Source: Austropuccinia psidii
Lineage: Eukaryota > Basidiomycota > Pucciniomycetes > Pucciniales > Sphaerophragmiaceae
Assembly (NCBI GenBank): GCA_023105745.1
Contig: JALGQZ010000011.1
Coordinates: forward strand, 48,638,698-48,702,697
Length of the DNA: 64,000 nt
Direction of reading: 5' to 3'
Shown here: positions 1 through 64,000 of the stretch, piece by piece
Numbering within the stretch: position 1 is the stretch's first letter
Layout: the number at the start of each line of letters is the position of its first letter
The notes under the pieces: generated by a model
The model's input: only the letters and a program-made list of their open reading frames with translations
The model's database searches: none
What the model was told of the DNA's origin: nothing
Made by a program: the position numbers and the translations under genes

Positions 1-2248
1 AAGGAAAGAATGGATGAATATGAGATGATCAAACATGAACTCACAAATGCACCTGTGCTCATCCTGCCTGACTTTGAACTACCATTCAAGTTATACATAG
101 ATGCAGAATGTAACTAAGGCTTGGGAGCAGCCCTTCACCAGAGACAAATTGTAGATGGTGAACCAAGAGAGGGAGTAATTTTTTACATCTCTAGGAAACT
201 GGAAGCTTCAGAAGCCAGGTATGGGGCCACCCAGACTGAATTTCTATGCTTAGTCTGGGCTCTGGAGAAACTTCATTATTATTTGGAGGGTGCAGTATTT
301 GAAGTCTACACAGACTGCACAGCCTTGAAGCCTTTACTAAACATGAAGACTACCAATAGACACATGTTATGATGGAAAATAGCCATCCAAGAGTATAGAG
401 GGAACATCACCATCATATACAAAGAAGGTAAAAGTCATGCCAATGCAGATGGCCACTAGATAATGTCAAAAGCAATCAAGGTTATGACCCTGAAGTAGCA
501 GCCAAGATCCCTATCCATTTCATGGGAATAGATAGGAGGAAAAACTTCAGATTTTCTGAATGGGCACCAGAAGGTGGTACCTTAAACAGTGGAGACACTG
601 ATTCAGAAGGAATGGAAACTCTCATACTTGGAATAAGCTCCTCAGAACTGAATAATGAATTCTTCAATGCAGTGATGAAGACATATGTCAAACAAAAAAA
701 TGTAGCATATTGTTGCAACTCCTTCAACAAAGATACAGGAGCCCAGAACTGGATCCCCAGCTAGAGGAACCCTGGTTGAGGGACTATAAAGATAACAAGC
801 TTTTCCTTATAAATTTCCTGCTCTACCATAGAGAAAGGCACACTAGTACACTAACCATAGTAGAGAGGGACCATATATACTTGATCCTACAAGAATGCCA
901 TGACTGCCCCTATATGGGACACATGAGTGAGGACAGAACCAAGGAGATGGTAGCAAGCACAGATTGGTGTCCCAAATGGGAACAAGAGTTTAGTGAATAT
1001 ATCAACACTTGTGAAAGATGCCAACAGGCAAATAGAATGCATGAGAAGAAGTATGGGTTACCTCAACACATAGAAGAACACAAGAACCCATGGGAAACCA
1101 TCAACATGGACTGGGTTACAGGACTTGTCCCAGAAGGCAAAGAAAACTTCAATGCTTGCTTGATCATAGTCGATAGGTTCAGAAAGAGTATGAGGTGCTT
1201 ACCATGTCACAAGGAGGATACAGCTATGGATACTGCTCTTTTATTTTGGAATAACATAATATCTACCTGTGGAGTCCCAAAAATCATTATTAGTGATAGG
1301 GACCCAAAGTTCACATCTGAACTTTCCACAAACCTTTATGACATGTTTGGAACCAAGCTTGCATTTTCCACAGCTTACCATCAACAAACAGATGGATTAG
1401 CTGAAAGGATGATCCAGACAATGGGGGACATCCTCAGAAGATTCTGGGCCTATGGCTTGGAATACAAGGACCATGAAGGATACACCCATGACTGGGTTAC
1501 CATTCTACCAGCTGTCCAGCTGGCTTATAATACAAGTCAGCACTCTACCACAGGAAAAACACCTGCACTGGTAGAGAAAGGGTGGAATCCCCTATTGCAT
1601 GTGGATCACTTGAAGAAAAATCCTCTGACCATCTACCCCACAGCCAAAGATTTCCATGAAATTTGGTAGAGAGCTTGTAACACAGCTGCCAAATGCATAG
1701 CTGAGGAAAAAGAATATAATAAGAAGAGGTGGGACAAATCACACATGGAACCTGACTTTAAGGAAGGAGACCAAGTGTTAGTGTCCACACTAAACTTCAA
1801 CAATCTCAAAGGACCTAAGAGAATGAGAGACTCATTTTTAGGGCCCTTCACTATCATTAAATTGATAGGGAAAAATGCAACAGAGGTCAAACTCACAGAA
1901 GAATTTTCCAGGAAACACCCAGTCTTTCCAATGAGTTTAGTCAAGCCATACTTCCAGACAGAGGAGGATAAATTCCCCTGTAGGAAGAAGAGCCCCACAC
2001 CACCAGAAATAGTGGAAGTAGAGGACTACATTGGACCTGTGCAGAGAATAATAAAGGCCAGGAAGATCAGACTTAATGGTAAGGATCAGAGACAGTACTT
2101 AGTCAGATTCAAGAACCAAACAGCTGATAAAGACCAGTGGTTGGCAGAAGATGCCATACCAGATGGGAGCCTTCATTTAAGGAGATTAAGAGCCTCTAGG
2201 AGGACTGAAAATTCTCATAAATGATGAGCCTTTTTTACAGGGAGGTTA
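1..2248 (+). pseudogene. Ty3/gypsy pol remnant of element A1 (RNase H, integrase, chromodomain)
   Basis: This is the 3' half of a family-A polyprotein, colinear with element C from about 61192 onward. Order: RNase H (the DGEPREGV and YTDC regions), integrase HHCC zinc finger ([16 protein letters not shown], then CERCQ), integrase catalytic core with MDW, SDRDPKF and LAERM, then a GPF-type C-terminus and a chromodomain-like end ([21 protein letters not shown]). Lesions seen: TAA at 115-117, TGA at 370-372 (Arg codon in C), a 13-bp deletion near 452, and TAG at 1667-1669 (Lys in C). The longest open stretch is 710-1669. A purine tract precedes the 3' LTR. The 5' part is outside the window. The element is not coding-competent. 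It is inserted in the pol gene of element A2. Confidence 0.93.
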
Positions 2249-3686
2249 TGTCAGCCTGTGACTCAAAACCAGAGCACAAGCATGACAGCCAAATACCATA
2301 AACCAATGGTAAAGCCAAGATACCACGAAAACATGAAGCTGAGCCAAATTAGCTCAGAAGGTATCAAAGACAAAAAAGGATTTACCTCTTTCCAAATATA
2401 AAAGTCCAATAATCATAGGACAAAGAATAACAAAGTTATTCCTGCTCAAAGTTGTTCCTGAGCTTAAACCTTGATTTTCACCTCTCATCTGAAAAACAGA
2501 GTAAGAGGCTTAACCCCACCAAATGGGTATCAAAATCAAAGCTCTAGGCCAGGGCTATTCAATGGTACCAACCAAACTGAGCTAGCACCAGTATTACAGA
2601 AGTTATGGCCAAATTCAGGTCAAATAAAGGTGAATAAAATATTCACCTCCCATCTAACTTCTACAGCTTTAGTTTGAGATACCTGAAGTGGGGTCTTTTT
2701 GGAAAGAGCAAAATCAGAGATATCTGATGGTGCCATTAATTTCCCCATATCTCACCTAGCACAAAGGTTATAGGGAAAACAAGCCCAATACAGCTTTTGC
2801 CTAAAATCATACATATGTACAAAAGTCTTGTGCATGGCATAACTTTGCCATATTTAATGATAACCATATCAAATGAGGTACCATTGTGTAGGGCACATAC
2901 AGCGATACACATTGAAGCAATTTTGAGGTTTATATCTCAAAAAACAACAAAGATATCACTGTTTTAAGGTCAAACTCCCACAGTTTGGCCAATACAGCCT
3001 TATAGTGGGATAGTATCCCATAACCATGATTATGAGGTGTCAAGCAGACAAAGAAGCATTTTTATATGTCAATACCTCATAGTTCATTCAATACTGGGGT
3101 GCCATACAGGTTCTGTACAGAATTATACACGTAATACATATCAGAATCAGGCTATGTGGTTCCCAGATGAAAATTGTCACCCTGTATTGGTGAAAACTGC
3201 CCAGATGTGGTTTCAAAACCACATCTGCGCCCAATACAGGCTATACAGGCTTTCTGAAAAACCACAAGATAGTACTTGGGAGTGAAAAATCTTCACTTCC
3301 TTTACGTGGAAAGGTCTAGAAGCCTTTTCACCCCATTTTAGGATAAAAAGGGGCCTTTTCACAGCCAGAAAAGGTTTTCTCATCCTTCTCTTGAATTCCT
3401 ACATATTAGAACTATCAAAAAGGCTATACTCTTGGAGAATAGCTAGGTTATACTTTGATCTTAAGTATTGTAGCTCTTATTATAGTAATCCAAGTGGTAA
3501 GACTGCACCCAGGGCTTTCAGCAGCGCTCACCACCACTATATTATTATATTAAAGCCCTTAGAATTTTAATTTAACCATTTATTATCATAAATAAAACTC
3601 TTTTTAAGAACTATTTCATCGGTTTCACAGTCATAGTTAAAGTTGTAATTACTATTATACACCTTCATCATAGACTCAGCCTGACA
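2249..3686 (+). repeat. 3' LTR of element A1 (family A, 1438 bp)
   Basis: Starts TGTCAGCCTGTGACTC and ends GACTCAGCCTGACA, the same boundaries as the LTRs of element C. It follows a purine tract (CAGGGAGG) directly after the pol stop. The next bases (from 3687) resume the pol sequence of the older element A2, which proves nesting. The LTR contains a strong hairpin at 3181-3240. Confidence 0.92.
3181..3240. repeat. Hairpin-forming inverted repeat inside the family-A LTR
   Basis: The inner arms are 12 nt each and perfect (3202-3213 CAGATGTGGTTT against 3216-3227) with a 2-nt loop. Outer 10-nt arms CCTGTATTGG (3181-3190) and CCAATACAGG (3231-3240) are also perfectly complementary. The inner arms recur in other family-A LTR copies, for example 56148-56173. 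It could be an RNA structure in R/U5 or a protein site; its function is unknown. Confidence 0.8.
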
Positions 3687-3949
3687 CAGCCTCACCAGTA
3701 AACCAAAACTTAGTTGACTGAAAATTCTGAGGCAATATAAACCAGTATTTGCCATTGGTGAACAGCCCTTTGGAAAAATAAGAGGCTATGATATAAGATT
3801 ATATCTAGATGTGGAAAGAGCTTATCCACCCATGCTGAGAAGAGCTCCACATTTAGCAAGCCTGGAAAATAGGGGAGAAATTGAGAAACACATCAATGAG
3901 CTACTACACATGAATGTCATCAGGAAGATAGGAAACAATGAAATAGTGA
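3687..3949 (+). pseudogene. Pol remnant of element A2, part 1 (protease/RT linker)
   Basis: This matches element C from about 60230 to 60493, including the stretch that reads LYLDVER then AYPPMLRRA and KHINELLHMNVIRKIG, the segment just before the RT core. It is frame-disrupted. It is bounded on the left by the A1 3' LTR and on the right by the B-type solo LTR, and the same gene continues at 5873. Confidence 0.88.
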
Positions 3950-5872
3950 TGTAAGAGGTGTCTATGAAACTGATGATAATATTACTATTAATCAGCAGTA
4001 CTATTACTGTTCTTATGAAATATAATAACAAAAATGTTATTATAACTACAATTAAATAATTAAAGAATTATTTCTTTCACATGTTAAACACTACTAGTGA
4101 TTTTAACAGTGAGCAAGTAATTGTCTACAAGAATCAATTACAAGAAGATTTTAATAATAAAACTTCTTTTATTAAAATGATAAAATTATTTTAATATATA
4201 ATTATCTTTTTCAAGAATAATTATAATGATAATTCTTGAAGAAAACTAATTTTAGAGAAAAACTTTAAGAATTAAGAATAGAACACTCACTAATATTCCA
4301 AAGAACTTATTGAAAGATAAGATAGAGGGATTTGATGTAGAATTGTGAATTTTAAGCATCAAAATGAATTTATAACAGTATTAAAACAATATATAGTTGG
4401 ATTCTATGATTTCACGTCTTTCTGATTGATTCTTAAAGATTTAAAACACTTAAGAATAGCTATAACTAATACTTACTTGTTGGTAATAATGATTTAAAAT
4501 GATAATAAGATGATGATGTGGAAAAAACAGCAAGAAGAGGCCTCTTTTAAGTCAACAACAGCTCATGGAGGCATGCCATGGAGCAAACTGAAAAACCAGT
4601 GAGTGAGAAAACAATAAACCTTTTTTGATTATTGATTGCATCATCTGTTGTCACATAAGATTATCATAATTACTTAATTGATGCTTTTACGTGACTACCA
4701 ACCCCAATATGGTTAAGAATAAAAGGAGTAACATCTGTAAATCTTCTTTTATTCCAAAATAATCATTGATTTCTCAAAGTTATCAATGTTATTGCCAATT
4801 TCATCACAGGTTGTAATTACTGTAAATTTTTGAAGATTCAGTGTTTCACATAGAATAGTCAAAAATGGACTGTAAGTAAAACTTTTAGTTTGACTAGTAA
4901 AACTTTAATTATTTTTGGTTGTACCATAGCTAATACATTTCTCCATTGGTCCTGAAAGTTTCAGAAAGATTCATTAAGAATTGTTCTTTTAATGAATTTT
5001 TGAAGTTTTTACCTCATTTCTACGTAGAATTGCAAATATCAGTGTTTCACTGGTTGCTATGAGGTAGATCAATGGATACAAGTCCAAAAAGGGTTTTAAT
5101 TACTCTTTTGGGGCTTATGCATGGAAATTAATTAAGAATTGACATGGTTACAGGAGTCTAAGTAGCTCTTTACCTCCTTGGCACATCAAAATAGCAGGTC
5201 ATTTGCTATTTTCTTAAGATTTACTGTAGTTGTAACATGGTAACCAAGTTCCCAAAGTGTTTTAGTTTACTAAGTGGGCCAAGATCAGCCATGGATCCAA
5301 GCTTTGGAGCTGTCCACACCTCTGAGGCCTCAGAAGTTGGGTACCCTGGCTCTCTTTGATGTCTTTTGTCCCCCTTGCTTATTTTTTACATCAAAATAGA
5401 AATTTAAGCTTAAAGTGAGATATCCACTATGGGTGTACCAAAATTCCATGTAAGAATACCATGATATTAAGTGCTCAAAACATGCATAACACTATTCTTA
5501 GTTTATATGTAACATGGGATTTCTCACTTTCCCATTATTTTGGCGTGAATTTAAGAAAAACAAAAATTTTCACGGATCTTTTATGTGGTATTGATGATGT
5601 GGTATTTAAGTATTTTCCATTTTACCACCTCAAAGAGTTAATTTGAGCTTATTCACTCTATGGAGCTACCCTAGGTGAATTTTTGTGTAGAATCCAAATC
5701 TGGCCTTAAATCCATGAATTTACTTACTCAATAAAAAGTTATTCATCTTTTCTGAAATCAAAAATGATGAATTTTGGATATATGCATGACTTATGAGTTA
5801 TGCATAATTCAAAATTTCTTTCTAAGATAATTGTGCCTATTTGGGTATGTAAAATATACCTCAAGGCTCACA
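3950..5872 (-). mobile_element. Solo LTR of family B (1923 bp) inserted in A2 pol
   Basis: The plus strand begins TGTAAGAGGTGTCTATGAAACT and ends CTCAAGGCTCACA, matching the ends of the family-B LTRs at 9168 and 21045 (element orientation is minus). It is flanked by an imperfect 5-bp target duplication, AGTGA (3945-3949) and AGTGG (5873-5877). The host pol sequence resumes exactly after it. Many internal differences from the LTRs of the full B element indicate an older insertion. No coding sequence. Confidence 0.85.
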
Positions 5873-8822
5873 AGTGGAGATCACTACTCCTGTCCTTATC
5901 ACTTGGCATGATGACAAATCTAGGTTGTGTGGGGATTTCAGAGCCCTAAATAGGTACACAAAAAGCTGATAGGTACGCTATACCAAGGATACCTCATGCC
6001 CTAGATAAACTGGCAAAAGCCAACTATATAACTAAGATGGATTGTATGAAAGGCTTCCACAAAAATGGAGTTAAACCAAAATCCAAGAAGTTACTCAGAA
6101 TTATATGCCATATGGGTACATATGGGTATACAAGGATGCCATTTGGCATCAAAAATGCACCATCCCACTTCCAGAGGATGATGGACACCATATTTCAAGA
6201 GGAAAATTATTAGAAGGCTGGATGGTAGTATATATTGATTACATCATTGTATACTCAGAGACATGGGAAGACCATGTGCATTACATAGAAATAGTATAAG
6301 TAAATGCACACCAATCAATCTGAAAATTTCACTTAAGAAGTGCAGGTTTTGCCAACAAGAATTGCTGGCACTGGGAAAGAGAGTCTCAGGCCTTAGTCTG
6401 GCCACAGACCGAAATAAAGTAGCAACAGTACTGCAAAAAGCAGTACCAAAGCACATCAAAGAGATGAAATCTTTCCTTGGGTTTGCTAGCTACTAAATAA
6501 ACCACATCAAATGTTTTGCTCACATAACTAGTTCTCTATAAAAGTTATTCTCAAAAGATGTAGTTTTTGAAATTACTAAAGCAGGAGAGATGCATATGAG
6601 AGGATCAAATATGAACTCACTAATGCACCTGTCCTAATACTCCTTGAATTTCAATTACCATTCAAGTTGTACATAGATGCAGCCTGTAGTCAAGGATTAG
6701 GAGCACCCCTACACAAAAGACAAATTGTGGATGGTGAACCATTCAAAGGGGTGATATGCTACATTTCCAGGCAGCTGAAATATTCAGAAGCTAGATATGG
6801 GGAAACCCAGGCCGAATGCCTATGCCTAGTCTGGGCCCTGGAGAAACTCCATTATTATCTGGAAGGTGCAGACTTTGAAGTCTATACAGATTGCACAGCA
6901 CTCAAGTCTTTACTTAATATGAATACTATTAATAGACACATTTTGAGGTGGAAAATAGCCATCCAAGAGTATAGAGGTAGCATGAAAATCTTATACAAAT
7001 AAGGAAAAAGACACACCAATGCAGATGGCCACTGGATAATGTCAAAAGAAACCCAGCTTATGACCCTGAAGTAGCAGCCAAGATCCCTATCTTTTTCCTG
7101 GAAGTAGACAGGAGGAAAAACTTCAGATTTTATGAATGGGCACCAGGAAGTGGCAGCCTAGACAGTGAAGACACTGAATCAAAGGGAACAGAAACTCCCA
7201 TATTGGGGATACATTCCTCAGAACTACACAATGAGTTCTTCAGTGCAGTAATGAAAGCTTATGCCAAGTACAAACAGTGTGGCATATTTTTTCAACTCCT
7301 TCAACAGAAATACAAGAGCCCTGAACTGGAATCCCAATTAGAGGAGCTCTGGTTGAGGGACTATAAGGATAACAAATTTTTCCTTCTAGATGGACTACTC
7401 TATCACAGAGAGAAGCACAAAAGTTCCTTCACAGTGGTGGACAGCAACCACATATCCCGGATCCTTCAGAAATGGCATGACTACCCCTGTATGGGACACA
7501 TGAGTGAAGACAGGACCAAGAAGAGGGTGCCAAGCGCAGCTTGGTGGCCCAAATGGAAGCAAGAGTTTAGTGAATATATAAGCACTTTTGAAAGATACCA
7601 AAAGGAAAACAGAAAAAATGGGAAGAAATATGGACTACTTCAACACATAGAAGAACCCAAACACCCATGGGAAACCATTAATATGGACTGGGTCACAGGA
7701 CTTGTCCCAGGAGGCAAAGGAAATTCCAATGCCTGCCTATTCATAGTTGATAGGTATAGCCAAAGTGTGAGGTGCTTTCCATGTCATAAGGAGGATAAAG
7801 CAATGGATACAGCTTTGTTATTTTGGAATAAAATCATAGCCACATTTGGAGTCCCAAAAATTATCATCAGTGATAGGGACCCAAAATTCACATCAAAATT
7901 TTGGAACAATTTTTATGACATGCTAGGCTCAAAACTTGCATTTTCCACAGCTTACCATCCACAGACAGATGGCTTAGCTGAAAGGATGATCCAAACAATG
8001 GAGGACATCATTAGAAGATTCTGTGCATATGGCATGGAATATGAGGACCATGAAGGGTATACTAATGACTGGGTTACAATTCTCCCAGAAGTTCAGCTAG
8101 CTTACAACACAAGCCGAACTCTACCACAGGGAAGTCACCCTCACTGGTAGAAAAAGGGTGGAACCCCTTATTGCCTGTGGATCACCTAAAGAAAAATCTT
8201 CTGACTATCACCCCACAGCCAAGGACTTCCATGAAATGTGGAAGAGAGGTTGTGACACGGCTTCTAAGTGCATAGCTGAAGCTAAAGAATATAACAAGAA
8301 GAGGTATGAAAAGACACATATGGAACCAGACTTCAAAGAAGGGAACCAAGTGTTAGTGTTTACACTTAGCTTCAACAATCTCAAGGGACCAAAGAAAATG
8401 AGAGTTTCATTTGTGGGACTCTTCACTATCATTAAACTGATAGGGAAGAATACAGTTGAGGTTAAACTCACAGAGGAATTCTCCAGGAAACACCCCGTAT
8501 TCCCAGTAAGTCTGGTCAAACCATACTTCTAGACAGGAGAGGACAAGTTCCACTCCAGAAAGGAGGCTACCACCCCACAAGAAATAGTGGAAATGGAAGA
8601 ATACCCTGGACCTGTGAAGAATATCATCAAGGCCAGGAAGATTAGGCTGAATGGTAAAGACTAAGACAGTAGTTGGTCAGATTTAGAAACCAGACAGCAG
8701 ACAAGGACAAATGGTTTGCAAAAGATGCCATACCAGATGGGAACCTTCACCTAAGGAGATTAGGGGCCTGTAGGAGGACTGAACAGTCCCATCAATGATG
8801 AGCATTTTTTGGAGGGTGGGTA
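5873..8822 (+). pseudogene. Pol remnant of element A2, part 2 (RT, RNase H, integrase, chromodomain)
   Basis: This continues the A2 polyprotein from ITTPVL through the end. RT motif YIDYII (6229-6246) replaces YIDDII, so the second catalytic Asp of the RT is lost. RNase H (6667-7002), an integrase zinc finger with the first Cys of the CERC pair changed (TFERYQ), the catalytic core (MDW, SDRDPKF, LAERM) and the C-terminal chromodomain-like part follow. There are many stops and frameshifts (for example near 5965, 6298, 6496, 7002 and 8150). It carries the same 13-bp deletion near 7030 as element A1. Dead copy. Confidence 0.92.
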
Positions 8823-9167
8823 TGTTAGTGTATGACTCAAAACCGGAGCACAAGCATGACAGCCAAATACCAGAAACCAATGGCAAAGCAAAGATACCAC
8901 CAAAAAATGGAGCTGAGCCCAATCAGTTCAAAAAGTATCAAAAGAAAGAGGAAACTCACCCCTTTTGAAATATACAAGTCCCATTATCACAGGACAGGAA
9001 ATAACAAAGTTATTCCTTCTCAAAGTTGTTGCTGAGCATAAACCTTAATTTTCACCTCTCATCTGAAATCCGGAGGAAGAGGCTTAACCCCAGCAAATGG
9101 TATTTATATTGAAGCCCTATGTCAGGTCTATCCAAGGGTACTAGCCAAATTGAGCTAACACCAAAAC
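8823..9167 (+). repeat. 3' LTR of element A2, left part
   Basis: Starts TGTTAGTGTATGACTC after a purine tract (GGAGGGTGGG) and matches the first 345 bp of other family-A LTRs. It is interrupted at 9167 by the full family-B element. The right part resumes at 23227. Confidence 0.88.
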
Positions 9168-9954
9168 TGTAAGGTTTGTCTATGAAACTCTTGATAATAG
9201 TAACAATATCAAGAGTACTATGACTGTCCTCAGTAGAAAAATATAATATAATATAATATTAGAACCACAAATTTCAATATAATTATTAAAAATAATTATA
9301 TATAAAAAAAATAATTTAATTATTATTATAATAATATAATAATAAAAAAATAATAATAATTATGATAAATTATAATTATTCTATTATTGTTATAGTCACT
9401 GACAGTTATAACAATAAGAAGTGTAAAGCTCTTAATGAGACAATTACACATGGAAAATATAAATATTTAACCACTTATAAATAATATAAATATTCTTTAT
9501 AAAAGAATTAAAACACACACTGTGCAGAAATAATTCTTATAGAGAAAATTCTATATATAAAAAAACTAATACTAGACAAAAAAATATAGAATTTTTAGAG
9601 AAAACTTACTTATAAGATTTATTTAATATAATAAGTCAAACAACAACATTTATAATATTAAATAATAATTATAAGTTAAAAACACGTCAAAAATCAATAA
9701 ATTTAAAGATAAAACAACTTTTTATGATATAAATTATGATTAAAGAGTTTTTTAGAGGAATTTGTGGATTTTAAAAGATATTTAAGAAGATAATTTTATA
9801 TAATAAAATATATTATTGGTGATTAAAACAATAATCTGAATTCTATGACTTCAATTCTTTAATTTCAATAAATAAAGAATAAAAATAACTTAAGAATTAC
9901 TTTTAATAATAAGATTTCATATTTAATAAAACTTTACCTGTTTAAATTTCTAAT

Positions 9955-10715
9955 TGTAACAACCACTCATCAGGGGTAAGGGTATTCAGTCATACACCCA
10001 CTCAAACACCCCAAATCAGCAGATCCAGCATTTGTATCAGCATTCAAGTTCAGCAATCTTCATTCTGAACATGCATACAGCTTGGTATCTCAATACAGCC
10101 TGTCAATACCTGTACAGGCTGGATTCACCCAATACAGCTTCAATACACCAGTATGAAACTGTATGATCACTCCAATACACCACACCTCTTGTACAGGTTC
10201 TGTACAGCCGTACAGGACCTGTATTGGCCAGACTCAATTCAATCATCAAATATTCTCATGAAAATTCTTCCTCTGGATCAGGGCTGGTGATTCTCACATA
10301 TACCAGCCCCTCTTTCTCCCCCCTGGGGACTTTTCCCCAGTTAATTAATTTAGTTTATTTATTATTTTATAATTATTCTTATCCTTATCTTTTGGGTATT
10401 ATAATTATTTAATCTTAAGTTAGTCTTTGCATTTCTGTCTTCGCCTGTACAGTATGAGTTGGGTGGCCATATCCTTATTAACCCTTCTCTTTCCATTCTG
10501 ACAGGTTGAAACAGTGGACTTGGACTTGTTTGTGGTTGGCTCTTCTATTCTTTTACTCTTATCTTTTGTTGCTGCTTTTCTTATATTTATTCTTTAGCAA
10601 TTTATCTTTAACACTCTTAAGTGTATTCCCTTTTATCTTATCTTTGAGCCCTCCATAAGTGAGTCCCAGTTTACTGAGTGCCAGGCCCTCTTCACTTCGA
10701 AGAGCCCCTGTGACA
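9955..10715. mobile_element. Solo LTR, family D (761 bp)
   Basis: Begins TGTAACAACCACTCATC and ends CCCCTGTGACA, with perfect 5-bp target duplication CTAAT at 9950-9954 and 10716-10720. The empty site is visible in the other B LTR near 21812, where CTAAT occurs once. It contains many CAATAC and GTACAGG motifs (10090-10230) and a C-run-rich stretch at 10310-10340. Its last about 200 bp resemble, in reverse orientation, the start of the 40297-41803 element. No coding sequence. Confidence 0.9.
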
Positions 10716-11793
10716 CTAATATGATTGGATTGATAATGAATGATGGACAAAAACAGTGATGAAAAGACTCTTTTTATGTCTTCAGAGCAGCTCTCATGAT
10801 TCATAATGGATGTAAAGGGCGTGCTCAGGTCAAAACTGAAAAACCATGCTTAAAAATAAAGTTTTTAACTTAAGGCAACTTATTTTTACTTCCAATTTAA
10901 AGTTACCAGTGTTATTCTTAACTCCAAGTAACTTTAATCCTCATTTAGTTTAACTATTTTAAGTTTTAATATAAAATAAGGTTATTTATATTAAAGTTCA
11001 TCACATGAAAAACTTAAAATTAGAGTTTCAAGCAAAAATCCCTTAAACTCAATTTTTAATTAATTTCTAAAGAAATCATAATTTTCTTTGAGTTTAATTA
11101 AAAGAGTAAATTTCCAGGCTAATTACCCTGGAAATTTATTTATAAAAGATACTTAAAATTTAATCTATATATTGATAATATTAAATTCTAAGTTGTGTGA
11201 AATTTTCAAGCAAATCCATTAAGAATTGGATTTTTAATGAATTTTTGAAGTTATTGCTATTTTTCCACGTAAAATAGCAAAACACACCAAACCTTAAGTT
11301 TTGATAAGGTTTTAATGCTTGAAACTTTAAAGTTTTAAGCTTATTTAAGGTTTTTAAGCTTAAATAAGCTCTGACTGTTCTTAAAACCTTGATTTCAAGC
11401 CTGCATATTGGGATTTACTCTTTGGCAGCTTGAAATTCCTGTCCAATTTGGGATAAAACCAGTTTAAACCTTAAGGTTGGATCAAAGTCTAATCTTAAAG
11501 TTTAAATAAGGTTGAAAATCCTCCAATACAGGTGGACAACCTTAATTGAATCATTGCAGATCCAAAAAGTTGGGTACCCCAGCTCTATTTGGTCTTTTTC
11601 CTTTGTCCCACCTTTCTGCATGGATTTTGCCCTTTTATTTATTTAAAGCCATACTATGGCCTTAAACCCTTTTAAATTGAGCTCACGCAGGATTTACATT
11701 CTGTATGGCAAATCCTTAGCCAATTCAGTAAATATACACCACACCTTAATTTTAACTAAAATTTTGGTAAGTTTGCATAAACCTTATGCAACT

Positions 11794-11825
11794 TTAAATT
11801 TAAGCTTAATTAAGCTTAAATTTAA
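11794..11825. repeat. Perfect 32-bp palindrome in B LTR (copy 1)
   Basis: A perfect self-complementary 32-mer built from TTAAATTTAAGCTTAA and its reverse complement. The identical palindrome is at 22889-22920 in the other LTR. The older solo B LTR at 44560-46738 has only a degenerate version. Confidence 0.85.
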
Positions 11826-12126
11826 CAATTTTAAAAAAATGTTAAAAAAGTTAAATTGGTACTGTGAGATTCTTAAATCTTCCAATAACATAAAAAATAA
11901 GGGGTTTTGGGTATAACACCCTATGGGTGTACCCTAGTTTATTTTTGGTGTAGAATCCAAAAATGACATAATATTTATAACTTTGTTTATCTAAAAAAAA
12001 GTTATACTTATTTTTTATTATTTTTTATTTTAAATTCAACTAAAAAGTCTGTTTAAGACAAAATTAACTGTTTATAAAATCATTTGTGGCCTTATGGGTA
12101 TGTCATACATACCTCACAGGCTCACA

Positions 12127-12263
12127 TTCCTTGCCACCAAAAAAAAATTGTACCACAATTTTTCCTTTGTAGTGTACCCCCAAGTTATTTGGGGGGGGTA
12201 TAATCCACTGTCCAACCTCTCTACTTATACTTCCAAGTATGTAAAGCACACAATTCAAACTTT
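12127..12263 (-). other. 3' untranslated stretch and polypurine tract of element B
   Basis: Reading on the minus strand, the pol stop at 12264 is followed by about 140 nt ending in GGTGGCAAGGAA directly before the 3' LTR start (TGTGAGCC). The purine-rich end is the expected plus-strand primer of reverse transcription. Confidence 0.6.
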
Positions 12264-14135
12264 TCATTGAGCAATTGGTCTTCTCTCATGTCTGAATCTT
12301 CTGAGAAACTTTTGGGAATCAGGTATTTTGTTTTCTACAATCCACTCATCTTCATGTTGTGGATTTTTATACCTGACCAAGTATTCTCTTTCATTTTTTC
12401 CCCTAAGTTTTCTTTCTTTCAAGACTTTCAGTACCTTTTTCTCCTCACTTAGGTACAGTGGGGGTACTTCTAAGGGTGTTTCATTTCTTAAAGGAAATGA
12501 TTCCTTGTCACTTGAAGTGTAATGCTTTACTAGACTGACAGGGAATGTTGGATTTTTATTTTCCAGTTCTCCTGACAGTTCTACTTGTACTGCATTTGTC
12601 CCATGAAGGTCTTTAATAATAAATGGTCCTGCAAAGGAATCTTTCAATTTCTTTGGACCTTTAATATTATTAAAGTTCAAGGTTAAAACTAGTATTAAGT
12701 CCCCTACTTTGAATTCTGGGGTCTTATGACTTTTATCCCATTTCTGCTTAGCATATTCAAAGGCATCATTCATGCTTTGATTTGCATGGTGCCTCACTTT
12801 ATCAAGCAACAATTTAAAGCTTGAAGCAGTGGGATGAATATCAACTAGATCTTTCTTCAAAGTATCAACTGGAAGTTTGGGGTTCCATCCTTTTTCCAAC
12901 ATTGCAGGGGTCTTGCCTGTTGAAGCATGGATGGAGGTCTTGTAGGCTAATTCCAATGCTGGTATAAGAGTACACCAATCGTGGGTAAGGCCATCAGAAT
13001 CTTTAAACTCCAGGCCATAAGCACAAAATCTTCTGATCATGTCCTCAAGGGTTTGAATCATTCCTTCTGCTAACCCATCTGTTTGTGGATGGTATGCTGT
13101 TGAGAATGATAATTTTGTACCCAAAAGCTTATGTAAATTAGTCCATAAGGCTGATGTAAATTTTGGGTCTCTGTCACTAATGATGTTTTCAAAGAGACCA
13201 GTATGGGATATTACCCTATTCCAGATTAAAAGAGCTGTATCCATAGCTGTGTCATCTTTGTGACATGGTAAAAAGATTGGTGTTTTGCTATATCTGTCTA
13301 CAATAACAAGACATGCATTGTAGCTCTTATTACCTCCAGGTGGTAATGAAGTTACCCAATCCATGTGAACCACTTCCCATGGGGTACTTGGTTCTTGGAT
13401 ATGGATCATCAGACCAAATCTTTTACCAGTAGCTTTATTGGCTTTCTGGCATCTATCACAACTATGACAGTACTCAATGACATCTTTTCTCCAAGATGGC
13501 CACCAGGCACATGTCTTAATTCTTTCCATTGTTCTGTCTTCAGACAGATGTCCAGAATAAATGTTATCATGGCATTCTAGTAGTATTGTGTTAATCAACA
13601 TTCTACTACATAGGACCATGACACATGTGTGTTTAGATCTATGATATAGTATACCATCAAACAAATGGAATCTTCCATTATCATAAGATGTTTTCCAAAT
13701 ATCATCCAGAGAATTACCCAATGCTGCATCTTTACAATCTTTGTCAAGTAGAGCAGTAAGAATATGACAATTTTTATCTTGCTTGTAGCTTTCCCTAACT
13801 TCTTCAAAGAATTCTGTTCCAACATCTGTGATATTAATTCCTTCAATTGGAATTTGAGGTTCTGCACTTGTAGGAACATAGGCAGGATTATCAGGTGTAT
13901 TTGGTAATGCCCATCTACTCAAGCCATCAGCATTCTTATGAATATTTCCGGCTTCATGTACTATGGTCATATTGCCTCTATACTCCTGTATAGCAATCTG
14001 CCATCTTAACATGTGTCTGTTTGGAGTTTTCATGTTAAGAAGTGATTGAACTGCATTAAAATCAGTAATTACTTCAAACACACTACCATCAAGATAGTAA
14101 TGAAGTTTTCCAGAGCCCAAACAAGGCAAAGGCAC
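12264..14135 (-). pseudogene. Pol of element B: RNase H end, integrase, chromodomain-like tail
   Basis: This is a 623-residue open frame. RNase H end: the TDFNAV block at about residues 24-29 and NADGLSRW at 68-75. Integrase zinc-binding residues are H189, H196, C226 and C229. The catalytic triad is D259, D321 and E357, with 35 residues between the last two (DD35E). The Arg normally after the catalytic Glu in these copies is Gly (LAEGM). The C-terminus has a GPF motif (AGPFII) and a chromodomain-like module ([16 protein letters not shown]). Chromodomains of Ty3 chromoviruses direct integration to marked heterochromatin. This frame is separated from the upstream RT frame by a 1-nt deletion in an A-run near 14112 (Leu-Glu-Lys-Leu in relatives becomes Leu-Glu-Asn-Phe), so the true polyprotein frame enters there and not at the Met. 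Confidence 0.93.
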
Positions 14136-14938
14136 TCCATTTGGCTAGCTCCATATCTGGCCTCAGTAGGTTTAATTTGTCTTGAAATGAAACAAATTGG
14201 ACCTTCATAAGGCTTGTCATTGACAATTTGAACTGGATGAAGAGCAGCTCCTAAACCATCACCACATGCATCAATATACAGCTTGAAAGGAAGTTTCCAA
14301 TATGGCATCAATAATAATGGTGCATTGGTCAAGGCATACTTGATTTTATCATATGCTTGAATTCTCTGCTGTGTCATTTCAAAAACAGTTTGTTGATCAC
14401 AAATTCTGTATAATGATCTGGCATGGATTGCAAAATCTTTAAGGTGTTGCCTGTAATAACTGGTAAACCCCAAGAAAGACATCACTTCTTTTTTGTTCTG
14501 GGGCATTTGTTTCAGTAAAACTGCAGCCACTTTGTTTTTATCAACACCAAGGCTCAGTCCAGAGACTACATGTCCTAGAGCTTTTAACTCATGAAACCCA
14601 AAATTACATTTTTTAAGAGAAATTTTCATGTTCACTTGTAGAATTTTCTTAAGTACTAATGAAAGTCTCTCCAAATGTAATTGCCAGGTTTCTGAACAAA
14701 TTATAATGTCATCAATATAAATGATTAACCATCCCTCTGATAATTCATGTGGGAAGATAGTATTCATCATTCTTTGGTAATGAGAGGGTGCATTTTTAAT
14801 ACCAAAAGGCATCCTCAAATATTCATAAATACCACAATGAGCAATTATTCCCAATAATTTCCTAGCATGAGGTGTCAAAACATTCTGGTGAAAGCCTTTT
14901 AGAGCATCCATAGAAGTGATGAATCTTGTGTTGGATAA
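14069..14938 (-). pseudogene. Pol of element B: reverse transcriptase core and RNase H start
   Basis: From the Met at 14911 the frame gives 280 residues. The RT catalytic box YIDDII is at residues 65-70, preceded by [16 protein letters not shown]. The RT thumb ([17 protein letters not shown]) and the RNase H first block [15 protein letters not shown] follow, then [18 protein letters not shown]. It lies in the same frame as the upstream gag-RT segment and is separated from it only by TAA at 14939-14941. It ends in a frameshift near 14112. Confidence 0.92.
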
Positions 14939-16678
14939 TTAAGTCAAAGTCTCATGAATTCTAGGGATTGGATACCTGTCTGGAATAGTATAGGTATTCA
15001 GTTCTCTAAAATCACCAACCATCCTTGACTTTCCATTATGCCAAGTAATGATTGATGGAGTTGTGACTTCAACTTCCTCATTGTGCCCAACTTTTCTAAG
15101 AACTCCCAGTTTCATTAGTTCATTAATATGATTTTCTAATGCTTCTCTAGCCCTAGGGCTAGCTGGGTAAGCTGGTCTCCTTAATACTGGCGGATAAGGC
15201 CTTTCCACATTAAGCATAATGTCCACCTCATGGCCTTTTATAGCCCCAAGTGGTTCATTATCAGAAGCAAAGGCTTCTCTATATTGAAATAAAACTTCAA
15301 TAAGTTCTTCCTTCATTTCTGGTGTTAATTCAGGACTAATTTGTGCTTCACTTAGCTGATCTGACACAAATTTTTCTTTTTTAACATTCTTTACTTGTTT
15401 AATGACAGTAATTTCTTTTCTTTCTAGAGAAAAAGCAAATTTTTGCCTTTTATTTTCCCCTATAGTGAAATACCTGTCCTTATGATTGTTAATATCAATA
15501 CCATAGATATTGAGATAATCATTTACAAGTATAAAGTGTTGTGAAGTACAATTGTTCATAACAACAAATTCAGCTTTCAATCTTATACTCCCTGCTGGAT
15601 CAGGAAATATTATTGCTGCTTCAAATATACCCAAAGGGTGCATGTTCTGGCTAGCACTGCTGAATTTTACACCTTCAATTGGCATCAACTTGTCTTGCCA
15701 ATTGGTATAAATTTTGTCAAGATAATCATTTCCAACACAAGTGCAAAAAGCACCTGAGTCGAGATGTATCTTGGCTTCTGTGTTATTTATCACAATATTA
15801 GTGATACAAGATGACCCAGCTGTATAACCTTTGCCTCTGGCAGGTTTGGTTTTTTGCATCTTGGCATCTTGCACATGTATGATATCCATACATTCATCAC
15901 TATACTTTGGTAAGTGAGTATGTACCTCAGTGACCTCAAAAGAGACATTAATGTTCTCTATACTAAGTTCTTCTGATACTTCTTCTTCTTCTGAAGGCTC
16001 AGAATCACGTTCATGTAAAGATACATCAGTTTCTTTTGTATCTTCTACTTTTTCAACATTTATCTCATTAACTCTTGTCTTTTTTGGACAAGTGTTTGCC
16101 AAATGAGATGTGCTTCCACATTTATGACATTTAAAAGGAGGTCTGTCATGTGGTTTATTGGGTTTTGAAATTGGATTCCCACTAGTCTTATTGTCTATTG
16201 GGGTTTTGGACCAATTTCTTCCAATTTTTGTTCTAGTAGTGATTTCCTCCATAGCATTTATATAATCTTCTGTAGAGCAAGGCTCAATACATCTGCTTCT
16301 TATAGCATGCTCAAGGTCACCACCACATTTTCTTAATATCCTTTTATGTACCATTGTTTCAGACATATCAGGATGAAGGTCAGTTAACCTGTCCTTTTGT
16401 TTAAGAAACCAAGTCATGGGCCTGTCCCTCTCAATATTAAAATTGGCTTCTTCAAAAGAATTTTCCATTCTAAATATCCAGGAATCATTTGCCCATTTGG
16501 AAATAACTTGTTCTTTCCACCAAGGCCAAGAATGTTTACCATGGTCTTGTCTCATTTTATAATACCATTTCTTTGCTGATTTGGTAAATAATGAGTGTAA
16601 TCTGGCACTTATGTATTCATCTGGTATGTTAAAGTCTTCTTTAAACATATCAATTGTTTTCATAAATTCCATATGATT
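14939..16678 (-). pseudogene. Gag capsid/nucleocapsid, protease and RT N-terminus of element B
   Basis: This is a 577-residue open segment. The capsid-like region is at residues 1-130 (YYKMRQDHGKHSWPWWKEQ, a Trp-rich block also present in element C). The zinc knuckle CHKCGSTSHLANTC is at 182-195 (CX2CX4HX4C), followed by an acidic linker. The aspartic protease motif LDSGAFCTC has its catalytic Asp at 305. The RT start (ITWHNGKSRMVGDFRELN) is near the end. Gag and pol share one frame, as in element C, so no gag-pol frameshift signal is needed. In-frame TAG at 16679-16681 precedes it, where relatives have Tyr, and TAA at 14939-14941 ends it, where a Gln codon CAA would be a single C-to-T change. 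Confidence 0.93.
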
Positions 16679-17073
16679 CTATTCTCCTTCACAACTGAAG
16701 GTTGGCCATTCCTCTAATCTTGGAATGTCCTTATAATTGCAAGCAGTTTCCACATCATGACTTGAAATTGTATGATGTAAATCATTGCTCAAGTTAAGGA
16801 CATTTCTGTCAAGAATTGGTGTGGATTTCCTTGGCAATTAATTTTTTAGTGATATATTATTAATACTTGACTGAATGTCTTCTTTAAATTCAAGTCTTGC
16901 TTTATCACTTTTTTCCAATTGTTCTTGAAAAAGAGCTGCATTGTGACCAGTTGAATTTTCCAAGTTGTGTACTTGTATTTTCAATTCTTTTAACTGTCCA
17001 GTTATAAAAGAAATTGAATGTTCATCTGGTTGATTGAGTAAGGTAACTTTAAACTCAAGTCTTTCACAAATTT
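16679..17073 (-). pseudogene. Gag middle region of element B, coiled-coil part
   Basis: Reading minus from about 17073, the frame gives QICERLEFKVTLLNQPDEHS and a helix-rich, Glu/Lys/Gln-rich segment, then reaches the capsid region. Two nonsense codons lie in frame: TAA at 16838-16840 and TAG at 16679-16681. The upstream end is cut at 17078 by insertion E. Across the insertion the frame rejoins LENVNKANILSLT (about 19390), so this is one gene split by a 2.3-kb insert. Confidence 0.8.
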
Positions 17074-17632
17074 GCGTTGTGGGAACTCCTTTTGGTGTGG
17101 GATGAAATAAGGCAGTACCTTGAGGGGGAAATTATTGGTAAGTCTGTTTTGAATTTCAGAATTGTCCAATAACCATGGGTGCTAAGGTGTATTAGCTGCC
17201 CCTCTAAATAATACTGAATAGTCAGCCTACAGAGAATCACAAAATAAAATAAGATTTGTGGCTTTAACAGATAGAGAAGACTTATCAGCAGTCTCTAAAT
17301 CAGACCTATCAATAACACTACAGTAAAAATTCTGATCTAAAATTTCTGATAAAATAAACACTAGATTTTTTTACTTTATTTTAATAAAAGTGATGATAAT
17401 ATATATATATATATATGTTTTGGGTTTCTGTTATTTTAATGAAACTAATAAGAATTTTTTTTTTGTTTTTTGTTTTTTTTAAGAATGATAAGAATATATA
17501 TATTTTTTATGGTTTTAGGTTGATTATAATGATTTTTTTTTGATATGAGTACTAATAATAAGACTACTGGATTTGATTCTTTTAGGATTTTTTTTAATAC
17601 TGGGTTTTATATCACCACTACTTTTTTTTTAA

Positions 17633-17820
17633 TAATACTAAGCCACTGAGCAAGGCTACTGAGCTTTTTACTACGTTAATACTACTATTCTTCACTAATA
17701 CTAAGCTACTGAGCAAGGCTACTGAGCTTTTACTACGGTTATACTACTATTCTTCACTAATACTAAGCTACTGAGCAAGGCTACTGAGCTTTTCACTACT
17801 AAAACACTACTACTATTCTA
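17633..17820. repeat. Three tandem 62-63-bp repeats
   Basis: Copies begin at 17633, 17696 and 17758 with TAATACTAAGC then ACTGAGCAAGG and CTACTGAGCTTTT. The third diverges after its first half. Internal to insertion E. Confidence 0.9.
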
Positions 17821-18019
17821 GATATCCTGCTAGTTCAGGGATGGTTATGATCCTGAATAGTGGGAACTTGTTCCATGATGATGGGAAAAATGAGGGAGAG
17901 AGGACCTCTATTTATGGCTTTTGGGCCTCCATAGAGCTTCTCAAAATAGGGTACTTAGAAAAAATCATAGTTGAGAGGTTTTAGCTAGTGAGACGTGTAG
18001 TTTTGGTGTAGCAGCATGT

Positions 18020-18960
18020 TTGCTGAGAGATTTATGCTGGTGGTTCTTTTTCTTATCAAGATCATGTGATGTATTTGAGATATTTTGGCTGGTGAGATTT
18101 TCTTTTTATCAGAGTCATGTGAGGTCATTGAGATAATATGGCGGGTGATGTTTTCTTGAAGGTGGGGAAAGTATCTTTTTGTTTCTATTTTTTACGTATT
18201 TTATGAGAGAATTATGCTGGTGGTGCTTTTTCTTATCAAAATCATGTGATGTATTTGAGATAATTTTGCTGGTGAGACTTTCTTTTTGCCAAGAAAGTGG
18301 AGAAAATACAGCTCCTGACAATTGAACTGTCTTCTAGTCATATGATATATATGAGAAAATTATGCTGGTGTTTCTGTTTCTTATCAAAATCATGTGATGT
18401 CTTTGAGATAATTTGGCTGGTGATGTTTTCTTGAAGGCGGGGAAAGTATTTTTGTTTCTATTTTTACGTATGTTCTGAGAGAATTATGCTGGTGGTGCTT
18501 TTTCTTATCAAAAGCATGTGATGTGTTTGAGATAATTTGGCTGGTGAGATTTTCTTTTTATCAGAGTCATGTGAGGTCATTGAGATAATATGGCTGGTGA
18601 TGTTTTCTTGAAGGTGGGGAAAGTATTTTTTTGTTTCTATTTTTTACGTATTTTATGAGAGAATTATGCTGGTGGTGCTTTTTCTTATCAAAATCATGTG
18701 ATGTGTTTGAGATAATTTGGCTGGTGTTTCTGTTTCTTATCAAAATCATGTGATGTCTTTGAGATAATTTGGCTGGTGATGTTTTCTTTTTTGGTGACTT
18801 TGTTACGTATTTTCTGAGAGAATTATGCTGGTGGTGCTTTTTCTTATCAAAATCATGTGATGTGTTTGAGATAATTTGGTTGGTGATGTTTTCTTGAAGG
18901 TGGGGAAATTATTTTTGTTTCTATTTTTTACGTATGTTCTGAGAGAATTATGCTGGTGGT
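18020..18960. repeat. Irregular minisatellite, about 7 partial units of 126-180 bp
   Basis: The block ATGCTGGTG, then CTTATCAAAATCATGTGATG, then GAGATAATTTGGCTGGTGA, then TTTTCTTGAAGGTGGGGAAA recurs about seven times (near 18028, 18207, 18359, 18484, 18663, 18823 and 18947) with variable spacing. Short repeated open frames on the minus strand are by-products. Confidence 0.88.
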
Positions 18961-19389
18961 TTTATTTTAGTATTGTATCATTTAATGTGGAGATTGCATC
19001 ATTTCTATCAAGTTTGATGCATGTCATTATTACTAATCAAACATTTGTTCTTGGAAAATATATTGAAATTTTATGCATAGCCTTGAGGTATTTCTTCTTT
19101 AAATTGAATCAAGGTGGGGAAAATACATCTTCTGATGCTTTGGTCCATCTTCATATACCTTTATTTAGATTAACTGCCTTTAATGACGTAATTTTTTATT
19201 GATGATGCGATAAGGTGGAGATATCCTTTGATACTATACTGTTTTGATAAGATCTTGAGGCTGTGTATTGTATCTTTCTTTTTGAGATTTGTAGTTGTAA
19301 TGTGTAAATATGTTTTGCGTATTATCATTCATTTTTTTTTTGTTTTATTGGTAAGCTTAAAACTGGTACTAATGGTATGGAATACCACA

Positions 19390-20347
19390 GCGTCAAAGAC
19401 AAAATATTTGCCTTGTTAACATTTTCAAGGCCAATTATGGTCTTTTGTTGGTCTTTTACTTGTAGTATCTCATTACCCAACTTTTGTTGGACATGATCAA
19501 ATGCTTTAAATTTTGCCATAATTTCTTTATTACAAGATTCAAAGTAAGTTACAAGTTTTACAAGATCTACTTCTTTGGAAAGGATTGGTTCAATCTTTCC
19601 TCCTCCTTGTTTTTGAATTCCATCAAAGTTCTTGCCATATTGAACACATTGTCCATGGCTGTCTTTTCCTTCTTTGGGATTCTGTAATTCTGGGGGTAAG
19701 GTTTGTTCCACTTGGGCTTTGCCTTTCCCTTTGCCTTTTGCTTGCCCTTCTGATTGGTCTTTGGGGCTTGCTTGGGCTTGTTTGGCACTTGTTGAGGCGG
19801 ATTTTTGCTGGTGGATGCTTGAGGAGCTTCCACTGGGCTGTTGTCCTTGCCTTGAGCCAATTTCTTCTTCTGATCCTCTGACAACATGCTTTGGTTTTTC
19901 AACCAAGCTTTGATCTGTTGGACTTGTCCTTTGACAGACATTGGTGTCCAACCCAGCAGAAGATTTTCTGTCTTTTCTGGCCCCATGAACTTCTTCACCT
20001 GAAGATAAGAGTTAATGGTGCCTATCCAAAGACTTGGAAGGAGTTCCCACTCTTGTTGTTTTGACGCCAGGAACCAGTTTTTCCATTGGGATTGATAAAT
20101 TTCCACAGCTGCCTGTTGGAAATGGTTCAGGTCTAACAGCAATAGCAGTTATGTCAGCTTCTAGACTCTCAATAAGCGGTTCAAAGGTGCTGGCTAACCT
20201 TTGAGAACTGGTGGAAGTTCTGGCATCCTCCATTTGTGCCTCTCCTCTGGGAGGACATTCTTGCCTTTTGGATTTGTGGCTGGAATGTCCTGGTCCAGAT
20301 CCATTTGATTGGATGGAGTAGTTACTTCCACTTCTAGTAGGAGTCAT
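19390..20347 (-). pseudogene. N-terminal Gag frame of element B
   Basis: This frame starts MTPTRSGSNYSIQSNGS at 20347 and is in the same frame as the capsid-to-RT segment at 16672, so it is the N-terminal extension of Gag-Pol. It is low-complexity (Ser, Gly, Gln, Lys-rich), with a predicted helical end (VKLVTYFESCNKEIMAKFKAF) before insertion E. One nonsense codon (TAA at 20012-20014) interrupts it; otherwise it is open through to 19390. It overlaps the spliced ORF1 in another frame over about 570 bp. Its start codon lies inside an ORF1 intron (20395-20334). The role of this N-terminal extension is unknown. Confidence 0.75.
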
Positions 20348-20512
20348 TTCACGTCAATTTTAATAAAAAATAGAGTAAAATTGAATTGAATTCACCTGCA
20401 GGACCTTTAAAGGGCTCTTTGGTTATTAAACCCCTTGGTGCTGGACTGGTTTGAATTTCAATACTGGACTCTGAGGCTTCAGAGTCTGAAGAATTCTCTC
20501 TGATGGAAGACA
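19567..20512 (-). CDS. Spliced accessory ORF1 of element B, +1 frame relative to Gag-Pol
   Basis: Three exons can be drawn with GT/AG borders: 20512-20396, 20333-20199 and 20132-19567, with introns of 62 and 66 nt, typical of fungi. The joins keep one frame. The first exon starts TGTCTTCC directly after ...TCTCTAG, so an upstream exon ending in A would supply the ATG. Translation runs SSIRENSSDSEASESS..., then EVEVTTPSNQMDLDQD..., then DLNHFQQAAVEIYQSQWKNW and a Lys/Gln/Pro-rich basic tail ending in MARTLMEFKNKEEERL. I recall proteins of this type annotated in rust genomes. It shares the block FLA...EWELL, LGWTP and a following Lys-rich helix with ORF1 of element C. Function unknown; RNA binding is possible from the basic tail (inference). 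The upstream donor was not resolved. Confidence 0.68.
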
Positions 20513-21044
20513 CTAGAGAAAATTAAAAATATAAGTTATTTTATCAAATGATGAAAATAACTTATAAACTCAACTTATTAAATAAAGTTGTTTTAATGTA
20601 ATTTTATGGAAAATTACGTCAAAAATAAAGAAAAATGTCTAAGATAAAAGAAAAAATGTTTTTAGTAAAGATTTTTATTTTTAAATTTTTTTTTATTTGA
20701 TTTATTATTTTCTTTAAAGAAATAATAATTATGCAATTAACAAGTTAATTAATCAAAATTGTATTATTATTCACTTTATACTAGAATAACTCAAAGAATA
20801 AATTTCAAGTCTGTGATGTGAAAAAAGCCACTAGTTAGACAAAAGAAATTTATTCCAAGTCACTCAATAGTATATTTTTTCAAACAATATTCTTAAGAAG
20901 AAAATAACTTTATTAATATTATAAAGATTATTTATAAGGGATAAGTCCCAAAAAAGCCAATTTTACGTCAAAAATGGTAAAATAAGGTCTAGAATATGAT
21001 TTATGTCCCAAAAATTGGTTTAAAATCACGGCCAGGCCCCCAAA
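20513..21044 (-). promoter_or_regulatory. 5' leader of element B with primer-binding-site motif
   Basis: Immediately inside the 5' LTR, the minus strand reads TTT then GGGGGCCTGGCCGTG (21041-21027). Element C has the identical 15-mer 4 nt after its own LTR, although the two LTR families are otherwise unrelated. This is the expected place of the minus-strand primer site. I could not match it to a tRNA by eye. The rest is AT-rich with no frame and by analogy with element C is probably intronic. Confidence 0.6.
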
Positions 21045-23221
21045 TGTAAGGTTTGTCTATGAAACTCTTGATAATAGTAACAATATCAAGAGTACTATGA
21101 CTGTCCTCAGTAGAAAAATATGATATAATAAAATATTACAACCACAAATTTAAATATAATTATTAAAAATAATTATATATAAAAAAAATAATTTAATTAT
21201 TATTATAATAATATAATAATAAAAAAATAATAATAATTATTCTATTATTGTTATAGTCACTGACAGTTATAACAATAAGAAGTGTAAAGCTCTTAATGAG
21301 ACAATTACATGTGGAAAATATAAATATTTAACCACTTATAAATAATATAAATATTATTTATAAAAGAATGAAAACACACACTGTGCAGAAATGATTCTTA
21401 TAGAGGAAATTCTATATATAAAAAAACTAATACTAGACAAAAAAATATAGAATTTTTAGAGAAAACTTACTTATAAGATTTATTTAATATAATAAGTCAA
21501 ACAACAACAGTTATAATATTAAATAATAATTATAAGTTAAAAACACGTCAAAAATCAATAAATTTAAAGATAAAAAGACTTTTTATAATATAAATTATGA
21601 TTAAAGAGTTTTTTAGAGGAATTTGTGGATTTTAAAAGATATTTAAGAAGATAATTTTATATAATAAAATATATTATTGGTGATTACAACAATAATCTGA
21701 ATTCTATGAATTAAATTCTTTAATTTCAATAAATAAAGAATAAAAATAACTTAAGAATGACTCTTAATAATAAGATTTTATATTTAATAAAACTTTACCT
21801 GTTTAAATTTCTAATATGATTGGATTGATAATGAATGATGGACAAAAACAGTGATGAAAAGACTCTTTTTATGTCTTCAGAGCAGCTCTCATGATTCATA
21901 ATGGATGTAGAGGGCGTGCTCAGGTCAAAACTGAAAAACCATGCTTAAAAATAAAGTTTTTAACTCAAGGCAACTTATTTTTACTTCCAATTTAAAGTTA
22001 CCAGTGTTATTCTTAACTCCAAGTAACTTTGATCCTTATTTAGTTTAACTATTTTAAGTTTTAATATAAAATAAGGTTATTTATATTAAAGTTCATCAAA
22101 TGAACAACTTAAAATTAGAGTTTCAAGCAAAAATCTCTTAAACTCAATTTTTAATTAATTTCTAAAGAAATCATAATTTTCTTTGAGTTTAATTAAAAGA
22201 GTAAATTTCCAGGCTAATTACCCTGGAAATTTATTTATAAAAGATACTTAAAATTTAATTTATATATTTATAATATTAAATTCTAAGTTGTGTGAAATTT
22301 TCAAGCAAATCCATTAAGAATTGGGTTTTTAATGAATTTTTGAAGTTATTGCTATTTTTCCACGTAAAATAGCAAAACACACCAAACCTTAAGTTTTGAT
22401 AAGGTTTTAATGCTTGAAACTTTAAAATTTTAAGCTTATTGAAGGTTTTTAAGCTTAAATAAGCTCTGATAGTTCTTAAAACCTTGATTTCAAGCTTTCA
22501 TATTGGGATTTACCCTTTGGCGGCTTGAAATTCCTGTCCAATTTGGGATAAAACCAGTTTAAACCTTAAGGTTGGATCAAAGTCTACTCTTAAAGCTTAA
22601 ATAAGGTTGAAAATCCTCCAATACAGGTGGACAACCTTAATTGAATCATTGCAGATCCAAAAAGTTGGGTACCCCAGCTCTATTTGGTCTTTTTCCTTTG
22701 TCCCACCTTTCTGCGTGGATTTTGCCTTTTTATTTATTTAAAGCCATACTATGGCCTTAAACCCTTTTAAATTGAGCTCACGCAGGATTTACATTCTGTA
22801 TGGCAAATCCTTCGCCAATTCAGTAAATATACACCACACCTTACTTTTAACTAAAATTTTGGTAAGTTTGCATAAACCTTATGCAACTTTAAATTTAAGC
22901 TTAATTAAGCTTAAATTTAACAATTTTAAAAAAATGTTAAAAAAGTTACATTGGTACTGTGAGATTCTTAGATCTTCCAATAACATAAAAAATAAGTGGT
23001 TTTGGGTATAACACCCTATGGGTGTACCCTAGGTTATTTTTGGTGTAGAATCCAAAAATGACATAATATTTATAACTTTGTTTATCCAAAAAAAAGTTAT
23101 ACTTATTTTTTATTATTTTTTATTTTAAATTCAACTAAAAAGTCTGTTTAAGACAAAATTAACTGTTTATAAAATCATTTGTGGCCTTATGGGTATGTCA
23201 TACATACCTCACAGGCTCAAA
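21045..23221 (-). repeat. 5' LTR of element B (2177 bp)
   Basis: Plus strand TGTAAGGTTTGTC... to ...CAGGCTCAAA (last CA mutated to AA). Same family as 9168-12126 and intact. The palindrome at 22889-22920 lies in it. It contains the pre-insertion site of solo LTR D (single CTAAT near 21812). There is a short length difference from the 3' LTR near 21240. Confidence 0.92.
22889..22920. repeat. Perfect 32-bp palindrome in B LTR (copy 2)
   Basis: Identical to the palindrome at 11794-11825. Includes two AAGCTT sites flanking a central TTAA. Confidence 0.85.
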
Positions 23222-24307
23222 AAAACTATGGAAGGTATGGCCCAAATAAGGTCAAATAAGGGTGAACAAAATATTCACCTCTCATATTACTTCTAAAATT
23301 ATAGTGTGAGATACACAAAGTGGAGTCTTTTTGGGACGAGAACAATAAGGCCTATCTGATGGTTCCTTTCATTCCTTCATACCTCATCTAGAACAAAAGT
23401 TATGGAGCAAATAAGCTTCATACAAATATTGAGAAAATCATAGTGTACAAATAACAAAACTTGTACAAGGCATGCCTTTGCCATATTTAATGTTACGCAA
23501 ACCAAATGAGGTAAATCTGTGTATATCGCATCCAGGCCTACATAATGAACCAACTTTGAGCTCAATATCTCAAAACCTGACAGGGTTATAGCAGTTTTTA
23601 GGTTAGAATCCCACAATTGGGCTAATACACCTTTACTGTGGGAGAATATATGACAACCATGATTATGAGGTGTCAAAAAGATGAAGAAGAATTTTCATAG
23701 TTCATTCAATACTGGGGTCCCATACAGGTTTTGTACAGCATTCTACATGTCATACACATCAGAAGAGGGCTGTGTGGTCCCCAGATGAACGTTTTCACCC
23801 TGTATTGGTGCAAACTGCTCATATGTGGTTTCAAAAACACATCTGAGCCCAATACAGTGTATACAGGCACTGTCAAAACCACAAGCCAGTACCCAGAAGT
23901 GAAAAACGCTTCACTTCCTCTACATGGATGGTTTAGAGGGCCATTCCACCCCATTTTAGGATAAAAGGAGGCCTTTTATCCACCATAAAAGGTTTCCTCA
24001 TCCTTTACTTAAATTCTTACATACTAGAAGTGTCCAAAACAGTTATAATCTAGGAAAACAAGTCAGGTATACTTTAATTGCTAGTATTGTAGTTCTTAAT
24101 ATAGTAAACCACCAACTGGTAAGACTGTACCCAAGGATTTCAACAGCACTCATGATCACTATTTATTAATAGTAAGGCCCTTATGAGTTCACTCTTAAAT
24201 CATTATTATCATCCTAAAACCTTTTTTAAAGTAATTTAACCAAGTCACAGTCATATTTAAAGCTGTAAATAGTATTATTATAATTTCATCATAGACTCAG
24301 CCTGACA
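23222..24307 (+). repeat. 3' LTR of element A2, right part
   Basis: After the right-hand AAAAC duplicate (23222-23226), family-A LTR sequence resumes and runs to the canonical end GACTCAGCCTGACA at 24307. Together with 8823-9167 it makes an LTR of about 1.43 kb, matching 1438-1439 bp in A1 and C. A2 ends here. Confidence 0.9.
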
Positions 24308-25482
24308 CCATGGGTTTGATTTCTTTCTTCATAAATTACATATCCATCATTTATTAATACAAAAAATATTTTAATGGAGCTCATTCACAATGGGGAAATA
24401 AAACTCTTACATGAATAACATTGAAGCACTTTCCATTGTCTGTCCCATTTGAAATAGTTAACTGACTTCAAATATTCCCAAAATTACTAGACATTGATCT
24501 GGGAATTTGTCTGAATGCAAAACTTGAATGTATAAAAGATAATTCTTGTTAAAATGAACATTTTTGCAGAAATCATCTTCACCATATCATCTTTTACCCT
24601 CTCTTACATACTTTATATTACTATAAAAAGGAAAATCATGAGCCTTGAATGTTGTTTTGATAAGTAAATAAATGATTTTTTATTGTTCATTGATATCCTA
24701 TATTTGTGTTAAAAGAATTCTTTTCACAAGTATTGGGAGTTTATTTATTGGTTATTCATTTACATGAGTGAGGAGTAGTATTCTTTTCTTCAAAAAGCTG
24801 TACTCTTAAACTGATTATTCAACATATTAACCTGAAGCCTATCATTAAAGAATCATGAGCTCTTTAAGATGTAATGGGAAAGGTTCATTTGAAAACATTT
24901 TTCCCAATTTCAATTTCCTTGTGTATTAAGTTAAATAATCCTTGAATCAAAACAATCTGGGCCATATAAAGTTGTACTTGATTTTAACTCAAAGAATTCA
25001 ATTTGTTTTTGAATACCTTGTCATTATTCACACTTGATTCCTTCTTCAAATATTTTCTATAAGAAAATCTGGAAAGAATATGAGTGTTTACTTTTCAAAT
25101 TTCCCATTCCTGGGTAAATCTCCTTCATTTTGGTCTCAGATATGTATTTTCAGAAATTTTAATTTCACTTAGTATTCAAAGTATTGTTAATTTTAACCCC
25201 TCTTTTGAAAAAAGTGCAAATAATCACCAGGAGAAATTCTTGTCAAAAGAAAAAGTAACATTTTTTGCAAATCTGACCTTTCTCTTTTGATTTGAGATTA
25301 TTTTTTGTGAATTTTTTGGCAATTTTTATATTCTTAATGTTTTAATTGTTAGAAAAAAATGACTTTGTTTTAATTTTCTCCAATGTTCTTTCATTTTCCT
25401 CAATTTCTTTTGGTTTTGGTAATATTGCTGAAGTTTTTTGGTACTTGTTTCTTTGTTTTTTTCTCTTTGGTTTTTTTTTTGT
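24308..25482. other. AT-rich DNA without recognised features
   Basis: No frame longer than about 70 codons, no LTR ends and no RNA gene recognised. Probably old decayed repeat DNA flanking the A2 insertion. Confidence 0.6.
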
Positions 25483-26762
25483 TTGATTATTGTTTTGATT
25501 TGATTTTATTTTTATTTTTATTTTTATTTTTATTTTTAATTTTAATTTTAATTTTAATTTTATTTTTATTTTTATTTTTATTTTTGTTTTTATTTTTATT
25601 TTTATTTTTATTTTTATTTTTATTTTTATTTTTATTTTTATTTTTATTTTTATTTTTATTTTTATTTTCATTTTTATTTTTATTTTTATTTTTATTTTTA
25701 TTTTTATTTTACATTTATTTTATTTTTATTTTATTTTTATTTTATTTTTATTTTATTTTTATTTTATTTTTATTTTATTTTTATTTTATTTTTATTTTAT
25801 TTTTATTTTATTTTTATTTTATTTTTATTTTATTTTTATTTTATTTTTATTTTATTTTTATTTTATTTTTATTTTATTTTTATTTTATTTTTATTTGATT
25901 TTTATTTTATTTTTATTTTATTTTTATTTCATTTTTATTTTATTTTTATTTTATTTTTATTTTATTTTTATTTTATTTTTATTTTATTTTTATTTTATTT
26001 TTATTTTATTTTTATTTTATTTTTAGTTTGTTTTTATTTTATTTTTATTTTATTTTTATTTTGTTTTTATTTTATTTTTATTTTATTTTTATTTTATTTT
26101 TATTTTATTTTTATTTTATTTTTATTTTATTTTTATTTTATTTTCATTTTATTTTTATTTTATTTTTATTTTATTTTTATTTTATTTTTATTTTATTTTT
26201 ATTTTATTTTTATTTTATTTTTATTTTATTTTTATTTTATTTTTATTTTATTTTTATTTTATTTTTATTTTATTTTTATTTTATTTTTATTTTATTTTTA
26301 TTTTATTTCTATTTTATTTTTATTTTATTTTTATTTTATTTTTATTTTATTTTTATTTTATTTTTATTTTATTTTTATTCTATTTTCATTTTATTTTTAT
26401 TTTATTTTTATTTTTATTTTATTTTTAATTTTAACTTTATTTTTTTTTTATTTTTTATTTTTTTATATTTTTTTTATTTTTTTTTATTTTTTTTTTATTT
26501 TTTTTATTTTTTTTTCTTTGTATTTATTTATTTTTATTTTTTTTTATTTTTTATTTTTTTTATTTTTTTTTATTTTTTTTATTTTTTATTTTTTTTATTT
26601 TTTTTTATTTTTTTATTTTTTCTTATTTTTTTTTATTTTTTTTATTTTATAATTTTATTTTTTCATTTTTTTTTGATTTTTTTTATTTGTTTTTTTTATT
26701 TATTTTTTATTTTATTTATAATTTTATTTATTTTTATTTTTATTTTCATTTTAGTTTTTTAA
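25483..26762. repeat. 1.3-kb T-rich microsatellite tract
   Basis: The first part (about 25500-25710) is a TTTTTA hexamer array with TTTTAA variants. The centre (about 25711-26430) is an 11-mer array TTTTATTTTTA with rare C or G interruptions. The end (26430-26760) decays into T-runs with single A spacers. Open frames coding only Phe, Tyr, Ile and Leu on plus or Lys and Ile on minus are artefacts. Confidence 0.97.
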
Positions 26763-29700
26763 ATTAATTTCAGGATTTATTTCCTCAATCAAGACAACCA
26801 GAGAATGGCCATAAATTATCACCATGACATTTCTTTACATTTATTCCCATTTAAAAAAAGTTGTTTAAGGAGGAAATTTCCCTTTCGTATGTATGGTAAC
26901 ATAATTTAGTCTCTAGACTAATTGTATAGGTTGGAGATCTAACCTTTAATATTCAAATTTTCCATTTTTGGATGAATTGATAGCAATATTTTTTTGAATA
27001 AAGGCAGAAAAAAATAATCATTATTGAGATTTTCAAGCCTGGCATTGCACATATGTGGAAGAAAACATAGTTTATGAGCAAATTTCAAATCAAAAGCTTG
27101 TACTAAGCTATAATTGGGAAATATATGTAGTATTAATCCTAGGAGCATAAAACAAACTTATATTTCAAAGGAATAATTCAAAAAATTTAAGAAAGAGACA
27201 AAATTAAAATACTCTCAGCCAGTTCCCTTTTGAGGGGATGAAGAATTGGAGTCTTATCTTTTCTTGATCTCACTAATTTTATTAAGCTATATGAGCCTTA
27301 AAGTGAGTACTTTGGCATATAATATTTATATTCCAAAATGAAAGAGAAAAATAAGCTCAAATATTTCTGCTTATAACCGCACTTGAAGGGTATTAATCCT
27401 TCAAAACAACTTGGATGGGAGCTCTTAGAAATATCTTATTGTAAACCTTTCTATTTGAAGAAATACATATCATGTCATAAGAAATATTTTAAATTCAATA
27501 ATTAAATGAGCTTATTGCGAGAGATCAGATTTACCACTAGTTTGAGATTATAATACATATCTAAATATAACTCCCACTGGTTTCTGAAAATAATAATAAT
27601 CAGTAAATTCTTCATAAATGTATTTGAGGGGAAGGTTTCAAATCAAGTATATTTTTCTCACTACCAAATAAGAGGTTTGTGTTTGATTATTATAATTAAT
27701 TTCTGGATCAAGTGCCGAATAGCTATAAGAGTGAGTAAATTCATACAATGGCTAATTGAGTTTTGGAGTTTGTTGGATTTTTTTGTTTTCAATTATATCC
27801 CAATATATATACAAGTGCATGTATGTTTTAAAGGAAATAAGCCACCTTATAAATATGCTTTGTAAATTTCAAATGATAATTATGATTGAATTTCAAAATT
27901 GTAATTAAGTTAAAATTATTAAAAAGACTAAAATATAAAATAAACTGTGAAATGAATCCAAGGGATTTTTTAAAAGAAATAATTGTCTTTGGAAAGAAAA
28001 TCATGAGAAGATTAAAAGTGCATATCATGAAAGTTAATTTTTATTTGAATAATGAATTCTGTAAATTGTGATTTAGGCCTAAAAAGACCTTGATAATTGA
28101 TTCCTGATTTTTATTCTATGCAGGGATTAGTACAAATTTTCAATGCAAGAAATATTCTTGGCCATATGAATAATTCAAATGTATAGGTGTAAAATGTTTT
28201 TGTAATTTTTTTTATTTTTATGATAGAGTAGTAACAAATTCATCTTTTTTGATTTGGAAAAATTATCATAAGCTTACTTATATGTCTCTGGAAAATATAG
28301 AAAAAATTAGGAACCTCATTCAAAACCTATTTTATCACAATTGTAGGATATAATCAATGGTTTTTACAATAAGAGCCTTTGTATGAAGTAAATGAAAGTC
28401 TATAATATATTCCTATCAAGTAAGTTATTTTGAAAATGTTGGGTATATTAGATTTTATGTGAGATGGAAAGAAATAATTTTTGATTCATAAAATAAGTAA
28501 TTTTATTTCGATCATGGGAAAAAGGTGCCAAAGTGATTATATCCTGAGTTTCGCAAACATTGGGTATAAGGGATAAGAGAAAGAAAGAGCTATATTTAGT
28601 GAATTTCCTTTGGTAAAAATTTCCTTTAAACCTCATCTGTTTCTAATAGTCGAGGAATGAATGGGTAGTTACATATTCAAGCTGATATGCAAGCATAAAT
28701 CCTATGGAAAGAGATGGGTGAGAATAAGATCTAGTACTATTTACATGTACACAAGTATAATTGCTTAAAAATAATTGAATTGAGAATAAAAATTTGATGA
28801 AGATATGTAAGCTACTGAGTTCGTATCATTAAACAGATAAAACTCAATGTGATTTGATAAGTGCTCTTGCTGATCAAAATTTGTAAGCCTTTAATATTTA
28901 AACAAGTTGTGCAAAAAGAGAGCTATAATTCAATTAAATTAATAATATTACTTAAGCTTCAATATCTCATCTCAATGAGAAAATGGATATTTCTGCATAA
29001 TTTTCAATATAATCTAAATCTCAGCGTATAGATGAGCCACCATTTGACATAAATATATTTAGCTTCCACATATAACCTTCAGATGTTATGATGGAGATTT
29101 GTATTTAATTCATTATGACGAAGATTATGATTCTTGGAATTTGATTCTTTTAGAGGATAGGATTGAATATTTCTGATAGATTTACAATTTATATGTGGTA
29201 TAAATTTGATATAGATAATTAATGAATCGTGGAAATGACATATAGATAAATATATTAACGAAGAAATTATAAATTAAGTTTATCCAGGTTTCCTGATCTA
29301 AGAATTCATTATTGATATTTTTTTACGAAATCTTAAGATTGAAGATGAAATTGAATATTCTGAATAGCTTTAAAATAAAATGAGATACTTAAATTTGAGA
29401 TTCAATTATATAAATACTCAAGCTGGAGTGAGACTTTAATCATAGTTAATAGAGAGGAAGTTCTCTTTATGGGATACGAGAATAATACTAGATTATTATT
29501 TCTGACTTAAATATTACAGAAAGGTTAGAGTTTTATAATGCTTATTATGATGAGGTTAAAGCCTCCTGTTTGTACAAGAAATCTCAAAGAGAGTAATGGA
29601 TTAATGAAATGATAGTAAGAATGGAAGTTGAAATTAATTATTCAATATTGTACAGAGAATATGAAGAAAATTTTGATTGAGGAAATGTTTGTGTATTGAT

Positions 29701-32700
29701 ACTTAAAAATGATATATTTATACTTAAGATATACGGCAGCTCTTTAGAAATGAATATGTATGAGCCGAAATCTTCCTTATACATTTCTACATGGAATGAA
29801 GTTTAAAAATATCATTATTAAATAAAGAAAACATATATCGAAATCTCTTCAAGTGATAGATCTGTGATAACAGGGAATCGTTTTCATGTAAAATGTTTCT
29901 GATTTATAGCTCTAAAAGAGACAAAAATTAGAATATATCTGCAGTGAATACAGGAAAACCTATTTAATAAGGAATTATTTCATGTATACCAAATTGTAAT
30001 ACTCTAATCAAGTAGATTTGTTGAAATCATCTTTTCTATTACTAATGATATTTTGTCTCTATACAGAAGAATCTATGATATTAGTGATTCTTTGTGGGTT
30101 AGAGTTTGGAATATTATTAGATTTCTATTTTAATTGTAATTTTTCAATAAAGTATCTGTAACAAAAAAAGATGTATTTTGGCTTTGTTTCCCTTTCCTCA
30201 GAATTGAAAATTTTTTCTATAGAACAGTGAGCTTATGCTTGAAAGGTTATTCATATAGAATATTTACTTTAAACACCCATCATTTTTCCGCAATAACTCA
30301 AATAGTCTTTCAATTAATTGATGAATAAATACATGAAATAATTGGATTAAGATTATCTCACTTAAAGAATTAAATTCCAGAATTTCCTTCGATCTAGAAT
30401 ATCCTTTACTTTATTAAAAGACCCTATATAGTTTTAATTGGATTCTAATACTATAATTACATTAAAAAGAGTTAACATTGCATTATATTAATCTTTATTT
30501 TAATTTGTATTCACGAACTTGAAATTAATTCTGACACAATTGAGAATGTTTGAGTAAATAATTAGTGCATTAAAGCCAGACTTGAGACAAAATGATCAAA
30601 TTTTACACACCATCTAAGTTATACTATATATTATAGCACAAAAAAGAGTTTTACGTAATATTTAGCTCCAAAAAACACCAAAAAATGATATATATAGGGG
30701 AATGCCAAAAACAATCTGACTCCCCATTCCTGAAAAAATTTGAAGTGAGATTTTAAAATTTAGAAATCACAAATGCAAATCTTGTTCATATTATCATAAC
30801 AAAGACAATTAAAGTGTAAAGACATGTTTTTATTAGTCCAGAGATGGTGGCTTAATCATATAATTTGGTATTCACTCACCATGAGAAAAGTGGCTTCCCC
30901 AGGAAGAATATTTTTCTTTTGGAATTTGAAATATGAGATAGATTGCATTCAAATGGGAGATAAAAAATCAAGGAAATTAAGAAATGGAAGTTTTTGAATA
31001 AATGAAAACCACATAGTTTCAATTCAATTGGCTTAATATGAGTGTTTGGTAAGTATTTTTAAAGCTTAATATCCAAACAAAACATGACAAAATGTATCAT
31101 TTTAATTCTCCATTTATTTTTATTTTCCCTTTTAATTCAAATTATTTGATTATAATTGAGCTTTGGAATCTTCTTTATAGGTGTTTGAATAAATATTACA
31201 GCTTCACTGAACTTTTTCCCTATCTAACTTAGAGGAACAAATAGCTGAATAATATTTACATTTGAACCCCTGTGTTGCGGAAGAAATTCTACATGAATCT
31301 AAAAGGCTCCAAAGAAAGTGATTCTCCTCTAGAATATATAGAATATTAAAGAGATAGCTTACTATCAATGTGATTTTGAAAGGGAAATTTTTATTGATCC
31401 AAACCTTTATCCTCTTTTCTCAATCATATTTCCCATTGGAAATTGAAACAAAATCTCAATTTTCATTACGCAGTTATATTATAAGGAAAAAATAATCAGA
31501 ATAGGAAATCTATACAAGAAAAATTACCAATGTTTCAGCCCAAGAACCTCTGTGGAGGATTCTTTCTCACTTATAGCTGAAACAGATAATACTGAATAGA
31601 AGAATATTTGTTTTCAATTTTACAATTGAAGAGTTTTTTATTAAAAAACTTCCAGTTTTAAATTAAGACTCACTCTTATATTCAGAGGAAAAAGATGGAT
31701 TAATCATAGCATTGCTAATTTTCACTTAAATATTGAATATACAGCTCTCCAATATTTTGAGCCATTAAATGGTTTCGTCTCTGAAACCAATAAATAAATT
31801 TCTTTGTGTATTACTAAAAGATATCATAAACTCTCAATTAAATATATTTATTTAGTTGATAATTTGAGTAGGAGACAATCCAAAATACATTTATCACCTT
31901 TATTGACATTGTGAGTTTTAATTTCATTAAAATTGAAAGGGAATATTTATTATATAGGAAGGTAAATATCTAATAGTTAATCTTTCCATAGTTATTATAA
32001 AGACCATGAGAATATGCTCAACTTCTGAGAACAAGTAATATTACTACATAAATACAGTTTAACTTCATTCAAGACCATAATTGTCCTTAATAAAAATAAT
32101 ACGGAAAGCTCACTTACTATTTCCTTTATTTACAACTTCTTTTCCATTGTATAGAATTGTTTTTGATTTATTGTGAGCATTCTAAGTTTGTTTTTATATC
32201 ATTCAACCATTGATACTTATGAAGGCTTATATACATACTTAAATCCTGAATACAGTATCTGGAGTTTATGGTTCGAGGACTTTCATTCCTCCAAGATTAT
32301 TTCAGGAGCTCATAAGTACTGCGAAATGAAAAAGACCATATTTTTCAAATAAATCAAGAAACATATTTGGCAATTTCTCATAAATAAATATATCTCAAAG
32401 CTATGGGGCACACATATATAAATTACTTTTTCTAATTCATGTAGAGTTAATGAAAGTGATACAAAAATACTTATTTCTCAGAAGAAGCTTGCTAATTTAT
32501 TTTTAAGAAATTGATATATGATTTATTATTAATAAGATAACTGGAAATAATAAGTTTTTCATTGAATTCCTTTTCAAAGTATATCTAGAAAGCTACTTAG
32601 AAGGCTATGACATGGAATTTAGTTAAAGACAGCCATATCACATAAAAAATTACTGAATTTGAAATAATGATATTTTCATGGATAGTATCTCATAAAGCTA

Positions 32701-32990
32701 TATACTCATCTTATTCAAGTATTTTGAAGATCTGATATAAGAAAATTTCTTGTTTTTAATTTTGGTATGTATTTTTAGCAAAGCAGCGAAAACATTTCTT
32801 CAAGTAAAGTTAGTAAACAGGAGGACACAGAAATAAATCAAATGTTTAGAAAATGTAAGCTTGAGTGATACCAATACTACTTAAAAGAAATGTTCAACTA
32901 TGTGCAAGAACCTTTCTAAATAAATTATCAAAAATATTCCTATCATTACTGAATATTGTCTAAGGAATTTACTCAGATTTTGGTATTAGT
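26763..32990. other. 6.2 kb of AT-rich, ORF-poor DNA
   Basis: Only short chance frames (maximum about 70 codons). No LTR, TIR, tRNA or rRNA signature recognised on either strand. Base composition is evenly A+T with short homopolymers. Possibly ancient transposon debris or a heterochromatic or centromere-like tract; I cannot tell. Confidence 0.55.
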
Positions 32991-35900
32991 CACCATAAAA
33001 AAAAACTATCCCCACCTGCAGGGGTAGCAGGTCCAACCTAGGTCCAACCCAGCTCCCAACTTGCTTCATACTGGGATCTAACTTGCTATTATCATTTGGT
33101 CATCTTCCAATCCAGATTTTGAAGATTAAGAAGTACCTCAAAAAATGAATTCAATTATGTAACTTCCAGAAATCTCCAAAATTCCTATATTCCACAGAAT
33201 TCTTTGCAACCAAAATAATCAATGTTAAAATTAATATGAAGCCATTAGTCATGGGATATCCTTCCTTCAATATATCAAAATAAAAATTACCTCTTTCCTT
33301 ATCTCCTATAATATCCTTCTTTTCATGTATATTATTTCTCTGAAGGTTTATTAATCAGAGATCAAGATTTAAAATTTTGAAAATCTTTAAATTAAAATAT
33401 CTCTATTAAAAAATAGTTACTCATCATTTTCTCTCACTTACTGAAAAGGAATTCCAAAACTTGTATGTCTGATTGCTTTGATCTCCCGCAAGCTTAATTG
33501 AAATGTATTTCTAGAAATAAAGCACAAATCAAGACATATCATGTCCTCCTTCACTAATTTAGAAAAGATTTTCTTGAAAGTTCTGGTGAATATCAGATTT
33601 AAAAGAAATATCTCCCAGAAATATTCATCAGGTATAATTCTATCTATGTCTTATCCCGGAAATTCAACATTTTTTGAAACTTGAGACCAAATATCATTTC
33701 CATTTTCCCAAAATTTAATATCCACTGACTGTCTCATCTTTTTCCCAAAACTTAATATCCACTGACTGTCTCACCTTTTTCCCATGAAATAGATAACCTG
33801 AGACCTCTTGTGGTTAAAACATTATTCCTTGAAATATTCAGTTACATTTGATATATCTAAGAATTTCAGAAAGAACTACTTGATAGCAATGTATTACGAA
33901 ATATTATCCAGTTTATACAAAGGATATTTTTTGGAGAGGAATCCATCAGATCCTACTCTGTGGGGAAGTAAGATTGAACTCTGGCCCTCAGTTTTTTTAT
34001 ATTTTCCAAACAAAAATAATCAACCCTATGAAAATATTTCCAAATTAGAGACATGGCCGTTAATTCCTAACTTTCCTCCAAAGTACCGATCTTACAAAGG
34101 AAAATTAAAGCTATATCTTTCAATTCTTAAAATTCAAATTAATACTTTGGATTGAATTTATTTACTAATCTCCTAATATTATAATAATCAGGAATCTATA
34201 TTCAAGGTTTTTTTGAGCATTAAATCTCAATTGAGCCCATCCATTGTTTCAATAAAAACTACCTTTCATGACATTGGTACTAAGTCTTCTCATACTAAAT
34301 TTTTACAAGAAAATTCTTTGTTTCAAAAGATTTATTTAAATTTAGTTGAAAAATTATTTCATATTCCAATTTTGCTAGTAATCCTCACTGCATTACCATG
34401 GTGATACTTTTTAATGCACAATTATAATCTTCAGTTTATGAATAATATTCATCAAGCTGAAAACTTTAATGGAAAGCAGATATTCCCTTGTTTATTGATA
34501 TAAGGATCTTCAATTGGAAAAATAAAAATTCAATTCATTTGATAAAATCAATTCACCCTTATTCAAATAAAGTTAATGATATTAGCTTAGAACAGTGGAT
34601 TAAGAGCTTCATTATAATAATCAAATAAAGAGGTCCCATATGGGTGTGAGAATAATTCACCTAATTTCAAAAATTACCCTCTAATTTATAAGCTTAATAA
34701 AAGCTTAATTAACTCTCATCATTTCCCAAACACTGCTGGAATTATATTTAAATCAAGATAATGAGATCAAGGTAGAAGTATAGCTTTTCTCTTTTGATCA
34801 GCTCACTTCATTCCTAATATTCAAATATTTATGAAATTATAGATGTTTCTGAAATCTTGAATGTCTGAAATAATATTCTTCCAAGTATCCACCTGCCAGA
34901 TATTTTTTAGTATTTATACCCTTCAATTGGGGCTTATCAGCAGAAAAATTTGGATAAATCTTTCTCTTTCCTGTTGAAAAAGAAAAAAGTGATGTCAAGA
35001 TATCAATCTGAATATTAATATATTCTTTATAGCAGTAGTAAGGTTTAGAAAGAATAATAATCAAACTCTTGACTGCAAAAAAGGGAACTGGAGGGTAATC
35101 TTCTTATTATATGGTTCTTTTTTAATACTTGAATTGTTCCTTTACACTAGGGATTTCATTAAGAATTTGAAAAAATTTCTTTATATAAACATTTATGCAT
35201 ATTTCTGAATTATTACTTGGTGCTAGCTATCTATTAAACAGTTTTTAATAATTATTAAATTAAGCCCATATATATGCATCACTCAAAAATGTCAAAAATA
35301 AATATTATTTGCTTCCTTCACTTAAATAAAATTGCTGTTAATTTTTAAAAAAACAAAAGATTTTTATCTGGAGGGGTGGTTATTCACTTTAAAAAATTAT
35401 TCAATACTAAATTATACTCCTATAAAAAAAGAAATTTTATTTCCATTTCAAAGGAGCTTTTCTTTTTGAAGTTTTTGTTACTAAATTGAAAAAAATGCAA
35501 GCCAATGTGGCAGTAATACTCAATTCCCACTTTTGTCTTTCTTGATTGAGAGAGAAAATAATAAAGAAAATTGAAGCCAATGCACAAACACATATTTATT
35601 TATTAATACCAATGAAAATTATTATTCAAGTATCAGAACTCTACTATCCAGCTTCAAAGGCTCAAATGACATTTATCAAAGGTATCTTTTATGTGGAATA
35701 TTTGTCAAATTTTGAGAAGTTTATATTGTTATAAATTTCTTTATGCAAGATTTTCTTCATCTTGTAAAAGCTGTTTATATCAAAACAAATAATTAGTATA
35801 AATTCTTCTGATATCTGCATCAATTAATATCAGAGTATACTTTTGAATTTCCTTAGAAATTCATCAATAAGTTGGTACATTTCCAAAGGCTCTGTTTATT

Positions 35901-38559
35901 TTCAAAAGAATTATGCATCCAGAATTGATAATGATAGAAATTGGCTGCTAGAGATATTTTTATGGTAGTTCTTGGCTTCTTTGGAGCATTGGATGTGACT
36001 TATTTTCACCTTCATTCAAATTTGACTAAATCCTTTGTCCAACTCACATTCACTGGCCAGGATGTAGTCAAATTGGACCCAAGTTCAATTGGGGATCATT
36101 TAACAATTTACTACTATTATATATTCCTGAATTGAAAAAAATAAGACTATTTTTCTTGTTGTTCATTAAAATCCCTGAAAAATAAGATTTATTGAAATAT
36201 TTTCAACAAAGATTGACTAGCAAATTGTCAATAATTTTTAAAATAGTAATATATTTGGCCTTTGAGATTTCTTCAATGCCATTTGATTTTTTTGGGATAC
36301 AAATGTAAAATTTTAAGTCACTTTCAACTTAAATATATTTTGATCCAAGGGGATTCATTACATTAAAATCCATGGTTTTTAATATGTGCACCAATTTATA
36401 AATAAAATTGCCTCCTCATTCTTCTACACACTTTTCAAAAATCTTTTAATCTATGTCGGCATTGTTCAAAATTTTTCATTTTCTTTTATTCTAATTTCCT
36501 GTGATAAAATTTCCCTTTTTAATATATGTGATTGCAATCATAATGGGATGTTTAATTTGTGGCACTTTTTTACCATTTTCCTTTATTTTTTGGAGCTATA
36601 ATTCTCAGGTCTCTCATTTTATTTCTTTTGTTTTGACTTGCTTTCTGTTTTCAATTCTTCATTTTATTATATTTTTTTTTAACTAATTTTCATATTTGTT
36701 GATTTTTGTTCATTTTTTCCGTTTTTATTTGTTTGCTTCTACAATTTCTATTTTTTTTGATTTTTTTTGTATTTTTTCTTTTTACAGCTTTACAATTCCA
36801 ATTTTATTATTTTTTTACTTTGGCTTTAATAATTCATTTAATTTTTTTTGATTTTTTTGAATTTTATTATCTTATGTTTTTTTAAAATGTCATTTTTTTA
36901 ATTTTTTTTTGAGTGTTGATTTTTCTGATTTTTTTTTAATTTTTTTTTCTTTTTTTGATGGCATTGATTTGGAGTGTTTGCACCCCACATAAAAAAATAA
37001 AATAAAATCAATACTCAAAAGAAATTGAAATTAAAAAAAATACAATAAGATAATAAAATTAAGAACAATTAAAAAAAATTGATAAAATGAAAAAAGATAA
37101 TATTAATCAAAATTAAAGTTAAAAAAATGCAAAATTTGAAAAAAGAATTAAGAAAAAAGCATACAAAAAAAACTAAATTAACACTAGAAGAATTTAAAAA
37201 CAAGAGAAAATAAACAAAAATTTACAAAAAAAATACATAAATGAAATTAAATTAAGAATAAAAATTAAAATATATTCTTGGATTAAAATATTAAACAAAA
37301 TTCATATAATACACAAAACATAAACAATCAAGTGAAAAAAAAAGCATCGGAAAAAATTCAACACAATTATTGAAAATAAAAAAAATTGAAATCAAACATT
37401 TATTTTTTAAATATTGGAATTTGAAACAATATTATTTTACATTTTGATCAAAATTCCTCTTCATAATGATTGGCACTTTTTTACAGCAAAATTTCAATTA
37501 ATAAGATTTAGCCTACTCAGAAAAATCAATAAGCAGAATTTGAAACTTATGCAAATAATAAACTGATATGAAAGCTGAAGAAGTTTGAACTAGAAATGGG
37601 TACTGCAAAAATTCAACACTCTGATTCTGTGCGAAATTGCATATAGGAAATCAGTGAGAAAATTTATTTATTCAAAAAAATTATGAGGTGTCAAAAATGA
37701 AATTTCAAAATTGAAATATAATAAAGTAAATTTTGGTAAGTAATTTTGTTCTTTATTTCAACAATGATTAAACTCAATGTACAAGGGTATGGAAGCTTAA
37801 AAACGCCTTTTATAATGAAAATGTTTCAAAAAATTGAAAAACATTTACAAAGGAGGAAGAATAGACTCAGATTAATAGTTTCAATAATAGAGATAAAAGT
37901 ACAAATATTCAAGATAAAGAATACTACTTGCAATTATGAAAAACTCATGGCTAGAAATTAAGCTCAAAATACTTGAAAAAAACATTTTTGAAACAAAAAT
38001 ATGGCTTTTTAAAGAGTAATAAGAAAATATTTTATTTATCTATGAAGAGAATAATTCATTCATACTTTATACCTTTTTCAAATGTATTTAAAGTATTTAA
38101 GAGGACAAAAAAATGATATAGTTGAATTATTTGGCTGAAAAATGTGTAACTTCTAATAAGAACCCTTTTATATATGTACGTTTTGCAATAAAAAAAGTTG
38201 AAAATATTTCTTTTGTAATAGTAGGCACATTTGAAGTGCATTGATTCATGAAATTGGAAAGAAAAATGGATTTCATATAGATATTCTACAAAACTCTTAA
38301 TGAGAGAAGTTTATTTCCTTATTGGGAATGATTTTCATTCAAGACCCTCTTGAATTAATGTATAGTGGATATGTTATGTACAAGGCAACAAACAATTATC
38401 ATTGAAAGTCCAAATTCTTCAATTTCAATTGAGTAAAGTTCTGAATGTCCAAATTTGTGGCTGAAAGTATATACAAAAATGTTTCAATGTCAGAACCAAG
38501 GTTGGGACCTGGGTTGGACCTGCTACCCCCGTGGGTGGGGATAGCTTTTTTTCATGGCG
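32991..38559. mobile_element. Putative 5.6-kb TIR element without a transposase
   Basis: Left end CACCATAAAAAAA then CTATCCCCACC and a GGGGTAGCAGGTCCAACC block. The right end is its inverted copy (38559 back to about 38495: CGCCATGAAAAAAAGC then CTATCCCCACC and the same GTAGCAGGTCCAACC block). The arms are about 60-65 bp and largely identical. Both are GC islands in AT-rich DNA. AGT flanks each end (32988-32990 and 38560-38562), which could be a 3-bp target duplication, but that is weak. The interior has only small frames (largest 115 codons at 33808-34155, unrecognised). It could be a non-autonomous CACTA-, Harbinger- or hAT-like DNA transposon, or two separate small repeats in opposite orientation. 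Confidence 0.5.
36620..37370. repeat. Large imperfect inverted repeat, T-rich arm then A-rich arm
   Basis: The plus strand is strongly T-rich up to about 36965 and then strongly A-rich. Matching blocks in mirrored order include AATTTTATTATCTTAT (left, near 36863) against ATAAGATAATAAAATT (right, near 37046), and GAGTGTTGATTTT (36911) against AAAATCAATACTC (37005). The arms are imperfect, about 350-380 bp, around a short centre near 36975. Potential fold-back structure. Confidence 0.65.
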
Positions 38560-39717
38560 AGTTGAATGGGAGCTGATAAAGATTTTTCTGTCCAAATTTT
38601 CCAAACATATGAATGAAATTTTTTTTTAATACACTGAATTAATTTTTTGCTCAAATCAAGAAAAACTTTCTTAGTGTAAATTAAAAAATCAATGAATTTC
38701 GGAAATAATGAGATTTTTATTTTCCCCTTTTTAATTTGAATATTCACTTTGTTTAAACAGTGTTATTAGATGATTAGTATTTTGAAGTATTTCTGAGTCA
38801 ATACCATTAGTAGCATGTCAATAATACAGAAGAGGGGTTGACAACTTTTCCCTCATTTAATCAAATTAAAGAAAAGATCAGCAGTTCTAATTTCAATGAT
38901 TCAGAGTATATTTCAGTAATGCTGAGAAAATGTTTTATTTACAACTACAATAGATTTTATCTTCATTTTTGAAAGAAAAATAAAAACCAAAAAACTAAAA
39001 TAAAATTCATTCAGAAATATCAAACAAAAGCATAAAATCATTTAAAAATGAATTATACAAAAATCTACAAGAGAAGAGTTTTATTTTTTGCTTATTGTAT
39101 TTTTTCATGATTATAATTGTTCTTATTTAAGGTTTTTTGAAAGGAAAAAAGTAGAACAAGATATCAGCCTGTAGTTTTTATTCTTTTTGTGATGCTCATC
39201 AACTCTATTATTGATTGTTTTTCTTATTCTTGTGTTTTTTATATGTGTAATTTTATTCTTCCTTGAAATTCTTATTTATCTTTTGATTTAGTTTTACTAA
39301 ACATAACAGTAGCAGGCCCTGCTACTGTAAAATAGCTGATTATTGTCCAATTTCTTATGGTTGAGCTTGAATTCCCCTCTTTAAGATTTCAAAACTATAA
39401 AATAACGTTTCAATAAATAATACACATGAATTAAGTAAATAGGACCAGGTTAATGATCATATTTTGAGTTTTTTTTGAGTTAATATACTGGTAATTTTAA
39501 TTAAATTTTTATTTTGAAACAAATTCAAATTCTATAAGAATTCACAGTTTTACAGTCAAAGCATACCCATTTTACCTTTATCATTTTCAAATTCATTACA
39601 AATCTCTCATTTATTAATTAAGAATAAACAATTATCACTATGGAAAGCCCCACTATCTTTTTGGAAATCACCACAATAATAGTGGCCACAGTTTTTCATT
39701 TAAGCTGATATAACAAA
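38560..39717. other. AT-rich DNA without recognised features
   Basis: No open frame of note. A short inverted motif AGCAGG...CCTGCT near 39308-39323 was seen; nothing else supports a feature. Confidence 0.5.
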
Positions 39718-40296
39718 ATGAGAAATCAACAGCAACATCCCCTACATCAACATACCCAATTCAATCCATGGAGAAATGAGGTGCTGCTTTATGAATCATT
39801 TTTCATTGGTATCTTCCATATAGGACACCCCACAATATTTTCATTAACTCAATGCTTAAAGGCTCATGCTAGAAGCCAAAATAATCAGGATGTTTGTGTC
39901 TTAACAATTGAGGAAAGGTTTGGAATTATGCTGTATTGTGTTGGTCATGGAAGCTTGTATGAAAAAGTGGGTCATCTGGAATATTGGTAAGTCTACTGCT
40001 TACCATTTGTCACAAATGATTGTAAAAGCAATTTTGGAGGCTTTGCATTGTTAGAGAATAGTGTAAGCTTTACTATCTCTTCATAATGGGCTGTTATTTA
40101 CTTCAGAACTCTTCATTTATAGATTTCCATATGTGGAGGATGAAGTTGAGTGGGAGAGAATCAAAGATTCATTCAAAAGAAGACATGTACTCACAAATAT
40201 TAATGGAAAAATGATGGAACTATATTCCAATCATCCCACCCCAAAAATATTAATGGAGCTCATATGTCAAATGTGAATGATGGAATCCCAATGCAT
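39718..40296 (+). pseudogene. PIF/Harbinger-type transposase N-terminal fragment
   Basis: The first 90 codons include LTIEERFGIMLYCVGHGSLY and a V...EY block, resembling the conserved segment before the catalytic domain in HARBI1-like nucleases. After a frame change at about 39988 it reads GKSTAYHLSQMIVKAILEAL, the helix-turn-helix-like continuation. After a gap, RFPYVEDEVEWERIKDSFKRRH and, in a shifted frame at about 40213-40230, DGTIFQ fit the region around the first catalytic Asp (DGT motif). There are several stops and frameshifts. It is interrupted at 40297 by a solo LTR; the remainder beyond 41804 was not recognised. Confidence 0.5.
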
Positions 40297-41803
40297 TGTC
40301 ACAGGGGCTTTTGGGAATAAAAATGGTGGCCTGGCACTCAGGAATCAGGGACTCACTCGGAGGGCTCCAAAGATAAAGAGAATAAAAGAAGAATATATTT
40401 CTTTAAGACAAAATAAGAGCAGTAAAAGATATGCAAAAGATAAGAATGGAGCCAAAGGCCAAGGATAATAAGAAAATCCAAAGGCCAAAGAGCCAACCAA
40501 ATGAATCCTCAATTCACTGTTTCAACCTTCCAGAAAGCACAATGGAATTAGTGAGGGATATGACCACAAATATTCACTGAAAGGCAAAGCAAGAAGTGAA
40601 AATGACTGAATTAAGATTATCAGTATTCAATTTAATAATTAAAAGAAAATAAGAATAGAAATAAATCCCATATATTAATTGACTGGGGAAAACATCCCTT
40701 AGGAAGAAAAGGTGGCCAGTATATGTGAAAAGCTGAAGATTGATCCCAGAGGGTTGATTATCCAGCTGTATTGACTGTTTTGGGTGAATACAGATCTTGC
40801 CATCTTGAGAAATGAACTGTGTGTCTTGAATTTCCACAGTAGAATATAAATCGGCCCAAATGGGCCAATGTCATACAGGCTGTCCAAATACTTCCTGTAC
40901 AGATCAAATGAGTTGTCCAGGGAGTGCTGGAGTACTTGATACATTGAAAACTGATTCAAATCATTGAAAACCTCTTCAAATTTCCTTTGAAGAATCTTGT
41001 GCCAGTATTCCATTTGAGGAATACTGTTGGCATAAAATAACAAACACCTGGACAGCCAGGGAGTTGGGGTCCTTGAATGGTCTTCTGGTAGCCACCATGG
41101 ATTGTAAGACTGAGGGGCTGGAGCCTTCTTTTAAAATGGGTGATTGGCTTGGGGACTTAATTTGAAATGGCACAATTGAGTCCTGAAAGATTCATCATCA
41201 AATTGCTGAGGGAAAATGGTGCATAATGGTATATAATACCATATATGCACCACGCCCGTTTCCCGCAGACTTGGGCCAAGAGTTTCCCTTATCTTGAGGG
41301 GAAACCCTTTATGAAAGATGGCTGGTGGCCTCTGGGGATTGCCGGAGGCCATGGCTTGAGTCTTTGAGGGCTATGGTCATTCTGGGTGCCTTGGGTACTT
41401 GTGCCAATATGGGTTTTTTTGCCAAAATAGGCTCAGGTGGGCCTACTTTTAGTTTGGGGACTGCCTCCTTGGACCCTTTTGGCCTCATTGGAATTAGGCA
41501 AAAAGGGGCCTAAAGTGTCTCATGGACCATGGGCCATAGAAGACATAGGGGGCCTAAATGGCCCAAATATGCCATTTAGGCCATAAACCCCCTAATCAAA
41601 GGGGGTGGGCCAGAGGCCCCCAGGCCCAAATGTAGAGGTATTTGCCTGGGGGTTGGTGAGGTTGGGAATTGTCCAAAAGGGCCAATGAGGCAGGATATGG
41701 CCTGAGGGCCATGAATGACCATGCACAGTGGATATGGCCAAAGGGCCATTCCATGCCATGAGTGGTCAATTGTCCTGGGGTTGATAATATGGCCAATTGG
41801 TCA
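40297..41803. mobile_element. Solo LTR, 1507 bp, related to family D, reverse orientation to 9955
   Basis: Plus strand begins TGTCACAGGGGC and ends CCAATTGGTCA, giving TG...CA ends. A perfect 5-bp target duplication TGCAT is at 40292-40296 and 41804-41808. The first about 250 bp match the reverse complement of the end of LTR D (9955-10715), including GGCCTGGCACTCAG and AGAGCCAACCA. The right half (41060-41803) is GC-rich with many GGCC motifs, unlike anything else in the window. Short frames inside are not credible genes. Confidence 0.85.
41551..41582. repeat. Perfect 12-bp-arm hairpin in the GC-rich LTR half
   Basis: GGCCTAAATGGC (41551-41562), 8-nt loop, GCCATTTAGGCC (41571-41582). Nearby G-runs and C-runs could extend the stem. 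Confidence 0.8.
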
Positions 41804-41808
41804 TGCAT

Positions 41809-43829
41809 TGGTGGAGGCTTGACTTTGCGTAAACACCAATTGGGAGGGGATTTTTCCCGTGGTTGTGAGATACATTATGGATGGTAATGGAAATTCTTAT
41901 AATTTAAGTGTTGCAAAATTCACATATGATGGGCTGATTAACTTGAAACTTAATTTAAATAGCTCTCTGGAGGTCTTCCAGGCTCAGTAAATGATAGTTG
42001 CATGTTTTGGAAATCTCAAATTGGGAAATATTTCCTCAGGATTGTTTCTTTATAGGAAATTTGGGTTATTTGTCTAAATTATCTATACTTACACCTTTGA
42101 GAAATCAGAATTATTCTTAAAGCCCCAATTTTAATAATATAAATCCTTAGACTAGGTGAGTGAATGATATACTGATATGGTATCAACTGTAAATGATTTC
42201 TTATTGGTATTTTCATTTCAGGATGGTAATGGAACAAGAATTTGGATTCTTGAAACCTTTTTTTTGTTGTCTGCTTGTACCACAGGCTATCCTCCCTGTA
42301 TAAACAGCCAAGGTCATCATTTGATGCATAATATTACACAAACTACTTAATGGACAAGTGATTGGGATGTTTTTTTAACAATTTCTTCTCTTTTCCCCTT
42401 TAAAAACAAATTGGGAAACAGATTTTTTTAAATTTGTTGATGACATGAAAATATTTTTGTATTATTATTCAATAAGTAGTACAAAAAGAGAAATTAGATT
42501 TGAAAGTGTAAAATAGTATGAATGTGTTGATTAAATCTCTTGTGTTTTATTGAATCAGTTGAATTATTGGAATAATTGATGAGTAAGAATTTAAGAAAAA
42601 ATCTTTTATATGTAACATTATTCATGATTATGTTTGAGCTTTTTGAGAAAAATAAGTTAAGAAATCACAGAGATGGTCATGCAGGAAAAGATCTATATGA
42701 CAGATAAAGAATAATGGTATTTTTCTAACAGTATGGATTATTTAATAATGGATATTGGCCCAGGTAACTCCTTAATAATGGATTAAATCACAGTATAACA
42801 TTACAACATGTTTTCAATCTATTGTTTCAGAACAACAAGCTCAGCAAGATATTTATTTTTGTAAATTTTCAATCAGTTTTTTCTTTGGGGCCAATTATAG
42901 CTCCAGAAACTCCTGCTCATGAGCTTGATTTTTAATCTTTGTTTTTGAATAAGCATGTTACTTGTGTGATTTCTCGATCCCTCTTAAAGGATGTGTATCA
43001 TTTTAGCTGTTATCCATATCGATATGGTTATAATGAAATAATGAGGATTTTGTGTATTTGAGAAATTAGAATAATTGAATATCTCCTTTTTATCACTTGA
43101 ATAGTAATCAAAAAAGGAGATATCAGGTGCAATAATGATTTGATATCAATTGATACATCTTTATTAAAAGAGATAAAAAGAGATATTTGGCAATTTTTTT
43201 AAATAAAAGTCTCCTTTTAGATAGAATATACCAGACTTCTCCCAAAAACAACCTAATAATTAACTCAAACAAAGTAACCTTAAAGGCTGTATAAAAAAGT
43301 GAATCATCCTTTGGCACATGAAAATTATAAGAACACGAATTTACTAATATGAAATTCTGTTTGAACATTCTCCAAGAAACTTCTTACAATGAATTTGACC
43401 CCTGCATCCATATTGAAGATTATTTCTCTTCATTTCTAGCCATATGTGTATCATTTTGGATAAATGCTGGTTATTTACATATTTCCTTGTATCACATTGT
43501 TTTACAAAAATTCTAATAACTTCATATCAAACCAAAAAAGAAAATGATATGCTGACAACCTTTTTATTGAAAGGATAATCAATATAAATCAAGATACTAT
43601 TGATCTGGGTTTAGAGAATTGGTCTATTATTTTGTGCAAATGAGTAATATATGTCTTCAGCTCAATCAATTTCCCCTTGAAACCTTCCTCCATATACATA
43701 TTTCAATGGATTAATTCTGTTAATATCATTAAAAATCAAATTTTAATTTGTAAGCTTAAACATTTATGAGGCAATAGAATGAATTTCCAACATAACATCC
43801 AAGCCATAAATCTTCCCCATCATTTCCAT
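41809..43829. other. AT-rich DNA, no recognised feature
   Basis: The first about 70 bp may still belong to the Harbinger remnant. The rest has only small chance frames. Confidence 0.5.
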
Positions 43830-44293
43830 TCCTTTTCGTCTTGCCTTTTCTTTGGAGAAAAATTTGTCTTATTACACTCTTTGTTCTTCTGATTTGTACC
43901 TCAGCTCTTTTTCACAATCTTGATAGATTCTGTCACACTCCTCTGATTGCTCCTTTCCATGCTGGATTAGCATAATTGAGAGGCCGGGCATATTTTGAAT
44001 GATCTGATTAAGGTTATTTTCAAAATTTCCATCCCTTTCAGTTGATGAAAAGCTAACTTTTTGAGATTAACTCATTGAATCACACCTACCAAAATAAAAT
44101 CAGTTGAGGCATCTTGGAGTATTTTCTCTAATTCTGGGTGTATTATGTTTGACATTGGGAATATCTGGTCCATTTTTGTCCATTGTGCCTTTTTGTGACT
44201 TGGAATGTTCAATCGGTAGAGCATCTTAAGCGTCACTTGTTTTGTGACTTTAAACACATATTTTTCCTTTAGTGTCAATAAATGAGTCTTCAT
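43830..44293 (-). pseudogene. Unidentified decayed protein-coding fragment
   Basis: The minus strand gives 73 codons from 44293 (IHPELEKILQDASTDFILVGV) up to a stop near 44072. After a frame change it continues as NNLNQIIQNMPGLSIMLIQ then HGKEQSEECDRIYQDCEKEL, a charged helical stretch, up to two adjacent stops near 43880, and then KARRKGMEMMGKI. The composition is protein-like and unlike the AT-rich surroundings. I do not recognise the family. It could be a decayed transposon or host gene. Confidence 0.35.
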
Positions 44294-44559
44294 TTTGACT
44301 TCCCAGTAATTGCAAGGTCCCTGATTCAGTTAAAATAAAACTCATTCCATTATTACTGGAATTAAACAAATCATAAAACCAAGAGGAAGATGAAACACAT
44401 TGGCTGAATATAATTGAATTAAATCAAGAAGCTTTACATAATGCCTCTTTCATATGATGTCTCTGTAGTTGAACAAATAAGCCCCATACTCCAATTGCAT
44501 CAAATCAATATCTTCTTATATAAAAATACAAAATCTTTAATATAATACCTGTCTATATA

Positions 44560-46738
44560 TGTGAGCCTGTGAGGTATATATGACATACCCATAACGCCAC
44601 AAATAGCTTTATATAAAGCTGATTTAGTCTTGAACAGACTTTTCAGTTGAAATTGAAGTAAAAAAATAACAAAAAATAAGTATAACTTTTTTTTGGATAA
44701 ACAAAGTTATAATTATTATGTTGTTTTTGGATTCTACACCAGAAATAACCTAGGGTACACCCATAGGGTGTTATACCCAAAAATGCTTATTTCTTAAGTT
44801 ATCAGAAGATTTAAGAATCTCACAGTACTAATGTAAATTTTTTAACATTTTTCTAAAAATTGTTAAATTTAAGCTTAAATAAGCTTTAACTTAAAGCTGC
44901 ATAAGGTTTATGCAAACTTACCAAAATTTTAGTTAAAATTGAGGTGTTGTGTATATTTACTGCATTGGCTAAGGATTTGCCATACAGGATGTAAATCCTG
45001 TGTGGGCTCAATTTAGAAGTTTTTAAGGCCATAGTATGTATTTAAGTAAATAAAAGGGAAAGTTCCACACAAAAAGGTGAGAAAAAGGAAAAAGACCAAA
45101 CAGAGCTGGGGTACCCAGCTTTTTTGATATGCATAGATTCAATTAAGGTTTTCCACCTGTATTGGAGGATTTTCAACCATACTTAAACTTGAAGATTAGA
45201 CTTTGATCCAACCTTAAGGTTTAAACTGTTTTTATCCCAATTTGGACAGGAATTTCAAGCTGCCAAAGGGTAAATTCCAATATGCAATCTTGAAATTGAA
45301 GTTTTGAGATATGTCAAAGCTTAATTAGGATTAAAAGACTTAAATGAACTCGACACATTAAAGTTACAAGTATCAAAACCTTATCAAAAGCTAAGGTTTT
45401 AGTGTGTATTGCTGTTTTATGTGGAAAAATATCAATAACTTCAAAAATTCATTAAAAATCCAAATCTCAATGGATTTGTCTTTAAATTGCACAAAGCTTA
45501 CAATTCAATCTTATCTGTGTATCTACTAAATTTTAAGTATCTTTTATAAACAGGTTTTATTGGTAATTATCCTGGAAAATTACTCTTTCAATTATACTCA
45601 AAGAAAATTAAGAATTCTTTAAAAATTAATCAAAAATTGAGTTTAAGAGATTTTTACTTGAAATTTATTTTTGAGTTGTTCATGTGATGAGCTCTGATAT
45701 AAATAAACTTATCTTATATTAAAGCCTAAAGTAATTAACATAAATGGGGACTAAAGCTACTTGGAGTTAAGAATAACACCAGTAAGCTTAAATTGGAATT
45801 AAAAGTGAGTTACCTTAAGTTAAGAACCTTATTTTTAAGCACGGGTTTTCAGTTTTTACCTCAGAACGCCCTCTATATCCATTATGAATCATGAGAGCTG
45901 CTCTGCAGACATAAAAAGAGTCTATTCATCACTGTTTTTGTCAATCAATTCAATTCAATCCAATTATATTAGACATTTAAAACAGCTAAAGCTTTATTAT
46001 ATATAAAATCTTATTATTAAAGTATTTCTTAAGTATTTTATTCTTTAAAAATCTTAAATCAAAGAATTGAAATCATAGAAATTAGATTATTGTTGTAAAC
46101 ACCAATAATATATTTTATTTCATAAGATTATTGTCTTAAAATATCTTATAAAAATCCACAAATTCCTCTCAAAAACTCTTTAATCATATTTTTTATCATA
46201 AAAAGTATGTTTATCTTTCAAAAATATTGATTTTTGACATGTTTTTAATTTATGATAATTATTTAATATAATAGCTGTTGTATTTGACTTGTTGTATCAA
46301 AGCCCCATAATAAGTAAGTTTTTCTCTAAAACTCTATATCTTTTTTATCTATTATTAGTTTTTTTATATAGAATTTTTCTATAAGAATTATATCTGCAAA
46401 GTGTGCTTTATAATTTATTTTTATAAATAATATTTATACTATTTATAAGTGTTTAAATTATTATATTTTCCATGTGTAATTGTCTCATTAAGAGCTTTAC
46501 ACCTCTTATTGCTATAACTGTTGGTGACTATAACAATAATAGCATAATTATAATTTATTATAATTATTAATATTTTTTTTATTATTATATTATATAATAA
46601 TAATTAAATTTATTTTTTTAATAATTATATTTAATTTGAGGTTATAATATTTTGTTATATTATATTTTTCTACTGAGGACAGTCATAGTACTCTTGATAT
46701 TGCTACTATTATTAAGAGTTTCATAGACAAACCTTACA
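44560..46738 (+). mobile_element. Solo LTR of family B (2179 bp)
   Basis: Starts TGTGAGCCTGTGAGG and ends CATAGACAAACCTTACA, the B-LTR ends in element orientation. Target duplication ATATA is at 44555-44559 and 46739-46743. Its length matches the 2177-bp B 5' LTR, with substantial sequence divergence, so it is older than the full element at 9168. No internal coding region remains, consistent with LTR-LTR recombination. Confidence 0.9.
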
Positions 46739-46743
46739 ATATA

Positions 46744-47460
46744 GGATAGAAAGACTTACTATTTAAGATGTCATTGATGCCTTATATTTCCAATCCATTG
46801 TTTCAAAAGGAAAGGTATTCAAAGTTTAATAATATCTCTCACAATTTTCTTGATTTTATGAATAACAGGAAAGATGTTCAAAGCCTGTTTCTGTACACAC
46901 TAAGCTCTCATAATCCAACCTTAGCCCCATAATCAGGCCCTAAAGCTGTTTTGTGCTCTCTTAACTCAAACAAATTGTCTTGTGTTTCTTTGACTTTCTT
47001 TTTGAGAAAGTCAAATCTCTGCCTTTTGCAAGAAATGTGCTTCAGCACTTACCCATATTTCCATTTTTTTTAACCACTGCCCATGTGCAAGCTGTTATCA
47101 ATGCAACTGATATTCTTTATGCATGTGAAATTTTCCTTTTTTTAAGTGAACTTTGACTGGGTGTTTCACCTAAATTGTGTTTCCTTTCATTATGATTGTT
47201 ATCTATTAATTATCTGTTATGATTAACCAATTGAGGTCTGTGAATTGGGAAATTTGGATTTTATTTATGTTCATTCATCTGAACAAGGCTCCTTTGTAGG
47301 CTGATAATTGAGAATCAGATGTGATGTTGGACATTTGGAAGAGTCTGAAGAATAGTTCAGTGTATTTAATTTTTTTTAAAAAAGGGTTTTTTCCAAAATG
47401 ATGTGGAATTTGAATTTGTTTTGAAAGAAATTGAACTAAAATTTAAATAAAATTAATAGT
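46744..47460. other. AT-rich spacer, no recognised feature
   Basis: No credible frame or repeat boundary. Ends at the MULE target duplication. Confidence 0.5.
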
Positions 47461-47468
47461 ATATTAAT

Positions 47469-47491
47469 GGGTGTTGGTAAAAACATGTAAG
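47469..47491 (+). repeat. Left terminal inverted repeat of the MULE
   Basis: GGGTGTTGGTAAA followed by AACATGTAAG. A second related unit (AAAAACACATAAG) lies at about 47500-47513. Confidence 0.85.
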
Positions 47492-47998
47492 AAAATTGTT
47501 AAAAACACATAAGGGGTGCCCTGGGCCCATTTTTAATTAAAAATGAGACACAATCATGCCTGTATTGGGCCAAAACATGCCCAAAAGAGCTTTTTTCCCC
47601 ACAAAACCTCTCTAACTCCCAATTGTTTCAGATTTTTTTGCTCAGGCCCCCCCCCAAAAAAAAGGCCAAACACCCAAATAATCCACATTATCCCCACCCC
47701 AAACCAATTTTTTTTGGGAAAACAGCATTACCAAAGCCATTTTGCAAAGCTTTTCACACTTTTCTTTTCCCCCAAAGACTGCATTTTCCACCACAACAAT
47801 CTGATTTCAAGCCCCTCAAATTGCCATTTTTTACCTTCCCTCATCCATTAATCCCACATTTAAACCACTTTTTTTCACTCTTAACCACTTCTGTTCATTT
47901 TTCACACCTTTTCACTTCTTTTTCACATTTCGAAAGGTTCTTACCCCATTCCCCAAATTCCCCTTTTTTTCACTTTTATACATATTTTTCCTTCAAAA

Positions 47999-50175
47999 AT
48001 GCTTCAACCCCCCACTGAAGGTGAATTTCAGACCCTTGAGCTTCTTTGGCAACATGTGCATAATGTTGCCAGGGCTCAGGGGTATGTTGTGTCCACCTTG
48101 AGGTCCAATATGACCCACAACCAAATTGAAATAGGTTGTGACAGGTTTGGGACCCCAAATTCCAACAAAGGCCCCTCCAAAACAGTAACCTCAAGAAGCT
48201 TGACTGTCCTTTTAGACTTTATGCCAGACAATATGCCAAGAGTACCACTTGGACTCTTAAAGTCAAAAATCCTGAACATAGCCATGATGCCACTGAAAAT
48301 ATCATGGCACATCCTGCTTTCAGGAAATTCAATGAGCAAGAAACATCCCAAATTGCTCAAATGTCTGAATCACTGCTCATGCCAAGGCAAATTCAGGCCC
48401 AATTATGCAGCCAGAGGGAGTCTGACAGGCCTGTAATCCTTCAAGACATTTACAACCAAGTCAAGAAAATCAAGAACGTCAAACTGCAAGGCAGAAGGCC
48501 CATTGATGCTCTTATTGACACTCTCAAACAAGAAAATTTTGTTTGGTCCTCTGCAAGGGATTCTGAGGGACACATTACCTCCTTGTTTTTCACTCACCCC
48601 CTGGCCATAAAACTCCTTAATGGCTTTCCTCATGTCATTCTTATGAATTGTTTTTATAAAACCAATAATTACAAAATGCCCCCTTTTCATATTGTTGGGT
48701 TCAGCTCAACCAATAAGACCTTTTCTGGGGATTTTTGTTTGATGAAGAATGAAACTGAACCCTCATATACTTGGGCATTAAATCAATACATAGAAAAGGT
48801 CCTCAACAACAACAATCTTGTTCCCCCTCCAGTTATTGTTATTGACAGGGATCTGGCCTTGAAAAACTCTTTTAAGAAGCTCTTTCCAGACTTCAAAGTC
48901 ATTCTATGCATTTGGCACATCAATAAAGATGTATCTGCTCATTGCATGAAGAAAATTGGTCATGGAACTGATTTTGAAAATTTTATGGGCCTTTGGAATC
49001 AAGTAATATACTTTTATTTTTCACTTTAGTTCACTTTCTTTCACTTTTTTTCTTATTTTTGTTTTCATTAATGACTTTGGGATTCATTTCTCAGGTTATG
49101 TATTCATCCACTGAAAATTTTTTCAAAGACAACTGTAAGAAGCTTCAAAAGCAAGTCAAAAATCCTGAAGTCTTGCAGTATTTGGAAAATACCTGGCTTC
49201 CTCTAAAGGAGTATTATGTGCCAGCCTGGACCAACCACCATTGCCACCTGGGTGTGGCTCCACCTCCAGAGTTGAAGGTGCCCATGCCATGGTGAAGCTT
49301 TGACTCCAAAAGTACACTGGTACTCTCATGGAGGTAGTTAGGGCTCTCCACATGGCATTCAGAAAACAATTTATTGAAATTATCAACAGAATCTCCAAAG
49401 AAATGATTGTCCATGTCAAGAATTTTCCTCCACAAGTCTGTGCCCTCAATGGCAAGGTATCTCATTATGCTCTTCAGATTGCCTTTGAAAATTTCAACAC
49501 CAAATTTCCTCCCAATGAAAAATGAACCAACAAATACAAAAATTATCAAGGCATTCCTTGGAAACATAAGACCCAAAAGGCATTTGCCAAGCACCAAAGG
49601 CTTGAAATATCAGACTTACATCCTTAATGGCATTTGAATTTGCCTGTGAGGGTTTTTTAATTTCTTATTCTTATTTTTTTCTTATTAACTGATTTTATTT
49701 GTCATATTCTTCTCAGGCTTGTTTTAAAGGTGATGATCAAAGTGTTGAAAAAGAAAGAAAGAATGAAGCCCAGAAAATACTTGAAGCTATTGGGGAAGAC
49801 CTTTTTCAAAAACCAATGGCAGAAATCACCCCAATTCTTCAACATTTTCAAGATGTTTTGACTGGAAAAGTCCCATTTTATCGAATTCCCAAGAGTCAAG
49901 AGGATGATCAATATTATGAAGACCCTCTAGAATGCAAGAATATCTGTGGAAGACCTCAAGGAGCCAAGAATAAAAACAAAAATCCAAACCAAAGAAAACC
50001 TTCAAGATTTGAAATAATTGAAAGTCAATACAAGAGAAGAGGAAGACCCCCATCAAAAGTGACCAGAACAACAACATCAAGAGCACAGTCAAATTTCCCC
50101 TCTCCAATTATGGAATTGGACTCATCTGAAGATTCTGAATATTCTGAGGACTCATTATCTAAATCAATTAGTTAA
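47999..50175 (+). pseudogene. MULE transposase with FAR1-like zinc finger and C-terminal AT-hook
   Basis: Order: a FAR1-like N-terminus (CDRFGTP, then in the next frame CPFRLY and NPEHSHD, giving the C2H2 zinc ligands); then the catalytic domain in the frame of 48304-49029 (LLMPRQIQAQ, FYKTNNYKMPPFHIVG, IDRDLALKNS, LCIWHINKDV). The first catalytic Asp of the DDE triad is Asn here (AAT at 48646-48648, where families read D-x-T/F-YKTN). The second is D at 48844. The third lies in STSRVEGAHAM (49262 on). Lesions: frameshift near 48200, frameshift near 49250, TGA at 49301-49303. A probable intron runs from about 49003 to 49094 (GTAATA...CTCAG). The C-terminus (49699-50175) has GRPQGAKNKNKNPNQRKPS and an AT-hook KRRGRPPS. 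A pyrimidine-rich promoter-like stretch lies at 47580-47990. Confidence 0.88.
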
Positions 50176-50413
50176 TCAGATTGACTACCCTCAGCAACTG
50201 AATTAAATAAATCATAAGTCACCCTTAGAAGGTCTAGAAGATTGGCAATTGGAAGCAAAACCTTGCAAAGGAAATCACACAAGCCTGCAACCAGTTTGAA
50301 GATATATGATTCAATTGAATTGCCCTGTGAGCATTGTTGAAGCAATTATCACACAAGTGATGAATGCTCCAAGCTTTTTGTGAGTTTCTGATTCTTTTTA
50401 ATGTATATTTGTC

Positions 50414-51083
50414 TTGTTTATTTTGATATTTATTCATTTTTTGACCTTATTTTATCAGATAACTGGCTCAGAAGACTTGCCCAAGTTTATATTGAAATAC
50501 ACCTTCAAGGCCATCAATGTCCAGGGTGATGGCAACTGTGGCTACAGAGCAGTTTCCCACTACATTTACAAGACTCAAGATCAATGGGCTGATGTCAGAG
50601 GTGACTTGGCTGAAGAAATTAAACAAAATGAAGACCTTTATGAAGCCATGAACACCTTAATTCTCTCAGTATCCTCTCATTTGGACAGAATTGAATGGTA
50701 TAAGGATGTTGGCCAGGCTCCAAAAAGCAAGTGGATGTCCATGCCTGACATGGGGGATGCAATTGCAAAATAAGTATAAAAGACCAGTTTTCTTTTATTC
50801 CACAGTCCAATCTTTTTCTTTTTTCCCTTATTTCTGTCCTCCAAATGATAATACCCCCATTTTCATCTGCTTCTTGGATAGCTGTGCTCATTTTTCTCCT
50901 TTGGACATAATCATTTCTGAAATTTATTCAGTCCCCCCCATTACTGTGAATTGGGAGATTCATGCCCAACCACAAGCCCTGGTGTGGGCTGATAAATTTA
51001 AGAAACACAGAATGTTGCATTTGTCCAATCTTCCTCCCCCCTCTCAGAAAAAACCCACTATTTTGGAGGTTGATTCTGATTGA
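50414..51083 (+). pseudogene. OTU-family cysteine protease domain of the MULE
   Basis: After a probable 3' splice site (TTATCAG near 50459), the frame gives FKAINVQGDGNCGYRAVSHY, the OTU catalytic block with nucleophile Cys at codon 50537-50539. WKSM-like SKWMSMPDMGDAIA follows. A frameshift near 50765 moves the continuation (KYKRPVFFYSTVQSFSFFPYF, then AHFSPLD with the expected catalytic His) to the next frame, ending near 51083. OTU enzymes are deubiquitinases or ubiquitin-like proteases. OTU-bearing MULEs are known from plants and fungi; why these transposons carry it is unsettled. The active-site residues survive but the frame is broken. Confidence 0.85.
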
Positions 51084-51175
51084 TTGATTTTTACATATAC
51101 AATTTATGCCAATTATCCCCCTCCTCAGTCATATTTACTGCTTAAATCCCACCTCAATCTCCTTTTTTAAAAAAC

Positions 51176-51550
51176 ATGTGGAACTTTTTTACTTAGAAAT
51201 AGTCATATTACAAACAAGGGAAAAAAATGAAAAAATACACTTATTGCCCCTGCACTGTCTGTCCCACCAAAACAATTCCCCAAAATCATGGGCTTCTGGT
51301 TCTTTATTGTCCAGATTGAACCCTCCAATTTAAAAGAAAATGAAAGACATTCATAAGTGGGAAGTTATTAAATTAACTTTTTAAAAATAGGCATATTACA
51401 ATGATGGGAAAAAACATTTGAAAAAAAACCCTTTTTGCGCCTTCACTTGTCCCACCAAAACAAATTCCCTAAAATATGGGCTTCTGATGCTTCATTCTTC
51501 AGATTGAACCCTTCACTTCAAAAAAAATCAGGAAATTCATAAGTGGGAAG
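51176..51550. repeat. Two tandem copies of a 186-bp subterminal MULE repeat
   Basis: Units about 51176-51364 and 51365-51550 each contain CATATTACAA, then TGTCCCACCAAAACAA and TGGGCTTCTG, and end ATTCATAAGTGGGAAG. Subterminal repeats often bind the transposase; that is inference here. Confidence 0.8.
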
Positions 51551-51772
51551 ATTTTCAATGAATTTTCGAAAAAATATGCCATTTTGGAATATTGGCCAAA
51601 TTTGTGAAATTTGCAAAAAAAAATTGAAAAATTTATGCATATTAAAATGCCAAGTCAGGAAAAATGTGGCAAAAAAATAAAAAAAATCCTCAAAACTGAG
51701 CCTGAGGAATTCTTTTTGAAAAAGAAGGTCACTTACGTGTTTTTACCATAAAATCATAAAAACACGTAATGG

Positions 51773-51795
51773 CTTATGTGTGTTTACCAACACCC
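51773..51795 (-). repeat. Right terminal inverted repeat of the MULE
   Basis: Its reverse complement begins GGGTGTTGGTAAACACACATAAG less the mutated positions of the left end. A subterminal AAAAACACGTAAG unit occurs just inside (about 51732-51767). Confidence 0.85.
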
Positions 51796-51803
51796 ATATT
51801 AGT

Positions 51804-52739
51804 CTAAAAATAATTCCAAAATAACTCTCAAAAAAATTTAAACCTAATCATGAAACAGGCCTAAAAGGATTGAAGAAGTCAATTCAAAAGCTTTTTGTTT
51901 GACAAAATATTACTTATATTAGTCAAAGGGAATTGATTCATAATTTACCCAATGATTCAGAAAAATGCAAATGAAAAATTTCAAACTAATACTTCAATTA
52001 AAAACATTCAGTTCTATGAAGTATAGAAAGAATATATATTTTATGTTTTCTCTTGTTAAACGTTTTTTGTTTCAGAGGAGAATCAAAATGTTTTATTCTA
52101 AAAAAAAAAATTCCACCATGGTTTCAAAGGTAGGGCTTTCCTTGAAAACAATTAACTTGTAAAAGTCATTTTTTATAGACAAATGAGAAGTAATGTTACC
52201 ATATTTCAATTATAAATGGCCAGAAAAGGATTATAAAGAGTTTATTTCTTTTTCAAAATGGGTTTGAACTACTGAGGCCCAAAAAAGATAAATGGAATTG
52301 TTTGCATAAAGATTATAGATGGGACACTGAATTTTTTGAGGACATGATATTCTAATTAAGAGGCTTAAATCAATGGAATTTTCTTTAATTTATTTCTAGA
52401 TCTGAATATATCAAACATAGGGAAATTTATACTTATTTCATTTTAATTGAAAAGAGATTATATTAAGAAGATTTATAAGAAAAATGAGAAAGAAGAACTG
52501 TCGAAAAGATGGGGTGAGATTGATTGCACTAGCGAAGAATAGATAAGAGGAGGAAAAAGAAAATTGCCTAAGAATATTTACAAACAAAATGCAAAAGAAG
52601 CACCATTGAAAAGATGGGGAGAGGTTTGTAACAAGCCAGAGGTACACTATTTATACCTTGGGATATTAAGAAATTACAAGGAGGCAATGGTGATATTTTT
52701 AAAAATTAATTTCTAGGTGATAAAAATGGAAAAGAATCT
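51804..52739. other. Spacer with a partly duplicated coding-like remnant
   Basis: Mostly AT-rich. At 52467-52526 and 52572-52631 two imperfect copies encode YKKNEKEELSKRWGE and YKQNAKEAPLKRWGE on the plus strand, about 105 bp apart, with a stop between them. Origin unknown. Confidence 0.4.
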
Positions 52740-53743
52740 TATCAGCCAGTGAGTCAAACCCAGAGCAGAAGCATGACAGCCAAATACCATAAATCAATGG
52801 TATAGCCAAGATACCACCAAACCATAGAGCAGAGCCAAATCAGCTCAAAAAGTATCAAAGGAAAGAGGAAACTCACCCCTTTCCAAATATACAAGTCCCA
52901 TCATCATAGTACAAAGAATAACAAAGTTATTCCTGCTCAAAGTTTTTGCTGAGCATAGACCTTGATTTCCACCTCTCATCTGAAAAACATAGCAAGAGGC
53001 TTAACCCCATCAAATGGGTATTCAAAATGGAGCTCTATTTCAGGGCTGTCAAATGGTACTAGCCAAACTGAGCTAGCACAAGAATTCCAGAAGTTATGAC
53101 AAAAATAAGGTCAAATAAGGGTGATTAAAAGATTCACCTCACACCTAACTTCTACAGTTTTAGTGTGAGATATGTAAAGTAGGGGCTTTTTGGAGGGAGA
53201 ACAATCAGGGCTATCTGATGGTGCCATTAATCTCCCCATATCTCATCCACAACAAAACGTATGGGGAAAACAAGCTCTATACAGTTTTTAAGCAAAACAT
53301 ATATATGTACAAAAGATCTTGTACATGGCATAACTTTTCCATACCTAATGATAACCATATCAAATGAGGTACCATTGTGTAGAACACATCCAGGGCTACA
53401 AAATAAACCAAATTTAGGGTTTATATCTCAAGAACTGACAAATATATGGAATTTCCAAGATCAAAATCCCACAATTAGACCAATACACTGTTACCATGGG
53501 ATATTCTCCCATAGGTATGATTATGAGGTGTCAAATAGACAAAGACGCATGTTTCTACTTGAATACCTCATAATTAGTTCAATACTGGGGTCCCATACAG
53601 GTTCTGCAAAGGATTCTATGTGTCATACATGTCAGAAGAGGGCTATGTGGTCCCCAGATGAAACCTTTCACCCTGTATTGGTGAAAACTGCGCAGATGTA
53701 GTTTCAAAACCACATCTGAGCCCAATACAGAGCATACAGGCAC
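52740..53743 (+). repeat. Family-A LTR, left part (interrupted)
   Basis: Begins TATCAGCCAGTGAGTC (mutated TGTCAGCCTGTGACTC) and follows the family-A LTR to the sequence ATACAGGCAC. It is interrupted by an inverted LTR at 53744; its sequence continues at 55114-55193 and then is cut again by element C. Older than both insertions. Confidence 0.85.
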
Positions 53744-55108
53744 TTTCAGGCTGAGTCTATGATGAAGGTGTAATCAGGCTATTTATAGCTTTAACTATGG
53801 CTGTGAAACAGTAAAATTAATTTAACAGAAGTTTACAATGGATAACAAAAATTTTAAGATTGAAGCATAAGGGCTATACTATTGAAACGTACTGGTGGTG
53901 AGTGTTGTTGAAATCCCTGGGTGCAGCTTTACCTGGCGGGTTACAATAATAAAGTGTTCAATACTAAAGTTTATAGTATAGCCTGATTATTTTCCAATAG
54001 TATAACCGTTTTTGACAGTTGTACTACGTAAATGTTCAAGAGAAGGATGAGGAAGCCTTTTCTGGTGGAGAAAAGGCCTGCTTTTACTCTAAAATGGGGT
54101 GGAATGGCCCTATAGACCATCCATGTAGAGGAAGTGAAGCGTTTTTCACTTCAAAGTACTGGCTTTTGGTTTTCATAGTGCCTGTATGCTCTTTATTGGG
54201 CTCAGATCTTGTTTTGAAACCACATCTGTGCAGTTTTTGCCAACAAAGGGTGAAAATTTCATCTGGGGACCACATAGCCCTCTTCTGACATGTATGATCC
54301 ATAGAATTCTGTACAGAACCTGTATGAGACCCCAGTATTGAATTAATTATGAGTTATTGAAGTATAAACATGCTTCTTTGTCTATTTGACACCTCATAAT
54401 CATACCTAGGGGAGAATATCCCACAGTAAGACTGTATTGTTCTAATTGTGGGATTGTGACCTTGAAACTGCCATACCTTTGTCAGTGTTTTAGATATCAA
54501 GCTTAAGGTTGGTTCATTGTTTAGCCCTCAATGTTTTCTACACAATGGTACCTCATTTGATATGGCTATAATTAAGTATGGCAAAGCTATGGCATGTACA
54601 AGACTTTTTGTACATATATATGTTCTGCTTAAAAACTGTACCCCTATTGTGATATTTCCAAAAGGACCACACTTTACATATGGCACAGTAAAACTCTAGA
54701 AGGTAGATGTGAGGTGAATATTTTAATCCTCCTCATTTAACCTTATTTTGGTCATAACTTCTGTAATCCTGGTGCTATCTAAGTTTGGCTGGTACCATTG
54801 AATAGCCCTGACTTAGAGCTCCATCTTGAATACCCATTTGATAGGGTTAAGCCTCTTCCTCTGTATTTCAGTTGAGAGTTAAAATTAAGATCTGTACTCA
54901 GCAACAGCTTTGAGCAGATATAACATTGTTATATTTTCCTATGATGAGGGGACTTGTATATTTGGAAAGGGCTGAGTTTCCTCTTTCATCTGATACCTTG
55001 TGAGCTTATTTGGCTCAGCTCCATGTTTTGGTGGTATCTTTGCTATACCATTGATTTATGGTATTTGGCTGTCATGTTTGTGCTTTGGTTTTGTATCACG
55101 GGATGACA
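53744..55108 (-). mobile_element. Solo family-A LTR, inverted, 1365 bp
   Basis: The plus strand starts TTTCAGGCTGAGTCTATG and ends TCACGGGATGACA, the reverse complement of a family-A LTR with decayed ends. The imperfect target duplication GGCAC (53739-53743) and GGAGC (55109-55113) aligns with the single GGCAC in an uninterrupted LTR near 23875. The host LTR continues after it. Confidence 0.85.
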
Positions 55109-55193
55109 GGAGCAATGAAAACCACAATCCAGTACTATGAAGTTGAAGACTCTTCACTTCCTCTACATGGATGGTCTAGAGGGCCTTTCCACC
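55109..55193 (+). repeat. Family-A LTR, second fragment of the copy starting at 52740
   Basis: AATGAAAACCACAATCCAGTA to GGGCCTTTCCACC matches the LTR segment that should follow 53743. Element C begins immediately after (55194). Its target duplication is predicted to be CCACC (55189-55193); the right copy is outside the window. Confidence 0.8.
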
Positions 55194-56632
55194 TGTCAGC
55201 CTGTGACTCAAAACCAGAGCACAAGCATGACAGCCAAAATACCATAAACCAATGGTATAGCCAAAATACCACCAAAACATGGAACTGAGCCAAATTAGCT
55301 CAGAAGGTATCAAAAGAAAGAGGAAACTCACCTATTCCTGAAAATATAAGTCCCATCACCATAGGACAAGAAATAACAAAGTTATTCCTGCTCAAAGTTA
55401 TTGCTGAGCATAAACCTTAATTTTCACCTCTCATCTAAAATCTAGAAGGAGAGGCTTAACCCCATCAAATGGGTATTCAAAATGAAGCTGTAAGCCAGGG
55501 CTTTCTAATGGTGCCAGCCAAACTGAGCTAGCACCAGTATTACTTGAGTTATGGTCAAATTCAGACCAAATAAGGGTGAACAAAACATTCACCTCTCATC
55601 TAACTTTTACAGTTTTAGTGTGAGATACTTAAAGAGGGGTCTTTTTGGAAAGAGCACAATCAGGGCTATCTGATGGTGCCATCCATTTCCTCATAACTCA
55701 ACTACAACAGAAGTTATTGGCCAAACAAGCTTAATACAGCTTTTGACCAGACCACGCCAATGTACAAAAATACTTGTACATGGGATAACTTTGTCATATT
55801 GAATGATAACCATGTCAAGTTGGGTACCATTGTGTAGAGCTCATACAGGGCTATTCAATGAACCAACTTCGAGCTTGATATCTCAAAAACTGACAGAGGT
55901 ATGACCATTTTAAGGTCAAAATCCCACCTGCTGTCAGATACAGCCTTACCATGGGATAATATCCCATAACCATGAATATGAGGTGTCAAATAGACGAAGA
56001 AGCATGTTTTTACTTCAATACCTCATATGTCAGTCAATACTGGGGTCCCATACAGTTTCTGTACAGCATTCTACGCGTCATACACGTCAGAATCAGGCTG
56101 TGAGGTCCCCAGATGAAAATTTTCACCGTGTATTGGTGAAGACTGCCCAGATGTGGTTTCAAAACCACATCTGAGCCCAATACAGGGTATACAGGCTGTT
56201 TGCAAACCACAAGCCTGTCCTGGAGAGTTAAAAATCTTCACTTCCTCTACGTGGAAAGGTCTAGCAGCCTTTCCACCTCAATTTCAGGATAAAAGGAGGG
56301 CTTTTCACAGCCAAAACCCTTTCCTCATCCTGCTCTTGAATAAACTACGTAGTAAACTGTCAAAAACAGTTTTACTCTTGGTTAAATAATCAGGTATACT
56401 CTTAATTTAAAGTATTGTAGTCTTTATTATTGTAATCCAACAGGTAAAGCTGCACCCAGGGCTTTCAACAGCGCTCACCACCACTATATGTCTATAGTAA
56501 AGCCCTTTAAATCTTAAATTAAATCATTTATTATCAATCTTATCATCTTTTAAAACCATTTTTACCGTGTCACAGTCATAGTTAAAGCTTGTAAATACTC
56601 ATATACACCTTTATCATAGACTCAGCCTGACA
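55194..56632 (+). repeat. 5' LTR of element C (1439 bp)
   Basis: TGTCAGCCTGTGACTC to GACTCAGCCTGACA. Contains the conserved hairpin core at 56148-56173. Presumably holds the promoter; I could not fix the transcription start. Confidence 0.93.
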
Positions 56633-57225
56633 TTTTGGGGGCCTGGCCGTGTTTTTTTTAACTTTTTGGACCTTACAAGTAAGTCTTTTCTCTTTTTTAT
56701 GACTTATTAACACATTGTTTTATCTTTTTTTAGGCGTAATTTCCATTTAAATATATATATTTTATATATTTTTATCTTTTTCATATACTCATATTATAAA
56801 AGAGTATTTTTCACGTGGCTAATACCCACTGAAAATAATTATTTTTGGCGTGTTTTGTATATAAAAACACATAAGCCATCAATAAGTCCTGTATTCTTGA
56901 CTGAATAAGGACACCTCTGACTGAAAAACCATCAATTGAGGCGTGGATTAAGTGTATTGTTGACTCAATAACACTTATACAAAACCACTTGTACAGAATA
57001 CACTTGAAAACCACAAGTGTATCTGTGGGATACTGGCACACAAACAGTGTGACAGGGTACCAAAAGCTGTAATTCTGACGTGTAATTGTTGATTCAACCA
57101 CACTGTCATTATACAGGGGCATACTGTAATAATATACAAGCCCAGAGGCCATTCTTAGACGTGCAAAACCAGCCATTTAAGAAGTCTTAACTGACATAAG
57201 CCCTCTTTTTCCTGTTTTGATTCAG
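56633..57225 (+). promoter_or_regulatory. Leader of element C: primer-site motif and probable 547-nt intron
   Basis: GGGGGCCTGGCCGTG at 56637-56651 is identical to the motif in element B at the same place. A consensus 5' splice site ACAA/GTAAGT (intron from 56679) and a 3' site TTGATTCAG (ending 57225) define a possible 547-nt intron. Joining A56678 to TG at 57226 creates an ATG followed in frame by GAAGAAAACTAC, the start of ORF1. The intron is inferred from sequence only. Confidence 0.6.
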
Positions 57226-58294
57226 TGGAAGAAAACTACATCCCACTTGAAACCCAGTCACAGGCCAACACACCAGTGACACCCTCAGAACCAGAGGGCA
57301 GCAAGGGTAAAGGAAAAAGGCTTAGTGAAGGCCTCATTACAGCCAAGAAGTGGACACCAAGAGCCACTCAGAGGAGTAGAAAACCACGAAACTCTTCTTC
57401 AATACAAGGTAAACCAACCTTAACCACTTTTACAGGGAAGATTACAATTATTAACCCAGTTGTAACCTCCAAAGGCAAACTGCCCAAATCAGCAGATAAC
57501 AAATTTGTACAAGGCACAGTCAAAGGTAAATACCCTAAGAACATAAAGTTTTTGACTGCTTCCAAACACTGATATGTCCCCTGCATACCTCAGAGACCTT
57601 GGCTTCCAAAGGAACCAGCCAGAGGATAGAGCAGGAATGTCTAGAACCAGAAGACCTGAAAGAAGACACATTGGACACAGTGGTGGATGGCAAAACAATG
57701 AGGGAGATAATATCAACCTTGCCATTCACACTCCAATTCAACAGAAACCTCAAACCAGAGGACTGGAAGGATATGGATCAAGTTCTTCAAATCCACCAAC
57801 TCCTCAAAGATTTGTTTCAATGGAGCATGGACAACAAGAGGTTCAACCTAGCAACTCACTGGGCAGAACTGGGATCAAGTTGCCAGAAGATCTGTCTCAA
57901 AGAGATAGACTTCAAAGACCTTATGGTAATCACCAAGGGTTGGAATCCTACCAGGCAGCACAGACTCCTGGAGGCAAGGGCACAGAGGATAAGGGAGAAT
58001 CAAGCCACTATCCAATCTATAGAAGAACAGTTAACCCAGACAGGGCCTACTCAGATTCCTTCAGGTTCACAAGGAGCATGCCAAATCAGCTCTCCAGTGG
58101 CTTCACACCATTCAGAAACCAGCAGATCAGTGGCCAAGAGTCACCATTCTTTACAATTCCAGGAAGTTTCCAGGAGAAGACAAGGCAACAAGGGCAAGAA
58201 CAAAGCCTCCTTCAACCAGAGGAGGAAAAAGTCAGACCCCATGATCCAGAAGCTGTTAGATTTGGTAAAAGAAGTACACAAGAACCAGAATTAG
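57226..58294 (+). CDS. Spliced accessory ORF1 of element C, +1 frame relative to Gag-Pol
   Basis: Exon 57226-57525 (EENYIPLETQSQANTPVTPS..., a Pro/Thr/Lys-rich leader) joins exon 57594-58294 across a 68-nt GT-AG intron (GTAAATACC...ACCTCAG). The join preserves frame (VKETLASKGTSQ) and, with the splice-made ATG, gives about 333 residues without a stop. The second exon encodes WKDMDQVLQIHQLLKDLFQW, FNLATHWAELG, ITKGWNP, a helical RAQRIRENQATIQSIEEQL and a basic tail ending DPMIQKLLDLVKEVHKNQN. The last 701 nt overlap gag in another open frame. Protein-like composition, an intact frame and a homologous ORF in element B argue that it is real. I recall rust proteins with this sequence. No known catalytic motif; function unknown. 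Confidence 0.75.
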
Positions 58295-60897
58295 TTGTAA
58301 ACCACTCTAGAATCAGTAGTCCTAGTAATAGAAACATTACCCCCACTCAGACTGAAAATAACATTATCACATCTGAGAGTAACATCAACAGTGACACACT
58401 GTGGTTACAAATGTCCCAATATGCTGAGCAATCTGCAAAGCAGGCTACAGAATTTGCAGCTGCCCAAGAGAGGATGAGAAAAACTCAAGCCTCATTGGAG
58501 CAGATAGTTAAAAACCTTCAGGAAGGATATGCTCAACTGAGCAAAGCCTCTGAAGAAACCAACAAGAGACTGAACCAAGTCTCTGAAGAACAACACCATA
58601 GTAGCAGGGACAGGGAGTGTCTGAACCAAGAAATCAACAAATTGTTTGATGCCTACCATAGCTTAAAGCCCCAACCACAAGGCCAAGCTATGGACAATCC
58701 ATATCAACCAGATGACATCAAACCAGATGCCATGTTGTTGAATAAGGCAAGATCTCCATCACAATACCAGGATGGAAATGGCATGTCTTATTCAGAGAAG
58801 GAAGCCTTGAAACAGCTTCCTGAGGCCTCAAACTGGCCCAAATTCTCTGGATCAGGAGAATATGATCATATGGAGCTCATAGATTATATTGATGGACTCT
58901 TCATTGATGTACCAAGCATACCAGATTACTGGATTACTGCTAGACTGAATACTGCATTTAAAGGTCATGCAAGTATATGGTACACTGAAATGAAAGAAAT
59001 CCATGGCAGAAGAAATTGGCCATGGTGGAAGAGTCAAATAATCCAAAAGTACAGTAATGGAACTTGGATATCGCAAAAGACCATGTCATTTGAAAATGAC
59101 AAATACTCTGTGGACAAAGATCCATATGAGTGGTGTCTTAGACAGTCTAAAAGACTTAAAGCCATTGATCCTCAAATGAACATTCAAATGAGGAATCATA
59201 AGCTTCCGACACAACTGCCAGGAGAACTAGAGCATGCAGTAAAGTGCAGATGCAACCAAAATTGCACTCTAGATGATATAGCCAATACCTTACAAGACAT
59301 AAGGAAAAGGACTAATATAGGGAAATTCACCCCATATAGAAGCAGTAGTTTCAAAGAGAAACAACCTTTCAGGGTGGAGTTTAAAGACAAACCCAGAGAA
59401 AGAGTGGCAGAAGTGGCAAAGAAGAAGAATTCTTGTCACAATTGTGGTTCAACAGACCACTATGCCAACAACTGTCCAAAAGCAAAGAAGAAAGTCTATG
59501 CTATAGAAAAAGTCCCTGAAGAAGAACCTCCAACAGAGGATTCTGAATCAGACTCTATGGGTGATGCCATTAGAGAACCATCTGATGAGGATCAAGACCC
59601 AAGAGAGGAATTTCTAGTGGAATACCAAGAGGAAACCCCACTAGAAATCCAGGATATACAGTTGGAAGCAGGCATGCCACAAGACACTGCCAACAAGAAT
59701 TTGTGTAAACATACACAAGATGCACAAACATTCCTGGTTACACCAACCAAAGGAATGGCATACATACATGGAACAGCCACAAAAATGACTGTATGTATTG
59801 ACAATGCTCAGCATCCACTGATCATTGACAGTGGAGCACACTGCTCCATAGTGGCCAGAAATTATCTGGATAACCACTTCCCAAATTGGGAAAAAGAACT
59901 CTTGCCCACCAGGGCAAAGAACTTTAAGAGTGCATCTGGAAAGATGACCTCTATTGGGACAATTATCAAAGAGATAATTATACCCCACAGAAAAGGTAAT
60001 ATCAGACTCAACCCAGAGTTTGTAGTGCTTGAAGATGCCCACATCCAAGGGTTTTTACTGGGAACAGATTACCAGAGGATGTATGGCATAGATATTTACA
60101 ATAGTAAAATTAGGCACATTACCATTGGTACTAACAAGGAAAAGAAATTTTCTCTTGATATATACCAGATATCTTCTCAGGACCCACTGGAAGAACTTCT
60201 GAAAGAATTCAGAGAGGGACAGTTTAGCACTACCCTCACCAGTAAACAAAAGTTAAGTTTACTGAAGATGCTGAGGAAGAATAGACCAGCATTTGCCATT
60301 GGTGAAGAACCATTAGGCAAGATCAAAGGCCATGATATAGAACTATATCTGGATGTGGAAAGGCCTTATCCACCCATGTTAAGGAGACCTCCTTACCCAG
60401 CAAGTCTGGAGACCAGGAAAGAGATTGAGAAACATATCAATGAACTCCTGGACATGGATGTCATTAGGAAGATTGGACATAATGAAATAGTGGAAATCAC
60501 CACTCCTGTCCTAATCACCTGGCATGATGGCAAGTCTAGATTGTGTGGAGACTTCAGAGCCCTGAATAACTACACAAAAGCAGACAGATACCCTATACCA
60601 AGGATACCTCATGCCTTGGATAAGCTAGCCAAAGCCAAATACATAACCAAGATGGATTGTATGAAAGGCTTCCACCAAAATGGAGTTAAACCAAACTCCA
60701 TGAAGTTGCTCAGAATAATATGCCATATGGGCATATATGAGTACACCAGGATGCCATTTGGCATCAAGAATGCACCAGCCCACTTCCAAAGGATGATGGA
60801 CACCATATTTCAAGAAGAAATAATGGAAGGCTGGATGGTAGTGTATATTGATGATATCATTATATACTCAGAGACATGGGAAGACCATGTACAATAA
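57574..60897 (+). CDS. Gag-protease-RT part of element C polyprotein (ends at premature TAA)
   Basis: 1107 residues. The N-terminal 230 residues are Ser/Gln/Pro-rich and overlap ORF1. A coiled coil lies at about 270-365. Capsid-like region about 420-590 (EIHGRRNWPWWKSQII). Zinc knuckle C621, C624, H629, C634. Protease DSGAHCS with catalytic Asp 752. RT from about 980 (ITWHDGKSRLCGDFRALN) to the catalytic YIDD at 1091-1094. Gag, protease and RT are one continuous frame. The ATG at 57574 is the first in frame and lies inside the ORF1 intron, 20 nt before its 3' end. The frame stops at TAA 60895-60897, where the A2 copy has a Tyr codon, so a single base change explains it. The same frame continues immediately downstream. 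Confidence 0.93.
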   Translation: MSPAYLRDLGFQRNQPEDRAGMSRTRRPERRHIGHSGGWQNNEGDNINLAIHTPIQQKPQTRGLEGYGSSSSNPPTPQRFVSMEHGQQEVQPSNSLGRTGIKLPEDLSQRDRLQRPYGNHQGLESYQAAQTPGGKGTEDKGESSHYPIYRRTVNPDRAYSDSFRFTRSMPNQLSSGFTPFRNQQISGQESPFFTIPGSFQEKTRQQGQEQSLLQPEEEKVRPHDPEAVRFGKRSTQEPELVVNHSRISSPSNRNITPTQTENNIITSESNINSDTLWLQMSQYAEQSAKQATEFAAAQERMRKTQASLEQIVKNLQEGYAQLSKASEETNKRLNQVSEEQHHSSRDRECLNQEINKLFDAYHSLKPQPQGQAMDNPYQPDDIKPDAMLLNKARSPSQYQDGNGMSYSEKEALKQLPEASNWPKFSGSGEYDHMELIDYIDGLFIDVPSIPDYWITARLNTAFKGHASIWYTEMKEIHGRRNWPWWKSQIIQKYSNGTWISQKTMSFENDKYSVDKDPYEWCLRQSKRLKAIDPQMNIQMRNHKLPTQLPGELEHAVKCRCNQNCTLDDIANTLQDIRKRTNIGKFTPYRSSSFKEKQPFRVEFKDKPRERVAEVAKKKNSCHNCGSTDHYANNCPKAKKKVYAIEKVPEEEPPTEDSESDSMGDAIREPSDEDQDPREEFLVEYQEETPLEIQDIQLEAGMPQDTANKNLCKHTQDAQTFLVTPTKGMAYIHGTATKMTVCIDNAQHPLIIDSGAHCSIVARNYLDNHFPNWEKELLPTRAKNFKSASGKMTSIGTIIKEIIIPHRKGNIRLNPEFVVLEDAHIQGFLLGTDYQRMYGIDIYNSKIRHITIGTNKEKKFSLDIYQISSQDPLEELLKEFREGQFSTTLTSKQKLSLLKMLRKNRPAFAIGEEPLGKIKGHDIELYLDVERPYPPMLRRPPYPASLETRKEIEKHINELLDMDVIRKIGHNEIVEITTPVLITWHDGKSRLCGDFRALNNYTKADRYPIPRIPHALDKLAKAKYITKMDCMKGFHQNGVKPNSMKLLRIICHMGIYEYTRMPFGIKNAPAHFQRMMDTIFQEEIMEGWMVVYIDDIIIYSETWEDHVQ

Positions 60898-63429
60898 ATA
60901 GACAGAGTGCTAAGTAAATGTACACCCATCAATCTGAAAATTTCACTTAAAAAGTGTAATTTTGGCCAACAAGAGCTACTAGCTCTAGGACACAAAGTCT
61001 CAGGCCTTAGTCTGGCAATTGACCAGAACAAAGTAGCAGCAGTACTGCAAAAGCCAGTACCAAAGAACATCAAAGAGATGCAATCTTTCCTTGGATTTGC
61101 TAGCTACTACAGAAATCACATCAAAAACTTTGCTCACATAACTAGTAGCCTATACAAGTTATGCTCAAAGGATGTAGTTTTTGAAATAACCAAGGAAAGG
61201 AGGGATGCATATGAGAGGATCAAATATGAACTCACAAATGCACCTGTTCTCATCTTGCCTGACTTTGAACTACCATTCAAGCTATATATAGATGCAGCAT
61301 GCAGCCAAGGCTTGGGAGCAGCCTTTCACCAAAGACAAATTGTGGATGGTGAACCAAGAGAAGGTGTAATATGTTACATCTCTAGGCAGCTGAAAGATTC
61401 AGAAGCCAGGTATGGGGCCACCCAGACAGAATGTCTATGTCTAGTCTGGGCTCTAGAAAAACTCCATTATTATTTGGAGGGTGCAGTCTTTGAAGTCTAC
61501 ACAGACTGCACAGCCTTGAAGTCTTTACTAAACATGAAGACTACTAATAGACACATGCTGAGATGGCAAATAGCCATCCAGGAGTATAGAGGGAACATGA
61601 ACATCATATACAAGGAAGGTAAAAGCCATACCAATGCAGATGGCCTTAGCAGATGGCCACTGGACAATGTCAAAAGCAATCCAGCTTATGACCCTGAAGT
61701 TGCTGCAAAAATCCCTATCCATTTTATGGAAATAAATAGGAAAAAGAACTTCAGATTCTCTGAATGGGCACCAGGGAGTGGTACCCTTGACAGTGGAAAC
61801 ACTGATTCAGAAGGGACAGAAACCCCCATACTGGGAATAAGTTCCTCAGCACTGCACAATGAATTTTTCAATGCAGTGCTGAAATCATATGCTAAACACA
61901 AACAGTGTAGCATACTACTCCAACTCCTTCAACAAAAATACAGGAGCCGAGAACTGGAAACCCAGCTGGAGGAACCCTGGTTGAGGGCCTATAAGGACAA
62001 TAAATTCTTCCTTATAGATGGCCTGATTTATCACAGAGATAAGCACACCAGTGCACTCACAGTGATAGACAGAGACCACATCTCTTTAATCCTGCAGGAA
62101 TGCCATGACTGCCCCTACATGGGACACATGAGTGAAGACAGGACTAAAGAGAGGGTAGCAAGCACAGCTTGGTGGCCCAGGTGGGAACAAGAGTTGAGTG
62201 AATACATCAACACTTGTGAAAGATGCCAAAAGGCAAATAGAAAGCATGGGAAGAAATATGGGTTGCTTCAACACATAGAAGAACCCAAACACCCATGGGA
62301 AACCATCAACATGGACTGGGTCACAGGACTTGTCCCAGGAGGCAAAGAAAACTACAATGCCTGCCTAATAATAGTTGATAGGTTCAGCAAGAGCATGAGA
62401 TGTCTACCATGCCATAAAGAGGACACAGCCATGGACACTGCTCTGTTATTTTGGAATAACATCATATCCACCTGTGGAGTCCCTAAGATCATAATTAGTG
62501 ACAGGGACCCAAAATTCACATCTGAATTTTGGACCAATTTGTATGACATGCTAGGCACCAAGCTTGCTTTTTCCACAGCTTACCATCCACAAACAGATGG
62601 CCTAGCTGAGAGGATGATCCAGACAATGGAGGACATCCTCAGGAGGTTCTGTGCCTACGGCATGGAATACAAGGACCATGAGGGATATACCCATGATTGG
62701 GTCACCCTCTTACCAGCAGTCCAACTAGCTTATAATACAAGCCAGCACTCTACCACAGGAAAAACACCTGCACTGGTAGAGAAAGGGTGGAATCCCCTTT
62801 TACCTGTGGATCACTTGAAGAAAAATCTTCTGACCATCCACCCCACAGCCAAAGACTTCCATGATATGTGGAAGAAAGCCTGTGATACTGCTGCCAAATG
62901 CATAGCTGAGGCCAAAGAGTATAATAAGCAGAGGTGGGACAAATCACATATGGAACCTGACTTCAAGGAAGGGGACCAGGTGTTAGTGTCTACACTAAAC
63001 TTTAACAATCTCAAAGGACCCAAGAAAATGAGAGACTCATTTGTAGGGCCCTTCACTATCATTAAGTTGATAGGGAAGAATGCAGTAGAGGTCAAGCTCA
63101 CTGAGGAGTTTTCTAGGAAACACCCAGTCTTTCCAGTAAGCCTGGTCAAACCATACTTCCAAACAGAAGAGGATAAATTCCCCTCCAGGAAGAAAAACAT
63201 CACTCCACCAGAAATAGTGGAAGTAGAAGACTCTCCTGGACCTGTGAGTAAAATCATCAGGGCCAGAAAAATCAGACTCAATGGGAAGGATCAAAGACAA
63301 TATCTAGTCAGATTCAAGAACCAGACAGCTGACAAAGACAAATGGTTGGCAGAGGATGCCATACCAGATGGGAGCCTCCATTTAAGGAGATTCAGAGCCT
63401 CTAGGAGGACTGAACAGTCTCATCAATGA
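60898..63429 (+). CDS. RT thumb, RNase H, integrase and chromodomain part of element C polyprotein
   Basis: Same frame as 57574-60897 and open to TGA at 63427-63429. Counting from the codon at 60907: RNase H carboxylates D129 (YIDA), D200 (YTDC) and D245 (NADG); integrase zinc ligands H400, H407, C437 and C440; catalytic D470, D532 and E568 with 35 residues between the last two; GPF motif (VGPFTII); chromodomain-like end [19 protein letters not shown]. All key residues are present, so only the upstream nonsense codon blocks a full polyprotein. The stop is followed by the purine tract and 3' LTR. Confidence 0.95.
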
Positions 63430-63440
63430 TGAGCCTTTTT

Positions 63441-63453
63441 TAGAGGGAGGGTA
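63441..63453 (+). promoter_or_regulatory. Polypurine tract of element C
   Basis: TAGAGGGAGGGTA directly before the 3' LTR TGTCAG. Preceded by a T-run, as usual for plus-strand primers. A1 and A2 have related tracts at the same place. Confidence 0.85.
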
Positions 63454-64000
63454 TGTCAGCCTGTGACTCAAAACCAGAGCACAAGCATGACAGCCAAAAT
63501 ACCATAAACCAATGGTATAGCCAAAATACCACCAAAAACATGGAACTGAGCCAAATTAGCTCAGAAGGTATCAAAAAAAAGAGGAAACTCACCTCTTCCT
63601 GAAAATATAAGTCCCATCACCATAGGACAAGAAATAACAAAGTTATTCCTTCTCAAAGTTATTGCTGAGCATAAACCTTAATTTTCACCTCTCATCTAAA
63701 ATCTAGAAGGAGAGGCTTAACCCCATCAAATGGGTATTCAAAATGAAGCTCTAAGCCAGGGCTATCTAATGGTGCCAGCCAAACTGAGCTAGCACCAGTA
63801 TTACTTGAGTTATGGTCAAATTCAGACCAAATAAGGGTGAACAAAACATTCACCTCTCATCTAACTTTTACAGTTTTAGTGTGAGATACTTAAAGAGGGT
63901 TCTTTTTGGAAAGAGCACAATCAGGGCTATCTGATGGTTCCATCCATTTCCTCATAACTCAACTACAACAGAAGTTATTGGCCAAACAAGCTTAATACAG
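63454..64000 (+). repeat. 3' LTR of element C, first 547 bp
   Basis: TGTCAGCCTGTGACTC onward, colinear with the 5' LTR with 8 differences (one 1-nt insertion, seven substitutions). Cut by the window end. Confidence 0.95.

What the first reader, a model, noticed from the sequence alone, without database searches (positions are those of the whole stretch)
57225..58294. Element C: Gag-Pol start codon sits inside the intron of an overlapping, spliced +1-frame gene
Seen: ORF1 exons 57226-57525 and 57594-58294 join in frame across a 68-nt GT-AG intron. The only early in-frame ATG of the 1107-residue gag frame (57574) lies in that intron, and from 57599 to 58294 two frames are both open, about 700 bp of dual coding. 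Inference: one transcript would give two products. Spliced RNA makes ORF1 and loses the Gag AUG; intron-retained RNA makes Gag-Pol. That is a retrovirus-like splice switch, but with the accessory gene overlapping gag at the 5' end. I know of no Ty3 element described this way.
Basis: partly seen in the sequence, partly recalled or inferred. Interest (0 to 1): 0.9.

Follow-up and report, generated by a model that had tools for sequence, protein, structure and literature searches.

The report
Spliced gene hidden inside retrotransposon gag
A very common jumping gene in a rust fungus appears to use one stretch of DNA for two proteins and to choose between them by splicing, because the start codon of its coat protein lies inside an intron of the other gene.

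Summary
Element C is a Ty3/Gypsy LTR retrotransposon; its listed relatives are hypothetical proteins of the rust Austropuccinia psidii. Exons 57226-57525 and 57594-58294 join in frame over a 68-nt GT-AG intron that holds the Gag ATG (57574), and about 700 bp are open in two frames. With ORF1 fixed, an open Gag frame is not chance (0 of 5000); the converse test is mixed.

The strongest new evidence is a second, divergent Ty3 element (D, minus strand) with the same layout: an accessory exon ahead of gag, a 62-71-nt intron holding the Gag ATG, the accessory frame at +1, and TGA-N-ATG at the Gag start. Both leaders are ATG deserts ending at the Gag ATG (C 1 ATG against 12.2 expected, D 0 against 8.1; 0 of 2000 shuffles each), which implies that unspliced RNA is translated.

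ORF1 has no ATG of its own; the best reading is that a leader intron makes a split A|TG.

No RNA data were available. Cer1 (cerv) of C. elegans is a partial precedent. Verdict: probably a real, conserved new variant of a known kind. ORF1's function is unproven; a regulator of RNA export is my guess.

The parts
55194..56632 (+). 5' LTR of element C
   Evidence: repeat of the right LTR, 98.5% identical over 547 nt; ends in TGACA before a PBS-like TGGGGGCCTGGCC
56636..56648 (+). PBS-like sequence TGGGGGCCTGGCC, shared with element D (21042-21030, minus strand)
   Evidence: exact match at both elements; the primer tRNA was not identified
56489..57573 (+). ATG desert: one ATG (56699, 3-codon ORF) before the Gag ATG
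   Evidence: 56633-57573: 1 ATG against 12.2 expected, 0 of 2000 shuffles; one of three places on both strands of the window with at most one ATG in 941 nt
56679..57225 (+). candidate leader intron 1: CTTACAA|GTAAGT ... TTTGATTCAG|TGGAAG; joining makes a split A|TG, ORF1 = MEENYIPLE...
   Evidence: sequence; inferred, not shown by RNA; other donors preceded by A exist at 56352 and 56497
57226..57525 (+). ORF1 exon 1 (single coding)
   Evidence: open; matched by predicted proteins of A. psidii (18% of aligned residues differ)
57526..57593 (+). intron 2 of ORF1 (68 nt, GT-AG, phase 1), holds the Gag ATG
   Evidence: sequence; by a loose text pattern 49 of 65 exon-spanning gene models among the 120 listed have the GTVK|ETL-type junction, 2 hold intron text
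57570..57576 (+). TGA-T-ATG: stop of the exon-1 frame if intron 2 is retained, one base before the Gag ATG (57574-57576)
   Evidence: sequence; same spacing in element D
57594..58294 (+). ORF1 exon 2, +1 frame over the 5' part of gag (dual coding)
57574..60897 (+). Gag-PR-RT part of the Gag-Pol frame, ending at an in-frame stop
   Evidence: Pfam zf-CCHC, RVT_1; start M in 90 of 92 aligned there, of 120 listed relatives
60898..63429 (+). rest of Pol (RNase H, integrase), same frame
   Evidence: Pfam RT_RNaseH, Integrase_H2C2, rve, SH3_Tf2-1
63454..64000 (+). start of the 3' LTR, cut by the window end
20405..20512 (-). element D: ORF1 exon 1 after TCTCTAG|TG
   Evidence: exon 1 text in 3 of 120 listed models: P0241, P0242, P0272
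20334..20404 (-). element D: intron 2 (71 nt; or 62 nt with the donor at 20395), holds the D Gag ATG (20347) with TGA-A-ATG
   Evidence: P0242 fits the donor at 20404, P0241 and P0272 fit the one at 20395 better
20199..20333 (-). element D: ORF1 exon 2, +1 frame over gag
20133..20198 (-). element D: intron 3 (66 nt)
   Evidence: PVPK|DLN-type text in 11 of 120 listed models
19567..20132 (-). element D: ORF1 exon 3, +1 frame over gag
   Evidence: gag-frame stops 1 observed against 9.1 or 17.4 expected, 0 of 5000 each
20348..21046 (-). element D: ATG-free leader up to the Gag ATG
   Evidence: 0 ATG against 8.1 expected over 20354-21046, 0 of 2000 shuffles

Best explanation
Element C is a Ty3/Gypsy retrotransposon of a rust fungus (Austropuccinia psidii or very near it). 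It carries a spliced accessory gene, ORF1, that overprints the 5' part of gag. In unspliced genomic RNA, ribosomes scan a leader almost free of AUG and start Gag-Pol at 57574. Removal of a leader intron (best candidate 56679-57225) joins A to TG and creates the ORF1 start; removal of intron 2 (57526-57593) deletes the Gag AUG and puts ORF1 into the frame at +1 to gag. One pre-mRNA therefore gives either Gag-Pol or ORF1. If only the leader intron is removed, the ORF1 reading ends at a TGA one base before the Gag AUG, which would allow reinitiation. Shown here by sequence: the two open frames, the intron signals, the ATG desert, the repetition of the plan in element D, and many predicted relatives in both frames. 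Inferred: that splicing happens, the split AUG (about 55%), reinitiation, and that ORF1 acts as an RNA-binding regulator, perhaps an export factor for the unspliced RNA (about 25%). The stated confidence is for the splice-switched, dual-coded accessory gene, not for these last steps.
For: Gag frame open beyond chance over ORF1 in C and D. Gag ATG inside a short phase-1 intron in both elements, the accessory frame at +1 in both, TGA-N-ATG in both, although their Pol pieces are only 54-64% identical. Leaders nearly ATG-free up to the Gag ATG in both. 692 ORF1 and 334 gag-frame relatives; all 120 listed in each are A. psidii MF-1. GTVK|ETL-type junction in 49 of 65 exon-spanning models among 120 listed. 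Gag start M in 90 of 92 aligned, of 120 listed; 79 of 120 models begin MSP (my count of the list). In the overlap the ORF1 third position (gag first) varies most: 0.047, against 0.025-0.032 at ORF1 position 1 and 0.027 at position 2 (pooled by me).
Against: No RNA, ribosome or peptide data. With Gag fixed and codons permuted, an open ORF1 frame in C is unsurprising (892 of 5000). The codon-position signal is modest: gag position 1 against 2 is 1.86 in the overlap but already 1.49 in single-coding gag, and for transversions alone it goes the other way (1.37 against 1.84). The ATG shortage is not significant in exon 1 alone (351 of 2000). Gene models do not agree on the ORF1 N-terminus: in 57 of 240 listed models where it could be read, V 19, M 12, L 12, model start 11, K, R and T 1 each. 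The D donor for the leader intron (21470) is inside the LTR, C's is after the PBS. ORF1 of C and D show no homology by profile comparison. This copy has two small upstream ORFs (56488, 56699) and a stop in RT; the D copy has a stop in gag.
Confidence: 0.78

Rival explanations
1. ORF1 and intron 2 are real, but ORF1 does not start at a split AUG: it starts at another upstream exon, at a non-AUG codon, or at an internal AUG reached by leaky scanning.
For: Gene models have varied N-termini, with V and L before EEN as well as M. Internal ORF1-frame ATGs at 57773, 57827 and 57923 are kept, with M in 106-109 of 120. Donors other than 56679 exist.
Against: Exon 1 is matched as protein in many relatives, which internal starts do not explain. 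The first internal ATG, 57698, is M in only 25 of 119 relatives aligned there. No ATG between 56290 and exon 1 opens a frame into ORF1 without splicing.
Confidence: 0.3
2. Gag really starts further downstream (for example ATG 58411), and the open gag frame over ORF1 is not translated.
For: The overlapped part of Gag has no Pfam match and looks low in complexity. By codon position the gag frame looks less constrained than ORF1. ATG 58411 is also kept: M in 97 of 114 aligned there.
Against: With ORF1 fixed, an open gag frame is very unlikely (0 of 5000 in C; 0 of 5000 in D exon 3 even with its one stop). M at 57574 is kept in 90 of 92 aligned, of 120 listed. The ATG desert ends at 57574 and, in D, at 20347.
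Confidence: 0.08
3. The +1 frame is a shadow of gag composition, not a gene; the gene models are artefacts of prediction.
For: With Gag fixed and codons permuted, the open ORF1 frame in C is not significant (892 of 5000). The relatives are predicted proteins; what evidence their annotators used is unknown to me.
Against: Codon resampling gives 0 of 5000 (C) and 9 of 5000 (D), permutation in D 30 of 5000. The single-coding exon 1 is matched in relatives and joins in frame. The ORF1 third position varies most in the overlap, though modestly. The plan recurs in D.
Confidence: 0.05
4. Alternative 3' splice sites also join ORF1 exons to the gag frame, giving an N-terminally extended Gag as an extra product.
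For: Some gene models fuse ORF1 text with gag-frame text, for example P0037 and P0135.
Against: The fusion points of these two differ and look like choices of the predictor; 79 of 120 listed gag-frame models start at MSP (my count).
Confidence: 0.12

Closest known systems
Cer1 / CERV (C. elegans Ty3/Gypsy element; PMC10309623: abstract, passages and section 9 read)
   Same: Ty3 element; accessory protein from a spliced mRNA; one exon (exon 4) read in another frame than gag, apparently within gag (my reading of the passages); Gag made from unspliced RNA
   Different: [quoted passage not shown] Here ORF1 lies wholly ahead of and over gag, is at +1 to gag, and its splicing removes the Gag AUG. 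Homology between the two was not tested.
Retroviral splice switch (Rev/Rex/Tat genes; recalled, no call)
   Same: Unspliced RNA for Gag-Pol, spliced RNA for a regulator; the first splice bypasses the Gag AUG
   Different: In retroviruses the accessory exons mostly lie 3' of gag; here most of the accessory gene overprints gag itself
Additional ORFs of plant LTR retrotransposons (PMC7264820, passages read)
   Same: Extra conserved ORFs besides gag-pol in LTR elements
   Different: [quoted passage not shown] 'overlap' has 0 occurrences in that text
Gypsy/Ty3 elements of A. psidii (PMC8063080 and PMC12774611, passages read)
   Same: Host genome dominated by Gypsy/Ty3 elements
   Different: No description of their gag/ORF structure in the passages found; 'gag' has 0 occurrences in each

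Membership tests
Ty3/Gypsy (Metaviridae) LTR retrotransposon | LTRs flanking an internal region with a PBS-like site | tested here: met
   the 3' LTR is cut by the window end and the primer tRNA was not identified
Ty3/Gypsy (Metaviridae) LTR retrotransposon | Gag with CCHC knuckle, then RT, RNase H, integrase in that order | tested here: met
   Pfam zf-CCHC, RVT_1, RT_RNaseH, Integrase_H2C2, rve
Cer1-like element with a CERV-type gene | accessory ORF with an exon read in a frame other than gag over gag | tested here: met
Cer1-like element with a CERV-type gene | accessory protein shares its N-terminus with Gag | tested here: not met
   the Gag ATG lies in the intron; ORF1 exon 1 is upstream of it and in another frame
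Cer1-like element with a CERV-type gene | spliced mRNA shown | not testable with these tools
   no RNA data
Cer1-like element with a CERV-type gene | sequence or fold homology to CERV | not tested
   no comparison with CERV was run
Rev/CERV-type RNA export factor | basic RNA-binding stretch and export signal | tested here: inconclusive
   basic 30-residue blocks near the C-terminus in C (+4, +6) and D (+4, +10); end helix 319-335 predicted for the C relative P0004 in a model that is poor overall; no export signal tested; no Pfam match
Rev/CERV-type RNA export factor | needed for export of unspliced RNA | not testable with these tools
   experiment needed

The most novel reading that the evidence does not exclude
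A conserved splice-controlled start-codon switch in fungal Ty3 elements. One splice builds the accessory gene's AUG out of two exons, the second removes the Gag AUG, and a once-spliced RNA makes a short ORF1 and then Gag by termination-reinitiation at TGA-N-ATG. The accessory product, coded over gag, is an element-made regulator (Rev/CERV-like) that decides whether the RNA stays unspliced. The switch is kept in at least two divergent families with hundreds of predicted proteins each.
Probability: 0.25. Interest if true: 0.87.

Novelty: new variant of a known kind. Interest (0 to 1): 0.72.

Why it matters
If true, retrovirus-like control by splicing, with a dedicated accessory gene, exists in fungal Ty3 elements, and an element can hide that gene inside gag. 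The families are abundant in a genome of about 1 Gb that is over 90% transposable elements, mostly Gypsy (PMC8063080, abstract passage), so existing RNA data of the fungus could test it at once. It also matters for reading annotation: hundreds of 'hypothetical proteins' of this fungus (692 and 334 hits) look like the two frames of one retrotransposon region.

Tried and rejected
Profile comparison of C ORF1 with D ORF1 found no homology (probability 0.6%); a resemblance by eye (GLIT in exon 1; GW.P..NQ) is therefore only a lead. AlphaFold2 of an ORF1 relative (P0004, 51-row alignment) was poor: pLDDT 56.9, pTM 0.27; Foldseek against PDB gave 0 matches with E <= 0.001. Pfam: no family for P0004 or P0242. 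Two scans of viral contigs for DNA of relatives found none, so no family-wide DNA alignment or dN/dS was possible. The substitute test used protein differences projected on the window codons; it is rough, because each set was picked for one open frame, and its signal is modest against the single-coding controls.

The CpG test (11 of 12 leader CpGs would make an ATG if deaminated, background 146 of 324, P = 0.001) is kept as a hint only, because the U3 control was 6 of 8 and R-U5 2 of 3 (C) and 1 of 1 (D). My first D splice model (acceptor at 20108, used for the query) was replaced by the three-exon model after reading P0241 and P0242. In one search the 'control pol' rows are not usable, because their steps are not multiples of three. 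Junction and start counts rest on loose text patterns over 120 or 240 listed proteins; proteins that did not match were not counted; another pattern gave 54 junction-like of 120.

Full report
WHAT THE ELEMENT IS. Element C is a Ty3/Gypsy LTR retrotransposon: 5' LTR 55194-56632, 3' LTR from 63454 and cut by the window end, LTRs 98.5% identical over 547 nt. Gag with a CCHC knuckle, RT, RNase H and integrase follow in one frame, which an in-frame stop at 60895-60897 inside RT interrupts. Its proteins match hypothetical proteins of Austropuccinia psidii MF-1: all 120 listed of 692 hits for spliced ORF1 and all 120 listed of 334 hits for the N-terminal part of the gag frame. The listing shows only the best 120, so I cannot say whether other rusts have relatives. 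The genome of A. psidii is about 1 Gb, over 90% transposable elements, mostly Gypsy, with 33.8% GC (PMC8063080, abstract passage); the window is 32.7% GC.

THE OBSERVATION. Exon 57226-57525, intron 57526-57593 (GTAAAT...CTCAG) and exon 57594-58294 are there and join in frame. The gag ATG 57574 is inside the intron. Holding the ORF1 protein fixed, the gag frame has 0 stops where 8.6 or 15.2 are expected, 0 of 5000 each; holding Gag fixed, the ORF1 frame has 0 where 1.3 (892 of 5000, not significant) or 6.0 (0 of 5000) are expected. Seven control stretches of gag of the same length had 10-27 stops in each of the other two frames. So the double reading is not chance in the ORF1-to-gag direction; in the other direction it is significant in C only under codon resampling.

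ELEMENT D, A SECOND CASE. On the minus strand, at least over 9165-22110, lies another Ty3 element. Three stretches of its two LTRs are 97-98% identical. Its Gag-Pol is 42% identical to C over 711 aa and its Pol pieces 54-64%. Its gag holds a stop and is apparently interrupted by an insertion between about 17150 and 19380. It shares the PBS-like TGGGGGCCTGGCC. I take ATG 20347 as its Gag start. An exon ahead of it (20512-20405, after TCTCTAG|TG) joins over a 71-nt intron (or 62 nt with the donor at 20395) that holds this ATG, to an exon at +1 to gag (20333-20199), and over a 66-nt intron to a third exon (20132-19567). The gene model P0242 has both junctions; P0241 and P0272 have the first in the three-codon-longer form that fits the donor at 20395, and P0241 has a different second junction (P0272 seen for its first 60 residues only). 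The overlap is again open beyond chance: with ORF1 exon 3 fixed, 1 gag-frame stop against 9.1 or 17.4 expected (0 of 5000 each); with gag fixed, 0 ORF1-frame stops against 3.4 or 5.2 (30 and 9 of 5000); the short exon 2 alone is weak (592 and 18 of 5000). In both elements the accessory frame is +1 to gag, the intron is phase 1, and the exon-1 frame, read on into the intron, ends at TGA exactly one base before the Gag ATG. I noticed this spacing after the fact, so I give no P value.

THE LEADER. Between 56633 and the Gag ATG of C there is 1 ATG where 12.2 are expected, and in D (20354-21046) 0 where 8.1 are expected (0 of 2000 dinucleotide shuffles each). U3, the overlap, gag and pol of C have normal numbers; exon 1 of C alone (0 against 1.5, 351 of 2000) and exon 1 of D (0 against 0.8, 800 of 2000) are too short to tell. 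Scanning the whole window on both strands, stretches of 941 nt with at most one ATG occur in three places only: the C leader, the D leader, and a low-complexity tract at 25360-26825. Stretches of 693 nt with no ATG occur in four: the same three and 17875-17175 on the minus strand. The C and D deserts end at the Gag ATGs. The desert includes the predicted leader intron of C (1 ATG against 10.2 expected, 0 of 2000). To me this makes sense only if RNA that still holds this intron is scanned by ribosomes, that is, if unspliced RNA is the Gag-Pol messenger. This copy has two tiny upstream ORFs (56488 with 9 codons, 56699 with 3). The one in the LTR is absent at that place from the other three LTR copies in the window, which have 0, 2 and 1 ATGs elsewhere in R-U5.

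WHERE ORF1 STARTS. Exon 1 has no ATG. Just upstream is a good acceptor, TTTGATTCAG|TG. A donor preceded by A would create the start codon A|TG, giving MEENYIPLE... The best donor by consensus is CTTACAA|GTAAGT at 56679, and D has CTTATAA|GTAAGT at 21470. But D's lies inside the LTR while C's lies after the PBS, other donors preceded by A exist in C (56352, 56497), and public gene models do not agree on the N-terminus: in 57 of 240 listed proteins where the residue before EEN could be read, V 19, M 12, L 12, model start 11, others 3. I hold the split AUG at about 55%.

WHICH FRAME IS UNDER SELECTION. Without DNA of other copies I projected protein differences on the window codons (rates pooled by me over transitions and transversions). 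In the overlap, ORF1 position 1 (gag 2) varies at 0.032 (ORF1 set) or 0.025 (gag set), ORF1 position 2 (gag 3) at 0.027, and ORF1 position 3 (gag 1) at 0.047. Controls: single-coding gag has 0.040 at position 1 and 0.027 at position 2 (ratio 1.49, against 1.86 in the overlap); single-coding ORF1 exon 1 has 0.021 at position 1 and 0.033 at position 2 (ratio of 2 to 1 1.60, against 0.85 in the overlap). The excess at ORF1 position 3 is in transitions; for transversions alone the gag ratio is lower in the overlap (1.37) than outside (1.84). Taken together, ORF1 looks like the more constrained frame and the gag frame mainly kept open, but the sets were each chosen for one open frame, so this is a rough and modest guide.

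FUNCTION. ORF1 has no Pfam family (P0004, P0242), a poor fold prediction with long helices, and no fold match. In both C and D the C-terminal part is basic (net charge +4 and +6 in two 30-residue blocks of C; +4 and +10 in D), followed in the model of the C relative by an end helix. An element whose genomic RNA must keep its introns needs a way to export it. In Cer1, CERV does this, and it too comes from a spliced mRNA with an exon in another frame than gag (PMC10309623). I therefore guess an RNA-binding regulator of export or splicing, at about 25%.

NOVELTY. Seven literature searches showed me no description of this layout in a fungal Ty3 element. I saw their listings and, for six papers, passages or sections: PMC10886601, PMC7264820, PMC8063080, PMC12210899, PMC12774611 and PMC10309623. 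Many subscription journals are not held. Cer1 is a real precedent for a spliced accessory gene with an exon out of frame with gag. What is different here is the complete separation from Gag, the Gag start inside the intron, and the repetition in two divergent families.

Noticed in passing
56735-57160 and 20348-21046 (-): CpG is rare in this element's gag (2 in 3324 nt) but several leader CpGs sit in a repeated GACGTR motif in both elements, often after a T-run, and in GGCGTG in C; it could be a protein-binding or packaging motif, or be kept because CpG decay there would create an upstream ATG.
   Followed up: partly
60895-60897: In-frame stop inside the RT domain of element C: this copy is not intact, though its LTRs are 98.5% identical over 547 nt.
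   Followed up: no
1-9163: Remains of further copies of the same family around an LTR at 2249-3686: pol before it, and after it pol without the leader and most of gag.
   Followed up: no
17150-19380 (-): Apparent insertion inside D gag with repeats of about 114 nt (18024-18928) and an ATG-free stretch 17875-17175, perhaps a nested LTR of a third family.
   Followed up: no
25360-26825: Long low-complexity tract open in several frames, rich in Phe/Leu/Ile codons; a source of false long ORFs.
   Followed up: no
56636-56648 and 21030-21042 (-): Shared PBS-like TGGGGGCCTGGCC; to my eye its complement does not look like a usual tRNA 3' end, and the primer is unknown (no tRNA search was run).
   Followed up: no
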